Assembly (NCBI GenBank): GCA_030524705.1
Contig: JAUNGD010000013.1
Coordinates: 1-64,000, forward strand
Origin: Lachnospiraceae bacterium
Lineage (GTDB): Bacteria > Bacillota > Clostridia > Lachnospirales > Lachnospiraceae
Direction: 5' to 3'
DNA: 64,000 bases
Under the pieces are notes generated by a model, which saw only the letters and a list, made by a program, of their open reading frames with translations, was not told the origin of the DNA and did not search any database. Positions within the stretch are counted from its first letter, which is position 1; each line of letters starts with the position of its first letter. Both the position numbers and the translations under genes were made by a program. Shown piece after piece: positions 1-64,000 of the stretch.

Positions 1-156
1 TCTGTACTTTTCTATTTTCGTACTCTTTTATTTCTGTACTAGCATATCTCTGTATGATTCCCGCATCATTTTAATTTCAGGTCAATATATTTCTGCGTTC
101 CCTGCGCCCGTATCATTCCTCCGAATCGGCCTTAAAAGCCTTCTTCCGAAGCAGCC
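1..156. other. Non-coding window edge
   Basis: No open frame with a ribosome binding site and no clear hairpin terminator is visible. The stretch lies downstream of azlD, which is read from the minus strand. Two short similar segments containing GCCTTAAAA occur at about 130-165, the second running into the azlD 3' end. Confidence 0.5.
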
Positions 157-480
157 TTAAAAAACAAGCTGCACCAGCGCCATATAGCAGGCCGTTCCCG
201 CCGCTATGGATAAAAGGGTATTGTGCTTCCACTTGTGCAGCAGTATCACCAAAAGTACCGAAAGGGCCTCCGGTATCCCGTAGGAACCACTGACAAATGA
301 CACATTTTTCAGGCAGTATACCACCAGCATTCCCATGATCGCATAGGGAAGAACCTCGCCCAGATACAGCACCACCTTAGGCGTATTTTTCCGAAACACA
401 AGGAACGGAAGGAAACGGATCAGCGCCGTCACCGCTGCGATAACCGCCACCAGTAACAGTGAATAGCCCGGACTGCTCAT
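157..480 (-). CDS. azlD: AzlD-type branched-chain amino acid export subunit
   Basis: Small hydrophobic protein of 107 residues with about four membrane segments. It matches the AzlD family, partner of AzlC in exporting branched-chain amino acids and analogues across the membrane. I place the start at the ATG at 480, giving [10 protein letters not shown], because that ATG overlaps the azlC stop codon in an ATGA arrangement that suggests coupled translation; an upstream in-frame start would lie inside azlC. The [10 protein letters not shown] segment near residue 30 is typical of the family. The substrate is inferred from the family only. Confidence 0.85.
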
Positions 481-1172
481 GCTTCTGTCCCTCCTTTTAA
501 CCATCTTTTTTCAAGAAACATCGCCGCAGTAATTCCGATCATGGACGGAATCAAAAAGCCGGACGCCCCGAAGATGAGGCGGCAGACGATGGAAATCACA
601 ACGCCGGAAACTGCCGGAAGATGCTGTCTCGTCTTCTCCCACTGCTCCACAAAGATTACAACAAAAAGCGCCGTCATCGCAAAATCGATCCCGGCAGAAT
701 TAAACGACAGGGCTGCCCCCGCCGCAGCGCCGATCACGCTGCCCGCCACCCAATAGCACTGATCCATCAGGGATACGTAAAAATAATATGTTTTCTCATC
801 TACCCCCTGCGGAAGCTGCGGTGAGCAAACCAGAGAAAAGGTCTCATCCGTCAGGGAAAAGATCAGATATGGCTTTTTGCGCCCTGTTCCGCTGTACTTA
901 TCCAGCATGGAAATCCCGTAAAACAGATGCCGGAGGTTGACAAGAACTGTCATTAACGCCGCCGCTATAATAGAGGCGCCCCCTGACAGCAGATCCACCG
1001 TCACATACTGCATGGAGCCGGCGTATATGGTCAGGCTCATAAGCGCCGCCCACCACCAGCCGTAGCCCTTATCCTGCAGCAGCACGCCGAATCCGATGCC
1101 CAGCACAAGATATCCTGCCATGACCGGAAGCGATGAAACAAACGCATATTTTAAGGTACTGTTTTTCTTCAT
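477..1172 (-). CDS. azlC: AzlC family branched-chain amino acid permease
   Basis: 231-residue polytopic membrane protein of the AzlC/YgaZ family, the large subunit of the AzlCD branched-chain amino acid exporter. Family features seen are the N-terminal [19 protein letters not shown] segment, the central [11 protein letters not shown] motif, and the following LTDETFSL segment, all conserved in AzlC. It overlaps azlD by four bases, so the two form one unit. A second unrelated copy of this gene pair occurs at 46.3-47.3 kb. The physiological substrate cannot be read from sequence. Confidence 0.9.
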
Positions 1173-1214
1173 TTCTTTTTTCTCTTCATTCCATTCTATT
1201 TCACACTGAAACCC

Positions 1215-2090
1215 CTAGATTTTTAAAAGCTTCAGCAGCTCCTTATCCTCCGCCGACACGCGGTAGGATTCCCTGCACTTCTGAATCGCCTTATTCTGCA
1301 CCCATGCATCCATACACCGCTCTTCCAGAAGCCGCAGCGTCTTATCCCGGTATTTCACAAAGCAGACCGACAAGGCCCAGGCCTGGGCCATCCTGATATA
1401 GTAATCGTCACCGCCCGCCGCCTGACCGTTCTCTTTCATCCGGGGCATGTCCGCCGCCTGGCCGTTCTCTTTCATCCGGGACACATCCGCCGCCTGACCG
1501 TCTTCCTTTACCGGAGACGCATTTGCTTCGGTGCGCCCGAAGGGAAATGCAAAGAGCTCCAGCACCCGGTCAATATACGTGTCATTGATGAAATACTGCA
1601 TCAGGGCCACCAGCGCAAATCTCACAGTGAAGGGCCGTATCAAAGAAGCCTTCCCCGAATCCCCGCCTTTTTTCATCAGCCAGCCGGTGTTGTATGCAAA
1701 CCAAAAATCCTGGTTCTTCTTCATAAATTTCATGCTGGAGACGCTGCAGTCGCAGTCCGCCCAGGAAAGGATTCCCGGCACCCAGCGGTCCAGATGCTGC
1801 ACCCGGGCTTCATCTGTCATTCTGGCGCTTCCAATGACAATCCCCTGAAGCATATGCTCCTCCTGCAGCAGCGGAAGCCCCGCTAAGTCCTCCATTTGAG
1901 CCAGCGTCTCCATCTCCGACAGGTATTCCTCCCAGCCGTTCTTTACGGCTTCCTTTGCAATCCGGCGTATTTCCGGCACTCTCACGCCGATGCTGGGAGC
2001 CGTATCGCAGTTTGCCAGCTTATCGTTAAATTCTTTATACGCAGAATCTGCTGCCTCAAGCAGCAGATCCCTCACCTCTGTACGATTCAT
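1215..2090 (-). CDS. DNA alkylation repair (AlkD-like HEAT) protein
   Basis: 291-residue protein resembling the AlkC/AlkD HEAT-repeat family of DNA glycosylases that remove alkylated bases. The N-terminal half has the family pattern GVRVPEIRRIAKE, and the middle contains the SWADCDCSVSSMKF segment, where W and D fit the glycosylase site region of such proteins. Between residues 191 and 226 it carries three in-frame 12-residue repeats rich in KENGQAAD, which look like an insertion into a helical linker and are absent from typical AlkD proteins. It follows the GNAT gene by 13 bp. Biochemical activity is inferred from family likeness. Confidence 0.75.
   Translation of the reverse strand: MNRTEVRDLLLEAADSAYKEFNDKLANCDTAPSIGVRVPEIRRIAKEAVKNGWEEYLSEMETLAQMEDLAGLPLLQEEHMLQGIVIGSARMTDEARVQHLDRWVPGILSWADCDCSVSSMKFMKKNQDFWFAYNTGWLMKKGGDSGKASLIRPFTVRFALVALMQYFINDTYIDRVLELFAFPFGRTEANASPVKEDGQAADVSRMKENGQAADMPRMKENGQAAGGDDYYIRMAQAWALSVCFVKYRDKTLRLLEERCMDAWVQNKAIQKCRESYRVSAEDKELLKLLKI
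1413..1520 (-). repeat. In-frame 36-bp tandem repeat, three copies
   Basis: Three consecutive 36-bp units inside the alkylation repair gene encode ASPVKEDGQAAD, VSRMKENGQAAD and MPRMKENGQAAG. The period is exactly 12 codons, so copy number can change without a frameshift. The last two units are nearly identical, pointing to recent duplication. The encoded insert is hydrophilic and probably an exposed loop. Confidence 0.9.
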
Positions 2091-2103
2091 CTTGTATTCG
2101 TCC

Positions 2104-2634
2104 TCAATCTATTTTTTTCACCATGTTCCGGTATGCCGCTCCCAGAAGCTCCCGGTAGAGCAATTCGCACTCCTCATAGCACAGCCCCGGCTTTGCTGCC
2201 AGCAGCTCCATTTTTACCCGAAACAGCTCCACATGAATTCCGGTCTCCAGCATTCCGTTTCTGAGATAAAAATTCTTTCTTCGGACACGCTCCTGATAGT
2301 TGGGCTGCGTTTCATCCAGCTCTTCAATCTCAAGAAAAAATTGTTTATCCCGGTAAAGCTCCCTGAGCAGAAAAAGTGCGTCTGTCCCCAGCCCCTGGCC
2401 CTGATACTGCTCCGCGATGGCAAAATAATCCAGGAGCACAAGCTCCTCCCCCATAGCCGTAATTGCAAGACCGCATTTTTTCCCATCCTCTTTGAGCACC
2501 AGAATCTCCATAGACCCCATCGCCGCCTTGCGCTCGATCAGCGAAAACGGTTTGCGCTCCTCCTGGGGAAACGCCTTTTGATACAGATCCAGAATAAACG
2601 GCATATCCAGACTAGTCGCCGTACTCACATCCAT
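2104..2634 (-). CDS. GNAT family N-acetyltransferase
   Basis: 176-residue acetyltransferase of the GNAT fold. The acetyl-CoA binding motif A is visible as YQGQGLGTDAL around residues 95-105, preceded by a beta strand LVLLDYFAIA. The N-terminal half includes LYQKAFPQEERKPF, seen in many uncharacterised Firmicute GNATs. The acceptor substrate is unknown. It sits 13 bp upstream of the alkylation repair gene and is probably cotranscribed with it. Confidence 0.8.
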   Translation of the reverse strand: MDVSTATSLDMPFILDLYQKAFPQEERKPFSLIERKAAMGSMEILVLKEDGKKCGLAITAMGEELVLLDYFAIAEQYQGQGLGTDALFLLRELYRDKQFFLEIEELDETQPNYQERVRRKNFYLRNGMLETGIHVELFRVKMELLAAKPGLCYEECELLYRELLGAAYRNMVKKID

Positions 2635-2667
2635 AAGAAACTCTCCTTTACCTTCAAATGATCCCTT

Positions 2668-3660
2668 TTACTGCGTAATCTCGTCAATTCGCTTCAGCTC
2701 ATCCTCCGTAAACGGGGTACGCTTTACAATACGAACATTGTCCTCAATCTGTGAAGGCCTGGAGGCCCCTATAAGCACGCTGGTAACCGCACCGTCCCGC
2801 AGGATCCAGGACAGAGCCATCTGAGCCAGGGACTGTCCGCGCTCCTGCGCCAGCTCATTCAGCGCCCGGATCTGCTGCAGCTTCTCCGGAGTCAGGTCAT
2901 TTTCATGCAGGAAGCGGCCGTCGGCCTTCATCCGGCTGTCCTGGGGAATTCCGTTCAGATAGCGGTCTGTCAGCATCCCCTGAGCCAACGGGCTGAAGCA
3001 GATGATACCCTTTCCGCCCTGCACTGCGGCCTCCTTCAGGCCGTTTTTCTCAATCGTCCTGTCAAAAATCGAATAACGGTTCTGGTTGATGATAAACGGA
3101 CATTTCAGATCCTCCAATATCTCTGCCGCCCGCTTCATGGCCGGCCCGTCATAATTGGAAATTCCCACGTAAAGGGCCTTGCCGCTTCTGACAATTTGAT
3201 CCAGAGCCAGCATCGTCTCCTCCAGAGGCGTTTCCGGATCCATCCGGTGATGATAAAAAATATCCACATAATCCAGTCCCAGGCGCTTCAGGCTCTGATC
3301 CAGGCTGGCAATCAGATACTTCCGGCTGCCCCAGTTGCCGTAAGGCCCCTCCCACATATCGTAGCCTGCCTTTGTACTAATAATCAGCTCGTCCCGGTAA
3401 GCGCTCAGCTCGTTTTTCATGATGCGCCCGAAATTGGTCTCCGCACTGCCATATTCCGGCCCGTAATTATTTGCCAGATCAAAATGTGTGATACCGTTGT
3501 CAAATGCGGTAAAACACAGCTCCTTCATATTCGTATACGGTGCATCTGTCCCGAAATTGTGCCACAGTCCGAAGGATACCTCCGGCAGAAGCAAGCCGCT
3601 GCGCCCGCACCGGTTGTACTTCATATCCTGGTACCTGGCTTTGCCCGCAATATACGTCAT
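2668..3660 (-). CDS. Aldo/keto reductase (YghZ/MgrA type)
   Basis: 330-residue NADPH-dependent aldo/keto reductase. The family tetrad can be picked out: Asp and Tyr in HFDLANNYGP, Lys in IISTKAGY, and His in DIFYHHRMD. The C-terminal VLIGASRPSQIEDN segment is the cofactor-binding region. The overall pattern with MKYNRCGRSGLLLPEVSFG at the start matches the L-glyceraldehyde-3-phosphate reductase (YghZ/Gpr) subgroup, which detoxifies methylglyoxal and related aldehydes. The start at 3660 has an AAGGAGG site seven bases upstream. Precise substrate is inferred. Confidence 0.88.
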   Translation of the reverse strand: MTYIAGKARYQDMKYNRCGRSGLLLPEVSFGLWHNFGTDAPYTNMKELCFTAFDNGITHFDLANNYGPEYGSAETNFGRIMKNELSAYRDELIISTKAGYDMWEGPYGNWGSRKYLIASLDQSLKRLGLDYVDIFYHHRMDPETPLEETMLALDQIVRSGKALYVGISNYDGPAMKRAAEILEDLKCPFIINQNRYSIFDRTIEKNGLKEAAVQGGKGIICFSPLAQGMLTDRYLNGIPQDSRMKADGRFLHENDLTPEKLQQIRALNELAQERGQSLAQMALSWILRDGAVTSVLIGASRPSQIEDNVRIVKRTPFTEDELKRIDEITQ

Positions 3661-3800
3661 AAACTATCCTCCTTGTATTTTCCTTTTCTTTCCGACAGGG
3701 CAGAGAATCGGTTCCCATGCCGCTTCATCGGAAAAAGGACATACCGACAATGCCCGCAGCACTGTTTCGGAATGCCCTTCTGCTCTCATCGTTATTTTGT

Positions 3801-4058
3801 TTATTTTGTTGCGCTTAAATAATCTTCTATATTCTGAACCGCTTCTGTTTCATCTGATCCATTTGCTGTCACCACGACTGTTTCACCGGACGCCAGTCCC
3901 AATGTCATCATCCCCATGATGCTCTTTGCATTGACCGTCCGACCTTCGCTCTCCACATGAATCTCACTCTCATACTGACTGGCCACCTGAACCAATAATG
4001 CTACTGGTCTGGCCTCCAGACCACTAGGAAGCTGAATCGTGATTTCTCTCTTGGTCAT
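3801..4058 (-). CDS. HPr-like (Crh-type) phosphocarrier homologue with Glu15
   Basis: 85-residue HPr-fold protein. The site that holds the phosphorylated His15 in true HPr reads GLEARPVA here, so codon 15 is GAG (Glu), while Ser46 in NAKSIMGMMTLG is retained. This is the pattern of Bacillus Crh, which has Gln15 and only the regulatory Ser46. The location directly after whiA also matches crh in Bacillus. I infer a role in HPr kinase/CcpA carbon regulation rather than in sugar phosphotransfer. The start codon lies inside the 3' end of whiA, with AAGGAGG upstream, giving a 35-bp overlap. A canonical HPr must be encoded elsewhere if the cell has a working PTS. Confidence 0.85.
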   Translation of the reverse strand: MTKREITIQLPSGLEARPVALLVQVASQYESEIHVESEGRTVNAKSIMGMMTLGLASGETVVVTANGSDETEAVQNIEDYLSATK

Positions 4059-5022
4059 AATAGTATTCCTCCTTGTTTTGCCTTAACTCCTCTGCCAACT
4101 GGCTAAGCTTTCTCAGTCTGTGATTTACCCCGGATTTACCTACCGGAGGATCCAGCATTTCCCCCAGCTCCTTCAATGACGCATCCGGGTGAGACAGCCT
4201 GAGAACGGCGACATCCGCAAGGCCAGCGGGCAGCTTTTCCAAACCCTTAGCTGCCTGCAGATAACGAATGTCCTCCATCTGTCTTACTGCTGCGTTTACC
4301 GTCTTGTTGATATTCGCCGCTTCGCAGTTCACCTTGCGGTTCACATTATTTCTCATGTCGCGCACGATCCTGATGTTTTCCAGATCCATCAGAGATATAT
4401 GCGCTTCCATAATATTCAGCATATCAACAATCTGAGCTCCTTCTTTAATATACACAATATAATGCTTTTTACGCTGTACAATTTTGGCATCCGGGCCAAA
4501 TGTATGTATCAGTGTCTGTAGCTGCAATGCCCGCTCCCGGGAGGCGCATACGATCTCAAAATGGTATGATTTCTCCGGGTTGCTGATGGAGCCTGCGGCC
4601 AGAAATGCGCCTCGGATAAAAGCTCTCCGGCAGCACGACTTCTGTACCAGAAGCTGATTCGCCGGTGATACATGCTCAGCTACCTCTCCGTCTGCATCCA
4701 GCAGCTTCAGCGCACGCAAAATGTTGATAACAGAATCGTGGTCTTTCACCAACACTGTATATATCTGACTGCTCTTTTTATTCCCTTTATGTAAAGACAC
4801 GGAAACGTTACATCTTATATTAAATGCTTTTTGCAATAATGTAAAGCACTTTCTCGCAACGGAAACGTTTTCAGTACGAATTCTTATCAGATAACGGCCA
4901 AATGAAGAAATACAAACCGAACCGCACATTCCCACGATGGCGGCAAGCTCCGCCAGATTGCAGTGTCTGGCTGTCGAAATCTGTCCTGAAAGCTCATTTT
5001 TCACATCCCCTGAAAATGACAT
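4024..5022 (-). CDS. whiA: WhiA DNA-binding regulator
   Basis: 332-residue WhiA protein: an N-terminal pair of LAGLIDADG-like domains (AFIRGAFLAAGSISNPEKSY) and a C-terminal helix-turn-helix (LRLSHPDASLKELGEMLDP with PVGKSGVNHRLRKL). WhiA binds DNA and links cell division, chromosome organisation and, in actinobacteria, sporulation. I choose the ATG at 5022 because the upstream in-frame start is a GTG two codons earlier with no better ribosome site. It follows rapZ by about 60 bp; the yvcK gene present between these genes in Bacillus is missing. The 3' end overlaps the Crh-like gene. Confidence 0.95.
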   Translation of the reverse strand: MSFSGDVKNELSGQISTARHCNLAELAAIVGMCGSVCISSFGRYLIRIRTENVSVARKCFTLLQKAFNIRCNVSVSLHKGNKKSSQIYTVLVKDHDSVINILRALKLLDADGEVAEHVSPANQLLVQKSCCRRAFIRGAFLAAGSISNPEKSYHFEIVCASRERALQLQTLIHTFGPDAKIVQRKKHYIVYIKEGAQIVDMLNIMEAHISLMDLENIRIVRDMRNNVNRKVNCEAANINKTVNAAVRQMEDIRYLQAAKGLEKLPAGLADVAVLRLSHPDASLKELGEMLDPPVGKSGVNHRLRKLSQLAEELRQNKEEYYYDQERNHDSAS

Positions 5023-5082
5023 ATGCACCCCCGCTGTCTGCCGTACCGCTTCAAAAGCATCTCACCGCCCCTGAAGCATGCA

Positions 5083-5949
5083 CTATCTTTTCTGTGTCCG
5101 CATTTCCCGGTGCTCCAGCCGCAGGCCGTACTCCGTATGCCTGCCAAGATACTCATATAGCTTCTCTGCGAGAGTCACCGAGCGATGCTGTCCTCCGGTA
5201 CATCCAATACTGATCACCAGCTGATTTTTTCCCTCCGCCACATAATTCGGGAGAAGGAACTCCACCATATCCTCCAGCTTTTCCAGGAACCGGCGCGCAG
5301 TATCCGTCTTCATGACAAATTCCTGCACTTCCCTGTCCTGGCCTGTCTTATGCTTCAGCTCATCTATATAATACGGGTTCGGAAGAAATCTGACGTCAAA
5401 TACCAGATCCGAATCCGCCGGAATCCCATACTTAAACCCAAAGGAAAGAATCGTAATATAAATATTGCGGTATTCCTGACTGTTCACAAAAATCCTTTCG
5501 ATGGCGCTGCGGAGCTCCCGGGTCAGCAGGTTCGATGTATCGAGAATATAATCCGCCTGCTTTTTCAAAAACTGCAGCGCTTCTCTCTCCCGGAGAATCC
5601 CGTCCTCAATCCGGCCGTTCCGCGCCAGCGGATGGCTCCTGCGGGTCTCCTTATACCGCTTCAGCAAAACAGAATCCCGGGCATCCAAAAATAAAATCTC
5701 ATAGGAAACTTCCTTTGCCACCAGGCATTCCAGAACATGCTGAATGCCCTCTATCTCTATTCCGGTCCGAATATCCACCCCCAGCGCCACCTTGTCATGG
5801 CCGCTCTCCTGCATCACGGACAGCTCCGCGAACTTCTCCACCAGAGGCAGCGGAATATTATCGGCGCAGAAATATCCTTCATCCTCAAGTATTTTCAGGG
5901 CCGTACTTTTTCCGGCCCCGGACATTCCTGTCACTATCACAAATCTCAT
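5083..5949 (-). CDS. rapZ: RapZ/YvcJ nucleotide-binding adapter protein
   Basis: 288-residue P-loop protein of the RapZ/YvcJ family. Walker A is GMSGAGKST at residues 8-16; the C-terminal domain has the conserved ISIGCTGGQHRSVTLAE segment. In enterobacteria RapZ senses glucosamine-6-phosphate and steers RNase E to the sRNA GlmZ; in Bacillus YvcJ binds and hydrolyses GTP and influences competence. The start codon directly follows the murB stop, with GGGAG inside the end of murB, so the two genes are translated together. The target in Clostridia is not known. Confidence 0.95.
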   Translation of the reverse strand: MRFVIVTGMSGAGKSTALKILEDEGYFCADNIPLPLVEKFAELSVMQESGHDKVALGVDIRTGIEIEGIQHVLECLVAKEVSYEILFLDARDSVLLKRYKETRRSHPLARNGRIEDGILREREALQFLKKQADYILDTSNLLTRELRSAIERIFVNSQEYRNIYITILSFGFKYGIPADSDLVFDVRFLPNPYYIDELKHKTGQDREVQEFVMKTDTARRFLEKLEDMVEFLLPNYVAEGKNQLVISIGCTGGQHRSVTLAEKLYEYLGRHTEYGLRLEHREMRTQKR

Positions 5950-6858
5950 CTAAAATTCTCCCAGCATTTTTACTTCCGGCTCCAGAGTAACGCCGGACTG
6001 TGCTTTTACTCTGGCCGCCACCTCCGCGATCAGCGCCCGCACCTCCGCTGCCGTTGCATCGCCTGTATTTACCACAAAGCCGCAATGCTTTTCGGAAACC
6101 TGGGCCCCTCCCACAGAAAAGCCCTGCAGCCCTGCGTCCATAATGAGCTTGCCTGCGAAATAGCCCTCCGGGCGTTTAAAGGTGCTCCCGGCACTGGGAA
6201 GCTCCAGCGGCTGCTTCGATACCCGCCGCTCCTTCAGCTCCTCCATCCGGGCCTTTATCTGGCCGTAATCGCCGCGCTGAAGCTGCAGCTTCGCCCCCAG
6301 AACGACCCATTCATTCTCCGGTATCACGCTGTAACGGTATCCAAGCCGCAGCTCCTGCGCCGGCACTGTACGAATCTGCCCGTCTCTGGTAAGCACTGTG
6401 ACCTCCAGCAGCACATCCCGCATCTCTCCGCCGTACGCTCCGGCGTTCATCACCGCCGCACCGCCGATGGTGCCCGGTATGCCGGAGGCAAATTCAAATC
6501 CGGTCAGAGAGTGTGCCAGCGCTTTTTTTGCAATGACCGAGAGCATCGCTCCGGCCTGGGCGGTAAGGATGTCTCCCTCCACCTCGATCCCGCTCAGATT
6601 TTTGTAAATCTGCACCACAACTCCCCGGTATCCCTGATCCGATACCAAAAGGTTGCTGCCATTTCCCAGCACGTAAAACGGCTGCTGCTGCTCCCGGCAG
6701 ATCTGAATGATCTTCGCCGCCTTTTCAAAGCTGTCCGGCACCGCGAAAACATCCGCTGGGCCGCCGATTCGGAAGGTCGTATGCTTTTTCATGCTCTCCT
6801 GCTCCAGAATCGCCTCCGAGCCGGCCGCATCACGTAACAATTCAACTAAATTCTGCAT
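5950..6858 (-). CDS. murB: UDP-N-acetylenolpyruvoylglucosamine reductase MurB
   Basis: 302-residue flavoprotein that reduces UDP-GlcNAc-enolpyruvate to UDP-MurNAc in peptidoglycan precursor synthesis. FAD-binding features are TTFRIGGPADVFAVP near residue 30, LGNGSNLLVSDQGYRG and GIPGTIGGAAVMNAGAYGGEM. The proton donor region is PSAGSTFKRPEGYFAG and the C-terminal Glu lies in LEPEVKMLG. This is the short type II enzyme. It is the first gene of the murB-rapZ-whiA-crh-like cluster, with CGGAG upstream of the start. Confidence 0.96.
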   Translation of the reverse strand: MQNLVELLRDAAGSEAILEQESMKKHTTFRIGGPADVFAVPDSFEKAAKIIQICREQQQPFYVLGNGSNLLVSDQGYRGVVVQIYKNLSGIEVEGDILTAQAGAMLSVIAKKALAHSLTGFEFASGIPGTIGGAAVMNAGAYGGEMRDVLLEVTVLTRDGQIRTVPAQELRLGYRYSVIPENEWVVLGAKLQLQRGDYGQIKARMEELKERRVSKQPLELPSAGSTFKRPEGYFAGKLIMDAGLQGFSVGGAQVSEKHCGFVVNTGDATAAEVRALIAEVAARVKAQSGVTLEPEVKMLGEF

Positions 6859-6960
6859 CTGGATTTCTCCGTTTCTATTTTAATTCAAAAACTCCAGTTC
6901 TACTTTTGCTGCTCCATGCAGCAGTTCCCCGCAGCACACCATTCTGCAGGATTTTTATTT

Positions 6961-7146
6961 TCCACGCTTCTGGGATATCTCTCTGGCGTATGCTCTCCGC
7001 TGCCTATTGCAGGATTCCGCTTTGCCGTATGCTCTCCGCTGCCTCCCGCAGGATTTCACTCTGGCACATGCTCTCCGCTGCCTATTGCAGGATTCCGCTT
7101 TGCCGTATGCTCTCCACTGCTTCCCGCAGTCCCTCCGGCGGCAGTA
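6961..7146 (-). repeat. 39-bp tandem repeat over the 3' end of the fusion gene
   Basis: Units beginning TGCTCTCC recur at 6991, 7030, 7069 and 7108, exactly 39 bp apart, with a degenerate part-copy before 6991. The copy at 7069-7107 contains the stop codon and last codons of the aminotransferase coding region (ESIRQSGILQ), and 7108-7146 is the upstream coding copy. The remaining units continue past the stop in the same 13-codon register, so the 3' end of the gene appears to have been duplicated outward into the spacer before murB. Confidence 0.9.
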
Positions 7147-10100
7147 CCAGAGCCATCCGTACATATCCCTCGCCGAGGCTTCCGAAGCTGGTGCCCGGAA
7201 CGCAGATTACGCCGGATCTTTCCATCAGTTCCATGGCAAACTCCTCTGAGTTCGTCCAGCCCTCCGGCAGCGGCGCCCACACAAACATCGTACCTTCGCT
7301 GTCCGGCACATTCCATCCAATCTCCCGGAGTCCGCCGCAAAGCGCACGGTTGCGCTCCTCGTACTCCCGGCACTGCTCCCGGACACCGTCAAAGGGGCCG
7401 GTAAGGGCCGCAATGGCGCCGTACTGTACCGGAAGAAACGTGCCGTAGTCAAACTGTGTACGCAGCGCCTTAAACTTCTGTATGATCTCCTCATTTCCGA
7501 TTGCAAAGGAAACCCGGGCTCCGGTGTAATTAAAGGTCTTAGAAAGCGAGTAAAATTCTACTCCTACATCCTTCGCTCCCTCATAGGAAAGGAAGGAACC
7601 GCCCTCTCTTCCGAATACGAGATCCGCATATGCATTGTCATGGAGAATCACAATATCGTATTTCTTTGCAAAGGCAATCAGCTCCTGATAAAACGCGTCG
7701 GGAGCCAGCTTGCAGCAGGGATTGCCGGGGTAGCTGACCACCATGAGCTTAGCCCTGCGGGCAACGTCCTCCGGGATTTCGTCAAGCTGCGGAAGGAACC
7801 CCTTTTCCGGGTACAGCGGATACTCCCAGAGCTCTGCGTCACAGAGCTGCGGGCCGATGCTGAAAATCGGATAGCCCGGATTCGGAACGAGAACAAGATC
7901 TCCGGGATTGCACAGCGCCCAGGTGATGTGGGTCATGCCCTCCTGGGAGCCGTACAGCGCCATGATCTCGCTGATCTTCAGGTCCAGGTCAAATCTTCTC
8001 TTGAAAAAGCCCTGGGCCGCTTCCAGAAGCTCCGGCAGCTCCACCAGCGCATACTTATAATTTTCCGGCTTTTTGGCCGCCTCGCTCACCGCATCCATGA
8101 TATACTGCGCCGGTTTGAAATCCGGCGTGCCGACGGAAAGATTATAAATTTTCTTTCCCTGCCCCTGCAATTCGTTTTTCTTTTCATTCAGCACCGCAAA
8201 AATGCCTGCCTCAATCTGCTCTGCTTTATCCGAAAACCGGTTCTTCATTTTCTCTGTCTCCTTTATATTTGTTTCTTCTTTTGACTCCTCCCGAAACCAT
8301 TCTGGGTGCCTGTTCTCCAAAGCGCCTGACAGCATATACAAAAGTACGCAGATCAGGCTGAGCAGACTTCCCAGCCACAGGCCCGGGGGCGTATATTTCA
8401 TTTTGACGGTATGGCTTCCCGCTGTCACGTTCAGGCCGGTCAGCGCCTCCCCGATGGAAAAGTATTCCGTCTCTTTTCCATCTACGGTAATCCTCCAGCC
8501 CTCGTCATAGGGAATCGTCAGCAGCAGCGTACCGTCCTCCTTCGCCTCAAGGCTTCCGCTGACGGTGTTGCCCTCCACCTTCACATCCGTGAGCTGGCTT
8601 TCCGAAAGCTTGTCGACCACCTTCTGATATGCATCGTTGGCGCATGTATAGACCTGGGCCTCCACCGTGCTCTGATTATCCTTTAGAGTTACCGTAAAAT
8701 CGGCCATATCGTTTTCTGCGGAGCCATTGATCACATACAAGTGATCCGTGTAATCGTCATAGGATTTTGTATATTCCGGCGTATTCAGGGAAATACCCGC
8801 CACCCTCGTATCAATGCACAGGTAGACCTGCTTATTCTCCGGGATCTTAATGCCGTAGTTCTGGCCGTCCTCCATGTCAATGCGGCGGTCCAGCACATAG
8901 ATCGGCTCCAGCCCCGTGGCAAGCTCCACGAAGCTGTTCTGCACCAGCAGCGGCTCTCCGGCCTCAATATCCCAGTTTACGATGGAGTCCTTTACCATAA
9001 AGCCCAGGGAAAGTGCCTGATCATTTTTGTACAGTGCCAGTTCTCCGTCCTCGGCCACCCGGTCAAACTGATACATTGTCCTCGCCACCTTCGAGGGCGA
9101 AGCCACGTACCGGATCCCCAGCACATCATTCATCAGCTTCGTCACGCCGAGATATCCGTTTTTGTTCGTGCGGGCCTCAATTCCAAGCCGGTCGCAGAAA
9201 TTAATCACGGACTCCCGCATCGTGGAGTTGAACATGACCATGCTGTTGCCTCCGACGTACATCGTCACGTTCCGCATCCGCTGACGGTCCACCTCGCTGC
9301 GGAAAAACTCATCGTCTTTCTGAGTATCCATCAGCGCCTGATAAGACTTCTGATCCGCAATATAAATGCTTCTGGTCACGCCGCCGTTGCAGGTAATCCC
9401 GTAGATCGCATTGGCAGAAAGCTCCACCAGCATCACCGCCGAGACAATACCGTAATATACGGAACGCTTCATATCCAGGGCAAAACGCCCCAATAACAGC
9501 AATCCGAAATACAGAACCAAAATTCCCAGCGAAATAAAATATATAAACGGCTCAATCTCCCCGTCTCCCTTCAGAAAACAGAAAAGGATAAAGCCCGCCG
9601 GCACCGCCACCGAAAACAGCAGCTCCACAATATGAAAGCTTCGGATATGCCCCAGCGCATCGTACGCCATCACCAGAAGCACCGCAATGTAGATAAAGGC
9701 AAACCGGTTCGGAAGCCCGTTCTGCACATGGAAGCCATGCCAGATATAATTCAGCATATTAAAGGAAAAGCTAAGCAGCAGCAGCGCGCACAGCCCGTAA
9801 TGAGCCAGCCTTTCTCTCAAGCAGATTTTCCGGTCAAGCAGATACAGGACCGCCGCTAGAACTGTCAGGATACCGCAGTACGCATTCAGCCCCACCTGGG
9901 AATTTGAAATATTCACCGGCTCCAGAAAAGCCAGATGATTTTCCAGCAGCTGTGCAAGGCTCTCATAGAATTTAACCGCCGCCGGGAAGGTATTTCCCTG
10001 CATCGACTCCGAGGTTCCCAGCCCCAGAAACGCCGGAACCAGCACCAGGGCCGCCATGCCTCCTGCCAGCAGCGCATACCAGCCAAAGGTAAGACAGCTC

Positions 10101-11212
10101 CTGCCCACACGCTTCCAGGTGATCCCTTCCTGGGAAATCCAGCGCACCAGGAAATACAGGCAGGAAAAAATGCACAGCATAAAGCCGATATAATAATTGC
10201 ACCACAGGCCATAGAACAGGGACAGCCCGAACAGCCGGCCGCTCTTTCCCTCAGTGATACGCTCAATCCCCATCATGATAAGCGGCAGCATTGCTACGCT
10301 GTCCAGCCACATCAGATTGAAATAGTAGCCGATCACAAAATTGCTCAGACCATAGGCCATACCGAAAACCACCGGAAGAAACTGCCTCCGGGAATCTCTC
10401 TTGTGCAGATACCAGGAAAAGCATCCGCTGCACAGCCCGATTTTCAAAAGGATCATGAGATCCATAAAATCGCAGACATTTTCTTTGGGAATAAAGGCCA
10501 TCAGAAAATTAAGCGGGCTTGCCATATAATATGCGTATGTGGACCAAAAGTTATAGCCCAGTCCGCCGGAAAACGAATACAAGAAGGATTCGCTGTTTGC
10601 CAGCTTTTCATGGAAATCCGTGTAAAAAGGAAGATACTGGTGCAGGGAGTCAATGATCAGCACCGTCTTGTCTCCGAAGGGCCACACGCCGAGGCATGCA
10701 AAGCCGATCCCGGCCACCAGCACGGAGAGGAAAAATCCCGCCGCAAAAAATTTTCTGGAGCGTTTTTTCTCCAGACGCAGCTCTTCCTCCCGTTCTGCAG
10801 CAGCATCCTCATCCTTAAACACAATGAAGCGGCTGATCAGATAGTTGAGGATCATGATCACTACCTGAATCAGCAGCTTTGCGATCATATCATCCAGGCC
10901 CCAGATACAGCTCAGCAGGATGACCCCCAGCACCTCCACCACCATCGTCCCCAGACGCATTCCGATGAAGCTTCCCGCCTCCTTCAGAAAGGCCCGGAGG
11001 GATTCGGTCTGATGTTCAAAGACAAAAAGCTTGTTCACCACATAAGCAAACAGTATCGCGATCAGTATTGCGACCGTGTTGGCCGCCGTAATGTCCATGC
11101 CCAGCAGCCGGGTAAGTCCGTAATAGGAGCCAAGATTGACCAGGGTGGAACATCCTCCGAAAAAGATGTAACGCACCGCCTGGCTGTTCCATATTTTTAT
11201 TATTTTCTTCAT
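7082..11212 (-). CDS. GtrA-YfhO-aminotransferase three-part fusion
   Basis: One uninterrupted frame of 1376 residues. Residues 1-130 form a GtrA-like domain with four membrane segments (polyprenyl-linked sugar flippase family). Residues 150-970 match the YfhO family of large GT-C-like membrane proteins, implicated in glycosylating lipoteichoic acid or other surface polymers. From residue 989 comes a complete class I/II PLP aminotransferase resembling LL-diaminopimelate or alanine aminotransferases, with PGNP and the PLP lysine in SLSKTFNYTG (residue 237 of that domain). I start at the ATG at 11212, which overlaps the addA stop as ATGA. The join carries a full ribosome site and ATG at 8248, so a separate 388-residue aminotransferase is probably also made. 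No sequencing error is needed to explain the join, though a lost stop codon is likely. Confidence 0.8.
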   Translation of the reverse strand: MKKIIKIWNSQAVRYIFFGGCSTLVNLGSYYGLTRLLGMDITAANTVAILIAILFAYVVNKLFVFEHQTESLRAFLKEAGSFIGMRLGTMVVEVLGVILLSCIWGLDDMIAKLLIQVVIMILNYLISRFIVFKDEDAAAEREEELRLEKKRSRKFFAAGFFLSVLVAGIGFACLGVWPFGDKTVLIIDSLHQYLPFYTDFHEKLANSESFLYSFSGGLGYNFWSTYAYYMASPLNFLMAFIPKENVCDFMDLMILLKIGLCSGCFSWYLHKRDSRRQFLPVVFGMAYGLSNFVIGYYFNLMWLDSVAMLPLIMMGIERITEGKSGRLFGLSLFYGLWCNYYIGFMLCIFSCLYFLVRWISQEGITWKRVGRSCLTFGWYALLAGGMAALVLVPAFLGLGTSESMQGNTFPAAVKFYESLAQLLENHLAFLEPVNISNSQVGLNAYCGILTVLAAVLYLLDRKICLRERLAHYGLCALLLLSFSFNMLNYIWHGFHVQNGLPNRFAFIYIAVLLVMAYDALGHIRSFHIVELLFSVAVPAGFILFCFLKGDGEIEPFIYFISLGILVLYFGLLLLGRFALDMKRSVYYGIVSAVMLVELSANAIYGITCNGGVTRSIYIADQKSYQALMDTQKDDEFFRSEVDRQRMRNVTMYVGGNSMVMFNSTMRESVINFCDRLGIEARTNKNGYLGVTKLMNDVLGIRYVASPSKVARTMYQFDRVAEDGELALYKNDQALSLGFMVKDSIVNWDIEAGEPLLVQNSFVELATGLEPIYVLDRRIDMEDGQNYGIKIPENKQVYLCIDTRVAGISLNTPEYTKSYDDYTDHLYVINGSAENDMADFTVTLKDNQSTVEAQVYTCANDAYQKVVDKLSESQLTDVKVEGNTVSGSLEAKEDGTLLLTIPYDEGWRITVDGKETEYFSIGEALTGLNVTAGSHTVKMKYTPPGLWLGSLLSLICVLLYMLSGALENRHPEWFREESKEETNIKETEKMKNRFSDKAEQIEAGIFAVLNEKKNELQGQGKKIYNLSVGTPDFKPAQYIMDAVSEAAKKPENYKYALVELPELLEAAQGFFKRRFDLDLKISEIMALYGSQEGMTHITWALCNPGDLVLVPNPGYPIFSIGPQLCDAELWEYPLYPEKGFLPQLDEIPEDVARRAKLMVVSYPGNPCCKLAPDAFYQELIAFAKKYDIVILHDNAYADLVFGREGGSFLSYEGAKDVGVEFYSLSKTFNYTGARVSFAIGNEEIIQKFKALRTQFDYGTFLPVQYGAIAALTGPFDGVREQCREYEERNRALCGGLREIGWNVPDSEGTMFVWAPLPEGWTNSEEFAMELMERSGVICVPGTSFGSLGEGYVRMALVLPPEGLREAVESIRQSGILQ
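8246..8263 (-). promoter_or_regulatory. Internal ribosome binding site for the aminotransferase
   Basis: On the minus strand AAAGGAG stands nine bases before an ATG at 8248 that begins MKNRFSDKAEQIEAG, the usual N-terminus of this aminotransferase type. In the fusion frame the site is translated as part of the linker NIKETEK. Its preservation suggests that the two genes were separate and that the intervening stop codon was lost. Confidence 0.75.
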
Positions 11213-14200
11213 AATACAATGTCCCTTCCCAGGTGGAACGAATAAATAATCCGATCCTTCACTTCGCATCCCGTCAGCCGCTTCAGCGCCAGCGCATAGT
11301 AATCAAGCTGCGCCCGGTACTTATCTGTCAGCTCCCGGGGATGCTTCACCCGGTCTGTTTTATAATCCAGGACAGTAATCTGTCCGTCCTCGAAAAAGTA
11401 TGCGTCAATGATTCCCTGTACCAGCACCGTCTCCCGGGGATCCCACCCGCTTCGGATCGTATCGGCCGGAACTCCCAGCACAAAGGGGCGCTCCCGAAAA
11501 AGCATTCCTGCCAGGGCCGCCCGCTCCATCCGCTTCCCGCTTTCGGTCTGCAGAAAGCTCCGTACGTCCTCCAGACAGAGCACCGCGCCTTCCTCTTCGG
11601 ACATTTTACCACAAGTTATCAGTTCTTCCAACTGTAATTCCAACTCATCTTTTCTGGAATAATCAAGATTTTCCATGAAAGTATGATAAACCGTACCCCG
11701 GGCAGCCCCGGAAATCGCCTCTTTTTCCTCCCGGAATGCGGGAAGCAGCGGGATGACCGTCTCCGGCCGGTACAGCTCCTGAGCGTCCTCCTCTTCGGGC
11801 ATGCGGGAGAGCTTTTTCAGCTCCGAAACCGACAGCTTTCCGATGATCTCCCGGTTCTTTTCGTAGGGGTATGCCGAATGGAAAACGCGGTCCAGATATT
11901 CCCTTGCCTCTTTATCGTAGCATATATCCGTATCCAAGTTCAAAAGCTCAGAGAGCCGCAGGGCTTCGTCGCTCCTCTCCTGCAGGTCGGCCTGCTCATT
12001 TTCAGAGGAAGAGACAAGCCGCATACAGAAGGGCAAAATACTTTCCCGTTCTGCCGCACCGTTCGGAATTGCCGCATCGCTGCTGTACCGGATCACGTCG
12101 CTGCCGTCTATGCCGGCTTCCACAAAGAGTTCCTCCGCCGCCGGACTGTGCAGCAGGGCAGGAACCACCCAGTCAAGATACGTGGATGCCCCGACGAGCC
12201 GGGAGTACGGCAATTCCCCGCCCCAGTGCATCGCCGCCGTTTTCCATTTATTGATCTTTTCCTCCGCATCCGGCACAGCTCCGGTCAGGATCAGCTTTTC
12301 CTTTGCCCTGGTCAAAGCGACGTAAAGCACCCGAAGCTCCTCTCCGAGATTCTCTGAAAAGGTCTTTTGCTGTATCGCCTTCTTCAAAAGCGTCGTCTGC
12401 CTCGTTCTCTGTTCCGTATCTACGTAATCACAGGCAATGCCGAATTCGGGATGCATGACGACCTTGCTGCGGATGTCCGACTCGTTGAACTGCTTCCCCA
12501 TACCGCTGACAAAGACGATGGGAAATTCCAGCCCCTTGCTTTTGTGGATGCTCATGATCCGCACCGTGTCCGCCGCCTCCGAGCCGACATTGGCCTCGCC
12601 GTAATCCACCTCGTATTTTTTCAGATTTTCTATATACCGGACAAAATGGTACAGCCCCCGATAGCTGGTAGCCTCATACGCAATGGCCTTTTCCACCAGC
12701 ATATCAAGATTGGCCTTTCTCTGCTCTCCCGCCGGAAGCGCTTCCGCATACGCGCCGTAGCCCGTCACCTCCAGAAGCTCCCAGATCAGCAGATGCACCG
12801 GTGTGTGGCTGCATTTGCTCCTCAGCCCTTCAAACGTCCCGAAAAACTGCTCCAGCTTTTCCCGCAGCGCCTCGTCCTTCCCTTCCATGCGGTATTCCTG
12901 GCAGCAGTCATAAAAATAGCGCTGCTCCGAAGAGCTCCGTATTTTGGCAAGCTCCTCATCACAGATCCCACCGATGGCGCTGCGCAGAACCGCGGCCAGG
13001 GGAATATCCTGCACCGGATTGTCCAGTATGCTGAGATAGGAAAGCACAACTCTGATCTCTGTTGCCGAAAAATATCCCTTCTGCGAGCCCGTAAAGCAGG
13101 GAATCCCCATGTCTCCCAATACCTCGCCGAAGGTATCGGCCCAGCCGCTGACGGTGCGGAGCAGGATCACGATATCGCTGTACCTGGCCGGACGGTAGGT
13201 CTGCGCCTCTTTGTCCCAGATCAGCTCTTGTCCGACGATCTCCTGTATCCGCTTTCCCACCAGCCGGGCCTCCTCCTGCTGCCGGGCCTGACCGTCAGCC
13301 TCCAGAAGCAGAAACTCTGTTTTCAAAAAATCACAGCCATTTTGAGATTCCGTCTCATCCTTTTCGTTCTGTCCGCCGGATTCCTGCACCGGATACGGCG
13401 CGAACTGCGCTCCGGGATACAGCGCCGCGTCTTTATCGTATACGATTCCCCCCAGATTCTCTGTCATAATCTGACGGAAAATGTAGTTCACGCTCTGCAG
13501 AACTTCCCCGCGGCTCCGAAAATTCCGGTGCAGGTCAATTCTGCAGGCAGCTTCATTTGCCTCCCGGTACGCTTTGTATTTCTCCATAAACAGCTCCGGC
13601 CTCGCCAGGCGGAAGCGGTATATACTCTGCTTTACATCCCCCACCATGAACAGATTATGCGCGCCGCAGCCTCTTCCGCTGACGCTTTGAAGGATCAGCT
13701 CCTGTACCAGGTTGCTGTCCTGATACTCATCTATCATGATTTCTTCAAAGCTCTCCGCGTATTCTCTGGCCGCCGCGGTGGGAATGTTCTCTCCTTCTTT
13801 TCGCTCCACAAGGGCCTGCAGCGCCAAATGCTCCAGATCTCCGAAATCCAGAATATTCTTTTCTGCCTTCTTTGCCTCCAGACGCTCCATGAAATCTTCC
13901 GTCAATCTGGTCAAAACCTGAACGGAAGCACCGCTGTCTTCCAGCTCCTGCTTTAGCACCCCGGGCCTGTCAAAATAATATCGCTGCCGGAGTCCTGCCA
14001 CCGTATCCTTGATATCGCCGCGCATTCCCTGAACCTGAAGCTTTTTCTCCTCTGAAATACTCTCATCCTTCTTCGCTGACAGTCTCGCCCAGGGCTTCAT
14101 ATCCCGAAACAGCCGGGCATAGGAGGAATAATCCTTCCCCTGACACAGCTCCTCCAGGGTCTCAAGGTCCGATTGCAGCGCCTTCACATACGGGTACGGA

Positions 14201-14919
14201 CCGTCCGGCTCTTCTGCAATGCGGATCGCCTCGAGAATCTGCTCCCTGGTGTCCGAGAGAATTTTTGCCGTATCTTCTATTATATAACGCAGCCATTCCA
14301 GCGGATCGCCCTCCGCACCGCCGTATGCCTCCCGGCAGCTCTGCAGCCATTCCCGGGGCCACGGCTGCCCCAGCGCAAAGTGATACAGGGCGAGAACCGT
14401 CTCCTCCACTATACGGTCGCTTTTTCCCGTGGCAAAACACTCCAGAAACTGCCGGAATCCCTCGTCCTGCCGCTCGTATGCAGCCTCCACCGTCTCCTGT
14501 ACCGCTTCCTGCTCCAGCAAAATGACCTCGCCCTCATCGGCCACCCGGAAGGAAGGGTCAATCCCCACCAGCTGGAAATGATTCCGCAGTACATGCAGAC
14601 AGAAACTGTGAATTGTGGTAATTTTCGCATTGTGAACCAGGACAAGCTGACGCTGCAGATGTACATTTTCCGGCTCCTCCTCCGCGCGCTTTTCCAAAGC
14701 GTCCCGAATACGCTCCCGCATCTCCGCCGCCGCAGCGTTCGTAAAGGTCACCACAAGAAGCCGGTCAATGTCCACAGGCTTGGTTTCATCCGTAATCATA
14801 GACAGAATCCGTGCCACCAGCACCGCGGTCTTACCGGAACCCGCCGCCGCTGAAACGAGAATATTGCGTTCCCGCGTATCAATCACCCTCTGCTGTTCCT
14901 CCGTCCACTTTACTGCCAT
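11209..14919 (-). CDS. addA: ATP-dependent helicase/nuclease subunit A
   Basis: 1236-residue AddA, the UvrD-type helicase and nuclease subunit of the AddAB complex, which resects double-strand breaks and pauses at Chi for RecA loading. Walker A is AAAGSGKT at residues 24-31, followed by FTNAAAAEMRERI; Walker B is IMIDEYQDSN near residue 395; helicase motifs RIMSIHKSKGLEFPIVF and VLYVALTRAKEKL follow. The C-terminal nuclease motif is LDYKTDRV. It begins 18 bp after addB and ends by overlapping the start of the GtrA-YfhO gene by four bases. Confidence 0.97.
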   Translation of the reverse strand: MAVKWTEEQQRVIDTRERNILVSAAAGSGKTAVLVARILSMITDETKPVDIDRLLVVTFTNAAAAEMRERIRDALEKRAEEEPENVHLQRQLVLVHNAKITTIHSFCLHVLRNHFQLVGIDPSFRVADEGEVILLEQEAVQETVEAAYERQDEGFRQFLECFATGKSDRIVEETVLALYHFALGQPWPREWLQSCREAYGGAEGDPLEWLRYIIEDTAKILSDTREQILEAIRIAEEPDGPYPYVKALQSDLETLEELCQGKDYSSYARLFRDMKPWARLSAKKDESISEEKKLQVQGMRGDIKDTVAGLRQRYYFDRPGVLKQELEDSGASVQVLTRLTEDFMERLEAKKAEKNILDFGDLEHLALQALVERKEGENIPTAAAREYAESFEEIMIDEYQDSNLVQELILQSVSGRGCGAHNLFMVGDVKQSIYRFRLARPELFMEKYKAYREANEAACRIDLHRNFRSRGEVLQSVNYIFRQIMTENLGGIVYDKDAALYPGAQFAPYPVQESGGQNEKDETESQNGCDFLKTEFLLLEADGQARQQEEARLVGKRIQEIVGQELIWDKEAQTYRPARYSDIVILLRTVSGWADTFGEVLGDMGIPCFTGSQKGYFSATEIRVVLSYLSILDNPVQDIPLAAVLRSAIGGICDEELAKIRSSSEQRYFYDCCQEYRMEGKDEALREKLEQFFGTFEGLRSKCSHTPVHLLIWELLEVTGYGAYAEALPAGEQRKANLDMLVEKAIAYEATSYRGLYHFVRYIENLKKYEVDYGEANVGSEAADTVRIMSIHKSKGLEFPIVFVSGMGKQFNESDIRSKVVMHPEFGIACDYVDTEQRTRQTTLLKKAIQQKTFSENLGEELRVLYVALTRAKEKLILTGAVPDAEEKINKWKTAAMHWGGELPYSRLVGASTYLDWVVPALLHSPAAEELFVEAGIDGSDVIRYSSDAAIPNGAAERESILPFCMRLVSSSENEQADLQERSDEALRLSELLNLDTDICYDKEAREYLDRVFHSAYPYEKNREIIGKLSVSELKKLSRMPEEEDAQELYRPETVIPLLPAFREEKEAISGAARGTVYHTFMENLDYSRKDELELQLEELITCGKMSEEEGAVLCLEDVRSFLQTESGKRMERAALAGMLFRERPFVLGVPADTIRSGWDPRETVLVQGIIDAYFFEDGQITVLDYKTDRVKHPRELTDKYRAQLDYYALALKRLTGCEVKDRIIYSFHLGRDIVL

Positions 14920-14937
14920 ATCTTCCTCCGCTAAAAA

Positions 14938-17900
14938 TCATATGTCATTTCTGTCTTCCGGGTTTTCCTGAGATTCCCCGGCAATGTTCTTCCATACCTC
15001 TGCCCTGGTCAGCTCCGGCTCCCGCCTCCGGCACATGCCCGGAATCCTTTTATCAAAGCCGCAGACGTCGGAATACTCACAGTAGTCGCAGGCGCTGTGG
15101 TTCCGGTCTGCAAACGGGCTGGCCTCAATAGCCCCCGCCAGAATCTGTCCCGCCATGACCTCCAGCTTTTTGGCGACAAAACCCGAAAGCTGCTCAAACT
15201 GCTGCGTTGTAACCGCGCTGGAGGAGACCTTCAGCGTACCGTCCTTTTTCAGCCCCGCAGGAATGACCAGGGAATCTCCGCTGATATTCCGGTCCAGCAG
15301 CCGCAGGATCTCTCCGTCTCCGTTCAGCACGCCGTCCGGCCGCAGCTTTTTCAAAAGCTTCTCCCGCGTCTGTTCCCCAGAATCCTCCGCTTCCTTTTCC
15401 AGAACAGGATCCTCCAGATGGTAATAAAAGATCCCCGCCGGAACGATCTTTTTGTTCCGGTGCAGCCTGCGCTCCATCTCCAGGGCGGCATTCAGATACA
15501 CCACCAGCTGAAGCTGAAGCCCGTAATACAGGGATACCGGATCAAACTTCGTAGTCCCCGACTTATAATCTATAATTTTCACATATACCGTATCCTCTGT
15601 CTCCGCCGTGTCAATGCGGTCGATCCGTCCCTGCAGACGGATCCTGCCGTTTTTCCCGAACCGCACGTTGACCGCCTCCAGATCCCCGGCGTCTGCAAAG
15701 GATACCTCGAAGCCGGAGGGCCGGAAGCTTCCCGCCTGAAGCTGCTGGTGAAGCGCCCATATCGTCCGGCACAAAATCCGTTTTACGCGGCAGATCGTAT
15801 ATTCCTCCCGGGCGCTTCCGTGTAGCACGCCCGCTCCGTATTCCCGGGACACCTCATCGACGCACTCCTCAATGAGGATATTCTGCTCCTCCTGAGCCAT
15901 TTCCCGCCAGTCAATTCCATCCTTCTGGAGCCTCCTGGAAAACAGCTCCATGGCACGGTGAAAAATAATGCCGAGATCCGCCGCCTTCACGCCATACAGC
16001 TCTCTTTGGGAAAGACGCAGCCCATAGGAAGCAAAATGTGCAAATGCACAGGCCGCAAACTGCTCCAGCCTCGTAACGCTGTTCGTCATGACCTCTCCAT
16101 ACAGCTCCTTGGAAGTCTGATAGGTCAGCTGCCCCCGCAGCCCCCGGATAAATGCCGCCCGCACCAGCTCCTGTACCCTGCTGCGGTACAGGGAATCCTG
16201 CAGATACATTCCGTACAGCTCCATCCAGGCCGGATTTTCCTCCCCGGCCCGAATCCCCTGCAGCCCCTTCGTCAGATACAAAAGACCGTTTTTTCTGGAG
16301 GTCACCTGATCGAGGGAAGTTCCTGTTTCCTGTTCCTGCACCACCGGGATCTGCGGAAAAAGCTTTCCAATGACAGATACCAGATACGAGGGCCGCATGG
16401 CGGTACCGTCGCCGCTGCTGCTGCACCAGGACAGATACAGACGCTGGCTGGGCTTCGTCAGGTTCTGGTACAGATAAAATCTCTGAATATAGCTGTTCTC
16501 TCTGGCCGAGGGAGCCAGCTCAATACCGGTCTTCTGAAGGATTTCCCGCTCCATATCCGAGACGATCCCTCCGCCCTCTCCCCGGGCCGGCACCCAGCCG
16601 TCATTCAATCCAAGGAAAAACAGCACCTTTACATGCGCCAGCCTCGACCGCTCGATGTCTCCCACCTGCACCTGATCAATGCCCGGCGGAATGATGCCGA
16701 CGCTGGCCTCCGCGAAGCCTGCGTCCAGAATCTCTCCGAATTCCTGACCGCTCATTTTCTCGTCTCCCAGAAGATCCACCATCTCATCCAGAAGTGCGAT
16801 CAGTATACTGTAAATCTGTGCGTATTCCCGGGCCTCCTCCCGAAAGCCCTCCTGCAGCAGCGCAATTTCCCGATCCTTAAGCTGCTGCTGGATCTGGCAA
16901 TCCTCCAGCAGAATACAAAGAGCATCCGCATACTGCCGCAGCGCCTGGTCCTTTTGACGCATTTTTTCCGCAAAGGGCAGTATATGCACAATAGCCTTTT
17001 CCCTGCATGCATTGCAGAAGATCAGTTCCTCCGGCGTCATTCTGCCGGGAAGATACGTCCACTCCCGCTCCCACATACCCCGGCCGCGGATTCCCGCCGC
17101 CAGCACGTAATTCTCCAGCCGGTCAATCTCATTCGCCTCCAGTCCCGCCATCCCGGTACGCAGAAAACGGAAAACCGTCTCATAGGAGAAATCCTTCTCT
17201 GCGGTCAAAAGAGCGCCCCGGATAAATTCCAGACACGGATTCAGCAGAATATGTCTCGTCTCATCAAGGAAGGCCGGCACCTCATACATCGGGAAAATTT
17301 TTTTCACATAATGATCATAGGAGCTCATGTTTCCGGTAATCACGGCAATCTCCTGATACCGGTAGCCCTGCTCCCTCACCAGACGGCAGATCGTCCGGGC
17401 CGCAAAATGTACCTCCTCCGCCGGAGCCGCAGAAACATGAAGGGATATTTCTTCCTCTCTATTCTGCAATGCTTTTTCCGGCGGTCTTGAAAAAGCGGTC
17501 CTGCGCCTGCGGAAAAGATTCTGTTCCAAATGAAACAGCTCGCCTCCCGGACGGAACCGCGGCAGACCGTTCCTGCCCAAAAGAACCGGCTCCTGTATCA
17601 TATTTGTTTCGCCTTCATCCGATTCTTGCAATCCCGCGCCTTCTGCACCTCTTCGCCTTGACGCGCGCTGCGCCGCCTCCGTCACGCTTCGGATCAGCTT
17701 TTTGCTGGGGGCAAACAGCTCGTGCTCCTGTATCTCCCCGTAAAAGGATTCCCGGGCGTCTATGGTCACCGTCATCCATATCTGAGGGCAGATGGTCAGA
17801 AGTTCCTCCAGCACATTCAGCTGAGACGGCGTAAATCCGGCAAATCCGTCAAAGGCCAGCGTACTGTTTTTCAAAAGCTCCGAGGTCCCGGCCACACGGC

Positions 17901-18453
17901 AGAGCACATCCAAAAGCTCCTCCGGCTTCATAAAGCGGTCTCTCTGGTACTCCACAAATGCGTTGTACAGCGTGCGGATATCCGTCAGCTTCGCCCGGAG
18001 CAGGGGGCGGTTCTCCACATACCTCAGCATCTCTTGAAGCTCAAAATCTGTAATCTCATACTGCATCAGCTCTGACAGGATGGACTTTACCTCCGACACA
18101 TACCCGGGCCGGTTCATCCTGCTTCCCAGCACCTGCAGCTTATCCTTCTGCAGGCCCGCCACCCTTCGCAGCATGAGATTTTTGCCGGTCTCCGTCAGCA
18201 CCGTCCGCCGGTCGGACCCGACTTCCTCAAAAATGCGGTGCGCCAGCCTGCGAAAGCTCAGAACGTCGATATTCATAATTCCTTTGTCCGGGTGCATCAT
18301 GACCAGATCCTTCTGAGTCTGCATCGTAAACTGCTCCGGCACAATCACCATATAATTTCTCTGCGGATGCTTCCTCGACTCCTCTATCATCCTCTGATAT
18401 AAAAAATGGGACTTTCCGCTCCCGGAATTCCCCATGATAAACTGAAGCGGCAT
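14938..18453 (-). CDS. addB: ATP-dependent helicase/nuclease subunit B
   Basis: 1171-residue AddB. The N-terminus has a Walker A motif, GNSGSGKS, at about residues 8-15. The C-terminal nuclease domain contains IIDYKSGTTKFD, and the iron-sulfur cysteines are seen as one Cys in FAACAFAHF and three in CDYCEYSDVC. I start at the ATG at 18453 because AAAGGAG lies seven bases upstream; the longer upstream extension has no such site and no family similarity. AddB binds the Chi sequence and provides the second nuclease. It is the promoter-proximal gene of the addB-addA-fusion unit. Confidence 0.95.
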   Translation of the reverse strand: MPLQFIMGNSGSGKSHFLYQRMIEESRKHPQRNYMVIVPEQFTMQTQKDLVMMHPDKGIMNIDVLSFRRLAHRIFEEVGSDRRTVLTETGKNLMLRRVAGLQKDKLQVLGSRMNRPGYVSEVKSILSELMQYEITDFELQEMLRYVENRPLLRAKLTDIRTLYNAFVEYQRDRFMKPEELLDVLCRVAGTSELLKNSTLAFDGFAGFTPSQLNVLEELLTICPQIWMTVTIDARESFYGEIQEHELFAPSKKLIRSVTEAAQRASRRRGAEGAGLQESDEGETNMIQEPVLLGRNGLPRFRPGGELFHLEQNLFRRRRTAFSRPPEKALQNREEEISLHVSAAPAEEVHFAARTICRLVREQGYRYQEIAVITGNMSSYDHYVKKIFPMYEVPAFLDETRHILLNPCLEFIRGALLTAEKDFSYETVFRFLRTGMAGLEANEIDRLENYVLAAGIRGRGMWEREWTYLPGRMTPEELIFCNACREKAIVHILPFAEKMRQKDQALRQYADALCILLEDCQIQQQLKDREIALLQEGFREEAREYAQIYSILIALLDEMVDLLGDEKMSGQEFGEILDAGFAEASVGIIPPGIDQVQVGDIERSRLAHVKVLFFLGLNDGWVPARGEGGGIVSDMEREILQKTGIELAPSARENSYIQRFYLYQNLTKPSQRLYLSWCSSSGDGTAMRPSYLVSVIGKLFPQIPVVQEQETGTSLDQVTSRKNGLLYLTKGLQGIRAGEENPAWMELYGMYLQDSLYRSRVQELVRAAFIRGLRGQLTYQTSKELYGEVMTNSVTRLEQFAACAFAHFASYGLRLSQRELYGVKAADLGIIFHRAMELFSRRLQKDGIDWREMAQEEQNILIEECVDEVSREYGAGVLHGSAREEYTICRVKRILCRTIWALHQQLQAGSFRPSGFEVSFADAGDLEAVNVRFGKNGRIRLQGRIDRIDTAETEDTVYVKIIDYKSGTTKFDPVSLYYGLQLQLVVYLNAALEMERRLHRNKKIVPAGIFYYHLEDPVLEKEAEDSGEQTREKLLKKLRPDGVLNGDGEILRLLDRNISGDSLVIPAGLKKDGTLKVSSSAVTTQQFEQLSGFVAKKLEVMAGQILAGAIEASPFADRNHSACDYCEYSDVCGFDKRIPGMCRRREPELTRAEVWKNIAGESQENPEDRNDI

Positions 18454-18623
18454 AAATTCTCCTTTTATAAATCTCACGCTTTTTACTGCCGTCAGCGTAG
18501 CCGGGGCGGCCTGTCCCTTATACGCTGACACTTCCCGTCAAGTATACTGCAAAATGCACACAAAAGCCATAAAACAATTCTTAAATCTCTGCACAGCCCC
18601 TGTGTATTCCCTTCTTAATGAAC

Positions 18624-18726
18624 AAAAGTGTGCTTCGCACATCCTCGCGCTTTCATTTTCTTTCAGGAAGCACACTTTTGCCGCGCTGGGTGCGTATTGC
18701 GCAGCAATAAAATACATCTCGCACCC
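18624..18726. repeat. Two inverted repeats in the bioA-addB spacer
   Basis: Arms AAAAGTGTGCTT (18624-18635) and AAGCACACTTTT (18668-18679) form a perfect 12-bp stem. A second, weaker pair GGGTGCG (18688) and CGCACCC (18720) follows. They lie in a 485-bp gap without genes between the end of bioA and the start of addB, together with two more hairpins at 18750 and 18822. Some may act as terminators for the bio operon. Confidence 0.7.
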
Positions 18727-18749
18727 GTGCGCATCGTTGCACGAAGTGC

Positions 18750-18815
18750 TTTTTATGTCATATAGAAAGAGCTTTCACGCTTTAGCGTGGCAAGGTCTTT
18801 CCTATGACATAAAAA
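18750..18815. terminator. Long imperfect palindrome, probable bidirectional terminator
   Basis: Left arm TTTTTATGTCATATAGAAAGA and right arm TCTTTCCTATGACATAAAAA pair over about 20 bp, with an inner CACGCTTTAGCGTG hairpin. T-runs flank both ends, as in a bidirectional terminator. The arms closely resemble those of the palindrome at 53278-53326, so this may be a copy of a dispersed element. Confidence 0.7.
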
Positions 18816-18821
18816 AGGTGC

Positions 18822-18866
18822 CATGATCCGAAAACGCAGTCCAAACCACGTTTTTCCGAATCATGA
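18822..18866. repeat. Imperfect hairpin downstream of bioA
   Basis: CATGATCCGAAAACG pairs imperfectly with CGTTTTTCCGAATCATG. It is the first hairpin met by RNA polymerase leaving bioA, but it lacks a following run of U on that strand, so termination here is uncertain. Confidence 0.55.
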
Positions 18867-18938
18867 CACGCCCTTTCATGTGTCTTTGCCACTATTTTTC
18901 CCGAATTTTTCTGAAAAACCACCGGTAATTCATCTTCT

Positions 18939-20135
18939 TTACCGAAACCACGCCTTCATCGTATCCAGTACCTGCACCAGCTCCTCTTCTTTGATGACAT
19001 ATGGAACCATAGCATACATATAGTTCAGGAACGGGCGGGAAAAGACGCCGTGCTCATAGGCGAACTGCTGGTATCCCTGCAGCGTTTCGGAATCGTAAAC
19101 CTCCACGCAGACACAGCCGCCCATCATACGGACCTCCTTTATGCGCTCATCCGCAAAGCCGTCCATCTCCCGTTTCGTGATTTCTTCAATTTTTCTGATT
19201 TTGGACATATAATTCTGCTGCTCAAACAGCTCCACCGACTTCAGCGCCACACTGCAGGCCAGCGCATTTCCCATAAAGGTAGGCCCGTGCATCAGCGCCT
19301 TATTCGGATCATCACCATAAAATCCATCGTAGACCTTTTTGTTCGCCACCGTCGCCGCATGGCCAATATATCCCCCAGTCAAAGCCTTTCCCAGAACCAG
19401 AATATCCGGCAGCACGAGGTCCGCCACAAAGCGGTTCCCGGTTCGGCCAAATCCCGTAGCCACCTCGTCAAAAATCAGCAGCACGCCGTATTGGTCACAG
19501 AGCTGTCTTGCCCTCTGCAAAAAGGAAACATCATACATACGCATACCGCCGGCCCCCTGCAGAAGCGGTTCTACGATAAAGCAGTTAAGCTCCTCATGAT
19601 ACGTTTCAAACGCTTCCTCCAACGCCGGAACCTCCGTAGGGATGTGGATCACATTTTTGTTAGGGCCAAAGGCCTCCAGCACAAAATGATAATCCTCATC
19701 ATCTCCCACCTCCATTGTCTTAAAGGTATCGCCGTGGTATGCATTGGTCAGCGACAGCACCTTTGTCCTGTGCTTTTCTCCGCGGTTCATATAATACTGC
19801 AGAGCCATTTTCAGCGCGACCTCCACCGCAACGCTGCCGGAATCAGAAAAGAAGCAGTAATCCAGATCCCCGGGCAGATACTGCTGCAGCTTATCAGAGA
19901 GCAGCTGTACCGGCTCATGGGTCAGGCCCCCCAGCATGACATGTGAAAAACGATCCACCTGAGATTTGATCGCCTCGTTCAGAACCGGATGCTTATATCC
20001 GTGAATCACGCTCCACCAGGAAGAAACGGAATCTATCATTTTATTGTCTTCCGTATACAAATATACCCCCTCGGCGTCTACGATCTTCCAGGGCTCCTTC
20101 ATTGTTTTCATTTGTTGATATGGATACCAGATCAT
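18939..20135 (-). CDS. bioA: Adenosylmethionine-8-amino-7-oxononanoate aminotransferase
   Basis: 398-residue class III PLP aminotransferase making 7,8-diaminopelargonate from KAPA with S-adenosylmethionine as amino donor. Family features are the N-terminal WYPYQQM, SSWWSVIHGYKHP, the PLP-contacting FDEVATGFGRTG and the PLP lysine in LVLGKALTGGYIGHA. I use the ATG at 20135: GGAGG lies about ten bases upstream and would overlap the TTG start six codons earlier. Last gene of bioY-bioB-bioD-bioA. A bioF gene is not present nearby, so KAPA must come from elsewhere in the genome or from outside. Confidence 0.95.
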   Translation of the reverse strand: MIWYPYQQMKTMKEPWKIVDAEGVYLYTEDNKMIDSVSSWWSVIHGYKHPVLNEAIKSQVDRFSHVMLGGLTHEPVQLLSDKLQQYLPGDLDYCFFSDSGSVAVEVALKMALQYYMNRGEKHRTKVLSLTNAYHGDTFKTMEVGDDEDYHFVLEAFGPNKNVIHIPTEVPALEEAFETYHEELNCFIVEPLLQGAGGMRMYDVSFLQRARQLCDQYGVLLIFDEVATGFGRTGNRFVADLVLPDILVLGKALTGGYIGHAATVANKKVYDGFYGDDPNKALMHGPTFMGNALACSVALKSVELFEQQNYMSKIRKIEEITKREMDGFADERIKEVRMMGGCVCVEVYDSETLQGYQQFAYEHGVFSRPFLNYMYAMVPYVIKEEELVQVLDTMKAWFR

Positions 20136-20209
20136 AATTATATTTTCCTCCAATTATACACCATCTGCTTTTATAGCCGCATCCCTTTCAGATAAGCCGC
20201 ATAAAAGCC

Positions 20210-20893
20210 CTATTCATACAAAGCTGCCAAAGCCTCTGCGTCCATAGCCAGCTCCGTATCCCCGTCTCCCACGCAGGCCAGCACCTGAATTCCGGTGAGA
20301 TACTCACACATCCTCAGATTGTCCTCTTCCATAACATCGCCGGGATGAAAATGATTGAAAATAATTCCTTTTACCGGGATTTTTTTTGCCCGCATATATT
20401 CTACAGTCAGAACTACAGAATTGATGGTTCCGAGTCCGGCATCCGCAATCACCAGGCAGGAAAGCCCCAGCTCCCGTATCACATCCTCCAGCTGAATTTT
20501 GGCCTCGTCAAAGCAGACCGGACAGATAATCCCGCCGCTGCCCTCCATCGTAACATAATCATATTTGCCGCATACTATTTCAAACCCGGCCTTGACTGCC
20601 TCCATTTTCACCGGATTGCCCTCAATTCTGGATGCAAGATGCGGGGAAACGGCCGTCTCATATACGTACGGGCACATTTCCTCCAGGGGCTGTCCGATGC
20701 CGGAAACCGTCTGTACCTGCAGAGCGTCCCCCGGTATCAGGCTTCCGTTCTCCCGGCGGCAGTTGCCGCTCATCGCAGCCTTGTAATATGCCGCGTTTCT
20801 TCCGCTCTCTTTCAATTTTTTTACAATCAATCCCGTAACGTAGGTCTTTCCCACATCCGTTCCGGTACCTGTGATAAATAAATTCTTACTCAT
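20210..20893 (-). CDS. bioD: Dethiobiotin synthetase
   Basis: 227-residue ATP-dependent carboxylase that closes the ureido ring of dethiobiotin. The P-loop GTGTDVGKT is at residues 9-17 and the MEGSGGIICPV segment forms part of the active site. I place the start at the ATG at 20893, giving MSKNLFITG; the longer frame reaches into bioB with no family similarity. The start overlaps the end of bioB by eight bases. About 74 bp separate it from bioA. Confidence 0.95.
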   Translation of the reverse strand: MSKNLFITGTGTDVGKTYVTGLIVKKLKESGRNAAYYKAAMSGNCRRENGSLIPGDALQVQTVSGIGQPLEEMCPYVYETAVSPHLASRIEGNPVKMEAVKAGFEIVCGKYDYVTMEGSGGIICPVCFDEAKIQLEDVIRELGLSCLVIADAGLGTINSVVLTVEYMRAKKIPVKGIIFNHFHPGDVMEEDNLRMCEYLTGIQVLACVGDGDTELAMDAEALAALYE

Positions 20894-21860
20894 TGCAAAG
20901 CCTCGCCTCATATCCAAGTTTTTTCAAAAGCTCCATATCTGTCTCCACGGTAATCCCCGCCGTCGTCAGCATATCGCCGGAAATCGCCGCATTTGCGCCG
21001 CTGGTAAAGCAGCCCTCTCCCTTATCGCCGATCAGTCCTCTGCCTCCGGCCAGGCGGATGGATGCATCCGGGATCAGGAAACGAAATACTGCCACGCACC
21101 GACGGGCCTCCTCATTCGTCAGAGGTACATTCTTTTCATAGGGCGTTCCCGGAATAGGATTTAACAAATTGACCGGTATGGATTTGACGCCGAGCTCTCT
21201 CGCAGTCAGGCCCATATCAATGCGGTCCTCCATCGTTTCTCCCAGCCCCATAATACCCCCGGAGCAAATGGACAGGCCGGCGCGTTTTGCAGCCTTCAGC
21301 GTCTCGATTTTTTCTTCATACGTATGCGTCGTACAAACCTCTTTAAAATACCGCGGGGAGCTCTCCAGATTGCAGTGTACCCTGGAGGCCCCTGCCGCCT
21401 TTATTTTCCGAAACTGCTCTTCCCCCAGAAGTCCGAAGGATACGCAGACCTCAATCGGCACTTCCCGTTTGATGGCCCGGATACTTTCACAGACCTGATC
21501 TACCTCCCGGTCAGAAAGCCTCCGGCCCGAGGTCACAATCGAATAGCGCAACACGCCCTGACTGGCATTGTGCCTTGCCCCCTGCAAAAGCTCCTCCGTC
21601 GGCAGCAGCGGATACGTCTCCGTACACGCCGTATGGTAATGTACGCTCTGGGCACAGTATTTGCAATCCTCAGAGCACCTTCCGCACTTCCCATTGATGA
21701 TCGTACATATGTCAAACCCGTTGCCGCACATTTTTTCCCGAATCTCATCAGCCGCCGCAGTCAGCTCCTCCAGCGGGGCCCCGGCAAGCTCCAGCGCCTC
21801 CTCCCGGGAAATCAAATCTCCGTTTAAAACCTTATCCTTTAATTCCGCTACAATACTCAT
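20886..21860 (-). CDS. bioB: Biotin synthase
   Basis: 324-residue radical SAM enzyme that inserts sulfur into dethiobiotin. The SAM cluster motif CxxxCxxC is present as Cys62, Cys66 and Cys69 in CGRCSEDCKYCAQS. Further conserved segments are YSIVTSGRR, SRVHCNLESSPRYF, SGGIMGLGETMEDR and the C-terminal LIGDKGEGCFTSGANA. AGAGGAT precedes the start. It lies 154 bp after bioY; the spacer contains tandem copies of the bioY 3' end. Confidence 0.97.
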   Translation of the reverse strand: MSIVAELKDKVLNGDLISREEALELAGAPLEELTAAADEIREKMCGNGFDICTIINGKCGRCSEDCKYCAQSVHYHTACTETYPLLPTEELLQGARHNASQGVLRYSIVTSGRRLSDREVDQVCESIRAIKREVPIEVCVSFGLLGEEQFRKIKAAGASRVHCNLESSPRYFKEVCTTHTYEEKIETLKAAKRAGLSICSGGIMGLGETMEDRIDMGLTARELGVKSIPVNLLNPIPGTPYEKNVPLTNEEARRCVAVFRFLIPDASIRLAGGRGLIGDKGEGCFTSGANAAISGDMLTTAGITVETDMELLKKLGYEARLCNE

Positions 21861-21944
21861 CGTTTATCCTCTCTATTCTTTCTGCCATACAATTCCAACG
21901 TTTCCCCGGTGGTCTCTGCCCGTCCAAAACAGAGGCATTCTGCT

Positions 21945-22050
21945 TTTAATTGCAGCAATGCCTGGCAGAATTTCCGCCTTTAATTGCAGCAATGCTTCGG
22001 CAGAATCTCCGTCTTTAATTACAGCAACGCTTCGGCAGAATTTCCGCCTT
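21945..22050 (-). repeat. 34-35 bp tandem repeat over the bioY 3' end
   Basis: Three units containing TTAATTGCAGCAATGC and GGCAGAATTTCCGCCT (or close variants) start near 21945, 21979 and 22014. The last one encodes the bioY C-terminus (SKAEILPKRCCN and stop), while the other two lie in the bioY-bioB spacer. Like the array at 6961-7146 it looks like a coding end duplicated downstream. Confidence 0.88.
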
Positions 22051-22593
22051 AGACAGTACCGGCTTCAGCTGTTTTGTCAGAGCGGCGGCCAAAAAGCACA
22101 GGCAAATATCTCCCGGCACCGCCAGTATGAAGCAGTACAAAAACAGCGGCCACACGCCGATCGGTGAATTGATAACGAAATTGCAGATGACATAATAATA
22201 AATCATTCCGAAGCCGTAGACGATTGCCAGGCCGACAAAATTTGCCGCCAGAATCCGTCCGAATCCCGGATTGTCACTGTTTTCCGTCATTTTCCCCGTC
22301 ACATAGCTTCCAACCGCGAAGCCGATAATATATCCGAAGCTCGGCTTAAGTATGTACCAGAAGCCGCCTCCCTCTGCAAAAACCGGCAGACCTGCCAGCC
22401 CCAGCACCGCATACAGCGCCACACAAAATGCGCCGAGACGTCCTCCCAGGAGCAGTCCTGCCATCATGGTAAACAGAAACTGCAGTGTGAACGGAACTAC
22501 AGGCACCGGAACCTTAATAAACGCCCCGACCGCGATCAGCACCGTAAACATGGCACACAATGTCATTTCCTTTGTTGTAATTCTTCCCTTCAT
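22015..22593 (-). CDS. bioY: Biotin transporter BioY (ECF S component)
   Basis: 192-residue membrane protein, substrate-specific component of an ECF-type biotin importer. Six hydrophobic segments are visible, with the family pattern VPVPVVPFTLQFLFTMMAGLLLGGRLG near the N-terminus and LAGLPVFAEGGG after it. It would work with shared EcfAA'T subunits, which are not in this window. First gene of the bio operon, behind a promoter with a BirA-like operator. The last 12 residues lie inside a tandem repeat. Confidence 0.95.
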   Translation of the reverse strand: MKGRITTKEMTLCAMFTVLIAVGAFIKVPVPVVPFTLQFLFTMMAGLLLGGRLGAFCVALYAVLGLAGLPVFAEGGGFWYILKPSFGYIIGFAVGSYVTGKMTENSDNPGFGRILAANFVGLAIVYGFGMIYYYVICNFVINSPIGVWPLFLYCFILAVPGDICLCFLAAALTKQLKPVLSKAEILPKRCCN

Positions 22594-22705
22594 TTTCCTT
22601 CTCCTTTTTCTGGTTCATTCGCACAGTACTTCATAAAATTACCGCGTATTTATCGGCTCCGGTACAGCAAAGCATTCTGCCTGCCTCACCGATGCCACAA
22701 AAAGC

Positions 22706-22758
22706 AGTTTATAAGAATCAGCTTCAATTGTCAACTATTTTTATCATTTAGTTTACAT
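22706..22758 (-). promoter_or_regulatory. bio operon promoter with BirA-like operator
   Basis: On the minus strand TTGACA (22734-22729) is followed after 15-17 bases by TATAAA/TAAACT (22713-22706). The -35 box is part of one arm of an inverted repeat: TTGTCAACT at 22728-22736 and AGTTTACAT at 22750-22758, 13 bases apart. The arms resemble the Firmicute BirA operator, TTGTNAAC with its inverted partner GTTTACAA. I infer repression of biotin synthesis and uptake by biotinyl-BirA. Confidence 0.75.
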
Positions 22759-22817
22759 ATATCGAGTCACTGACCTGCACAAACCGTTTTCAAGCATTGC
22801 AGGTATGGAAATATAAT

Positions 22818-22862
22818 AAAACGGCCCTTACCTACCACTTTCCGGTATGCAAGAACCGTTTT
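22818..22862 (-). terminator. valS terminator
   Basis: Arms AAAACGG (22818-22824) and CCGTTTT (22856-22862) close a longer stem containing further pairs around a short loop at CTTTCC. On the minus strand it is followed by TATTATATTT. It lies about 45 bp past the valS stop codon. Confidence 0.8.
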
Positions 22863-22904
22863 AAAATTTATCTCACTTCATTTTTCTTACTTCATATTTG
22901 TTTT

Positions 22905-25553
22905 TTATTTTGAAAGGCTTTCCAGACGTTCCTTCACCTGGGCCATCATCTGGGTATATTTCTCAAGCTTCGCCTTTTCCTCGTCGATCTTGGCCTGGGG
23001 CGCCTTGCTGATGAAACGCTCATTGCCCAGCATGCCATTTACCCGGGCAAGCTCCTTATTCAGACGCTCCTCTTCCTTCTTCAGACGCTCAATTTCCTTT
23101 TCGAGGTCAACCAGCTCCGCAAACGGCATATAAACCACTGCTTCGGGAATTACCGCGGATACGGCGTCCTCGCTGATGCCCGTCTTATCGGCCTGCACAT
23201 GTACCTCGCTGGCATAGCCCAGGGTGGCAAAGAATACCTTGCCGTGTTCAAAAATACTGCGGATTTCCGCATTTTCAGAAACAACGTACACCTGTGCTTT
23301 CTTGCTCGGCGGAACGTTCATGCCCGTGCGGACATTGCGGATGCCCCGAACCGCTTCCTTGATGGTTTCCACTGCCCTTTCGTCTTCCGCGAAATCCCAC
23401 TCTGCCTTAAATTCCGGCCAGGAAGAAATCATGATAGATTCCTCCTGGGTCTGCAATGTACAGAAAATCTCCTCCGTGATAAACGGCATATACGGATGGA
23501 GCAGCTTCAGTGCATTGGTCAGCACCGTTTTCAGCGTCCACAGCGCCGCAGCCTTCGTCGTGTCTTCATCGTTGTAAAGCCGCGGTTTTACCATCTCGAT
23601 ATACCAGTCGCAGAATTCCTCCCAGATGAAATCATAAACCTTCTGTACTGCAATCCCAAGCTCATATTTTTCCATGTTCTCGGTCACATCTTTTGCCAGC
23701 GTGTTTACCTTTGAAAGTATCCATTTATCGGCGCTGGTAAGCGTATTCAGGTCGATCTCTTCGGGAACCTCTGCCTTTTCCAGATTCATCATGATAAATC
23801 TCGATGCATTCCATACCTTATTCGCAAAGTTTCTGGAAGCCTCCACACGCTCCATATAGAAACGCATATCATTACCCGGCGCATTTCCGGTCATCAGGGT
23901 CAGGCGCAGTGCGTCGGCGCCATACTGGTCGATGATCTCCAGCGGGTCAATCCCGTTGCCCAGAGATTTGCTCATCTTGCGTCCCTGAGAATCTCTCACC
24001 AGACCGTGGATCAGTACGTGGTGGAAAGGCACCTCCCCGGTCTGCTCCAGAGCGGAGAATACCATACGGATTACCCAGAAGAAAATGATGTCATATCCTG
24101 TGACAAGAACATCCGTCGGATAGAAGTATTCCAGCTCCGGCGTTTTGTCCGGCCATCCCAGAGTAGAAAACGGCCACAGTGCAGAGGAAAACCAGGTATC
24201 CAGAGTATCCTCGTCCTGGGTCAGATGCGTACAGCCGCACTTCGGGCAAACCTTCGGCATCTCTCTTGCCACTACGGTCTCGCCGCACTCATCGCAGTAA
24301 TAAGCCGGGATCCGGTGTCCCCACCAAAGCTGTCTGGAAATACACCAGTCGCGGATATTTTCAAGCCAGTGCAGATACGTTTTGTCAAACCGGTCTGGAA
24401 CGAACTGAAGCGTACCGTTTTTCAGCGCTTCGATGGCCGGCTTTGCCATTTCGTCCATCTTTACGAACCATTGCGGCTTGATCATCGGCTCCACGGTGGT
24501 CTTGCAGCGGTCATGGGTTCCAACGCTGTGGCTGTGGGGAACTACCTTTACGAGAAGTCCCAGCTCCTCCAGATCCTTTACCATAGCCTTGCGGGCCTCG
24601 TAACGATCCATGCCGGCATATTGGCCGCCCAGCTCATTGATGGTGGCGTCGTCGTTCATAATATTGATTTCCGGCAGATTGTGACGCTTGCCCACTTCAA
24701 AATCGTTCGGGTCATGGGCCGGAGTAATCTTAACGCAGCCCGTTCCGAATTCTTTATCCACATAGGAATCTGCGATCACCGGAATCTGCCTTCCAGTCAG
24801 CGGCAGCTCCAGCATCTTCCCGATCAGGTGCTGATACCGCTCATCCTCTGGATTTACAGCCACCGCCGTATCACCCAGCAGAGTCTCAGGACGGGTCGTC
24901 GCAATCTCAACGAATTTTCCTTCCTCACCCACGATCGGATAATTGATATGCCAGAAAAATCCTTCCTGGTCCTCATGCTCTACTTCTGCATCGGAAATAG
25001 AGGTGTGGCAGACCGGACACCAGTTGATAATTCTGGAGCCCTTGTAAATATATCCCTTTTCATAGAGACGGATGAAAACCTCCTGTACCGCCTTGGAACA
25101 GCCCTCGTCCATGGTAAAACGCTCTCTGTCCCAGTCCGCAGACGCACCCAGCTTTTTGAGCTGGTTGATGATTTTTCCACCGTACTCCTCCTTCCACGCC
25201 CAAGCATGCTTCAGAAACTCTTCCCGGCCGATCTCATCCTTGTCGATTCCCTGTTCCTTCAGCTTCGCAATGACTTTTACCTCCGTAGCGATGGCCGCAT
25301 GATCCGTACCCGGCTGCCACAGCGCCTCGTAGCCCTGCATCCTCTTAAAACGGATCAGAATATCCTGCATCGTTTCATCCAGCGCATGTCCCATGTGGAG
25401 CTGTCCCGTAACATTTGGCGGCGGGATAACAATAGTAAACGGTTTTTTGTCGGGATTCGGTTTGGCGTGGAAATATTTCTTGTCCAGCCATTTCTGATAA
25501 AGACGGTCCTCCAGCCCCTTCGGGTCGTAGGTCTTGGCAAGTTCTTTGCTCAT
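22905..25553 (-). CDS. valS: Valyl-tRNA synthetase
   Basis: 882-residue class I aminoacyl-tRNA synthetase charging tRNA-Val. The HIGH-type signature is HMGHA at residues 53-57 and the KMSKS loop is [11 protein letters not shown] in the second half. The zinc-binding stretch YYCDECGE...CPKCG is in the editing/insertion region, and the C-terminal tail [18 protein letters not shown] is the tRNA-binding coiled coil. Length is normal. AGGAGG precedes the ATG. Expression is controlled by the T-box leader upstream. Confidence 0.98.
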
Positions 25554-25609
25554 GATTTTCCTCCTGTTCTGCGAAATACTCTGTGCCGGACGACACAGTT
25601 TTCTTTTTA

Positions 25610-25685
25610 AGCCGTGCCCACCTCCAAAATGCTCCGCATTTTCTCGGTCGCGGGCTTTCGCGCCTCACTGCCGTATGGCACGGCT
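25610..25685. repeat. Inverted repeat between T-box and valS
   Basis: AGCCGTGCC (25610-25618) and GGCACGGCT (25677-25685) are perfect 9-bp arms around a 58-base interval that holds further short complementary stretches. The element lies after the T-box terminator and before the valS ribosome site, so it would only be transcribed after readthrough. Its role is unknown. Confidence 0.6.
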
Positions 25686-25699
25686 CAATGTTTTCGCGA

Positions 25700-26041
25700 A
25701 AAATAAACGCCCCTTGCACAATGTGCAAAGGGCGAATGTCTCGCGGTACCACCTTTTCTTACAGACTGCGCTTCTCTTCAAGACCTCGGAACCTATCCGT
25801 ATCCGCACTGCCTGTATCTCTTCCTTCTGTAACGGGAATTCCCGGAACGGCCTACACACCCGCTGCCCTCTATAACCCGTCCTGCGTTCTGAAATCCGGT
25901 CTATACAGGTATCTGGCTTCAGCCACTCAGTTCGAAAGCTACCTTCCGCCCCCGCTTTCCCGGACGGCCTTTCAGCCGGTGAACCGTCCTCTCTTTTGGC
26001 GCGCAGCGCGTACTCCTCTTTCTCATTACCTTTTTCTGATG
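25700..26041 (-). ncRNA. T-box riboswitch leader of valS
   Basis: The minus strand contains the T-box core AAGGTGGTACCGCG (about 25744-25757). Directly after it comes a terminator hairpin, CGCCCTTTGCACA pairing with TGTGCAAGGGGCG, then TTTATTTTT. Upstream are stem I elements AGGAGTACG and AAAGAGAGG, with a GGACGG/CCGTCC distal hairpin. T-box RNAs read the charging state of the cognate tRNA: uncharged tRNA-Val would stabilise the antiterminator and switch on valS. I could not assign the specifier codon with confidence. Confidence 0.92.
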
Positions 26042-26047
26042 TTTTTT

Positions 26048-26076
26048 ATCTTAACGAAAGCACGGCGTTTTGTCAA
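26048..26076 (-). promoter_or_regulatory. Promoter of the valS T-box transcript
   Basis: TTGACA (26076-26071) and TAAGAT (26053-26048) on the minus strand, separated by exactly 17 bases, give an expected start near 26041, just ahead of the T-box. The -10 box contains the stop codon of the small open frame at 26051-26143. Confidence 0.75.
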
Positions 26077-26143
26077 GCGGCTCTTTCGCTGTTTCTTCAA
26101 ATTCCTCTTTCGCTGTTTCTTCAAATTCCTCCTTCGATGCCAT
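26051..26143 (-). CDS. Possible 30-residue acidic repeat peptide
   Basis: A short frame encodes MASKEEFEETAKEEFEETAK and ten more residues, ending CFR. It has a strong ribosome site (AGAAGGAGA) about nine bases before the ATG and lies just downstream of the M20 gene at 26183, so it could be the last gene of that operon. Two identical 24-bp units (26081-26128) encode the repeated EEFEETAK. No family is recognised. Its stop codon is inside the -10 box of the valS promoter. It may be a real small protein or a decayed gene end. Confidence 0.35.
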   Translation of the reverse strand: MASKEEFEETAKEEFEETAKEPLDKTPCFR

Positions 26144-26182
26144 GGTTCTTCTCTCCTTCTGTTTTCCTGCGTTCTTCCCTTT

Positions 26183-27328
26183 TTACCCATTCTGTAAAAG
26201 CATATTCATAAACACCCTTATTGCTTTAAAATATTTTTCCAATTCCACGCATTCATTCGGCTTATGAGCCATAACCGGATCACCCGGCCCAAACAAGAGT
26301 ACCTCTGCCTCCGGCAAATTCCGGGCAAGGATTGACGCATCTGTAAAAAAATTGATTCCGGTGCTTTCTACCCGAAGCCCCTCCTGTTCCATACTTTTAC
26401 GTATTTTCTTTATAAGAAATGCCTCTGTCCCGATTTCGATTGCCCGCCGGTTGTTCTTTATCAAAATCTCCGCCTGAAGCTGTCCTTTACAAGACTGTTC
26501 TTCTTTTGAAATTATCTGCTTTGCTTTATTCAGGACCATCCTCTCCGTCAAACCCGGGGTGATACGAATATCCATTAATACCGTACAGGTTTCAGGGATC
26601 ATATTCGGCGCCGTACCTCCTGTGATCTTTGTAATATTGGCGGTGGAGTCTCCCAAAAGCCCATGAGAAAATGTTTCCACATATTGCTTTATTTTTTCTG
26701 CAATATGCCAGGCATGCTCCACTGCGCTGCAGCCCTGTTTCGGATAAGCGCCGTGACTGGTCTTTCCATGGATCTGCAACTCCAGCCAGATACATCCTTT
26801 CTGCGCCATCCCCAATTTCAGTCCTGTGGGCTCGCTGATTAGTATTCTTGAGCAGCCTGCTGTCAGTTTCTGTCTGCACACAAACTCCGCCCCCAGACCG
26901 GATTTCTCTTCGTCGCATGTTCCGATAAAGAGAATCGTATTCTCCGGCTTTTTCCCCGTCCGGTAAAATTCACAGAGAGCATAAACCATGGCGCAAAGGC
27001 CGCTCTTCATGTCGCTGGCTCCCCGGCCGTAAAGAACTCCATGTTCCAGAACCGGTTCAGCCGGATCTGTCTTCCAATCCTGCAGCGACCCATACGGAAC
27101 CGTATCCAGATGTCCGTTCCAGATAACCGGTTTCCCGGAAGTCTCCCCCTCCAAAACCGCTGTGACATTTGCGTGGGTCTCATCCAGCCTGTCTACTTTT
27201 GCCGAAACTCCTGCTATCCGAAAATACTCACAGAGGTATTCTGCCACCTTTCCTTCATCATTCTGCCCGTTCACGCTGGGAATTGCCATTACATTTTTTA
27301 AAAGCTGTACCGCTTCCTGTTCATTCAT
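26183..27328 (-). CDS. M20 family metallohydrolase (ArgE/DapE-like)
   Basis: 381-residue zinc-dependent M20 amidohydrolase/peptidase. Metal and catalytic motifs are visible in order: NGHLDTVP (HxD), GRGASDMKSG (bridging Asp), GTCDEEKSG (catalytic Glu pair), SEPTG, the dimerisation-domain His in KTSHGAYP, and the final metal His in MAHKPNEC. The start at 27328 is chosen for AGGAGG seven to eight bases upstream; the longer frame adds an unrelated Cys-rich extension. Third M20 enzyme of the ABC operon but only distantly like the other two. It lies after lacI and could be cleaving the imported compound. Substrate unknown. Confidence 0.85.
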   Translation of the reverse strand: MNEQEAVQLLKNVMAIPSVNGQNDEGKVAEYLCEYFRIAGVSAKVDRLDETHANVTAVLEGETSGKPVIWNGHLDTVPYGSLQDWKTDPAEPVLEHGVLYGRGASDMKSGLCAMVYALCEFYRTGKKPENTILFIGTCDEEKSGLGAEFVCRQKLTAGCSRILISEPTGLKLGMAQKGCIWLELQIHGKTSHGAYPKQGCSAVEHAWHIAEKIKQYVETFSHGLLGDSTANITKITGGTAPNMIPETCTVLMDIRITPGLTERMVLNKAKQIISKEEQSCKGQLQAEILIKNNRRAIEIGTEAFLIKKIRKSMEQEGLRVESTGINFFTDASILARNLPEAEVLLFGPGDPVMAHKPNECVELEKYFKAIRVFMNMLLQNG

Positions 27329-27475
27329 TTTGCCGACCTCCTGTTTTCTGGTCTCTATTAAATATCCTTTTCCACGAAACCGTTCTATTTGATACGCAAA
27401 TCCAAAGCGTCTGTAGCAAAATAGCGTCTGTACACAGAAGCAACACTGTTTCCGCATACCGACGCTATCATTCCG

Positions 27476-28498
27476 CTAATTTCGGTCCATCACTGATTTT
27501 CTTTCTATCAATTCTGTTTCAAAAATGATACGCTCCTCCTGATTTTCATTGCCGACTTCTTTATTGATAATTTTCCGCGCCGCGACCCGCCCAAGCTGCT
27601 CCGTCGGCTGTTTGATTGTTGTCAGAGGTACGCTAAGGAATTCGTCCACAAATATATCATCGTATCCAATGATTGACAAATCTTCCGGGATCCGAATTCC
27701 CTGGGCCTGCAGCCATTTCATGGCCCCGATAGCCATCATATCATTAAAAAAGAAAACTGCATCAACATGAAGTCCTTTCCGAAACAAAACATCAATCGCC
27801 TGCTCGCCACTCTCAAAAGTATACTTTCCCTCCACAACCAAATCCGGATTATACGGGATTTCAAATTCATCCAGAGCTTTGATATATCCCTCCAGACGCT
27901 GCTGAGAGTCGATCAGATTCGAAGGTCCTGTAATACAGGCAATATTCCGGTGTCCAAGCTTCAGCAGGTAATTTACAGCCTGATATCCTCCCAGAACATG
28001 GTCTACACAAACAATCCCAGCCTGCTTCGTCTCTATGTACCGGTCTACCAGGATATATGGAATCCTTTCATGATTCATAAAATCAATACATTCCTGAACC
28101 ATTTCAGCCGTAGATTCAGATGCCATACCCAGGATGATGCCGCTGACACCCTTATCCGCCAGCATCCGAAGATTCTGCATATCCTTTGAATGCTTATCAT
28201 TAGAATTACACAGGATCACATTCCAGTTGTACTTCTGGCATTCATCCTCTACCCCCTTTGCAAGAGATGAGAAGAAAGCATTTCGTATATCAGAAACCGC
28301 CAGGCCTATCGTATCCGTCGAGCCTTTCACAAGGCTGACCGCCACCAGATTGGGCCGATAATTCAGCTTTTCCGCTGTATCCAGAATCAGCTTCCGATTT
28401 TCCTTTGATACACGGCAGGGTCTGTCATTCAGCACCTGTGAAACAATTGTGATTGACAGATTTGTCGCATCTGCGACCTGTTTCAGTGTGACTCTCAT
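27476..28498 (-). CDS. LacI family transcriptional regulator
   Basis: 340-residue regulator with an N-terminal helix-turn-helix (VTLKQVADATNLSITIVSQVLND, residues 3-25) and a periplasmic-binding-like ligand domain (TDTIGLAVSDIRNAFFSSL onward). The C-terminal part includes SIIGYDDIFVDEFLSVPLTTIKQP, typical of the family. Located near the end of the ABC/M20 operon, it is the natural candidate to bind the two LacI-type palindromes at 36538 and 36661, and so to control its own synthesis. The inducer is probably the imported substrate or a breakdown product. Confidence 0.92.
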   Translation of the reverse strand: MRVTLKQVADATNLSITIVSQVLNDRPCRVSKENRKLILDTAEKLNYRPNLVAVSLVKGSTDTIGLAVSDIRNAFFSSLAKGVEDECQKYNWNVILCNSNDKHSKDMQNLRMLADKGVSGIILGMASESTAEMVQECIDFMNHERIPYILVDRYIETKQAGIVCVDHVLGGYQAVNYLLKLGHRNIACITGPSNLIDSQQRLEGYIKALDEFEIPYNPDLVVEGKYTFESGEQAIDVLFRKGLHVDAVFFFNDMMAIGAMKWLQAQGIRIPEDLSIIGYDDIFVDEFLSVPLTTIKQPTEQLGRVAARKIINKEVGNENQEERIIFETELIERKSVMDRN

Positions 28499-28516
28499 TT
28501 TGCTACCTTCAGAACT

Positions 28517-29263
28517 TTAGCGCACCAGATAATCAATCATATTTTTGAATAATACATCATAACATTTCCAATTACAGAATTCAGGCGGTGCCCAATGAGG
28601 CGCACAATCTGTTGCGAAAATTCCGCTTCTTCCTTTTCCATAGTCTGCAAACGCAATGAACGGGTCACCGCAAATCTCGGCTACCAGTTCTGCCTCTGGC
28701 TTCAGAACACTTGTATTATATCCTAACACATTTGGCCAGTCTTTTTCAATACCTTTCATTACCGGATGATCTTCCTTTACTGTCACCGGAACAACACCCT
28801 CACAGTGCTCCATACGATCATCATACGGATACAATTGTACTGGCAGAACATCCTGTACAGCAGTATGGCACCATTTTCCCTGACCGCCGATTCCTGAGAA
28901 TGTCATATACCCCCCGATCATCAGCAGGCTTCCGCCCTGCAATACATATTCCTTCAGCAAACTGCAACGATTCGGCATTTTTACGCTGGCTGCAAAGGTT
29001 TGCGGCGGAATCAGCAGTGTATCCGCGCCTATATCCGACAAGATGATACACTCATACTGCTGCAATTCTTCCAGGGTAAAGGGGAATTTTTCTGCCGCAT
29101 CATGATTCGGAAGATATACCAGCTCATAGCCGGCTCTCTCAATTGCCTTGTCGATCCATCCCAGTCCCGTTTCATATTTTGAAGAAAAGAAACTGTTGAA
29201 GCCTTTTACTTCCATCATAGTCGCTGACCAGGACTCACCTGCCAGCAATACTTTTTTTGCCAT
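28517..29263 (-). CDS. GATase1-like protein (PF07090-type)
   Basis: 248-residue protein resembling the putative glutamine amidotransferase-like family formerly called DUF1355. The recognisable segments are the N-terminal VLLAGESW, a YLPNHDAAEKFP strand-turn, LLMIGGYMTFSGIGGQGKW and the C-terminal FATDCAPHWAPPEF. The usual nucleophile Cys of class I amidotransferases is missing at the elbow (GGYMTF), so it is probably not a glutaminase. It sits 17-19 bp from its neighbours between the permease and lacI genes. Function unknown; members are often found with sugar transport genes. Confidence 0.7.
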   Translation of the reverse strand: MAKKVLLAGESWSATMMEVKGFNSFFSSKYETGLGWIDKAIERAGYELVYLPNHDAAEKFPFTLEELQQYECIILSDIGADTLLIPPQTFAASVKMPNRCSLLKEYVLQGGSLLMIGGYMTFSGIGGQGKWCHTAVQDVLPVQLYPYDDRMEHCEGVVPVTVKEDHPVMKGIEKDWPNVLGYNTSVLKPEAELVAEICGDPFIAFADYGKGRSGIFATDCAPHWAPPEFCNWKCYDVLFKNMIDYLVR

Positions 29264-29279
29264 AACTTAACCTCCAAAC

Positions 29280-30257
29280 TTAATTTGTATTCACTTTTTC
29301 TACCAGCTGGTTCATCACATTATTCACCACAATAGATACAACCAAAATAACTCCGGTGATTGCCAGAATCCAGATAGAATTGATGCCTGCCATCTGCAGA
29401 CCGGACTTCAGCATCGTAATGAGAACGGTGGCTACAATTACACCGCTCAAATGGCCGCGGCCGCCTTCTACTGCAGAGATACCTCCAAGCATGGCCACCG
29501 TTATCGCATTCATTTCCATTCCGCTTCCGGCGTCTGCTCTGGCCGTCATCAGCCAGGAACAGTTGATAATCGCACTGAAGGCGGTCAACACACCTGCCAA
29601 TACAAACACAAAGAAAATCGTCTGCTTAGTTTTGACGGCCGCAAATTTTGCAGCCTCTGCATTGTCACCGGTAAGATAAATATTGCGGCCGAATCTTGTC
29701 TTATATATCAGAAACAGAACCACAATAAGCACTGGAATGACCATAAACAGGATCTGGTTCGGAACACCAAAGGTCATTTCCAGGGACAGCCACTTAAAGC
29801 TCTCCGGAAAACCGGATATTGCAACACCATTCGTAACATACAGCGCCAGAGAAGCAAAAACGTACTGCGTACCCAGAGTTGCAATCAGAGACGGCATATT
29901 AAAAAGTCCCACCAGAATTCCATTTACCGCACCCAACAATGCGCCCGCTGCCAGCGTGATTAAAATAGCGGCCAACAGACTGCCTGTCTTCTGGTAAGTC
30001 AGGCCGAGGATTACGCAGCACAGGCTCATAATCGAACCAATCGAAATATCAATTCCCCCGGGAATTACCATAATAACTAGGGCTTCTCCTACTGCCATTA
30101 AAAACAGGGTCGCTCCGAATTGCAAAATTTCGATCAAATTGTTCACCTTTGCGAATTCCGGGTTCAGAGCCGACAAAATTGCGATTTCAATTATCAGAAG
30201 GAATACGAGGAATTTGGCACGGCTCTTTGCCAAAGGAAGAATCACTTTTTTCATCAT
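29280..30257 (-). CDS. Ribose-type ABC transporter permease 2
   Basis: 325-residue polytopic protein of the RbsC/branched-chain permease superfamily, as used by CUT2 sugar importers. Family signature GGIDISIGSIMSL near residue 70 and the cytoplasmic-loop motif TGDNAEAAKFAAV with GGRGHLSG are present. It overlaps the other permease gene by four bases. The two permeases differ clearly, so the membrane domain is probably a heterodimer. Substrate cannot be read. Confidence 0.9.
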   Translation of the reverse strand: MMKKVILPLAKSRAKFLVFLLIIEIAILSALNPEFAKVNNLIEILQFGATLFLMAVGEALVIMVIPGGIDISIGSIMSLCCVILGLTYQKTGSLLAAILITLAAGALLGAVNGILVGLFNMPSLIATLGTQYVFASLALYVTNGVAISGFPESFKWLSLEMTFGVPNQILFMVIPVLIVVLFLIYKTRFGRNIYLTGDNAEAAKFAAVKTKQTIFFVFVLAGVLTAFSAIINCSWLMTARADAGSGMEMNAITVAMLGGISAVEGGRGHLSGVIVATVLITMLKSGLQMAGINSIWILAITGVILVVSIVVNNVMNQLVEKVNTN

Positions 30258-31234
30258 GCAGCTCCTTTCTCAGCAGGCTTTGCAGATCTTCGCATCGCAC
30301 TGACTGAATCAAACAGTACGCAGATAATCATCAGCATACCGACGAAGAAATTCTCCAGAAGAGACGGAATGCCCATAATAACAATACCGTTTTTCAGAAA
30401 TCCAATGAAAAACACACCCGCCAGTGTACCGATTACAGACCCTCTGGTACCGCTTCCTTTCGCTCCAATACCGCCAATCGTAACTGCTGCAATACACTGT
30501 ATCGCCGTATTTGTACCAATCGTCATTTCAACGCTTCCCATCCGAGCGATATATAAAAGTCCCGTCAATCCTGCCAAAGCACCCGTCAGACAATACGAGC
30601 CAAACCGAATTCTGGCCACGTTGATGCCGCTCAGCACAGCAGCCTCTTCGTTACAGCCAATCGCATAAATATGACGCCCGTATTTTCTGTACATAAATAT
30701 GTAATAGAAAACAGCGTAAACAAGTAACACCAGGAACAGAAGCACCGGAATACCTGCCACTTTTGCGGTGGTAATTCCACGGAAAGAAGGTTTCAGGCTG
30801 GTCATCCACTTGCCGCCCAAGAGTCCAAAAATAACCGCTTTCCAAACGTTACCGGTCGCTAAGGTAGTCAACATATCCGGAATATGTAATTTTGAAATAA
30901 TCAGCCCGTTTACTGCTCCTACCAAAATGCCAATTGCAGCCGCTGCCGGAATTATCAATAACGTACTTATTCCTGCCATAATCATATATCCTACCACAAC
31001 CGCAACAACTCCCATAACAGCACCTACTGAAAGATCAATACCTCCCAACAGCATGACAATGGTCATACCAATACTGATGATTGCCACCTCGGAGTTATTC
31101 TGCACGACGCGGATAAAATTGTTTACATTCGCAAAATTCGGTACAAAGATGGAAAACAAAATAATTTCAGCTACCAGAAGGGCGATAGCAAAGCCTTCTC
31201 GTTTAGTAGGATGCGGAATATACTTTTTGAACAT
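30254..31234 (-). CDS. Ribose-type ABC transporter permease 1
   Basis: 326-residue RbsC-type permease with the signature GGIDLSVGAVMGV, the loop motif AIGCNEEAAVLSGI and GGIGAKGSGTRGSVIG. It starts two bases after the M20 gene at 31237 and overlaps the next permease as ATGA. It forms the channel with that permease, powered by the ATPase at 33899. The gene order ATPase, M20, M20, permease, permease is unusual, because the hydrolase genes interrupt the transporter genes. Confidence 0.9.
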   Translation of the reverse strand: MFKKYIPHPTKREGFAIALLVAEIILFSIFVPNFANVNNFIRVVQNNSEVAIISIGMTIVMLLGGIDLSVGAVMGVVAVVVGYMIMAGISTLLIIPAAAAIGILVGAVNGLIISKLHIPDMLTTLATGNVWKAVIFGLLGGKWMTSLKPSFRGITTAKVAGIPVLLFLVLLVYAVFYYIFMYRKYGRHIYAIGCNEEAAVLSGINVARIRFGSYCLTGALAGLTGLLYIARMGSVEMTIGTNTAIQCIAAVTIGGIGAKGSGTRGSVIGTLAGVFFIGFLKNGIVIMGIPSLLENFFVGMLMIICVLFDSVSAMRRSAKPAEKGAA

Positions 31235-31236
31235 GA

Positions 31237-32562
31237 TTATCCTTCCTTTCCCTCCTCTTCTTCACACATGCACCAGTCCATGATTGTAGACGCAATGACC
31301 TTTGCACACAGAATATATTCCGGAATCTCGATTCTCTCATCCGACTGATGGCAAAGTTTTTCATCCCCAGGTCCCATGATCAGCGTCGGGATCCCTACAT
31401 TGCAGAACCATCCCATATCTGCATGAGCACAGCTCCCTGCTACGGTTGTTTCCGGATACAGATCGGTAAGACAATTTTTTGTTACTTTGAAAAAGTCTTC
31501 CGTGTCAAAGGTCTCCCCGCAGTCCGCATCAAGGATCCACTCAATCCTCGGCGGATTTTCTTTCAGATACGGATCTGTCTGTGCAACTGCATAAACGAAA
31601 TCTTCTATTTCTTTCTTGATCTTGCTTCCCAGGCCGTTCTCATCCTTATCCTGGGGCAGATACTGTGCATCAAAAGTCAGCTCTGCATGATTTGCAAAAG
31701 TGGTCGGATATTCCCCAGCTTCAAATTGTGCAAAATAAACCTGACACGGAATCGGAAGATATTTGTGTCCCTTTGTGCGGCTCCAGTTTGCATTAAAGTC
31801 CTTGAAATGCTCCAGGAGATAAGCCGCTTTGTCAATGGCATCCACAGCGCCGCCTTTTCTCCAGTCCTCCCGCTTCAGCTCAATGTGCCCGGCCTGTCCT
31901 TCTATGATAATCTTTCCCCAGAGAATACCTCTGCAAAGCGGTGCAAGCTTCATATGGGTCGGCTCTGTGATGATACAGCCGTCTGCCCGGTAACCCTTTG
32001 CCACCAGCGCCAGCGTACCCATACCTCCGGCCTCTTCATCCACTACTGTTCCAATTTTCACATCACCCTTCAGGCGGATGCCAGATTCCTGAATCGCCTT
32101 CATAGCTATTGTCATGGCGGCAATTCCGCCCTTCATATCGCAGGTGCCCCGGCCATAAATCGTATCGCCTACTTGGTCCGCCGAAAACGGATCATGGCTC
32201 CACTTTGAACCTGTCTGCACCACATCCATATGCCCGGAAAGCATAATGGAACGGCCGTCCCCAGCGCCCTTCAGCTCACCATACAGATTGGGACGGTCCT
32301 CGAAGGTGTGCTCGGCCATATATCCGGCCTTGTCCTTATAAGCAATCAGCTCCTGGGCATCCGGATAAGAAAGCTCTGTGACAAATCCCATCTCTTCTAT
32401 ATATTTCTGCAAATACCGCTGTGCGTCGCCCTCACCCTTCAATACTTCTTCATCATCAAAATAAGGATTTACGCTGGGAATTTTGATAAGGTTTTTCAGC
32501 AGATCCGCCGCTTCAACTGTATGCTCATCCAGCCATTTATAAACTTTATTCTTATCAGCCAT
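31237..32562 (-). CDS. M20 family metallohydrolase, tandem paralogue B
   Basis: 441-residue M20 enzyme. Motifs are SGHMDVVQ (metal HxD), GRGTCDMKGG (bridging Asp), VVDEEAGGMGT (catalytic Glu), TEPTHMKL, AGHIELK (dimerisation-domain His) and LCHQSDERI (final metal His). All catalytic positions are intact. It is clearly a duplicate of the neighbouring gene at 32572, sharing long blocks such as HTFEDRPNL and CRGILWGK, but the two have diverged. It resembles ArgE/DapE-type deacylases; reaction and substrate are not established. Confidence 0.88.
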   Translation of the reverse strand: MADKNKVYKWLDEHTVEAADLLKNLIKIPSVNPYFDDEEVLKGEGDAQRYLQKYIEEMGFVTELSYPDAQELIAYKDKAGYMAEHTFEDRPNLYGELKGAGDGRSIMLSGHMDVVQTGSKWSHDPFSADQVGDTIYGRGTCDMKGGIAAMTIAMKAIQESGIRLKGDVKIGTVVDEEAGGMGTLALVAKGYRADGCIITEPTHMKLAPLCRGILWGKIIIEGQAGHIELKREDWRKGGAVDAIDKAAYLLEHFKDFNANWSRTKGHKYLPIPCQVYFAQFEAGEYPTTFANHAELTFDAQYLPQDKDENGLGSKIKKEIEDFVYAVAQTDPYLKENPPRIEWILDADCGETFDTEDFFKVTKNCLTDLYPETTVAGSCAHADMGWFCNVGIPTLIMGPGDEKLCHQSDERIEIPEYILCAKVIASTIMDWCMCEEEEGKEG

Positions 32563-32571
32563 ACTCTCTCC

Positions 32572-33879
32572 TTACTCTGCCACTTCGCACCAGTCCATGA
32601 TAATGGAGGCAATCATTTTCGTGCAGGTTATCATATCTTCTATCGTGACAAATTCATCCGAATGATGCGCCAGCCTTGGGTTTCCGGGGCCTATATTAAT
32701 AGTAGGGATCCCTACATTACAGAACCAGCCCATGTCAGTATGGAATCCAATCCCCTCTATCCCGCTTTCCGGATGTACTTCTCTGGCGCTTTTTACTACT
32801 TGTTGGAAAAACGGCTGGTCATCCAGTGTCTCGCCGCAGTCAGCGTCAATCATCCACTCAATATAAGGCGGATTTTCCCGCAGCCAGTCATCCGTCTGTG
32901 CCACCGCTGCCACAAAATCTTCCAGTTCTTTTTTTACTTTGCTTCCCAGTCCGTTTTCATCCTTTTCCCTCGGAAGATACTGTGCATCAAATACGATCTC
33001 TGCATGGTTGGCAAAAGTCGTTGGGTACTCTCCTGCATGGAACTCTGCCAGATTAACCTCGCAGGGCAGCGTCATATATTTATGCGTTTTTGTAATCGCC
33101 CAATCCTGATTGAGATTCTTGATCGCCCGCAAATATTTAAGTCCCTTTTCAATGGCATCTACTGCTCCGCCTTCCCGCCAGTCGCCCTGTTTCAGTTCGA
33201 TATGTCCGGCCCTTCCTTCAATGACAATTTTGCCCCAAAGAATCCCCCGGCACAGCGGTGCAATCTGCAGGTCAGTAGGTTCTGTGATCAGACATGCATC
33301 CGCCCGGTTTCCTGCGGCCATCAACGCCAGCGTACCCATGCCTCCGGCTTCTTCATCCACCACCGTGCCGATCTTTACATCACCTTTTAACTTCAGCCCG
33401 GCGCCCTGAATAGCCTTGACAGCCATTGTCATAGCCGCATCTCCGCCCTTCATGTCCACTGCTCCACGTCCGTAGATTTTTCCGTCGGCAACAGTTCCTC
33501 CGAAGGGATCATACGTCCATTTTGTTCCCCGCTGTACTACATCAATATGGCCGGAAAGCAGAATAGATTTCCCTCCGCCTTCTCCGACAAGTACGCCTAT
33601 AAGATTCGGTCGGTCTTCAAATTTGTGATCCGCGTAATATCCCGGTTTGCCCTCATATTCTTTCAATTCCTCTGCATTCGGATACTGAAACTCTGTTTTC
33701 ATCCCCATCGCATCAAGATGCTTCCGAAGTACTGCCTGTGTCAGTCCTTCCTTCTTGTAGCAATCTTCTTCATCAAAATAGGCATTGACACTGGGAGCCT
33801 GAATCAGCTCCTGAAGAAGCTTTACCACCTCGTCCTGATGCTGATCAATCCAGTCATAGACCTTTTGCTTGTTGTCCAT
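32572..33879 (-). CDS. M20 family metallohydrolase, tandem paralogue A
   Basis: 435-residue paralogue of the gene at 31237 with the same intact motifs: SGHIDVVQ, GRGAVDMKGG, VVDEEAGGMGT, TEPTDLQI, AGHIELK and LAHHSDEFV. It begins 20 bp after the ATPase gene. Retention of two similar hydrolases between transporter genes suggests related but distinct substrates, or a heteromeric enzyme. Cytoplasmic: no signal peptide is seen. Confidence 0.88.
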   Translation of the reverse strand: MDNKQKVYDWIDQHQDEVVKLLQELIQAPSVNAYFDEEDCYKKEGLTQAVLRKHLDAMGMKTEFQYPNAEELKEYEGKPGYYADHKFEDRPNLIGVLVGEGGGKSILLSGHIDVVQRGTKWTYDPFGGTVADGKIYGRGAVDMKGGDAAMTMAVKAIQGAGLKLKGDVKIGTVVDEEAGGMGTLALMAAGNRADACLITEPTDLQIAPLCRGILWGKIVIEGRAGHIELKQGDWREGGAVDAIEKGLKYLRAIKNLNQDWAITKTHKYMTLPCEVNLAEFHAGEYPTTFANHAEIVFDAQYLPREKDENGLGSKVKKELEDFVAAVAQTDDWLRENPPYIEWMIDADCGETLDDQPFFQQVVKSAREVHPESGIEGIGFHTDMGWFCNVGIPTINIGPGNPRLAHHSDEFVTIEDMITCTKMIASIIMDWCEVAE

Positions 33880-33898
33880 AAAACCACCTCACATCTTC

Positions 33899-35401
33899 TT
33901 AGTCGTCCAGGTTCAGCGCATATTTCAGAATATTCTTTTCCGTCGCGTTTTCCCTGTCAAAATGAGCCGTGATCACGCCGTTATGCATTGCGATCACTTC
34001 ATCGCTGAGTGCCATAACCTCCGGCAAATCGGAAGAAATCAGTATAACTGCTACTCCCTGCTGCGCCAGTCCCATAATATATTTGTGAATCTCTGTCTTC
34101 GTTGCGACGTCAATACCTCTCGTCGGCTCATCCAGAATGATGACCTTCGGCTCCTCCAGAAGCCATCTGCAAAGCAGTACCTTCTGCTGTCCGCCGCCGC
34201 TGAGCATCATAATCATGTCTTCCTGAGACTCTACTTTTATACTGTATTTATCAATATTGTCCTGAACTGCCTGCCGCTCCTTTTTGCTGTTCATAACGCC
34301 CAGACGATTAGAAAGGATACTCAAAAACGAAGCGCTCATATTTTTCCGAACATCATGAGCCGCAAATAATCCCTGGGTACCGCGATCCTCCGGGACGTAG
34401 AATATCCTGCGGTTTACCGCCTGCTGCGTCGTAATGTGACTGATGTCCTCATTTTCAAATATAATCGTACCCTTTTCTGCATTTGTTTCCCCAAATATTG
34501 CCCGGGCCATCTCAGATCTGCCGGAACCAACCAACCCATAGAAGCCCAGTACCTCTCCTGGTCTTAACGTAAAGCTGATGTCTTTATATGTAGTTCCATA
34601 AGTGAGACCCTCTACTTTCAGGATCTCATCATTTTTCATATAATCTCTCGGTATATAAATGTTACGGTTAATTTTTCTTCCGGACATCGCCTCGATTACG
34701 TTCTCTTCTGTAGCCTCTGCGGCCTTCATCCTGCCGGTCACACATCCGTCCCGCAGAATAATAATGTCATCGGAAATCCGCAGAATCTCCGGCACACGAT
34801 GGCTGATATAAAGAATGCTTACCCCCTTTGCCTTTAGATCAAATATGATCTGAAACAGCTTCTCAGATTCTGCATAGCTCAGAATCGAAGTCGGCTCATC
34901 TAAAATCAGGATCTTGCACTGACGGAATACGCCTCTGGCGATCAGAACAAGCTGCTGATTACCTATGGATAATCTTCCCATCGGAACAGACAGGATGTCC
35001 TCACTCAAATCCACCATTTTCAATGCTTCTACAGCCTGTGCATACATCTCATTCCATTTAATTCCGCTTTTATCAGAAATCTCGTTACCCATAAATATAT
35101 TTTCCAGCACAGACATATCGGCAAATACATTTGGTTCCTGATAAACAATAGAAATTCCTGCCGCTGTCGCATCCAGAGGTGAATTTAACGCCAGCTTTTT
35201 ACCTTCAAGATAAATATCGCCCGTATCGTTTTTGTATGCTCCGGCAATAATTTTCATCAGAGTCGATTTACCGGCCCCGTTCTCCCCCATCACCGAGAGG
35301 ATTTCTCCTTTTCTCAACCGGAAACTGACATTTGAAAGTGCATGGTTTCCACCAAAGGATTTATTTATTTCTTTTGCTTCCAAAATAATATTGTCTGCCA
35401 T
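33899..35401 (-). CDS. Sugar-type ABC transporter ATPase (RbsA-like)
   Basis: 500-residue protein with two ATPase domains in the RbsA/MglA/AraG manner. First domain: Walker A GENGAGKST, signature-like LSIGNQQL and Walker B ILILDEPTS. Second domain: degenerate Walker A GLVGSGRSE, signature LSGGGQQKV and Walker B VIILDEPTRGIDV. It energises the permeases at 29280 and 30254 for import of the compound bound by the protein at 35485. It follows that gene by 83 bp, the longest gap inside the transporter part of the operon. Confidence 0.93.
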   Translation of the reverse strand: MADNIILEAKEINKSFGGNHALSNVSFRLRKGEILSVMGENGAGKSTLMKIIAGAYKNDTGDIYLEGKKLALNSPLDATAAGISIVYQEPNVFADMSVLENIFMGNEISDKSGIKWNEMYAQAVEALKMVDLSEDILSVPMGRLSIGNQQLVLIARGVFRQCKILILDEPTSILSYAESEKLFQIIFDLKAKGVSILYISHRVPEILRISDDIIILRDGCVTGRMKAAEATEENVIEAMSGRKINRNIYIPRDYMKNDEILKVEGLTYGTTYKDISFTLRPGEVLGFYGLVGSGRSEMARAIFGETNAEKGTIIFENEDISHITTQQAVNRRIFYVPEDRGTQGLFAAHDVRKNMSASFLSILSNRLGVMNSKKERQAVQDNIDKYSIKVESQEDMIMMLSGGGQQKVLLCRWLLEEPKVIILDEPTRGIDVATKTEIHKYIMGLAQQGVAVILISSDLPEVMALSDEVIAMHNGVITAHFDRENATEKNILKYALNLDD

Positions 35402-35484
35402 TTTTTCTTCCTCTTAAAAATTGGGCATCCCGACCCCAAATTTTCCTGTCAGGATGCCCTGTCACATAATGGTAAGTCTAAATT

Positions 35485-36480
35485 TTAGAAATCAAAATCA
35501 TCTACATTTTCTGGAGTTATTATCAGAGGTTCGCCAAGAAGGAGAATTCCTTTTTCGGCGTTATAAGTCACTTCTTTATCAATCGCCTCAATATACTGAC
35601 TCTCTTCAAATTCATTTCCAACTACTGCCTGATATCCAGCCCAACACGTCAGATATCCCAAGGCCTCTGCATCCCAGAGAACAGAAACCTGCATGATGCC
35701 GTCTTTCATATATTCATTCACAGTTGCCGGAGAACCATAACCTGTTACCTTTATTTCACCGGCCATCCCCGCCTGATCTACTGCCTGGCAAACGCCTGGA
35801 ATTGTAGAAGAAGCAACACCTATAAGACCTTTCAAATCTGGATTAGCCGTCATCAGATCCTGTGCCTGCTGAAGTGCTTCTTCACTGCTTCCAGTTGGCG
35901 TATATTTTACATCCAAAATTTCAATATCGGGATAATTTTCTGCCGCATAATCCTGTATTGCTGCAATCCAAGCATTTAGGTTCGTTGCAGTAGCAACTCC
36001 TGAAACAATACCTACCTTTCCTTCTCCACCCATCTGCTGTGCCAGTTCCTCCATCAAAGTTTCGCCCAGTGCCACGTCATCTGCCTGTGCTACATAGAAA
36101 TCTCTCGTGCTATCTGTTGCATCTGAATCAGAAGTAAAAGCAACGATTCCCGCCTCCTGTGCCTTCTCAATTGCCGGATTGGTAGCTGAGCTATCAATAA
36201 CAGCAAGGCTGATTGCATCAACGCCGCGCCGGATCAGTGAATCAATCTGAGTTACCTGCAAATCAGCACCTTCTACGGTATCGCCCGCGTAAATCCACTC
36301 ACAGCCAAGATCCTCTGCCGCTCTCTGTCCGCCCTCATCCATAGCAGTAAAGTATGGAATACCGATCAACTGCGGAACAAAAGCTACCTGAACAGTGTCT
36401 TCATCCGCCATTGCCACCATTGAGAAACAGGATGCAGCCATAGCTGCCGTCAACAAGATACTAACCACTTTCTTTTTCAT
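35485..36480 (-). CDS. ABC transporter substrate-binding protein (CUT2, RhaS/LsrB-like)
   Basis: 331-residue secreted binding protein. An N-terminal signal sequence (MKKKVVSILLTAAMAASC) could be read as a weak lipobox around Cys18 or as a signal peptidase I site after AMA. The mature part, starting VQVAFVPQLIGIPYFTAMDEG, has the periplasmic-binding fold of the ribose/rhamnose/AI-2 group, including GVDAISLAVIDSSATNPAIEKAQ and the hinge VTGYGSPATVNEYMKDG. First gene of the LacI-controlled operon. The ligand is unknown; the neighbouring M20 hydrolases argue for an amide-containing or acylated compound rather than a plain sugar. Confidence 0.9.
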   Translation of the reverse strand: MKKKVVSILLTAAMAASCFSMVAMADEDTVQVAFVPQLIGIPYFTAMDEGGQRAAEDLGCEWIYAGDTVEGADLQVTQIDSLIRRGVDAISLAVIDSSATNPAIEKAQEAGIVAFTSDSDATDSTRDFYVAQADDVALGETLMEELAQQMGGEGKVGIVSGVATATNLNAWIAAIQDYAAENYPDIEILDVKYTPTGSSEEALQQAQDLMTANPDLKGLIGVASSTIPGVCQAVDQAGMAGEIKVTGYGSPATVNEYMKDGIMQVSVLWDAEALGYLTCWAGYQAVVGNEFEESQYIEAIDKEVTYNAEKGILLLGEPLIITPENVDDFDF

Positions 36481-36537
36481 ACTGAATCCTCCTTACTTTT
36501 GAATAAATTTATCTTAATCCTCATGGATTAGATTTAA

Positions 36538-36555
36538 TGATAAAACGTTTTATCA
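36538..36555. promoter_or_regulatory. LacI-type operator O2 (perfect palindrome)
   Basis: TGATAAAACGTTTTATCA is a perfect 18-bp palindrome with the central CG typical of LacI-family operators. It lies in the 5' leader of the operon, 58 bp before the start of the binding protein gene and 123 bp centre-to-centre from the promoter operator. Confidence 0.85.
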
Positions 36556-36650
36556 TTTGATAAAATTAAAAGGCGCTACGAGCTGCGCTGCTTTCTTTGC
36601 GTCTTCCTATAGATTTTCTTTATTTTTCTTTATATATTTATTTTAGTAAG

Positions 36651-36679
36651 ATTATATATTAGATAAAACGTTTTGTCAA
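36651..36679 (-). promoter_or_regulatory. ABC/M20 operon promoter with LacI operator O1
   Basis: Minus-strand TTGACA (36679-36674) and TATAAT (36656-36651) are separated by 17 bases, an exact consensus. The spacer and most of the -35 box are occupied by a near-palindrome, AGATAAAACGTTTTGTCA (36661-36678), matching the operator at 36538 except for its outer bases. A bound LacI protein would block RNA polymerase directly. Expected transcription start is near 36644. Confidence 0.88.
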
Positions 36680-36833
36680 TATGTTTTTTCTGTATATATT
36701 TCTTTTTATCAGAATTTTCCAGGAATTTTTGTTTGACTTTGCAGACTACATCATGCACTGCCGTCTTTAGAAGTTAACACCATATTCTTTAGGAGCAAAT
36801 TTTATTGCATAACACCTATAACGGCCTTTAAAT
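36680..36833. other. AT-rich spacer without genes
   Basis: Stretch between the ABC operon promoter and the insertion element. No open frame with a ribosome site or clear hairpin is visible. Confidence 0.5.
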
Positions 36834-38490
36834 AAGGGCACTGAAAAAGACACGTTTTCAATAAGCAAAGCGTGTCTTTTTTTAGATTTCAATTCCCAAA
36901 ACGGTAAAACAACTAATGACAAAATAAAAATACCGGGCATTAACTCGGTATTACCGTTACAATTCTCTTCATATTTACGACAATGGCAGTAAAGTATGCC
37001 TGTAATCGCATAGCAGCTAAACCCACGGAATCTGCTCTTTGAAACCCGTGAGCTGTTTTCATTTCCCCGCTCTTTTCTTCAATTCGATGTCTGATATCAA
37101 GCTTCTTCTTGAAAATTTCACTGCTTTCAAACTCTAGTCGCGCTTTGTGATATGCGTTCGGCTGAGTTATATTATATGTATGTGTTTTTGACTTTCCAAC
37201 TTTGCATTGTTCATGAAGAGGACATTTGGCGCAGATTTTAGCTGAGAAGCAGTATTTTTCATATGTATTTCCATTAGAAGCTTTTTTGTAATCTGCCCGC
37301 ATTGCCAGATGTCCTGCCGGACATTGAAGCATATGTGCATCTTTGCTGTAGCTGAAACCTTCTTCCAACTTAGTATTAGCTGCTGCCGCTACTGCTGAAT
37401 TTGTTCTGGCATATAAAGTAACGGCTTCTTTCTCACACACTTCAAGATTCTCATCGCTGACATATGCCATATCTCCAATTACTTCTTTTACGTCTGCACC
37501 ATTTTCCTTGCTTTTTCTAATAAGTTCTGGAAGTTGTATTCCATCTGGCTTTGCTCCATCTGTAACCTTAATTCCAGTAATCATTCGATCTTCACTCATG
37601 GCGATGTGTGTTTTGTATCCAAAAATTTCTTTGTTGGGGTTTTGTGTCCGAAACGCGCATCCTCGTCATCCTTAGAACGGATTTTTCTGATCTGGTCAGT
37701 ATCCAACAGTTCTTTGATCCGTCCATACATTTTTTGTATTTCTTCGTTGCCGCTTTGCTCAACGCCATCTTGAATATTTGCCAACAACTCGTATGTATAG
37801 GCTATCTCCTCGGAAATATCTGCCTCCCATGATGGTTTGTTTGGAAATTTCTCAGACAAATCGTATGCATATTTATATATTTCTTTCCTGAGATTTTTTG
37901 TCAATTCCCGCAATACTTGCGGCACGCTTTTGGGCCTGACTGCCGCTTCAACATGTGTCGCATCCACGATGATAGTTCCAGATTTGATCAGCCCTTTCTG
38001 AATTGCCTGCTGGATTGTCTCTTTGAGCATATCTTCTAATATATCTTCTGTTATCCGGGTTTTCCTGAATTTTGTCAAAAGGCTGGGGGCAATCATCTTA
38101 TCCTCCGGAGACAAGCCAAGGAAATATTTATATGCCATATCTGTTTGTGCACTTGAGATAAGGCGCTCATCTGAAAGATCATACAGTTTCTTCAAAAACA
38201 ACAGTTTAAACATCATTTCCGGTTCCTTTGCCGGATGCCCGAAACGTTCGCAATACTGCTTACGAAGCATAGGATTTACAAAGCTGAAATCAATGTTGTC
38301 CTTCAACTTCCTCAATATATGATTTTTCGGTATAATCGCATCATAAAGTCCCTGATACTGGGATAAGTCCAATGTCATCTGCGTATTATCTTTCAGCATT
38401 TTCATCCCACCTTTCCATATGATTATTATACCTGCATGAAACAGAAAAAGCCAGTTCTGCGTATGCAGATCTGACTTTTTCAGTGTCCTT
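36834..38490. mobile_element. IS1182-family insertion sequence
   Basis: An element of about 1.66 kb bounded by imperfect terminal inverted repeats: AAGGGCACTGAAAAAGACA at 36834 and, on the opposite strand, AAGGACACTGAAAAAGTCA ending at 38490. It contains one transposase gene read on the minus strand and split by a frameshift. Just inside the left end, AAAAAGACACG (36845) and CGTGTCTTTTT (about 36870) form a terminator-like stem. No clear target duplication was found in the flanks. Confidence 0.8.
36940..38405 (-). pseudogene. Frameshifted IS1182-family transposase
   Basis: The N-terminal part (start at 38405, MKMLKDNTQMTLDLSQYQGL) includes the first catalytic Asp in IVDATHVEA. It leaves frame in a run of five T residues at 37621-37625, ending KKFLDTKHTSP. 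The downstream frame continues with YKTHIAMSEDRMITGIK and carries the second Asp in VIGDMAYVS and the Glu in EEKSGEMK. One added T restores KKFFGYKTHIAM. The run is short and does not look like a classical slippery heptamer, so a mutation is more likely than programmed frameshifting, though the latter cannot be excluded. Confidence 0.8.
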
Positions 38491-38533
38491 GAATTATAAA
38501 GCATTCCAGAGTTATTCCTGAACTTTCATAGAA

Positions 38534-39460
38534 TTATTTTATACAATTCATAATTACACTTATCATCATTTCTTTCTCTTTTGGATTTGATTCTGCAATC
38601 ATAATAGTAAGTGCCACAAGAGTATGATCATCAATTAACTTTTCTCCATTCTGAAACAACACACCATTTTTGTCTAAAAAATACAAAAACATGGTTGCCG
38701 CAATCCGCTTATTTCCATCAGAAAAACTGTGATTTTTCGTGACAAAATATAATAAATTTGCTGCCTTTTCTTCCAAAGTGGGATACAAATCTTTCCCAGC
38801 AAAGCTTTGGTAAATTGCACTAATACTTCCTTTGAAAGAATCATCCTTTTCATTCCCAAATAAAGAACTACTGTTTCCAAATTTCATATTATCAATTATT
38901 TTTCTACATTCCTCATAAGTCAGAATATACGTTGCCTTATTTCCCTTTGGTCGTATCATATTCTGATGATCGTAGGCATCCAACAGTTCCAATGCTTGAC
39001 TATATCTTTCTACCACTGTCAGCACCTGCTTAGTGTCTAGACTATTCTCTACTCTTTTCATAACTCGTATTACCTCATTTAACTGATTCATACGGTTATG
39101 ATTCACTGCATAACCCTTGATTATGTATTCTTTCAACACAGAATTTGCCCATTTTCTGAAAGCGACCCCTCGTTTAGATTTTACTCTATATCCTACTGAT
39201 ATAATTACATCTAAATTATAATATTTAGGCGGTCTGAAAGCTTTATTTTCACTTCTGTCGAAAATTTCGACAGAAGTGTTTTTGTCTAATTCACCTTCTT
39301 TAAATATATTACCAATATGATATGTTATAGAAGAACGTGCGGTATCAAATAATACAGACATCTGTTCTTGTGTCAGCCATACGGTTTCCTGATCTGGAGT
39401 AATTGGAACCTCCAATTCTATTTTATCATCTGTAAAAAGTACAATTTCATTTTCACTCAT
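38534..39460 (-). CDS. RhuM family protein with C-terminal Fic/Doc domain
   Basis: About 308 residues. The N-terminal two thirds match the virulence RhuM family (VWLTQEQMSVLFDTARSSITYHIGNIFKEGEL, then YYNLDVIISVGYRVKSKRGVAFRKWAN). The C-terminal third is a Fic/Doc domain with HSFSDGNKRIAATMFLYFL; the NKR form is nearer to Doc kinases than to AMP-transferring Fic proteins (GNGR). The function of RhuM proteins is unproven; they are common in mobile and defence regions. The gene is AT-rich and lies beside an insertion sequence. The start at 39460 is chosen for MSENEIVLF, with a purine-rich site upstream. Confidence 0.82.
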   Translation of the reverse strand: MSENEIVLFTDDKIELEVPITPDQETVWLTQEQMSVLFDTARSSITYHIGNIFKEGELDKNTSVEIFDRSENKAFRPPKYYNLDVIISVGYRVKSKRGVAFRKWANSVLKEYIIKGYAVNHNRMNQLNEVIRVMKRVENSLDTKQVLTVVERYSQALELLDAYDHQNMIRPKGNKATYILTYEECRKIIDNMKFGNSSSLFGNEKDDSFKGSISAIYQSFAGKDLYPTLEEKAANLLYFVTKNHSFSDGNKRIAATMFLYFLDKNGVLFQNGEKLIDDHTLVALTIMIAESNPKEKEMMISVIMNCIK

Positions 39461-39525
39461 ATACTTCTCTTCTGCAAATATCATATCTAACTGTTTCTGT
39501 TTTTTCTGATTTCTGATGTGCCTAT

Positions 39526-39624
39526 CTATAATTCCATATTAAATTTACTGCAATCCTTACCCATGACTGTCTGTAAGCCTTTATTCTTCAGTGTTTCTTC
39601 AACAATCCTTAGACATCCTACATT
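39526..39624 (-). pseudogene. Possible C-terminal remnant of a lost gene
   Basis: A minus-strand frame reads NVGCLRIVEETLKNKGLQTV and on to GKDCSKFNMEL and stop, with no start codon and an upstream in-frame stop. Its composition looks protein-like, so it may be the tail of a gene cut off by rearrangement. I do not recognise the family. Confidence 0.3.
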
Positions 39625-39655
39625 TTACAAGGAATCCTGGCATTTCACCCCCGGC

Positions 39656-40597
39656 TCATTCCGCAGTCAGTATCTCCTGCACCTTTGCCGGAGAAAACCC
39701 TGTCTGCTCTGCAATTTTTTCCATTGAATTTCCCTGAGCCTTCAGCTTCCAAACCTGTTTTTCACCTTCCAGCGTCTTTATTTTATATTCCAGAATATCC
39801 ACGTCCAGTATCAGTGCTTCCTCCGCCATCTGATTCACTCCTTCTTTTTCCAGCTCCTCATATTCCTGATAAATATGATGATACAGCCGCAGGGTCAGCT
39901 GCGCCAATTTGGCGGCCTCCGTCTGCGTAATGTTCCCTGCATCCAGGTTTCTGTTAATTGAATCCAGTATATCATGGCGAATGAGCTTTTTCAACGCTTC
40001 GATATTTTCCTGCGTTCTTTCCTTTTCAATTGTACGCCGCAGCCGCAGAAGCTGAAACGGCAAAAGAATGGTCAGCTTCTTCTGCTCCAGCTCCTCCAGG
40101 GACTTTTTTAGATATTTAAATACAGGAACGCTGTAAACAAACGCATCTTTCTTTCCAAATTGAATATGGATCCTGTATTCATCTGGAAAATTCTCCCGGT
40201 CATAAAGATAAACAACCATAGGTTCTGGAAAAACCAGCGTATCAGACCTGCCGTGACTGCTCAATGCATAATGAAATCCATACTCAAACAGCCGCAAAAT
40301 AATATCGCCATCCTTTGTCATCTGAAATTCAATATGATAGCTGTGCTGATCATTGATCGTGATAATCGTATCGGCCAAAGTGCGCTTCAGTTCATTATCT
40401 ACGTTCTCAGTCCAGCGGTACGTCACCTTACTTTCTGATGAATATTCTGTGCCATAAAGTCCATTAATTAAATGTACTGTGCATTTCGCAGAAAGCGAGA
40501 TACAGCGTTTGGCAATACGGTCATAAATATCACGTATTTTTCCCATAGGATGTTTGACCCTTCCATCCCTCTCCGCGTTCTTTAAATCCCATTTCAA
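39656..40597 (-). CDS. Rpn-type PD-(D/E)XK nuclease family protein
   Basis: 313-residue protein of the Rpn/PDDEXK_2 family (recombination-promoting nuclease, often labelled transposase). The nuclease core is seen as LADTIITIND followed by YHIEFQM, giving the Asp and Glu-x-Gln of the active site. Further segments are VVYLYDRENFPDEYRIHIQFG and a C-terminal helical region ending in a helix-turn-helix-like stretch, NSMEKIAEQTGFSPAKVQEIL. E. coli Rpn proteins are DNA endonucleases that stimulate RecA-independent transfer. Adjacent to RhuM-Fic and the insertion sequence in an AT-richer patch. A second member begins at the end of the window. Confidence 0.8.
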   Translation of the reverse strand: MKWDLKNAERDGRVKHPMGKIRDIYDRIAKRCISLSAKCTVHLINGLYGTEYSSESKVTYRWTENVDNELKRTLADTIITINDQHSYHIEFQMTKDGDIILRLFEYGFHYALSSHGRSDTLVFPEPMVVYLYDRENFPDEYRIHIQFGKKDAFVYSVPVFKYLKKSLEELEQKKLTILLPFQLLRLRRTIEKERTQENIEALKKLIRHDILDSINRNLDAGNITQTEAAKLAQLTLRLYHHIYQEYEELEKEGVNQMAEEALILDVDILEYKIKTLEGEKQVWKLKAQGNSMEKIAEQTGFSPAKVQEILTAE

Positions 40598-40721
40598 TGT
40601 TGTTTATATATCTCATATTATATATAATTCTTTTTTATTTTGTCAAGCTGTACACATAGCTTTACAAAAATGATAGAAACGTATTTTCACCTACATGATA
40701 CGACTGCTTTTATTCTCAGAT

Positions 40722-41966
40722 TCACGATCTTTCAAACCGCTCAAACGCCCTTCTGGAATACATTGAAATCGCCAGCGCCAACCCAGCAGCACCAAACATG
40801 ACTATCCAGGCTTTCCTACTGCAAACGTCAAATAAAACTCCGTAAACCGCCTGCCCCAACGGAGCCGCGCAGTTCGCCGCGGCCAGGATAAACGCCATGA
40901 TCTTTCCTACCAGATGCGGCGGCGTCTGCTGCTGTATGACCGTACATATCTGCACTGTAAATACTGTGGAAGATGCCATGGCAAGAAAACACAGAACCGT
41001 AATTATTCGGAATCCCCATGCCGCCGGAACGCCATCCAGCAATGCGGCCCCCATCAGGGCAGCCGTTCCGGAGCACAGAAATAAAATCCAATGGCATTTT
41101 CGGAAGGTAAACCGCTCTCCCAGCACGCCTCCCAGAAGCCCGCCGAAGAGGCCGCCAAGCCCCATGGCCCCCTGGGTGATCCCAAGCTGTGCATCGCTCA
41201 TCCCCAGCACCTGCACCACCATAACCGGAATGCCCACAACCAGGGCGGAGGAAAGCACCAGATTAAACAGCGCCAGGACGATGACCACCGATATGAGTTC
41301 GGTTCTCTCCTTCCGTATGTAATTCCAGCTTTCCAGCAGGTCCGCCCTTATAACTGTAAAAATTCCCTCACTGGTTTTCTTCCTCTGATACGGGATACGG
41401 ATAAAAAGCTCCATGACCGCCGAACTGAAGAAACAGCCTATACTGATAAATAGGATCGGATCAATTCCTCCTATGCCGAACAGTCCTCCGCCGATCACCG
41501 GCCCGAGAAGCCCCGCCAGCGTATTCACCATATTGATTACCGCGTTTCCCTGCATGATTTGTTCCCGCTGCACCAGCAACGGGATACTGGCCTGCACCGC
41601 CGGCTCATAAGCGCCGGAAATACCGTATAAGATCATCAGACAAACAATCATCAACGGAACCAGCGGCAGTTTTCCGTGAAGCAGGTAAAAAACGAGTACC
41701 AGACCTGCCGTGGCAAAATCGAGACCCGCCATAATATTTCTTTTGTTGACCCGGTCAGCCAGCACTCCTCCTGCCAGCGAAAAGAAAATCATAGGGATAA
41801 AAGAGCAGGCGCTTACCATACCGAATAATCCTGAAGAACCGGTTTCCCGGAGCAGATAAAGCGGCAGCGCAAAACGCAGCACCCCATTGCCGAAAAGGGA
41901 GATGATCTGTCCGATCACCACCAGGGTAAAATCCCTTCGAAATAATCTTTGTTTTTCTGTATTCAT
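40722..41966 (-). CDS. MFS efflux transporter (macrolide-efflux type)
   Basis: 414-residue protein with about 12 membrane segments of the MFS_3 group (MefA/enterobactin exporter-like). The first loop motif is GGVLADRVNKRNIM, and VIGGGLFGIGGIDPILFISIG is typical of helix 5-6. It is likely an exporter of drugs or other small hydrophobic compounds. A TetR-type operator lies just before the gene, matching the one before the tetR gene 0.8 kb away, so it is under that repressor. Substrate unknown. Confidence 0.85.
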   Translation of the reverse strand: MNTEKQRLFRRDFTLVVIGQIISLFGNGVLRFALPLYLLRETGSSGLFGMVSACSFIPMIFFSLAGGVLADRVNKRNIMAGLDFATAGLVLVFYLLHGKLPLVPLMIVCLMILYGISGAYEPAVQASIPLLVQREQIMQGNAVINMVNTLAGLLGPVIGGGLFGIGGIDPILFISIGCFFSSAVMELFIRIPYQRKKTSEGIFTVIRADLLESWNYIRKERTELISVVIVLALFNLVLSSALVVGIPVMVVQVLGMSDAQLGITQGAMGLGGLFGGLLGGVLGERFTFRKCHWILFLCSGTAALMGAALLDGVPAAWGFRIITVLCFLAMASSTVFTVQICTVIQQQTPPHLVGKIMAFILAAANCAAPLGQAVYGVLFDVCSRKAWIVMFGAAGLALAISMYSRRAFERFERS

Positions 41967-41987
41967 CCGTATCCTCCCTTTATTTTA

Positions 41988-42008
41988 ATACCGACCGTCG
42001 GTTTGTAT
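41988..42008. promoter_or_regulatory. TetR operator before the MFS gene
   Basis: ACCGACCGTCGGT is an inverted repeat inside a 21-bp segment that ends TTTGTAT. It closely resembles the operator at 42812, with the shared GACCGT core and TGTAT end. It lies about 20 bp upstream of the MFS start codon. Confidence 0.75.
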
Positions 42009-42137
42009 GTCTTCCAAAAAAATCGCCATACAAATTTGAAATATATCTGAGAGTTATTCCCAAAAAGAAATACTCCCTGTGCGCCTTCAAACCTGTATCA
42101 CGTTTTTCCTGATGATATGGCAGAGTTGGATCCTCTT

Positions 42138-42797
42138 TCACTCTTTCGCATGCTGTTTTTGTATCATAATGCCGGCCTCCACCATAGCCTCGGTCAATTC
42201 CTCATCCATGACCTCAAAGCCAAACTGCCGGGTGATCTGATTGAACACCGCACAGCGCGCTCTTATCTCCTCCGGAGCGGAGGGCCTAAGCAGCGGATGC
42301 AGCCACACATCAGAGAGCATAATAAGTACCTCTGCCACTTCCTTCGGATGCTCCGCCTGAATCGAACCGTCCGCAATCCCTTCCTTCAGTATCGGCTCTA
42401 TATAATACGGAACCGATTCCTCAAAAATACTGCGGATATGTATCGCTAAAAACTTCGGATTATCCAGGAGATACGAAACCATCTTCAGCATTTTCTTCTG
42501 GTTCGCATCCTGCAGCGCAGTCCGGTACATCGCCTTGATTTTCTGCGCTCCGTTCAGACTCCTGTCATCCCGGATCTTTCCCAGCTCCCTTCCATTCTCA
42601 TCACCGATGCACTCGCACATTTTGATAAAAATCTCTTCCTTAGAAGCGAAATGATGATAGATCGCTCCCTTTGACAGCTTCGTCGCATCAATAATATCCT
42701 GAATCGACGTTTTTTCATACCCTTTTTCCGAAAACAGTCTTGCCGCTGCAGCTAAAATAGCATTGACTGTTTCTTCTGGATGCTTGTTTCTTGCCAT
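42138..42797 (-). CDS. TetR family transcriptional repressor
   Basis: 219 residues from the ATG at 42797 (MARNKHPEET). The N-terminal helix-turn-helix is plain: NAILAAAARLFSEKGYEKTSIQDI followed by SKGAIYHHFASKEEIF. The C-terminal ligand domain is variable, as expected. It lies upstream of the MFS exporter gene in the same direction, and near-identical palindromes precede both genes, so it probably represses itself and the exporter until a ligand binds. Confidence 0.92.
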   Translation of the reverse strand: MARNKHPEETVNAILAAAARLFSEKGYEKTSIQDIIDATKLSKGAIYHHFASKEEIFIKMCECIGDENGRELGKIRDDRSLNGAQKIKAMYRTALQDANQKKMLKMVSYLLDNPKFLAIHIRSIFEESVPYYIEPILKEGIADGSIQAEHPKEVAEVLIMLSDVWLHPLLRPSAPEEIRARCAVFNQITRQFGFEVMDEELTEAMVEAGIMIQKQHAKE

Positions 42798-42811
42798 ACT
42801 GCCCTCCACCT

Positions 42812-42863
42812 ATACAGACCGTTGGTCTGTATCTATAATAGCATGTTAAAAATCTGCTGTCAA
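42812..42863 (-). promoter_or_regulatory. tetR promoter and operator
   Basis: Minus-strand TTGACA (42863-42858) and TATTAT (42840-42835) lie 17 bases apart. Immediately downstream is the inverted repeat ACAGACCGTTGGTCTGT, with perfect 7-bp arms and a 3-base centre, where a repressor would cover the transcription start. Confidence 0.85.
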
Positions 42864-42881
42864 TCCTTTCCCAACCCTGCT

Positions 42882-42961
42882 GCCGGCACTTTCCTACTTC
42901 TCCTAACGCTTCTCCACTTCCGCCAGCACTTCCCCGATTCTGCTAACGCTTCTCCACTTCC
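42882..42961. repeat. 40-bp tandem duplication
   Basis: Two adjacent units each end CTAACGCTTCTCCACTTCC (starting at 42903 and 42943) and share GCC-GCACTT at their start. The array fills the space between the tetR and marR promoters. Confidence 0.8.
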
Positions 42962-42964
42962 TGC

Positions 42965-42993
42965 TTGACAGTCTGCCCCTGCGATGATAGTAT
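42965..42993 (+). promoter_or_regulatory. marR-degV promoter
   Basis: TTGACA at 42965-42970 and TAGTAT at 42988-42993 with a 17-base spacer, on the plus strand. Expected start is near 43000, about 120 bp before the marR start codon. Confidence 0.75.
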
Positions 42994-43122
42994 ACATTGT
43001 GAACTTTTTGGTCATCTATAATCAGAAACTACTATAACGTCTGGGGTGGCGCAGAATATGTGATGCGGAAATCCGCCGGAAGTATTCTGCGGCACTCCGT
43101 CTTATGCGAGGAAACCTATCTT

Positions 43123-43563
43123 ATGGAAAACAGAACAGAACAGCTTTTAAAAGCCTGGCTTCGGCTGTCCATCGGCATAAACAATGAACGTCTGGTCTCC
43201 GGCATGCCTTACAACGAATCCTTGATCTGCTCCATCCTGTACTGTAACATGATGGAGCATCCCGGAACAGAATTGACCGCCACCGATCTTTGCAGCAAGA
43301 CCCGTATGCTGAAGTCTCAGATGAACCGTACCTTAAACTGTATGGAAAAGAAAAACATCATTGTGAAGGAGCGTTCTGCAAAGGACAAACGAAAAATTTT
43401 TATCCGGCTTGATCTGGCGCAGATTGAAATTTATCAGGAACAGCACCGGAAAATTTTAGATATTGTCAGCTCTATCATAGATGAAATCGGAATTGATACA
43501 GCGGATGAAGCGATCCGGATCTGTAATTTAGTGGCCGACACTGCAGCGGAGGTAATAAAATGA
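43123..43563 (+). CDS. MarR family transcriptional regulator
   Basis: 146 residues from the ATG at 43123 (MENRTEQLLK), preceded by GAGGAAA. The winged helix region is NESLICSILYCNM through LTATDLCSKTRMLKSQMNRTLNCMEKKNIIVKERSAKDKRKIFIRL, with the DKR wing typical of MarR proteins. It overlaps degV as ATGA, so the two are translated together. No operator is clear. It may respond to a fatty acid or phenolic ligand, but this is not shown by sequence. Confidence 0.88.
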   Translation: MENRTEQLLKAWLRLSIGINNERLVSGMPYNESLICSILYCNMMEHPGTELTATDLCSKTRMLKSQMNRTLNCMEKKNIIVKERSAKDKRKIFIRLDLAQIEIYQEQHRKILDIVSSIIDEIGIDTADEAIRICNLVADTAAEVIK

Positions 43564-44399
43564 TTCGAATTTTGGTAGACTCATCTTCAGATTATACAGT
43601 CGAGGAGATAAAAGAAAAAAACATAGAACTGGTTCACATCCGTATTACCCTGGGAGAAAAAACGTACATCGACGGTTATGACCTGGGGCGGGACGAATTT
43701 TATGAAATATTACAGAACAGCAAAGATTTTCCCCAGACCTCCCAGCCTTCTCCCCAATCCTTTCTGGATATTTTCAAGGACGTCAAGGAAAAAGGAGACG
43801 AGCTTATCTGTATCCTGCTCTCCTCGGCTTTGAGCGGTACATACCAGAGCGCGGTTCTGGCAAAAAATATGACAGATTATGATTCCATCTATCTGATTGA
43901 TTCTCTCTCTGCTACATATACGATCAAAGTAATGGCCGATTACGCATGCAGGCTTCGGGAAGACGGAAGCTCTGCCGCTGAGATTACCCGGAAGGTAGAA
44001 AACCTGAAATCCCGGGTGAAGGTACTGGCAGCCCTGGATACACTGGAATTTCTCGGCCGGGGCGGACGGATCAGCAAGGCTGCAGCGGCCATCGGAGACC
44101 TCGCCAATATCAAGCCCCTTATTACAATCAGCGAAGAGGGAAAGGTCGAAATCCTGGGGAAATGCCTCGGGAAGAATAAGGCTATTCACGCAATCCTCAA
44201 GCGTCTGGAGGAGCTCGGTATTGACCCTGATTTTCCTGTTTACCCGATTTATTCCTACGGGACAGAGAATTGCGCTGCCTTTGAAAAGAAACTGAACACG
44301 GCAGGTTATTCGACAAATGATATGCTGCAGATCGGCTCCACCATCGGGACACATATCGGCCCCGGGGCGTTTGGAATTATTTTTGTTGCTGCCAGTTGA
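43560..44399 (+). CDS. DegV family fatty acid-binding protein
   Basis: 279-residue DegV protein. These proteins bind a fatty acid for phosphorylation by the FakA kinase (FakB role). The N-terminal RILVDSSSDYTVEEI, the central SSALSGTYQSAVLA and VAALDTLEFLGRGGRISKAAA, and the C-terminal GTHIGPGAFGI are the conserved blocks; Ser, Thr and His residues in them contact the carboxylate. Paired with a MarR regulator, which suggests control by lipid or fatty acid state. The stop codon lies within the terminator stem. Confidence 0.92.
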   Translation: MIRILVDSSSDYTVEEIKEKNIELVHIRITLGEKTYIDGYDLGRDEFYEILQNSKDFPQTSQPSPQSFLDIFKDVKEKGDELICILLSSALSGTYQSAVLAKNMTDYDSIYLIDSLSATYTIKVMADYACRLREDGSSAAEITRKVENLKSRVKVLAALDTLEFLGRGGRISKAAAAIGDLANIKPLITISEEGKVEILGKCLGKNKAIHAILKRLEELGIDPDFPVYPIYSYGTENCAAFEKKLNTAGYSTNDMLQIGSTIGTHIGPGAFGIIFVAAS

Positions 44400-44422
44400 T
44401 CTCTGGCAGCAATTTATTTTTT
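44386..44422 (+). terminator. degV terminator
   Basis: TTGCTGCCAG (44386-44395) and CTGGCAGCAA (44403-44412) form a perfect 10-bp stem followed by TTTATTTTTT. The degV stop codon lies in the loop. Confidence 0.92.
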
Positions 44423-44424
44423 AG

Positions 44425-46254
44425 TTACAGCGTCTCCAGCTCCGCCAGATACTCCTCGAACACATCCAGCGCCGCGTGCACCGGATCAGAGGAGGACATA
44501 TCCACGCCGCAGATCTTCAGCAGATCAATCGGATCCATGGAGCTTCCGCCGCTCAGGAACTTTTTATATTTTTCTACGATTCCCGGCTCTCCCTTCAGGA
44601 TCTTGCTGCTGATGGCAATGGCCGCTGCAAAGCCGGTGGAATACTGATACACATAAAACGGCGTATAAAAATGCGGAATTCTGGCCCACTCATAAGCGAT
44701 CTGCGGGTCGGAAATCATATCCTCCCCAAAATACTTTTTATTCAGGTTCAGGTATATCTCACATATCTGCTCCGCGGTCAGCATACCGCCCTTTTCCACA
44801 ATTCCGTGGGTAATCATCTCAAATTCGGCAAACATAGTCTGACGGTACATCGTCCCCTTAAACTGATCCAAGAAGTAATTGATCAGGTACTTCCGTTCCT
44901 CTGTATCCGTAGAGCTTTCCAGAAGATCATGAATCAGCAATGCCTCATTGCACGTAGACGCCACCTCCGCCACGAAAATCCGGTAGCCGGCATACAGATA
45001 GGGCTGCGCGTGGTCCGAATGCCAGGAATGCAGCGCGTGTCCCATCTCATGGGCCAGAGTAAATACGTCATTCAGCGTGCCGTGGAAATTCAGCAGCACA
45101 TACGGATGCGTACCGTAGGCGCCCCAGGAATACGCGCCGGTGCGCTTTCCGCGGTTTTCGTAGACGTCTATCCAGCGGTTGTCAAAGCCCTCCTGCAAAA
45201 GCGCCAGGTAATCCTCCCCCAGAGGCGCCAGGCCGCGCTTTACGATCTGCTTCGCCTCATCAAAGGTATACGTTTTTTCCGGCATTTCCACCACGGGCAC
45301 GTAAACGTCATACATGTGCAGCTCCTCCACGCCCAGCAGCTTTTTCCGAAGCTTTACGTAGCGGTGCATCAGCGGAAGACGTTCATTCATCGCCTGGACG
45401 AGCTTCTCATAAACGGGAACCGGAATCGCATTTTCATCCAGAGCCGCTTCCAGGGCATTCTTATAACGATGCTCCTTCGCAAAAAAATCAGCCTGCTTCA
45501 GATTTGCATAATAAGTGGCCGCCAGCGTATTGATAAACTGCTCATATACGGCATAAAAGCCTTCAAATGCATTTTTCCGCAGCGTCCGGTCCGGGCTTTG
45601 CAGGTGTGAAACAAAGGTTCCCACTGTCAAAGGCACCCGTTTCCCGTCTGCCCCTGACACCTCCGGGAAGCGAATATCCGCATTGTTAAACATCGAAAAA
45701 ATATTGGAAGGCGCCTGCCCCAGCTCGCCGACCCGGGCCATCAAAGCCTCTGCCTCCGCATCCAGGATATGCACTCTCTTCCGGGTGATCTGGTCAACAA
45801 AGCGCCGGTATCCGCACAGCTCCCGGCATACTGCCGCACCGTCCTCTGCATCCCCGGTCTCTGCCACAAAATATCCCTCCAGCTTTTCCTCAGGAAGCGC
45901 CAGCAGCTCCGGCTCCATCCAGGAAGCCGCCTGGGACAGCTTCGTACCAAGAATCTGCATTTCACCGCTCATCTGCTGGTATTTCGCATTTGCCGTATCC
46001 TCGTGGTATTTCTGATTTGCATAAACGTACAGCTTTTCATAGGTTACAGAGGTCTTCGCATAAAGCTTCAGTATCTTCAAAAGCTGCTCCGGGCCCTGCG
46101 CCATAGCGCCCTGCATCCCTTCCAGCTCCTCCATGCACCCTTCCAGCGTCTTCACATCCTCCTGAAATGCCTCCTCTGTCGCATACAGATCCTGCATGTT
46201 CCAGGTATCCTCCACCTTCTGTTGTTCTCGTGTCATAATTTCATAGTTTTCCAT
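44425..46254 (-). CDS. pepF: Oligoendopeptidase F
   Basis: 609-residue M3B zinc metallopeptidase that cleaves short peptides in the cytoplasm. The zinc-binding motif HEMGH is in FTLAHEMGHALHSWHSD, with the third ligand Glu in EVASTCNEALL about 25 residues on. The C-terminal segment YQYSTGFAAAIAIS and the N-terminal TWNMQDLYATEEAF are typical of PepF. It begins 12 bp after azlD, so it is probably cotranscribed with azlC and azlD, linking peptide breakdown with amino acid export. Confidence 0.95.
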   Translation of the reverse strand: MENYEIMTREQQKVEDTWNMQDLYATEEAFQEDVKTLEGCMEELEGMQGAMAQGPEQLLKILKLYAKTSVTYEKLYVYANQKYHEDTANAKYQQMSGEMQILGTKLSQAASWMEPELLALPEEKLEGYFVAETGDAEDGAAVCRELCGYRRFVDQITRKRVHILDAEAEALMARVGELGQAPSNIFSMFNNADIRFPEVSGADGKRVPLTVGTFVSHLQSPDRTLRKNAFEGFYAVYEQFINTLAATYYANLKQADFFAKEHRYKNALEAALDENAIPVPVYEKLVQAMNERLPLMHRYVKLRKKLLGVEELHMYDVYVPVVEMPEKTYTFDEAKQIVKRGLAPLGEDYLALLQEGFDNRWIDVYENRGKRTGAYSWGAYGTHPYVLLNFHGTLNDVFTLAHEMGHALHSWHSDHAQPYLYAGYRIFVAEVASTCNEALLIHDLLESSTDTEERKYLINYFLDQFKGTMYRQTMFAEFEMITHGIVEKGGMLTAEQICEIYLNLNKKYFGEDMISDPQIAYEWARIPHFYTPFYVYQYSTGFAAAIAISSKILKGEPGIVEKYKKFLSGGSSMDPIDLLKICGVDMSSSDPVHAALDVFEEYLAELETL

Positions 46255-46266
46255 ATTTTGTCCTCC

Positions 46267-46581
46267 TTAAAAAAACGGCAGAATTCTCTCCACAATAAAT
46301 ACGGCACAGCACGCCACCAGCGCCACGGTAATCAGGCTTTTTTCTTTATAGGCCGCCGCCAGTGCCGCCGCAAAGCCTGCTGCTGCCGAAATGATGCTTT
46401 CCGTTGCCGACAGTATCGCCGGAAAAGTCATGGCGGCCAGGCAGGCATACGGAACATAATACAAAAAGGATTTGATATAGGGACTGGTAATCTCCCTTCG
46501 GATCAATGCCATAGGAAGCATTCGGATCAGATAGGTCACTCCCGCCATCACCAGTATATAAATATACACATTATGCGCCAT
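46267..46581 (-). CDS. azlD: AzlD-type branched-chain amino acid export subunit (second copy)
   Basis: 104-residue protein with about four membrane segments, carrying YLIRMLPMALIRREITSPY near the start as in AzlD. Overlaps azlC by 11 bp. It differs strongly from the copy at 157-480, so the two azlCD pairs are not recent duplicates. Confidence 0.85.
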   Translation of the reverse strand: MAHNVYIYILVMAGVTYLIRMLPMALIRREITSPYIKSFLYYVPYACLAAMTFPAILSATESIISAAAGFAAALAAAYKEKSLITVALVACCAVFIVERILPFF

Positions 46582-47287
46582 CAGTATCCTCCTTTTCTTC
46601 TACCGGGCAAAAATATGCCGCCGCACCTGCAACCAGCACCGTCGTGATAATAATTACAAATCCAGAAGAAACCTTTTTCAGGACAGGCACCACCTCAAAC
46701 AGGCTGCTGACCGCCATCGCCCCCAGCACGACCCCCAGCACGGCCCGTTCCTTTTTGGCAGCCGGAATAATCACGGCCAGGAACATGCCATAAATCGCCA
46801 CACTCAGGGCGCTCACCATAAAAGCAGGAAGCAGGCTGCCGGAAACAGCCCCCGCCAGGGTTCCCAGCGTCCAGCCGGGAATCGCTGCGCACATAGCCCC
46901 GTAATTGTAGAAGGGGCTGATTTTTCCCGGCTGACTGGCGCTGACGCCAAAAATTTCATCGGTGATTCCAAACGCCACCAGATAGCGGTGGGCTCCCGGA
47001 ACATCTCTTTGCATTTTCTGGGACAGCGAAAAGGACATCAGGCAATAGCGCAGATTGATAATCAGCTGAGTCAATGCCATTTCCCAGTAGGAGCCCGCTG
47101 ACGCAATAATTTCAAGTCCGGCAAACTGCCCCGCGGAAGTCAGGTTCGTAAGGGAGATCAATACAGCCTGCCACGTGCTAAGCCCTCCCGAAACAGCCAC
47201 GATGCCGAAGGTAAACGCCACCGCAAAATACCCAAGCCCAATGGGTATCCCATCCTTCAAACCCTTTTTAAAGCTCTCGCCGTCCAT
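46571..47287 (-). CDS. azlC: AzlC family branched-chain amino acid permease (second copy)
   Basis: 238-residue AzlC protein: GIPIGLGYFAVAFTFGIVAV, then NLTSAGQFAGLEIIA, NLRYCLMSFSLSQKM and FGITDEIFGV, all family landmarks. First gene of azlC-azlD-pepF. The substrate is inferred from the family as branched-chain amino acids or analogues. Confidence 0.9.
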   Translation of the reverse strand: MDGESFKKGLKDGIPIGLGYFAVAFTFGIVAVSGGLSTWQAVLISLTNLTSAGQFAGLEIIASAGSYWEMALTQLIINLRYCLMSFSLSQKMQRDVPGAHRYLVAFGITDEIFGVSASQPGKISPFYNYGAMCAAIPGWTLGTLAGAVSGSLLPAFMVSALSVAIYGMFLAVIIPAAKKERAVLGVVLGAMAVSSLFEVVPVLKKVSSGFVIIITTVLVAGAAAYFCPVEEKEDTDGA

Positions 47288-47310
47288 AACCTATCCTCCC
47301 ATTTTCCTCT

Positions 47311-47390
47311 GAATCCTGACCGCATCCGGCATATCAGTCCTGTCTCTCTTCCCCGAATCCTGACCGCATCCGGGCATCTCAGGCCTACTC
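47311..47390. repeat. 44-bp tandem duplication before azlC
   Basis: GAATCCTGACCGCATCCGG occurs at 47311 and again at 47355, 44 bp apart, with weaker similarity over the rest of the unit. It fills the spacer between the ParB-like gene and azlC. Confidence 0.75.
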
Positions 47391-47915
47391 CTCTTCTTCA
47401 TCATCCGCCGGCCTCCAAGCTTTTCCAAACCCTATGTCTTTAAACAGAGCCGCCAGACCTGTAATCTGCTTCAGGCGCAGTATTTCATCTTTATCCATTC
47501 CCAGATGCTTTGAAATCCATGCATCAGACCGTCCCAGGTCATGCAGCTCCTTCACGATATTGCTCATCAGATCTACATTGTGGCTTCCCCGGGCCCTGTT
47601 ATGCCGGATCGTACTCGCCATCCTCTGATCCAGAGGCTTGTCGATCACGGAAACCGGCAGTAAGCCGTGTTCTCTCTCATAGATATCCCGGTGCTCCAGC
47701 ATAACACGGTAACGGTGAAAACCATCCACAATGATATAACAATCCTCATCCTTATTGTGATAGCAGACGATCGGCATCGTGTACCCGTCCGCCCGGATGC
47801 TGTCATACAGCAGCTGCATTTCCGGCGGCGCCACCGCATTGGGATTGTATGTATTCGGCTTGATTTTTTCAATCGGCACAGCTCTTACATTGTAAACAGG
47901 GCTCTTAAACTCCAT
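47385..47915 (-). CDS. ParB-like nuclease domain protein (IbrB-like)
   Basis: 176 residues from the ATG at 47915, which has GAGGAG seven bases upstream; the TTG two codons earlier is less likely. The ParB/Srx fold is recognisable in VPIEKIKPNTYNPN, SIRADGYTMPIVCY and the nucleotide-binding DGFHRYRVM with RHNRARGSH. A helix-turn-helix-like stretch (DAWISKHLGMDKDEILRLKQITG) follows. It overlaps the PAPS reductase-like gene by 11 bp. This pairing is that of E. coli IbrB and IbrA, which activate immunoglobulin-binding protein genes. Function here is unknown. Confidence 0.8.
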   Translation of the reverse strand: MEFKSPVYNVRAVPIEKIKPNTYNPNAVAPPEMQLLYDSIRADGYTMPIVCYHNKDEDCYIIVDGFHRYRVMLEHRDIYEREHGLLPVSVIDKPLDQRMASTIRHNRARGSHNVDLMSNIVKELHDLGRSDAWISKHLGMDKDEILRLKQITGLAALFKDIGFGKAWRPADDEEEE

Positions 47916-49236
47916 ATTCAATCTCCTCTATGCTTTTGTATTTTTCCCGGATCAGGTCGATGCGCTTCTGCTGCTGCCGGTCCATTCCGAATCCCATGAA
48001 ACGGCAGATATGATCATTTTTCAAGATGCAGTAGCACATCCGCTTCCAGCTCGGAATATCCTTCGTAGATTTAATATCATCCGTATGATCCGGGATTTTT
48101 CCCACAAACACCACTCTTGACTTTTTATTCAGGGTATAATTTGAAACACCGTTTCTCCGTATTTTATAGCCGTGCTCCTCCAGCTCCCGTATCGTGTCCT
48201 CGTCCAGTCCGCCGCCGGTCTCGTGCCAGAACTTGATGGATGTATTAAACTTTTTGACGTAATTGTTACGCAACCTGGCTGGCAGCGTATCCAGCAGAAA
48301 TATCGTGTATTCCTTCCAGGTATATCCCTCCGGCAGCGTGACGTTCCGGTATCCCATCGCCTTTGTCCTGCCGTAAATCGAAGCAAAATTTGCCCCCTGC
48401 ACTCTTCCCACCAGCTTCACCCATATCTCTGGGTCGATGACCCGGTACAGATTCAGGGAGTCCTTCGAATAATCGTTAAAGGGAGAGGCTACCCGCATCT
48501 GTGATACCTTCAGCCCCGCCATATAATACAGGTCGTACAGCCGGTTGTAATCGTAGCCGAACCGGTAATATGCATACCAGACATCCGTAACACTCCAGTC
48601 ATACATCGGCGACGCGCACCACACATCCTTAAACTGCTTACTGATCCAGCACTCTCCCTTATACCCGTATTTTTTATTCAGAAACCCGCTGTATCTCTGC
48701 AGGGACTCATCCGCCCGCATTCCCAACAGGCACACGGTCTTTCCTCCGCCATGAGCCATTCTGTACCAGCGGCCAAACTGTTTTGCCAGATCTTCCTGAT
48801 GCATTTTATAACGGTATGTCGTGATCGGGTTGTTGTCCTGGTGAATGACATACTCTTTCTTCGGCATATCCCTGACCCATATATCCTTCTTCGTATCGTC
48901 CCAGGGATACCAGTACATCTCATAGCTGCCCAGGGCCGTTCTCGTAGCCATGGGAAGACATACCCAGTAAAGCTCCGCCTCCTTTTTGACCCGCTCAAAG
49001 GTTCGCTCCACGTACTCCGTCGTCACCGTATACTGCGCCTCAAAATCCTGATGAAAAACCCCCACCACCTTTTCCGGGTAATACCTCCTGCGAAAGTCCA
49101 ACATAAGATTTAACAGCAATCCGCTGTCCTTTCCTCCGGAAAATGATACGTACACATTGTCAAATTCCTCAAAAATCAGCCGCAGCCGATTCTGCAGTGC
49201 TTCATATACCGTCTGATCCGAATACTTTCTTTTCAT
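47905..49236 (-). CDS. PAPS reductase-like PP-loop ATPase with DUF3440 (IbrA-like)
   Basis: 443-residue protein of the phosphoadenosine phosphosulfate reductase superfamily. The PP-loop is VYVSFSGGKDSGLLLNLML near residue 30, followed by VVGVFHQDFEAQY. The rest matches the DUF3440 type (YWYPWDDTKKDIWVRDMP, GMRADESLQRY, SPMYDWSVTDVWYAY). The C-terminal Cys of true PAPS reductases is not evident, so sulfate reduction is unlikely; nucleotide activation or a regulatory role fits better. Cotranscribed with the ParB-like gene. Confidence 0.85.
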   Translation of the reverse strand: MKRKYSDQTVYEALQNRLRLIFEEFDNVYVSFSGGKDSGLLLNLMLDFRRRYYPEKVVGVFHQDFEAQYTVTTEYVERTFERVKKEAELYWVCLPMATRTALGSYEMYWYPWDDTKKDIWVRDMPKKEYVIHQDNNPITTYRYKMHQEDLAKQFGRWYRMAHGGGKTVCLLGMRADESLQRYSGFLNKKYGYKGECWISKQFKDVWCASPMYDWSVTDVWYAYYRFGYDYNRLYDLYYMAGLKVSQMRVASPFNDYSKDSLNLYRVIDPEIWVKLVGRVQGANFASIYGRTKAMGYRNVTLPEGYTWKEYTIFLLDTLPARLRNNYVKKFNTSIKFWHETGGGLDEDTIRELEEHGYKIRRNGVSNYTLNKKSRVVFVGKIPDHTDDIKSTKDIPSWKRMCYCILKNDHICRFMGFGMDRQQQKRIDLIREKYKSIEEIEYGV

Positions 49237-49360
49237 GTCGCTTCCCCTGTTTCTGATCCGGATAAAATTTCCATCCGTTTTGTCCTATGTACTGCTCTGC
49301 CGCATGATACAGCTTTTCATTTCTCTTTCTGCGTATTGGAAGTACTTTCTGTATTATTAG

Positions 49361-49389
49361 ATTTTACCAAATTTTTCCAGTGAATACAA
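49361..49389 (-). promoter_or_regulatory. Promoter of the IbrA/IbrB-like pair
   Basis: Minus-strand TTGTAT (49389-49384) and TAAAAT (49366-49361) lie 17 bases apart, leaving a leader of about 120 bp before the start codon. No clear operator palindrome is seen. Confidence 0.6.
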
Positions 49390-49459
49390 GGGAGGGGAGG
49401 CGGTCCGCGGCATGGTTGGCGTGGACTGTAACGGTTTATGTAATAAATAAAATACACTG

Positions 49460-49519
49460 AAAAAGAGCCGGATGCTTTTCAGACTGATGGCAGCCCTCTT
49501 AGCATCTGACTCTTTTTTT
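49460..49519 (-). terminator. Terminator of the nucleoside ABC operon
   Basis: AAAAAGAG with GATGCT pairs with AGCATC and CTCTTTTTT around a loop of about 24 bases, ending in a T-run on either strand. It lies about 30 bp past the last permease gene. Confidence 0.85.
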
Positions 49520-49550
49520 ATTCTTCTTTATTATTCTTCGTTGCTCTTCT

Positions 49551-50549
49551 CTATCGTTCCTCCCGGAAATATGACTGCCCTAGTGAGAGCGGCGGCTGGT
49601 TTTCCCGTTTATTCCGCATGCTTGTAAGCACCAGCACGATCAGCGTAACCACGTACGGGATCATTTTGTATATCTCCTGGAATTCCATATTTTCCATACC
49701 GGCGGGAATGTACAGATACAGAATATAAAGTCCTCCGAAGAGAATGGAAGCAAAAATGCTGACGGTGGGCCTCCAGATCGTGAAGATGACCAACGCAATA
49801 GCAAGCCATCCGCGGTCGCCGAAGGCATCGTTGGACCAGACGCCGCAGGCGTAATCCATGACGTAATACAATCCTCCCAGACCGGCGATCATGCATCCGA
49901 CACACGTAGAAAGATATTTATATTTTGTGACGTTGATGCCCGCTGCATCTGCTGTACCGGGGTTCTCCCCCACCGCCCGAAGGTGAAGGCCCACCCGGGT
50001 ATGGTTCAGCAGATAGGAACATCCCAGCGCAATGATGATTGCAGCGTATGCCAGGAAGCCGTAGGAAAGAAATATCTTGCCGAACCATCCGAGCTTGCCT
50101 GCGAAGGGCAGCGATTTGCTGAAGTAGCTGCTGGTGGCTGAAAGTGCGATGGACGGCACCGCGCTTCCTGATAATTTGATCAGCGATCCGCCGAAAAAGT
50201 TTCCGAAGCCGACGCCGAAGGTCGTCAGCGCCAGACCTGTCACATTCTGATTCGCCCGCAGGGTAACGGTCAGGAAGCTGTAAATAAGCCCCATGCAGAA
50301 CGACCCGATCAAGGAGCACACCAGCGGAATCAGCACCGCAAGAAAACCGTTGATATTGGCCGTATCAGCTACCGACTGCTCATAAAAGAAGGAGCCTATT
50401 ACGCCGCTGATGGCACCCACATACATAACGCCTGGGATTCCCAGGTTCAGATTGCCGGATTTTTCGGTCAGTATCTCGCCGGTGCATCCGAACAGAAGCG
50501 GGATGCCCTGCACAACAGCTCTCGGAATAAATGCTACAAGATTGATCAT
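49551..50549 (-). CDS. Nucleoside-type ABC transporter permease (NupQ/YufQ-like)
   Basis: 332-residue permease of the BMP-associated branched-chain/ribose permease group. Landmarks are ALPLLFGCTGEILTEKSG-like VQGIPLLFGCTGEILTEKSG, then NLGIPGVMYVGAISG, LRAVGENPGTADAAGINVTKYK and VWSNDAFGDRGWLAIALVIF. It shares its first base with the last base of the partner permease gene. It is the last gene of a guanine-riboswitch-controlled unit and probably imports purine nucleosides. Confidence 0.9.
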   Translation of the reverse strand: MINLVAFIPRAVVQGIPLLFGCTGEILTEKSGNLNLGIPGVMYVGAISGVIGSFFYEQSVADTANINGFLAVLIPLVCSLIGSFCMGLIYSFLTVTLRANQNVTGLALTTFGVGFGNFFGGSLIKLSGSAVPSIALSATSSYFSKSLPFAGKLGWFGKIFLSYGFLAYAAIIIALGCSYLLNHTRVGLHLRAVGENPGTADAAGINVTKYKYLSTCVGCMIAGLGGLYYVMDYACGVWSNDAFGDRGWLAIALVIFTIWRPTVSIFASILFGGLYILYLYIPAGMENMEFQEIYKMIPYVVTLIVLVLTSMRNKRENQPPLSLGQSYFREER

Positions 50550-51655
50550 CAGTCAGTCTCCCCCTTTCCTGCTTTTTTACGGAAATTAATTTTATAAGAA
50601 ATAAAAAATTCACACCCGATGATGAAGAACAGAATAATGCCGGTCAGAATATCCGAAAAGGACTGGTTAAGACCGAAGGTCGTGGAAATCTCACTGGCAC
50701 CTCTGTTCAGGAAAATGATCAGGAAGCTTGTAAAGACCATGGTAATCGGATTGAATTTTGCCATCCAGGAAACCATGACCGCCGTAAAGCCCTGCCCGTT
50801 TGTGATGGTAGTGGTCACCGTGTGGTTGATCCCGCCCACCAGCAGAAGTCCCACAAGACCGCAGATGCCGCCGGACAGCAGCATGGTACGCATAATGATC
50901 TTCTCGACCTTGATGCCGACATAACGGGCTGTCTTTTCGCTCTCTCCCACCACGGCAATCTCATATCCATGTTTGCTGTAGGTGAGATAAATATACAGAA
51001 GAACCGTAACCAGCACCGCAATGATAATGCTGAGCAGATACTTGGAGCCGGCAACCTCCGGCAGCCAGCCGATGGCCGACTTTTGATTGATAATTCCGAT
51101 CTTTCCCGAGCCCTTCGGCACCTCCCAGACAATGGTATAAAAAGCAACAAGCTGAGTGGCGATATAATTCATCATCAGAGTAGACAGTGTCTCATTCGTA
51201 TTCCACTTTGCTTTAAAGAAGGCGGGAATCAGGCCCCAGATCGCTCCGGCGCCGATACTGCACACAATCATAAGTACGATAACCGCCGCATTCGGAAGCT
51301 TATCTGCCAGACAGATCATGCAGGCCGCGGATGCCAGACCGCCGATCAGTACCTGCCCCTCGCCTCCGATATTCCAGAAACGCATCCGAAAGGCCGGGGT
51401 CAGAGCCAGAGAGATCAGCAGAAGGATCGCTACATTCTGAAAAGTGATCCAGGTCTTCCGGGCCGTACCGAAAGCCCCGAGGAAAATAGAAACATAAACC
51501 TGAATCGGATTAATCCCGGTCAGAACCGTCGTCACCACTGCGCAGACCACAAGAGCCGCCACAATAGCCGCTATGCGGATTCCCAGCGATTTATGCCATG
51601 GAAGGGCATCGCGCTTCACAATGTAAAAAGATGGTTCCCGTGTTTTACTGTTCAT
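50549..51655 (-). CDS. Nucleoside-type ABC transporter permease (NupP/YufP-like)
   Basis: 368-residue permease with AFRMRFWNIGGEGQVLIGGLA, WNTNETLSTLMMNYIA and AVVGESEKTARYVGIKVEK, the conserved blocks of this group. Overlaps the ATPase gene by 11 bp. It forms the transmembrane channel together with the protein at 49551. Confidence 0.9.
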   Translation of the reverse strand: MNSKTREPSFYIVKRDALPWHKSLGIRIAAIVAALVVCAVVTTVLTGINPIQVYVSIFLGAFGTARKTWITFQNVAILLLISLALTPAFRMRFWNIGGEGQVLIGGLASAACMICLADKLPNAAVIVLMIVCSIGAGAIWGLIPAFFKAKWNTNETLSTLMMNYIATQLVAFYTIVWEVPKGSGKIGIINQKSAIGWLPEVAGSKYLLSIIIAVLVTVLLYIYLTYSKHGYEIAVVGESEKTARYVGIKVEKIIMRTMLLSGGICGLVGLLLVGGINHTVTTTITNGQGFTAVMVSWMAKFNPITMVFTSFLIIFLNRGASEISTTFGLNQSFSDILTGIILFFIIGCEFFISYKINFRKKAGKGETD

Positions 51656-53180
51656 TGCCCGTATTCCCTCCTATGTGCGTCATCATCATGCCGACTGTAT
51701 TTTTATCCGCCGTTTTTCCCTCCACAATACCGCTGACCTGTCCGCCGCACAGAACCATAATGCGGTCGCAGAGCTCCAGCAGAACATCCAGATCCTCTCC
51801 GACAAAAATAACCGCCACTCCCTTTTTCTTCTGTTCATTAATCAGATTGTAGATCGTGTAAGAAGAGTTAATATCCAGTCCGCGCACTGCGTATGCCGTC
51901 ATCAGCACGGTGGGAGAGGATGAAATCTCCCGGCCCACCAGAACCTTCTGCACGTTTCCTCCGGACAGCCTTCTTACCGGAGTGGTAATTCCCGGCGTGA
52001 CAACCTCCAGCTCCTCCACCACGGTTTCTGCCAAATGCTTCGGCGCTTTGCGGTCGGTAAACCAGGAATGGCCATTCTGGAAGGAGCGGAGCATCATATT
52101 GGCCGTAAGATCCATATCGCCCACAAGTCCCATACCGAGGCGGTCCTCCGGGACAAAGGAGAGCGCCACGCCCATTTCCTGGATCGCCCGGGGATCCTTA
52201 CCCAGCAGCTCCTCCCGGGTGCCGTCATCCTCAAGATAAGTAATGGTGCCCGATTCCGTCGGCTGCAGTCCGGCAATCGCCTCCAGCAGCTCCTTCTGAC
52301 CGCAGCCGGAAATTCCCGCAATTCCCAGGATTTCACCGCTTCTGGCCGTAAAGCTGACATCTTTCAGCTTCACGACGCCATCCTCGCTGCGGACCGTCAG
52401 GCCCTGGACCTCAAGTCTCGCCCTGGGATTTACCGGCTCCGGCCTCGTTATATTCAAAGAAACCTTATGGCCCACCATCATATTGGTCATCTCGGCGGCG
52501 TTGGTATCCTTCGTCATCATATCCCCGACAAAACAGCCCCGGCGCAAAACGGCAACCCGGTCGGAAAGGCTTTCCACCTCATGCATTTTGTGGGTAATAA
52601 TCACGATCGCTTTTCCGTCATTCCGCATATTTCTCAGCACGGCAAACAGCTTCTCCGTCTCCTGCGGAGTAAGAACAGCAGTGGGCTCGTCCAGAATAAG
52701 GATATCCGCTCCGCGGTAAAGAACCTTTACAATCTCCACCGTCTGCTTCTGAGATACAGACATATTATAAACCTTTTGATTCGGATCAACCTCAAATCCG
52801 TATTTCTGACAAATATCCTGGATCCTTTTGGAAGCCTCTTTCAGATTCAGCTTTCCCTGAAGCCCCAGAACAATATTTTCCGTAGCCGTCAGCACGTCAA
52901 TCAGCTTGAAATGCTGGTGCACCATGCCGATCCCCAACGCATAGGCGTCCTTCGGAGAACGGATGACCGTCTCTTTTCCGTTAATATAAATTTGTCCCTC
53001 ATCCGGGAAATAAATGCCGGAAAGCATGTTCATCAGCGTCGTTTTTCCGCTGCCGTTTTCCCCCAGCAGGGAAAGAATCTCGCCTTTGTAAATATCAAGG
53101 CAGACCTTTTCATTGGCAACCACTGAGCCAAATTTCTTGGTGATATTTTTCATTGTCACCGCAGCCTTTTTGCCTCCCAC
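51645..53180 (-). CDS. Nucleoside-type ABC transporter ATPase (NupO/YufO-like)
   Basis: 511-residue duplicated ATPase. First domain: Walker A GENGSGKTT, VSQKQTVEIVKVLYRGADILILDEPTA. Second domain: GISGCGQKE, signature LSGGNVQKV, then TVLMTAYAVRGLDINSS where the expected Walker B acidic pair and following Pro are missing. Loss of the second site is common in this family, so the first site probably does the hydrolysis. It powers import of the nucleoside bound by the BMP protein upstream. Confidence 0.92.
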   Translation of the reverse strand: MGGKKAAVTMKNITKKFGSVVANEKVCLDIYKGEILSLLGENGSGKTTLMNMLSGIYFPDEGQIYINGKETVIRSPKDAYALGIGMVHQHFKLIDVLTATENIVLGLQGKLNLKEASKRIQDICQKYGFEVDPNQKVYNMSVSQKQTVEIVKVLYRGADILILDEPTAVLTPQETEKLFAVLRNMRNDGKAIVIITHKMHEVESLSDRVAVLRRGCFVGDMMTKDTNAAEMTNMMVGHKVSLNITRPEPVNPRARLEVQGLTVRSEDGVVKLKDVSFTARSGEILGIAGISGCGQKELLEAIAGLQPTESGTITYLEDDGTREELLGKDPRAIQEMGVALSFVPEDRLGMGLVGDMDLTANMMLRSFQNGHSWFTDRKAPKHLAETVVEELEVVTPGITTPVRRLSGGNVQKVLVGREISSSPTVLMTAYAVRGLDINSSYTIYNLINEQKKKGVAVIFVGEDLDVLLELCDRIMVLCGGQVSGIVEGKTADKNTVGMMMTHIGGNTGNEQ

Positions 53181-53277
53181 TCGTATATCCTCCTTTCACA
53201 AAAGCCCCGGGATGTCTTTTGGGCATCCGCAATTTCACGTTTCGTACAGTGTATAGCTTCGTCCGTACACCGCAGGA

Positions 53278-53356
53278 TTTTTTCGTGACATGGGAAAGCC
53301 GGGAACTTTCCTATATCACGAAAAAAGGGCGGTGCGGCAATAAACGCTGCACCGCC
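53278..53356. terminator. Two stem-loops between the BMP and ATPase genes
   Basis: The first is TTTTTTCGTGACATGGGAAAG with CTTTCCTATATCACGAAAAAA (53278-53326), a 20-bp imperfect stem with T-runs at both ends. The second is GGCGGTGC (53328-53335) with GCACCGCC (53349-53356). Placed after the binding-protein gene, they likely cause partial termination, giving more binding protein than membrane components. The first resembles the element at 18750. Confidence 0.7.
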
Positions 53357-53395
53357 TCATAAAATCTTTAATAGCAGTTCAGATCTGTTGTTTAA

Positions 53396-54592
53396 TTAGA
53401 ATACTGTATCCAAAAGGTTGATGCCATCAATCTGGAGGTCAAAGTACGGAGCAGAACGGAATCCCTCTGCGGACTCGTGGAAATAACCGTCCGCTACTGC
53501 CTCGTGGTCTCCTTCATAATCCGGGTCAGCGTCAACGTCTGCCATATAGCTTTCCAGTGTCTCACCATCTACTGTGAAGGTAGCGGTGTCAAATACCTGG
53601 AGTTCTCCTGCTTCCAGCTTTTCTATTGCTTCGTCAATCGCTGCCTGAGTTCCCTCAGCAGCTGCGTTTCCAAGCTCAGACAGAACAACGGAACCTGTAG
53701 CAATATCGCCCGTCCAGTCCGCAGCGATTTCTTCACCATTTACTATACAGCCCATTGCATACTCAAAATACGGAGCCCAGTTGATACTGGAGGATACGAG
53801 GAACGTATTCGGGCATGCGCTTACTGTGCTGCCGTTGTAGGAAACGTTCGGTACACCGGCCGTCTCGCAGGCTGTCGGAGCGCCCATGGAATCTGCATGC
53901 TGGCTGATCACAACGCAGCCGTCCTCGATCAGTTTGTTTGCGCCTTCCTTCTCGGCAGTCTCATCGTACCAGGAACCTGTAAAGGTTACTTCCATCGTAG
54001 CGCTGGGGCATACGGAACGAGCACCCAGGAGGAAGGATGTATAACCGGAAATAACCTCTGCATATGTATAAGCTCCAACGTAGCCAAGCTTAGCTCCGTC
54101 CTCGGTAATATCTCCGTTTGCAATCATTTCATTCAGCTTCAGGCCTGCGGCAATACCTGCCAGGTAACGGCCCTCGTAAATAGAAGCAAATGCGTTGTGG
54201 AAGTTGTCCAGCCCCTCTGTATGTGCCCTTGTACCAGTCGCATGGCAAAACTGTACATCCGGGAATTCACTTGCTGCCTGAATCATGTAATCCTCATGGC
54301 CAAAGCTGTCTGCAAATACAAAGTTGCAGCCCTGGTCTGCCAGCTCACATGCTGCTTCGTAGCACTCCTGGCCTTCCGGGATACCGGTTTTGAAAACATA
54401 CTCAATACCCATGCTCTCGCATGCTTCCTTTGCTGCATTGATGAAGTTCAGATCATAAGTAGAGTTCTCGTCATGCAGGAAGATGAAACCGGCTTTAACA
54501 GTTGTCTCTTCGGCGTTGCTGGCAAAGCTGGTGAACACCCCAAAGGTGAGAACCATAGCTACTGCCAGAAGTAACTTAACACTTTTTTTCAT
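53396..54592 (-). CDS. BMP family nucleoside-binding protein
   Basis: 398 residues from the ATG at 54592 (AAGGAGA upstream). A signal peptide (KKSVKLLLAVAMVLTFGVF) is followed by a mature domain of the BMP/PnrA family: VKAGFIFLHDENSTYDLNFINAA, FVFADSFGHEDYM, and GYVGAYTYAEVISGYTSFLLGA. These proteins bind purine nucleosides for ABC import. Unlike most Firmicute members, no Cys is present in the signal region, so there is no lipoprotein anchor. The guanine riboswitch upstream supports a guanosine-like ligand. The longer upstream frame is riboswitch RNA, not protein. Confidence 0.92.
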   Translation of the reverse strand: MKKSVKLLLAVAMVLTFGVFTSFASNAEETTVKAGFIFLHDENSTYDLNFINAAKEACESMGIEYVFKTGIPEGQECYEAACELADQGCNFVFADSFGHEDYMIQAASEFPDVQFCHATGTRAHTEGLDNFHNAFASIYEGRYLAGIAAGLKLNEMIANGDITEDGAKLGYVGAYTYAEVISGYTSFLLGARSVCPSATMEVTFTGSWYDETAEKEGANKLIEDGCVVISQHADSMGAPTACETAGVPNVSYNGSTVSACPNTFLVSSSINWAPYFEYAMGCIVNGEEIAADWTGDIATGSVVLSELGNAAAEGTQAAIDEAIEKLEAGELQVFDTATFTVDGETLESYMADVDADPDYEGDHEAVADGYFHESAEGFRSAPYFDLQIDGINLLDTVF

Positions 54593-54687
54593 TTCTTTTC
54601 TCCTTCTCTTGAAATATTGTGGTGTCACCGTTAAGCACAACGGCGGCATCGGGACACAGGAAACCAGGTTTTCTGTACCCTGACACC

Positions 54688-54804
54688 AAAAACGCAGATG
54701 TACAAATCCTGTACATCTGCGGACGATCTTCGTATCCACCCAATAGTCGCAACGTAACGGCGTGCGGTAGAAACATCTGGACCATCTCCCCAGACCTATA
54801 TCGG
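54688..54804 (-). ncRNA. Guanine-class purine riboswitch with terminator
   Basis: The aptamer spans 54804-54740. P1 is CCGATA with TATTGG, P2 is TCTGG with CCAGA, and J2/3 reads GTTTCTACC, identical to the consensus. Loop 3 has GCCGTTA and J3/1 is CGACTAT; the C in GACTAT at the position that pairs with the ligand fits guanine rather than adenine. A terminator follows: CGCAGATGTACA and TGTACATCTGCG (54721-54693) then TTTTTGG. Binding of guanine would free the terminator and switch the BMP transporter off. Confidence 0.88.
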
Positions 54805-54821
54805 ACAACACTACTGAATAA

Positions 54822-54850
54822 ATTCTAGCAATTTCGGCAACACTTGTCAA
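54822..54850 (-). promoter_or_regulatory. Promoter of the nucleoside ABC operon
   Basis: Minus-strand TTGACA (54850-54845) and TAGAAT (54827-54822) with a 17-base spacer. Expected start near 54815, about ten bases before riboswitch stem P1. Confidence 0.85.
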
Positions 54851-54954
54851 ACAAAAAGGCCATCGAAAAAAGTTTTTGTAATATCTGTCAAAAAAGTTAT
54901 TTCTACTGTCAAAATGTTAGCAAAAATTAACACCGCAAAATATTCCGATATTTC

Positions 54955-54983
54955 TTGACACATAGTTTTACAAGTGCTAGTAT
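54955..54983 (+). promoter_or_regulatory. Promoter of the hemolysin III gene
   Basis: Plus-strand TTGACA (54955-54960) and TAGTAT (54978-54983) with a 17-base spacer. It is divergent from the nucleoside transporter promoter, with about 105 bp between the two -35 boxes. Confidence 0.82.
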
Positions 54984-55049
54984 TTGCATATACTAAACAT
55001 AGTTTCAAAAACTACATTGTATCTTTTTTTGAATCTGGAGGTGTTTTTT

Positions 55050-55700
55050 ATGACAATAACAATACGAGAACCCGGAAGTGCCATTACACATTTTATCGGA
55101 ATGATGCTGGCAATCTGTGCTTCGGCACCGCTTTTAATCAAAGCCGCCCTGAATTTCGGAGAGGCCGGGATCTTTGCCATGGCAGTCTTTATGACCAGCA
55201 TGGTTCTGCTGTACGGTGCCAGTACACTGTACCATTCTGTCAATCTCAGCGGACGCAGCCTTAAAATCTTCCGCAAGATCGACCATATGATGATTTTTGT
55301 CCTGATCGCCGGATCTTATACACCGGTCTGCCTGCTGGTACTGGAGCCCCAGGCCGGACAGACGCTGCTCGTTGCGGTATGGGCGATCGCTGCCGTGGGC
55401 ATGGTCGTAAAAGCGCTGTGGATCACATGCCCGAAATGGTTTTCTTCTATTTTATATATCGCCATGGGCTGGGCCTGCCTGTCCGTATTCGGTCAGCTTA
55501 TGACCCGGCTGTCCGCTCCGGCCTTCTTCTGGCTGCTGGCCGGAGGTATCCTTTATACCGTGGGAGGCGTCATCTACGCATTGAAGCTGCCAGTCTTCAA
55601 CCAGCTTCACAAAAATTTCGGTTCCCATGAAATATTCCATCTGTTCGTGATGGGCGGGAGCATCTGCCATTTCATCTGCATGTATCAGTATGTCCTTTAA
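55050..55700 (+). CDS. Hemolysin III family (PAQR-like) membrane protein
   Basis: 216 residues from the ATG at 55050 (GGAGG upstream). Seven membrane segments and the family metal motifs are present: SAITHFIGMM near the start, GASTLYHSVN, RKIDHMMIFVLIAGSYTP, and the C-terminal HEIFHLFVMGGSICHF. The His, Asp and Ser residues form a zinc site in PAQR proteins. The name comes from Bacillus cereus hemolysin III; the role in most bacteria is membrane-related but unclear. A monocistronic gene with its own terminator. Confidence 0.92.
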   Translation: MTITIREPGSAITHFIGMMLAICASAPLLIKAALNFGEAGIFAMAVFMTSMVLLYGASTLYHSVNLSGRSLKIFRKIDHMMIFVLIAGSYTPVCLLVLEPQAGQTLLVAVWAIAAVGMVVKALWITCPKWFSSILYIAMGWACLSVFGQLMTRLSAPAFFWLLAGGILYTVGGVIYALKLPVFNQLHKNFGSHEIFHLFVMGGSICHFICMYQYVL

Positions 55701-55739
55701 ATTCCCGGTGCGAAAATATCTGCATTTTCCACAGATAAA

Positions 55740-55784
55740 AATATCTCCAGGGAGGACCTGTAGGGGTGTCCACCTGGAGATATT
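55740..55784. terminator. Bidirectional terminator
   Basis: AATATCTCCAGG and CCTGGAGATATT form a perfect 12-bp stem, with A/T runs on both sides. It separates the plus-strand hemolysin III gene from the minus-strand rpiB operon and can serve both. Confidence 0.88.
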
Positions 55785-55848
55785 ATTTTAATTCGGGTCA
55801 TCCGCCGCTTCAAATTTCCAGATCACTCGTCATTTCAACATACCCGCC

Positions 55849-56286
55849 TCAATGCGCTCTCTCATATTCAAGAATCCGGTCAACCTTCTTACCGGAGCGC
55901 TCATTGTACACATATGTCTCCTTCAGATATGCCTCGATCATAACCTCTGCCTTCTTATTGCCCGTTACCTGGCTGCCGATGGTAATAATATTGCAATTGT
56001 TGCTCAGGCACGCCCGCTGTGCGGAATACACATCTCCTACTACCGCCGCATATGCGCCCTTTACTTTATTCGCTGCCAGCATCACACCAATACCGGTGCC
56101 GCAGAACAGGATGCCCCTGTCATATTTTTTTGCCGCTACTGCCTCTGCCACCTCGATCGCCACATTCGCATAGATTGGATCGTCGCTGCCAAAGTCTGTC
56201 ACTTCATGACCAAGGCTCTCTACAAATGGAATCAACTGCTGTTTAAAAGCCTCTGCGTTCGGATCGCAGCCTATTGCTATTTTCAT
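55849..56286 (-). CDS. rpiB: Ribose-5-phosphate isomerase B family protein
   Basis: 145-residue RpiB/LacAB isomerase, interconverting aldose and ketose phosphates. Landmarks are the N-terminal KIAIGCDPNAEAFK, the active-site Cys in GILFCGTGIGVMLAANK, and NNCNIITIGSQVTG. Last gene of the isomerase-dhaK-dhaL-rpiB operon. In comparable tetrulose and threitol pathways an RpiB homologue isomerises a ketotetrose 4-phosphate made by a DhaK-type kinase, so the substrate may be a short-chain ketose phosphate and not ribose-5-phosphate. Confidence 0.88.
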   Translation of the reverse strand: MKIAIGCDPNAEAFKQQLIPFVESLGHEVTDFGSDDPIYANVAIEVAEAVAAKKYDRGILFCGTGIGVMLAANKVKGAYAAVVGDVYSAQRACLSNNCNIITIGSQVTGNKKAEVMIEAYLKETYVYNERSGKKVDRILEYERAH

Positions 56287-56328
56287 ATAGATATCCTCCT
56301 GTTTCTTTAAACTCCTTCTGTATTTATT

Positions 56329-56967
56329 TTACAGGTTCTCTGCAATTCCGTCAGCCATAGCCTTCAGAATGATACAGCAAGAAACGCTTCCTGCGTCCAG
56401 AACTCCTCTGGAACGCTCTCCGAGACGGCTGGAACGTCCGAATTTTGCTACGAGATCTTTTGTGGACTCCATACCCTTTTCTGCTGCTGCCTTCATTTCT
56501 TCCAATGCCTGTGGAAGGTCTGTTCCTGCCTCTGCTGCACTTTTCAGTGCATCTACTGCCGGTGAAAGCGTGTCTACCAGAGTCTTATCACCCACCTGAG
56601 CCTCTACGATCTCCTGAAGCCCCGCAAGCCCTGCCGCCAGCATATCCCCCAGGTCCTTTACAGAGATCTCATCCAGATCCATACCCGCATCTGCCATATC
56701 CATAAAAATCGTTCCGTAGATCGGGCCCATGGAGCCGCCGATCTGGCTAAACAGAATATTGCCGAGGTTGTCGAGTCCGTCTGCGAAGCTAAACTCTTCC
56801 TCTGCGTACTGCTTCTCAAACAGTGTAAATCCCTTGTTCATATTCATGCCGTGATCGCCGTCACCGATCAGACCATCCACTTCACCAAGATACGCTTTGT
56901 TTTCCTGAATCGCTTTCACCATTTTCATCAGGACCGGATTGCCCTTTTCATTTTTAAATGTACTCAT
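56329..56967 (-). CDS. dhaL: Dihydroxyacetone kinase subunit DhaL
   Basis: 212 residues from the ATG at 56967. This is the nucleotide-binding subunit: IGDGDHGMNMNKGF supplies the Asp residues that bind magnesium-ADP/ATP, and IGGSMGPIYGT and GRSSRLGERSRGVLDAGS complete the site. No dhaM (PTS phosphate donor) gene is present, so the kinase may use ATP directly, as in the fused DhaK/LerK enzymes. Works with DhaK, whose gene lies 76 bp upstream. Confidence 0.9.
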   Translation of the reverse strand: MSTFKNEKGNPVLMKMVKAIQENKAYLGEVDGLIGDGDHGMNMNKGFTLFEKQYAEEEFSFADGLDNLGNILFSQIGGSMGPIYGTIFMDMADAGMDLDEISVKDLGDMLAAGLAGLQEIVEAQVGDKTLVDTLSPAVDALKSAAEAGTDLPQALEEMKAAAEKGMESTKDLVAKFGRSSRLGERSRGVLDAGSVSCCIILKAMADGIAENL

Positions 56968-57043
56968 AATTGCCCCCTGTTTTTTCTTAATACAGGACTG
57001 CCGCACCGGAAAATATCCCGTGCGACATCCCAATGTTTTTATT

Positions 57044-58039
57044 TTAATTCTGGTGCAGTCCCATACAATTTGCCGGCATATCAATCAGCTCTTTCAGCTC
57101 ATCATCCAGCTTCATAACAGTCAGTGTAGCGCCCATCATCTCCAGAGAAGTAAAATAATTTCCTACATAAGCCTTGTGAGTCTTAATGCCCTTCTCCTGC
57201 AGGAGCTGGTCGATCTCATCATAAAGCACATACAGCTCCATAACTGGTGTAGCGCCGAGACCGGAAACAAGTACCACTACTTCGTCTCCCGCTTCAAACG
57301 GATAATCCGGAAGCACAACATCCACCATACGCTTTGCCATATCATGGGCGCTTTCCAGCGGGCAAACCTCGATGCCCGGCTCTCCATGGTGCCCGATACC
57401 TACTTCCATGGTTCCCTCCTTGATCTCAAAATTCGGATGTCCAACTGCCGGAAGCGTACACGGTGTCAGCCCGATGCCTACGCTGCGGGTATTGTCGATG
57501 GCCTTCTGAGCCGCTGCGATAACCTCATCAAGGCTGCCGCCCTTTGCCGCCTTTGCACCGCCGACCTTCCACATCAGAACCTCTCCTGCTACGCCGCGGC
57601 GTTTCTCTCTCTGATCCTTCGGAGCAGATGCAACGTCGTCGTTCGCCACAACCGTCTTAACCGTAATGCCTTCTCTTTTTGCCATCTTGACAGCCATCTT
57701 GACATTCATGTTGTCACCGGAATAGTTTCCGTACAGACAAGCTACACCGTTGCCCTGGTCAGCTGCCTTAAATGCATCCAGAAATGCCGCTGCTGTCGGT
57801 GAAGAACAAATCTCGCCAACTGCGACTGCATCGCACATATTCTGGCCTACGTATCCGATAAATGCCGGCTTATGTCCGGAACCGCCGCCGGTAACCACAC
57901 CGACCTTGCCTTCCGGTATATTTTTGGCCTTTGCTACTCTCGGATTGTCAGTTGCCTCTATAATATCGTTGTGTGCTTTCAAAAAGCCTTTGAGCATCTC
58001 GTCAACAATATTATCCGGATCGTTCAAAATTCTCTGCAT
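57044..58039 (-). CDS. dhaK: Dihydroxyacetone kinase subunit DhaK
   Basis: 331 residues from the ATG at 58039. It is the sugar-binding subunit that attaches dihydroxyacetone or related ketoses through a His. Visible landmarks are VVTGGGSGHKPAFIGYVG, GNYSGDNMNVKMA, the GIGHHGEPGIE motif containing that His, and VVLVSGLGATPVMELY. Being next to a sugar isomerase and an RpiB homologue, it may act on tetruloses or another short ketose. The genes are spaced by 60-76 bp without overlaps. Confidence 0.92.
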   Translation of the reverse strand: MQRILNDPDNIVDEMLKGFLKAHNDIIEATDNPRVAKAKNIPEGKVGVVTGGGSGHKPAFIGYVGQNMCDAVAVGEICSSPTAAAFLDAFKAADQGNGVACLYGNYSGDNMNVKMAVKMAKREGITVKTVVANDDVASAPKDQREKRRGVAGEVLMWKVGGAKAAKGGSLDEVIAAAQKAIDNTRSVGIGLTPCTLPAVGHPNFEIKEGTMEVGIGHHGEPGIEVCPLESAHDMAKRMVDVVLPDYPFEAGDEVVVLVSGLGATPVMELYVLYDEIDQLLQEKGIKTHKAYVGNYFTSLEMMGATLTVMKLDDELKELIDMPANCMGLHQN

Positions 58040-58099
58040 AATTATCCTCTCCTTTTTGTTTTCATTATATACTTTTTTATCACTCTTAACAAGCTTCAA

Positions 58100-59518
58100 T
58101 TAGCTGTACATTTCTACATCAACGTCCAGCATCCTGCAGATCATTTTCAATTCTTCTACGTGGTCTCCATATACTGCATGGCAGTGATTTGCGCCGAAAC
58201 GCTCCAGGAAGATATTGTGATCAAACGGAAGCTTTGCAAATACATGCGGCCACTCCATTGTCGTCAGCTTTTCTCTTTCCTTCGGAAGAGCTACAAACTC
58301 ACATGGGATAATCGTCATGTAATATCTCTCACCCTTCTCACTCTTTCTTCTGCAAAGTCTGGCAATCGTTGCCTGCCCCGGTTTTGTCTGCAGATTTACG
58401 TGACAGCCGCCGCCCGGATATAGATCCAAAGCAGGATACAGAGTGACCTTTGCAAGATTCTCTTTGAAATCATCACTGGCCTCTGCATAATACGTAGATT
58501 GAGATCCACAATTACAGAACTCCATAACCCCGTTCTCCTGGTCCCAGTGGCGTACATCCATAAAGATAGCCGGATCGCCAGTCAGCAGATTAAGAATCTG
58601 CATCGTAAGCGCCGCATCAGAATCTGCTTCACACGCACAGACAAACGGCTTCTTCGGGCCGTCCCAGTCATACGGATCATTTAAGAATGCTGCGCTCAGA
58701 CACTGTGTACAATAATGTGCGCTCATCTCATAATGACATTTTACGCCGATAAAATCAAGCTCATTTTCTTCTATGATCTTTTTCGTAGCTTCATAATGGC
58801 GGATCTGTGTCTTCAGCTTCTCCGGCGTAAAGGAAGTGCCGTTGTATTCAATCTTTCCAACGTTTTCTGTCAGCCAATTGAAAGCCTTCTCCACCTGAGC
58901 CTCCTCTACTTCGTCTGCCTTGCGCACGATTTCAAGCTGGTCGATATGCTCCACATCAACACCGAACTGATCCTGCCACTGCTGCATGGAAACCGTTGAG
59001 CTGTACATGCCGAGGCTCCTTCCGCCAATCAGTCCGTACTTCTGCCCGTTCAGGCGGCTGACTACCTTTGCACACTTTGCAAAAGTAACAATCTTTTCCA
59101 GAACCTCTTTTTCCTTTACATCACCTGCAACACGGAAGTGGTCAATCCCCTCATGATCAAGTCCGCCGCCTGCCGCCAGCATGGATACCATACCAGGCCA
59201 GTCCGGATTGAAGGGCGCTGCTAAAAGGAACGGCCCCTTACCATGCCTGGCTGCAATCACACTGAATACCGGGAACGCAAAAACTCCGTATGCAAAAATG
59301 GTGGCATCCACGCCCTTTGCCTTCAGTTCTTCCGCATATGCCTTTGCCGTTTTATCGCTATGTACAAGATCCTCTGCAACCACCACTTCCACACGTCCGT
59401 CCGCCCGAAGGGCATCTGCAATCGCATTCACCTGAGTCTGTACGATTCCTTTAAGCATTTCATGTGCCGCCGGATCACCATCCGAAAACCCCAAAATACC
59501 AAGTACTGGCTTGTCCAT
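58100..59518 (-). CDS. L-fucose/L-arabinose isomerase family protein
   Basis: 472-residue protein of the fucose/arabinose isomerase fold, which interconverts aldoses and ketoses with a divalent metal. Recognised segments are LGILGFSDGDPAAHEML at the start, GLIGGRSLGMYSS, DFIGVKCHYEMS with acidic residues, ACEADSDAALTMQILNLLTG and the C-terminal GANHCHAVYGDH. First gene of the dhaK-dhaL-rpiB operon. It likely makes the ketose that DhaKL phosphorylates. It is shorter and distinct from the classical FucI (about 590 residues). Substrate not known; no transporter lies beside it. Confidence 0.8.
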   Translation of the reverse strand: MDKPVLGILGFSDGDPAAHEMLKGIVQTQVNAIADALRADGRVEVVVAEDLVHSDKTAKAYAEELKAKGVDATIFAYGVFAFPVFSVIAARHGKGPFLLAAPFNPDWPGMVSMLAAGGGLDHEGIDHFRVAGDVKEKEVLEKIVTFAKCAKVVSRLNGQKYGLIGGRSLGMYSSTVSMQQWQDQFGVDVEHIDQLEIVRKADEVEEAQVEKAFNWLTENVGKIEYNGTSFTPEKLKTQIRHYEATKKIIEENELDFIGVKCHYEMSAHYCTQCLSAAFLNDPYDWDGPKKPFVCACEADSDAALTMQILNLLTGDPAIFMDVRHWDQENGVMEFCNCGSQSTYYAEASDDFKENLAKVTLYPALDLYPGGGCHVNLQTKPGQATIARLCRRKSEKGERYYMTIIPCEFVALPKEREKLTTMEWPHVFAKLPFDHNIFLERFGANHCHAVYGDHVEELKMICRMLDVDVEMYS

Positions 59519-59550
59519 TTTTGTTCCTCCTTTTTTATTTCTCAGCTCAC

Positions 59551-59627
59551 TATTTTCATATATGAAAATATAAATCTCATATATGAAATTATATGTTCAT
59601 AATATCATAGATGACTTTCATTGTCAA
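59551..59627 (-). promoter_or_regulatory. Isomerase-dhaKL-rpiB promoter and operators
   Basis: Minus-strand TTGACA (59627-59622) and TATTAT (59604-59599) lie 17 bases apart; start expected near 59592. Just downstream are two palindromes: TATTTTCATATATGAAAATA (59551-59570, perfect over 20 bp) and a less perfect one around CATATATG at 59578-59585, their centres about 21 bp apart (two helical turns). This suggests cooperative binding by a repressor whose gene is not in the window. Confidence 0.82.
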
Positions 59628-59687
59628 TCTGGTCAATATTTTCCGGAGGATATTTCTAGTCTTTGTGCAAAATTTCCGAACAGCAGC

Positions 59688-59728
59688 AAAATGAAAGAGC
59701 AAGCCGTGCAAACTTGCTCTTTCATTTT
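59688..59728 (-). terminator. holA terminator
   Basis: AAAATGAAAGAGCAAG and CTTGCTCTTTCATTTT form a perfect 16-bp stem with a 9-base loop. The short hairpin TGGGCGGAACGCCCA precedes it. It lies about 30 bp past the holA stop codon and insulates it from the isomerase operon. Confidence 0.88.
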
Positions 59729-59759
59729 GACGTTGGGCGGAACGCCCATCCTTATGTAC

Positions 59760-60737
59760 CTACTGGCTATACTTTACAATCAGCATCTCCACCGCCAGCC
59801 GGTCCCCCAGCCTGCCGGTCTTAACCGCCTCCTCCGCGGCCACGCAATCCTCCACCGCCTGCCGCAGCTCCTGTTTCTCAAACCTTCCTGCCTGTGCAAG
59901 GCTCCTTTTTGCAATAAAGGGCGCTACGCCTGCCCTGGATGCGATCGCCGCACTGTCCAGGCCCTGCTCCCGCAGATCTTTAAGCTGCAGCATCTGATTG
60001 AACTGTCTCGCAATCAGAAAAAGAATTCTCATGGGCGGTTCCTTCAGGGAAAGAAGGTCATAATACAGATCCAGTGCTTCCTTCTGCCTTTTTTCAGCCA
60101 GGGCGCGGATCATATCGAAGATCCGGCTCTCCGTGGTCACTGTACAGATCTCCTCCACATCCCCCGGCTCAATGGCCGCTTTCCCATGTGTATAGGAAAG
60201 CAGCTTTTCCAGCTCATTTGCAATGTTCTCCATATCATCGCCGGTTTTTTCCATAAAAAGCCGCAGGGCGTCCCCTGTAATATTCTTCTGCTCCTTTTTC
60301 AGCATACCGAGAATCCACGACTGAAGCGTTCTCTCGTCCTGCCGCGCCAGCTCCACCACACGCCCGTTCTGCTTTACCGCCTTAAACATTTTCCCGCGCT
60401 TGTCCACCTCATTTTCCACAAAAATAATGATGGTCTCCTTCGGCATCTGCGGCAGGTATTCGGCGAGCTCGGCACAGGCATTTTTAAAAAAGCCGCTTTG
60501 TTCTACCAGGATCAGTCTGTGCTCAGCAAAAAAAGGCAGAGTTTCCGCCTGGTCGATCATCTGCCGTATATCAATGCCCTTACCCGTATACAAAGAAAAA
60601 TTCATCGTATCATCCCCGGGCAGAATTGCCTTTTTCAGTCTGTTCTTATACTGGTTTTTCAGGTAGTCCTCCTCCCCGTAGAGGAGATATGTCTGCCTGA
60701 AATTACCCGTTTTAATATCTTCGTTCAGATTTTTCAT
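59760..60737 (-). CDS. holA: DNA polymerase III delta subunit
   Basis: 325-residue HolA, the clamp-loader subunit that opens the beta sliding clamp. Characteristic segments are YLLYGEEDYLKNQY near the N-terminus, AETLPFFAEHRLILVEQSGFFK, LAEYLPQMPKETIIIFVENEVDKR and the C-terminal DLREQGLDSAAIASRAGVAPFIAKRSLAQA. Its start overlaps the spore protein gene stop as ATGA. Confidence 0.95.
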   Translation of the reverse strand: MKNLNEDIKTGNFRQTYLLYGEEDYLKNQYKNRLKKAILPGDDTMNFSLYTGKGIDIRQMIDQAETLPFFAEHRLILVEQSGFFKNACAELAEYLPQMPKETIIIFVENEVDKRGKMFKAVKQNGRVVELARQDERTLQSWILGMLKKEQKNITGDALRLFMEKTGDDMENIANELEKLLSYTHGKAAIEPGDVEEICTVTTESRIFDMIRALAEKRQKEALDLYYDLLSLKEPPMRILFLIARQFNQMLQLKDLREQGLDSAAIASRAGVAPFIAKRSLAQAGRFEKQELRQAVEDCVAAEEAVKTGRLGDRLAVEMLIVKYSQ

Positions 60738-60931
60738 GATAAGGAATCCCTTCGCTCCCTTTTCTTCTTCGTCATCAGTCCGCCTATCCGTCCGGTTTCC
60801 TTGGCCGACAGTGATTTCCAGCCGTTCTCCCGGACCTTTTCCAAAAGCCCCAGCTCTTCTGCAATTTCATATTTCATCTGGTCATCGGGGCTTAACTCTT
60901 CCCATTTCAATCTGGCATCCTTTTTTGACAT
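60734..60931 (-). CDS. Small acid-soluble spore protein, alpha/beta type
   Basis: 65-residue protein with the SASP pattern: YEIAEELGLLEKV, where EIA is the site cut by the germination protease Gpr, and WKSLSAKETGRIGGLMTKKKRE, the conserved DNA-binding half. Such proteins coat spore DNA and protect it. A sigma-G-like promoter lies 50-77 bp upstream. The gene overlaps holA by four bases, an unusual pairing of a forespore gene with a replication gene. Confidence 0.85.
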   Translation of the reverse strand: MSKKDARLKWEELSPDDQMKYEIAEELGLLEKVRENGWKSLSAKETGRIGGLMTKKKRERRDSLS

Positions 60932-60979
60932 GAACAGCTCATACTCCTTTCCCTGGATTCATATTCCATCGTCCTTTAG

Positions 60980-61008
60980 AGTATGACCTGTTCAAACAGA
61001 ATTATTCA
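60980..61008 (-). promoter_or_regulatory. Sigma-G-like promoter for the spore protein gene
   Basis: Minus-strand TGAATA (61008-61003) and CATACT (60985-60980) with a 17-base spacer resemble the sigma-G consensus (TGNATA and CATNNTA), differing at the last base of the -10 element. Supports forespore expression. Confidence 0.6.
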
Positions 61009-61060
61009 CGCTTCAAAAATTTTCCAGCTCCTGCAGTCCTGGCTTGTTCTTCGTCTTGGC

Positions 61061-61240
61061 TTATTCTCCGCTCGGCATAAGAAGCGCCGCAAGAATATAA
61101 AAAGCCACTCCTACGGACATCAGCCCGAACAAAACGAATACCAGCCGCACCACCGTAGAATCAATTCCGAAATATTCCGCGATTCCTCCGCACACACCGC
61201 AAATCTTACGGTCACTTTCTGATTTATAAAGCTTTTTCAT
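61061..61240 (-). CDS. PspC domain small membrane protein
   Basis: 59-residue protein, too short to stand out in a simple frame scan. It begins MKKLYKSESDRKICGVCGGI, continues AEYFGIDSTVVRL and has one hydrophobic segment (VFVLFGLMSVGVAFYILAAL) ending LMPSGE. This is the complete PspC domain, tied to envelope stress sensing in phage-shock and LiaRS-type systems. A strong AAGGAGG site precedes the ATG. Last gene of the PadR-DUF1700-DUF4097-PspC set. Confidence 0.88.
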   Translation of the reverse strand: MKKLYKSESDRKICGVCGGIAEYFGIDSTVVRLVFVLFGLMSVGVAFYILAALLMPSGE

Positions 61241-61261
61241 AGTCTGTTCCTCCTTTTGTCA

Positions 61262-62137
61262 TTAAAAATCACCCTTTGATTTATTGTCCGTTTTTTCTTC
61301 TGCCTGGCTCTTTTTATCCTCTGTTGTTTTCCCAGCTTCAGCCTCTGTTTCAAACTCCACCTCCACAGAGCCCACTCCGCAGTCTATCTTTACAGTCTTA
61401 TCCGCATCATTATCAATCTTCGTCTCACTGCCCAGCTCGGAGTACTTTTTACCGCCGATCTCAACGCTTCCGACGCCGCAGTCTATATCATAATCAAAAT
61501 CCTTTTCCTGCCCGGTAAGCATCAGCTGTACATGTCCTACCCCTCCGTCGATCTCAACACGCTTTTCAATATCCGCCCGAATATCGCAGTCTCCGACACC
61601 GCAGTCTATTTCCAGCTGTTTGCATCGCAGTACGCCTTTCACTGCGTTCAGATCTCCGACTCCTACATCAATCCTTACCTCCTTCAGAAGCTGCGATTTT
61701 GGAATCCATATTTCCAGCTCCGGCTCCTGCTGCACGATATTCAAAAAGCTCCAAAAGCCCTTTTTGCATTCAATGTCCAGCGTTTTCCCTCTCTGCCTGC
61801 ACTTAAACCGGGACGGCACATCATAGCCGACCACCTTCCATTCCTGCGTATCGCTGGGAATAATCGTACAGTCTGCCACTCCTATGTCCAGATTCAGAGA
61901 ATCAATCCCTGTGTACACCTCCTCAAAATCAACTCCATCCTCTGTAAAATCCGTCACAAAAGAACTCACCGAGTCCGTCCACTCCGGCCTCCCGGATATC
62001 TGAAACCTCCCGTCCGTCAAAGCCGTGGCAAATTCATCCGCCTGAAAGCCGGAACAAAGGCTGACAATTCCAAAGGCCCCTCCGATAATTCCGCATCCCA
62101 GCGCTGTCATCAGCAATACTTTTGTCATTCTTCTCAT
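61262..62137 (-). CDS. DUF4097-type beta-strand repeat envelope protein
   Basis: 291-residue protein with an N-terminal membrane segment (VLLMTALGCGIIGGAFGIVSL) and an outward domain built of repeats around DxGVGD/S (VRIDVGVGDLNAV, LEIDCGVGDCDI, VEIDGGVGHVQL, DIDCGVGSVEI, VKIDCGVGSVEV). This is the DUF4097 beta-solenoid pattern. The C-terminal tail is charged and unstructured. Overlaps the DUF1700 gene by four bases (ATGA). It probably forms part of an envelope-stress complex with DUF1700 and PspC. Confidence 0.85.
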   Translation of the reverse strand: MRRMTKVLLMTALGCGIIGGAFGIVSLCSGFQADEFATALTDGRFQISGRPEWTDSVSSFVTDFTEDGVDFEEVYTGIDSLNLDIGVADCTIIPSDTQEWKVVGYDVPSRFKCRQRGKTLDIECKKGFWSFLNIVQQEPELEIWIPKSQLLKEVRIDVGVGDLNAVKGVLRCKQLEIDCGVGDCDIRADIEKRVEIDGGVGHVQLMLTGQEKDFDYDIDCGVGSVEIGGKKYSELGSETKIDNDADKTVKIDCGVGSVEVEFETEAEAGKTTEDKKSQAEEKTDNKSKGDF

Positions 62138-62916
62138 CTGGAATCACCTCCCCGGCTGAAAATCCTGCGTACCGTGCCGGTCACCCATCTGCAGCACCTG
62201 CGAACCAGCCCGACGCTGAACCGCAGCAGGCCCGGTGCAGCCGTAACACAGCCCCATCTTGTCAGGACGGCGATCAGCATTGCGCCGGCCAGCATAAAAA
62301 ATCCAAGGCAAATCCCCATCAGTCCGATGGGCGGTGTCACCAGATTAAGCGCCCCTTTTATGATCATCACTACTCCGCCGCAAAAAAGTCCGATGGTCGC
62401 CGCAAATCCTCCGGCAATCAGTCCCAGCAGTCCTCCGAAAATGCCGAACAGGCCTCCGGCAATCGCGGCGATAACAGAGAAGCCCGCCGAAATGATGCTG
62501 CCCGCCAGCGGAAGGCCAAAGAACACAAAAAGCAATACAAAAAGCAGGCCGTTTCTGCGTTTTTCGTCTTCTTTGTCCTCTTTTTTATTTTTATTCTTCT
62601 TTTTGTCTTTCTTCTCCGTATCCCCGTACCTTACAATCTCCGCATACTGATCCGGCACCTTATGAAACTCATCAAAACGTTCGTCATAATAGCCCCGCTC
62701 CGTATACTCCCCGCTCTCATCCTCTCCGGCCAGGCTGCTTTTCAGCTCCGCGGCCACCTTCTCAGGGCTGCCGATGTGCGCCAATATCTCGGTTTCCCGT
62801 TCCGGCCCCGCCTCATCAAAATAATCACGGTAATACTGCAGCGCCTCTTCCCTTTCCTCCTCCGTTACATCCTGAAGAAGGTATTCAAGCTCACGCAAAA
62901 AATATTCTTTATTCAT
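62134..62916 (-). CDS. DUF1700 (HAAS domain) membrane protein
   Basis: 260 residues from the ATG at 62916, chosen because GGGGGA lies eight bases upstream. The N-terminal 70 residues are a HAAS/DUF1700 domain: MNKEYFLRELEYLLQDVTEEEREEALQYY then EILAHIGSPEKVAAELK. A highly charged Lys-rich linker (DKKKNKNKKEDKEDEKRR) leads to five or so membrane segments rich in Gly. HAAS proteins pair with PadR regulators and DUF4097 proteins in Firmicutes. It overlaps the PadR gene by 8 bp. Confidence 0.85.
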   Translation of the reverse strand: MNKEYFLRELEYLLQDVTEEEREEALQYYRDYFDEAGPERETEILAHIGSPEKVAAELKSSLAGEDESGEYTERGYYDERFDEFHKVPDQYAEIVRYGDTEKKDKKKNKNKKEDKEDEKRRNGLLFVLLFVFFGLPLAGSIISAGFSVIAAIAGGLFGIFGGLLGLIAGGFAATIGLFCGGVVMIIKGALNLVTPPIGLMGICLGFFMLAGAMLIAVLTRWGCVTAAPGLLRFSVGLVRRCCRWVTGTVRRIFSRGGDSR

Positions 62917-63235
62917 ACTCATTGTCCCCCTGGAGTATCCCCGATATTTTGGACGAATAGATCTGCCATTCCGCCCGGTACATATTCAGTTGCGATACCC
63001 CCTGCTCCGTCACCTTATAATATCTGCGGTTCCTGCCCCCATGCTCCTGGTCATAGACTGTCAGGCAGTTATCCTTCTGCAGCCTTCGCAGCACCGGATA
63101 TAAGGTTGACTCCGATACATCCAATACACTGCGTACCTCCTGGGTAATCCGGTATCCATACGTGCCCTCCGGCTCCCGCGATACCACCGACAGAACAATG
63201 GCATCCAGAAGTGCTGCTCCTGTGTTGAATACCAT
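62909..63235 (-). CDS. PadR family transcriptional regulator
   Basis: 108-residue winged-helix protein: LLDAIVLSVVSREPEGTYGYRITQEV, then VLDVSESTLYPVLRRLQKDNCLTVYDQEHGGRNRRYYKVTEQG, the full PadR domain with its short coiled-coil tail. First gene of the envelope cassette; a near-perfect palindrome lies at the transcription start, so it probably represses its own operon. Confidence 0.93.
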   Translation of the reverse strand: MVFNTGAALLDAIVLSVVSREPEGTYGYRITQEVRSVLDVSESTLYPVLRRLQKDNCLTVYDQEHGGRNRRYYKVTEQGVSQLNMYRAEWQIYSSKISGILQGDNEYE

Positions 63236-63277
63236 CGCTTTATCTCCTTGAAAATTTATAATATTATTTTTTCTTTT

Positions 63278-63320
63278 ATATTATATGTCATATAATATTA
63301 TTTATTTTCCATGTTGTCAA
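63278..63320 (-). promoter_or_regulatory. PadR operon promoter and operator
   Basis: Minus-strand TTGACA (63320-63315) and TATTAT (63297-63292) lie 17 bases apart. A perfect palindrome, ATATTATATG and CATATAATAT around one central base (63278-63298), covers the -10 box and start region. Such AT-rich repeats with ATG/CAT halves are typical PadR sites. Confidence 0.85.
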
Positions 63321-63387
63321 GTAGTTTATAAAAAAGTACGCTTTTTTTTGCGAAAAATGTTTATTTCTAAATACCAAAAAATGCCAT

Positions 63388-63412
63388 ACCGAAGGTTCTC
63401 CTTCGATATGAC
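63388..63412 (-). terminator. Hairpin downstream of the Rpn-type gene
   Basis: ATACCGAAGG and CCTTCGATAT form a 10-bp stem with one mismatch and a four-base loop, followed on the minus strand by a T-rich segment. It lies about 55 bp past the stop codon of the gene entering from the window edge. Confidence 0.6.
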
Positions 63413-63467
63413 ACTTTCTCATCCTCTGCCGTCACGTTATTTTTTCTGTTTCTTTTCTATTACTTTT

Positions 63468-64000
63468 CTATTTCTCTTCCAGTTCCTTCATCAGCCCCTT
63501 TATCACCGCCGGAGCCTCCTCCAGCGCATCCGCGATCTCTTCTATCGTCTGTCCCTTATCCAGCTTTTTCTGGATCAGCGAAAGAATCTTGTTCCTTTCA
63601 CCTTCTTCTCTTCCTGCTTCTATTCCTTCCTTTTTCCCATCCTCCCTGATCTGCCGGTCACGCTCTTCCATTTTCATATAGCTCACTCCCATCTGCTCAC
63701 TTGTCTTGATCTTTTTCACAATCGCATGTAGACGCAATAGCCGCTCATCGCAATTCTCAGACATTTCCTCCCGGTCACTGTTCTCGACATAGTGCAGGAA
63801 ATCCACCAGCGCGGGCTCCACCTCATCGTCATTCTTTCCCTTCGTATTAAGAATAATCTTTGTACATTCGTCCCCGAGTTCAAGCCCCGATACCTCTTTG
63901 CAGAGGTTACAGAAGGTATACCGGTATTTTCCTTTCTTATACTGGTCAAAGCCGCAGATCACTACGATATACGTCGGCTTCAGATTGTCAAAGCCCTCCT
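63468..64000 (-). CDS. Rpn-type PD-(D/E)XK nuclease family protein (partial)
   Basis: Only the C-terminal 177 codons are inside the window; the frame continues past 64000 with no stop, reading EGFDNLKPTYIVVICGFDQY. The region matches the C-terminal half of Rpn/PDDEXK_2 proteins (YRYTFCNLCKEVSGLELGDE, IILNTKGKNDDEV), ending in a charged coiled coil with GKKEGIEAGREEGE and a helix-turn-helix-like end. The nuclease active site would lie outside the window. The apparent GTG start at 63962 is internal. Confidence 0.8.
   Translation of the reverse strand, partial: EGFDNLKPTYIVVICGFDQYKKGKYRYTFCNLCKEVSGLELGDECTKIILNTKGKNDDEVEPALVDFLHYVENSDREEMSENCDERLLRLHAIVKKIKTSEQMGVSYMKMEERDRQIREDGKKEGIEAGREEGERNKILSLIQKKLDKGQTIEEIADALEEAPAVIKGLMKELEEK

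Follow-up and report, generated by a model that had tools for sequence, protein, structure and literature searches.

A predicted LacI-controlled operon joining a CUT2-type importer, three M20 hydrolases and a PF07090 protein in a Lachnospiraceae genome, with a possible role in the use of a nucleoside-like compound

The DNA analyzed here, a 64,000-nucleotide stretch from a Lachnospiraceae bacterium (hereafter the window), carries on its minus strand a nine-gene operon that encodes a CUT2-type ABC importer, three M20 metallohydrolases, a PF07090 protein and a LacI-family regulator. Our tentative reading, to which we assign a probability of roughly 45%, is that the operon, under LacI control, serves to import a nucleoside-like compound (an N-glycoside with amide bonds, or its aglycone) and to break it down in the cytoplasm. 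Relatives of the operon's enzymes are often found beside nucleoside-breaking genes, hinting at a nucleoside-like food.

Open reading frame and profile checks recovered all nine genes with the order, coordinates and families listed in an earlier note on this DNA. The first gene encodes a CUT2 substrate-binding protein (SBP) related to RhaS and LsrB (35485..36480; PF13407, Peripla_BP_4, 213.4 bits), followed by a CUT2 ATPase of two fused ABC domains (33899..35401; PF00005, ABC_tran, in two stretches), the ArgE/DapE-type metallohydrolase M20A (32572..33879; PF01546, Peptidase_M20) and its tandem paralogue M20B (31237..32562; PF01546; 62% identity). Next come CUT2 permeases A (30254..31234) and B (29280..30257), both PF02653 (BPD_transp_2) and overlapping by 4 bp, the PF07090 protein (28517..29263), the LacI-family regulator (27476..28498; PF00356 and PF13377) and a third metallohydrolase, M20C (26183..27328; PF01546). 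By profile search, the importer thus has the Peripla_BP_4 SBP, fused double ABC ATPase and BPD_transp_2 permeases of a CUT2 system. With the longest reading frames, the gaps from SBP to M20C measure 83, 19, 9, 2, -4, 16, 18 and 18 bp; for M20C we preferred a start at 27328, which is preceded by GGAGG and shared with the homologue in locus L109, over 27457, and the LacI-M20C gap then becomes 147 bp. The family profile search found no glycosidase or kinase among the operon genes, and hence not the nucleoside hydrolase or phosphorylase with pentose kinase that marks a nucleoside catabolic cluster, a point that we count against the nucleoside reading.

Upstream of the SBP gene, a promoter scan identified TTGACA-17-TATAAT on the minus strand (36651..36679), matching the consensus at 12 of 12 positions; position 36679, given earlier as the end coordinate, is where the -35 box starts. 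To this we add two predicted LacI-type operators, which the earlier note did not have: operator 2 (36538..36555), a perfect 18-bp palindrome in the leader, and operator 1 (36661..36678), which has two mismatches to it and overlaps the -35 box and spacer. The window holds these two sites versus 0.01 expected, and such CG-centered palindromes, one overlapping a consensus promoter, fit the LacI control proposed before. Elsewhere in the genome, two operator-like sites with one mismatch were found, both on contig C72: one lies where an EamA-type transporter gene begins, the other 38 bp upstream of an unrelated dehydrogenase-CUT2-LacI operon. The latter shows that the motif is not specific to the window's LacI, which we count against the nucleoside reading. 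When two mismatches were allowed, the genome showed 36 sites versus 97 for the reversed control, and so only near-exact sites are meaningful. Between the SBP and ATPase genes we also read by eye, on the minus strand, an inverted repeat (GGGCATCC...GGATGCCC, then AATTTTT; 35423..35459) that may act as an attenuator and that is absent from the output of the inverted-repeat scan, whose loop limit was 8.

The PF07090 protein had been described as GATase1-like. The family match stands ('GATase1_like', 317.7 bits), but no cysteine of the protein is conserved in an alignment of 14 homologues, and GGY, by our own placement, occupies the presumed nucleophile position. Class I glutamine amidotransferases rely on the catalytic cysteine of a Cys-His-Glu triad, and on that ground we rejected a glutamine amidotransferase role. 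Solved structures exist for PF07090 proteins. A literature search on PF07090 names found no papers, one on BtpA with TenA returned only unrelated titles, and one on M20, CUT2 and LacI returned nothing holding 'M20 family'.

The nucleoside link emerged from the loci of this family. PF07090 occurs in 18 of 299 genomes of the window's own family, and the 17 other genomes hold 18 loci, of which 8 contain an IUNH nucleoside hydrolase, 12 an M20 gene (11 by PF01546; in L106, the twelfth, the M20 match is split over two frames), 8 a PnrA/Bmp SBP and 8 a PfkB kinase. Eight of the 24 IUNH copies lie inside PF07090 loci versus 0.13 expected, as do 16 of the 112 M20 copies versus 0.71 expected, figures that are uncorrected for shared ancestry and rest on rounded genome sizes. 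In the seven loci with both PnrA and IUNH (L108-L114), the PF07090 protein is 59-65% identical to the window's, an M20C is present in three (45-57% identity to the window's), a LacI in two (38% and 42%) and PfkB in six. The LacIs of L106 and L107 reach 46% and 49%, and the effector part of the window's LacI is 39-50% identical to those of L106, L107, L109 and L111. Six loci (L115, L116, L118, L119, L121 and L122) gave CUT2-type importer matches, L115 also having an RpiB-like gene, and L120 gave no match apart from PF07090. The window's own genome carries two IUNH genes (contigs C32 and C46), each near a PfkB gene and one set accompanied by a Bmp importer. Counted against the nucleoside reading are the 10 of 18 loci in which IUNH is absent and the operator pattern: CG-centered palindromes lie near the first gene at 3 of 18 operon starts (the window, L062 and L115), and at none of the seven PnrA and IUNH operons, nor at L008, L009 or L063.

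The window-type layout is rare. Its core order, SBP-ATPase-M20-permease-permease, is found in L007, L008, L009, L062 and L063; a MAG of the Lachnospiraceae, Sporolactobacillus and three members of the Chloroflexota share it, as do, more loosely, proteobacterial plasmids, and its repetition in Sporolactobacillus and the Chloroflexota, at 40-64% identity, places it beyond chance. Conservation across Lachnospiraceae, which the earlier note had suggested searching for, fails for this layout: among 200 own-family genomes, two have a close M20A and only the window's own has the cluster, to which one MAG from another collection is added. The same note argued from the missing sugar kinase against a plain sugar pathway. 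The operon indeed has none, but the argument is weakened by PfkB genes in 4 of the 10 CUT2/M20 clusters compared, window included (L063, L066, L067 and L069; one of the four also with an ADP-ribosylglycohydrolase-family gene), by the contact pattern that the SBPs of PfkB-bearing clusters share with the window's, and by the nucleoside hydrolase and PfkB genes of related PF07090 loci. The examined stretches of L007, L008, L009 and L062 gave no IUNH, ARH or PfkB match, which again speaks against the nucleoside reading.

All three M20 proteins retain the eight positions checked (in M20A, H111, D113, D142, E176, E177, E200, H226 and H405), which we take to be metal-binding or catalytic. In profile searches, all 11 M20A-clade genes (8 loci) adjoined CUT2-type importer genes, and the situation that the earlier note named as refuting, M20 genes without the transporter in most relatives, was not what we saw. 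Its idea that the imported molecule holds an amide bond is plausible, given the intact residues and the tie to importers. Tandem M20 pairs occur in the window, L007 and L008, and an F/A difference between first and second copies at position 379, common to the three, is suggestive only. The M20 tree places a Pelolinea duplication apart; that pair is 81-91% identical except over its last 83 positions (46%), an unevenness that makes gene conversion possible. The M20 next to PF07090 in L109 and L111 belongs to a separate clade, and the window's SBP is of PF13407 rather than PnrA type, both observations counting against the nucleoside reading.

The binding protein bears on the ligand. Its nearest PDB chain is 5bq3, and it scores 192.6 bits against the RhaS equivalog model (cut-off 342.25) and 148.6 bits against the LsrB model (cut-off 384). 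At six positions that we take to be the AI-2 contacts of LsrB, it differs from SmLsrB at five (Q37, N167, L168, V222 and S224 versus K, D, Q, P and A), and only one contact, an aspartate, is retained, a pattern common to 9 of 9 cluster SBPs. These nine, from the L007, L008, L009, L062 and L063 clusters and four plasmid relatives, have Q37, D118, N167, L168 and S224 in common, suggesting one ligand type. Import and breakdown of the quorum signal AI-2 is accordingly extremely improbable, and we rejected AI-2, which the earlier note had listed among candidate ligands: plasmid relatives are annotated as 'autoinducer 2 ABC transporter substrate-binding protein' and the LsrB model does align, yet the score and contacts fall short, and the operon has no LsrF/G/K-like family match.

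Three other substrates deserve weighing. An acylated amino sugar or Amadori-type sugar-amino acid adduct, imported and deacylated, with PF07090 and M20C acting on the same molecule, is unlikely but carries some weight: it agrees with the closeness of the SBP to RhaS- and LsrB-type binders, the ArgE/DapE type of the M20s, PfkB in relatives and LacI control, whereas the enrichment of nucleoside hydrolase in PF07090 loci disfavors it and, on reading the clusters rather than in a targeted search, we noticed no recurrent deglycase or amino-sugar gene. Peptide or N-acyl amino acid scavenging, with the M20 pair forming an aminoacylase- or dipeptidase-like heteromer served by a dedicated importer (compare AbgAB-AbgT), would explain the tandem pairs of the window, L007 and L008, as well as the M24-like partners that L018 and L019 carry beside M20A relatives and CUT2 importers. 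We consider it quite improbable, since CUT2 importers rarely carry peptides and the PF07090, IUNH and PfkB associations would go unexplained. Thiamin-pyrimidine salvage combines an ABC importer, the M20 deformylase YlmB and TenA, and a comparable salvage of vitamin fragments could account for TenA, which is encoded in both Pantoea loci and in 3 of the 4 alphaproteobacterial PF07090 loci, and for ECF-type components beside L008, L066, L106 and L107. It is decidedly improbable in light of LacI control, the lack of TenA matches in L007, L008, L009, L062, L063 and the window operon, and the lack of a TPP riboswitch at gathering threshold within the window. Furthermore, 26 of the 29 nearest Bacillales-order M20 loci examined (of 85 matches) have CoA-transferase-like sequence nearby by motif text, and we rejected a YlmB identity for these M20s, presumably yodQ.

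Under the nucleoside reading, the SBP and CUT2 transporter would bring the compound into the cell, while LacI, bound to both operators, would hold the consensus promoter shut in the absence of an inducer. Amide or carbamoyl bonds may be cleaved by the diverged tandem copies M20A and M20B and by M20C, with the PF07090 protein carrying out a further step; any glycosidic bond and released pentose could be handled in trans by the nucleoside hydrolase and PfkB genes of contigs C32 and C46. More speculatively, and rather unlikely, PF07090 might mark an undescribed catabolic module for ribosides with an amide- or carbamoyl-bearing base (e.g., modified nucleosides released by RNA turnover, N6-threonylcarbamoyladenosine being one), with exchangeable importers (PnrA-type, ECF or CUT2) and glycosidase steps, the window being the CUT2 version and PF07090 a novel kind of enzyme built on the GATase1 fold. 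That PF07090 repeatedly co-occurs with nucleoside hydrolase, PfkB and M20 genes gives an orphan family a pathway that can be tested, and a small ligand panel can be named for an SBP group whose plasmid members carry an AI-2-specific label despite their altered AI-2 contacts.

Among known systems, the RhaS and LsrB binding proteins of CUT2 importers align end to end with the window's SBP, which falls under both curated cut-offs and has changed AI-2 contacts relative to LsrB. AbgAB/AbgT of E. coli likewise has two adjacent M20 paralogues and an importer, and differs in transporter class and regulator. The L108-L114 loci combine a PnrA importer, IUNH, M20 and PF07090, and their M20C and LacI, where present, are related to the window's; they differ in importer type, in a cluster that includes nucleoside hydrolase and usually a kinase, and in M20 clade. 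According to PMC13432705, the Salmonella locus STM3547-STM3550 encodes a predicted glutamine amidotransferase, STM3548 (by our reading PF07090-type), next to the PfkB ribokinase RikA, which phosphorylates ribose; there the authors state that the locus' substrate or carbon source is unknown and that they found no study on STM3548 function. That locus has a DMT transporter and phosphotriesterase, unlike the window operon with its CUT2 importer, M20s and no kinase. Alphaproteobacterial plasmid clusters, mostly by annotation, hold LacI, a CUT2-type importer, phosphotriesterase, PF07090, ribokinase and BtpA (in some TenA): they differ from the window operon in having one permease and in the phosphotriesterase, BtpA and kinase within the cluster, and resemble it in the CUT2-type importer, PF07090, LacI (3 of 4) and M20 (2 of 4).

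Family searches agreed with the earlier note's description of nine minus-strand genes: a substrate-binding protein (SBP), a fused CUT2 ATPase, the tandem paralogues M20A and M20B, two permeases, a PF07090 ('GATase1_like') protein, LacI and a third M20, M20C. The gaps between their longest open reading frames (83, 19, 9, 2, -4, 16, 18 and 18 bp) fit a single transcript. Upstream lies the operon promoter, a TTGACA-17-TATAAT sequence (36679-36651, minus strand) that matches the consensus at 12 of 12 positions. A scan of both strands from 25500 to 37000 gave 24 promoter-like sites (17.7 expected), and no other matched in full. An operator-like site, AGATAAAACGTTTTGTCA (36661-36678), overlaps this promoter, and a second, TGATAAAACGTTTTATCA (36538-36555), is a perfect palindrome, making two in the 64-kb window versus 0.01 expected. 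We infer that LacI binds both; a DNA loop joining them, 123 bp apart, is possible. A second LacI operon (zinc dehydrogenase-CUT2-LacI) occupies positions 5155-10995 of L127, from contig C72 of the same genome; its operator-like site differs by a single mismatch from the core of the window's sites, which counts slightly against operator specificity. AAAACGTTTT-centred palindromes resembling the window operators were also seen at two compared loci, 59 bp ahead of the first gene of L062 (SBP) and 115 bp ahead of that of L115 (importer).

The operon is adjoined just upstream by a transposase in two adjacent reading frames (36940-38504, minus strand; DDE_Tnp_1_6, DUF772), followed by a RhuM/Fic-domain protein (38534-39484, minus strand). 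Its GC content is 46%, and that of its flanks 53% and 49%. From these sequence features, the operon was likely gained by horizontal transfer. The window also carries a purine riboswitch (RF00167; 54724-54823, minus strand; 50.3 bits).

The M20A clade proved rare in overlapping genome samples. Searching with the M20A protein (E 1e-100) matched 2/200 Lachnospiraceae genomes, namely its own and G152, in which the surrounding cluster differs from the window's. A profile of nine rows, M20A among them, scored clade members at 650 bits or higher and every other listed match at no more than 346. This profile matched two of 47 genomes in the genus (again its own and G152), two of 391 in the class at E 1e-90 (its own and G377, 346 bits), three of 350 in the phylum of Pelolinea, and 80 of 348 in the order of Sporolactobacillus, where Sporolactobacillus was the only clade member. 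A separate collection scan gave seven loci, three within the clade. A second CUT2-plus-amidohydrolase theme is seen on contig C85 of the same genome (L019, 9830-17318) and in G152 (L018), where relatives of M20A lie next to M24-like genes and different CUT2 importers.

Five loci share a common core with the operon. L007 shows 63-83% identity; its contig begins within the ATPase gene, and no downstream M20C match was found within 12 kb. Pelolinea (L008) has the order M20C-LacI-SBP-ATPase-M20-M20-permease-permease-PF07090, with divergent octopine/nopaline-dehydrogenase-like and B12-binding-domain genes at 2100-4867 (minus strand). In Sporolactobacillus (L009) LacI leads, a single M20 is present and M20C follows PF07090. 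The L062 stretch read had no match for PF07090, LacI or M20C. In L063, PfkB precedes the core, PF07090 and an ADP-ribosylglycohydrolase-family gene follow, and M20C had no match; its first ~3200 positions hold a repetitive, CRISPR-like stretch, with repeated motifs visible in the translations. The four plasmid relatives compared, in Rhizobium etli, Pantoea (n=2) and Acidisoma, have SBPs of 48-51% and M20s of 42-44% identity, two permeases and a single-domain ATPase. The R. etli 8C-3 cluster adds PF07090 and a fusion of a LacI DNA-binding domain to a PfkB kinase (L066, 6229-7407), the Pantoea clusters add PfkB, BtpA and TenA, with PF07090 in an adjoining operon, and the Acidisoma cluster adds BtpA. 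A fifth relative, in Rhizobium WYJ-E13 (L078), is unannotated, and in Agrobacterium vitis (L070) the M20 is interrupted.

Eight positions, which we take to be metal-binding or catalytic, do not vary among the 20 M20A-type and related proteins compared, and M20C and three of its relatives share them. In the tree, M20A pairs with one L007 copy and M20B with the other, the union of these two pairs standing apart from L062 (support 94/91), and the Pelolinea copies go back to a duplication of their own (100/99). Since the last 83 positions are the most divergent part in all three tandem pairs (46-49% identity), the members of a pair may prefer different substrates.

Alignment of 14 homologues showed no conserved cysteine in the window's PF07090 protein; invariant residues include E10, D77, Y119, D148, D149, R150, E152, N183, D219, H223 and W224. 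Its closest solved chains, 2gk3 and 3soz, are each titled 'cytoplasmic protein', and we infer that 2gk3 is STM3548, a Salmonella predicted glutamine amidotransferase.

PF07090 occurs in 18 of 299 Lachnospiraceae genomes, its own included, and we examined 17-19.5 kb around 18 loci in the other 17. In seven (L108-L114), a PnrA/Bmp-type SBP, ATPase, two permeases (one matched as two pieces in L112), a nucleoside hydrolase (IUNH), M20 and PF07090 are consecutive, Bmp and IUNH being Pfam-confirmed in 7/7 and the remaining genes assigned by similarity to L109; M20C accompanies three, LacI two and PfkB six. L106 and L107 carry ECF-type components (EcfT-like CbiQ by Pfam at each locus; the L106 S component scores under its cut-off), amidohydrolase, M20 and LacI, with IUNH and PfkB additionally in L106 and M20C in L107. 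Elsewhere, a Bmp importer occurs with an amidohydrolase (L117), and CUT2-type importers with an RpiB-like gene (L115) or M20 (L118, L119). Of the families queried, L120 had PF07090 alone and L123 only PF07090 and PfkB. Across the 17 genomes, 8 of 24 IUNH copies lie inside PF07090 loci (0.13 expected), as do 16 of 112 M20 copies, spread over 11 loci (0.71 expected); because these genomes are related, we offer no P values as proof. The effector part of the window LacI is 39-50% identical to the LacIs of L106, L107, L109 and L111, versus 26-33% to six others besides L007. In the same genome, contig C32 encodes IUNH and a ribokinase scoring above its curated cut-off, and C46 a Bmp importer, IUNH and PfkB; these sets could serve a riboside. 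No operator-like core within one mismatch occurs on either contig.

The window SBP scored below the RhaS and LsrB cut-offs. Aligned to the AI-2-binding SmLsrB (3ejw), whose AI-2 contacts are presumably K, D, D, Q, P and A, it has Q37, D118, N167, L168, V222 and S224, keeping D118 only. Because nine cluster SBPs (window, L008, L009, L062, L063 and L066-L069) are alike at these positions, save V222 to M in two Pantoea proteins, one kind of ligand is plausible for all; four of the nine clusters contain PfkB. The common pattern speaks for LacI-controlled import and cytoplasmic amide hydrolysis of a nucleoside-like compound; weighed with the similar site before the C72 operon, it leaves the odds of this reading unchanged. 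Our searches of open-licence papers brought up no description of such a system. Taken together, the operon is a real variant, rare and scattered, in which CUT2 import is coupled to predicted M20 hydrolysis; it may belong to a wider theme of nucleoside-like catabolism that PF07090 marks.
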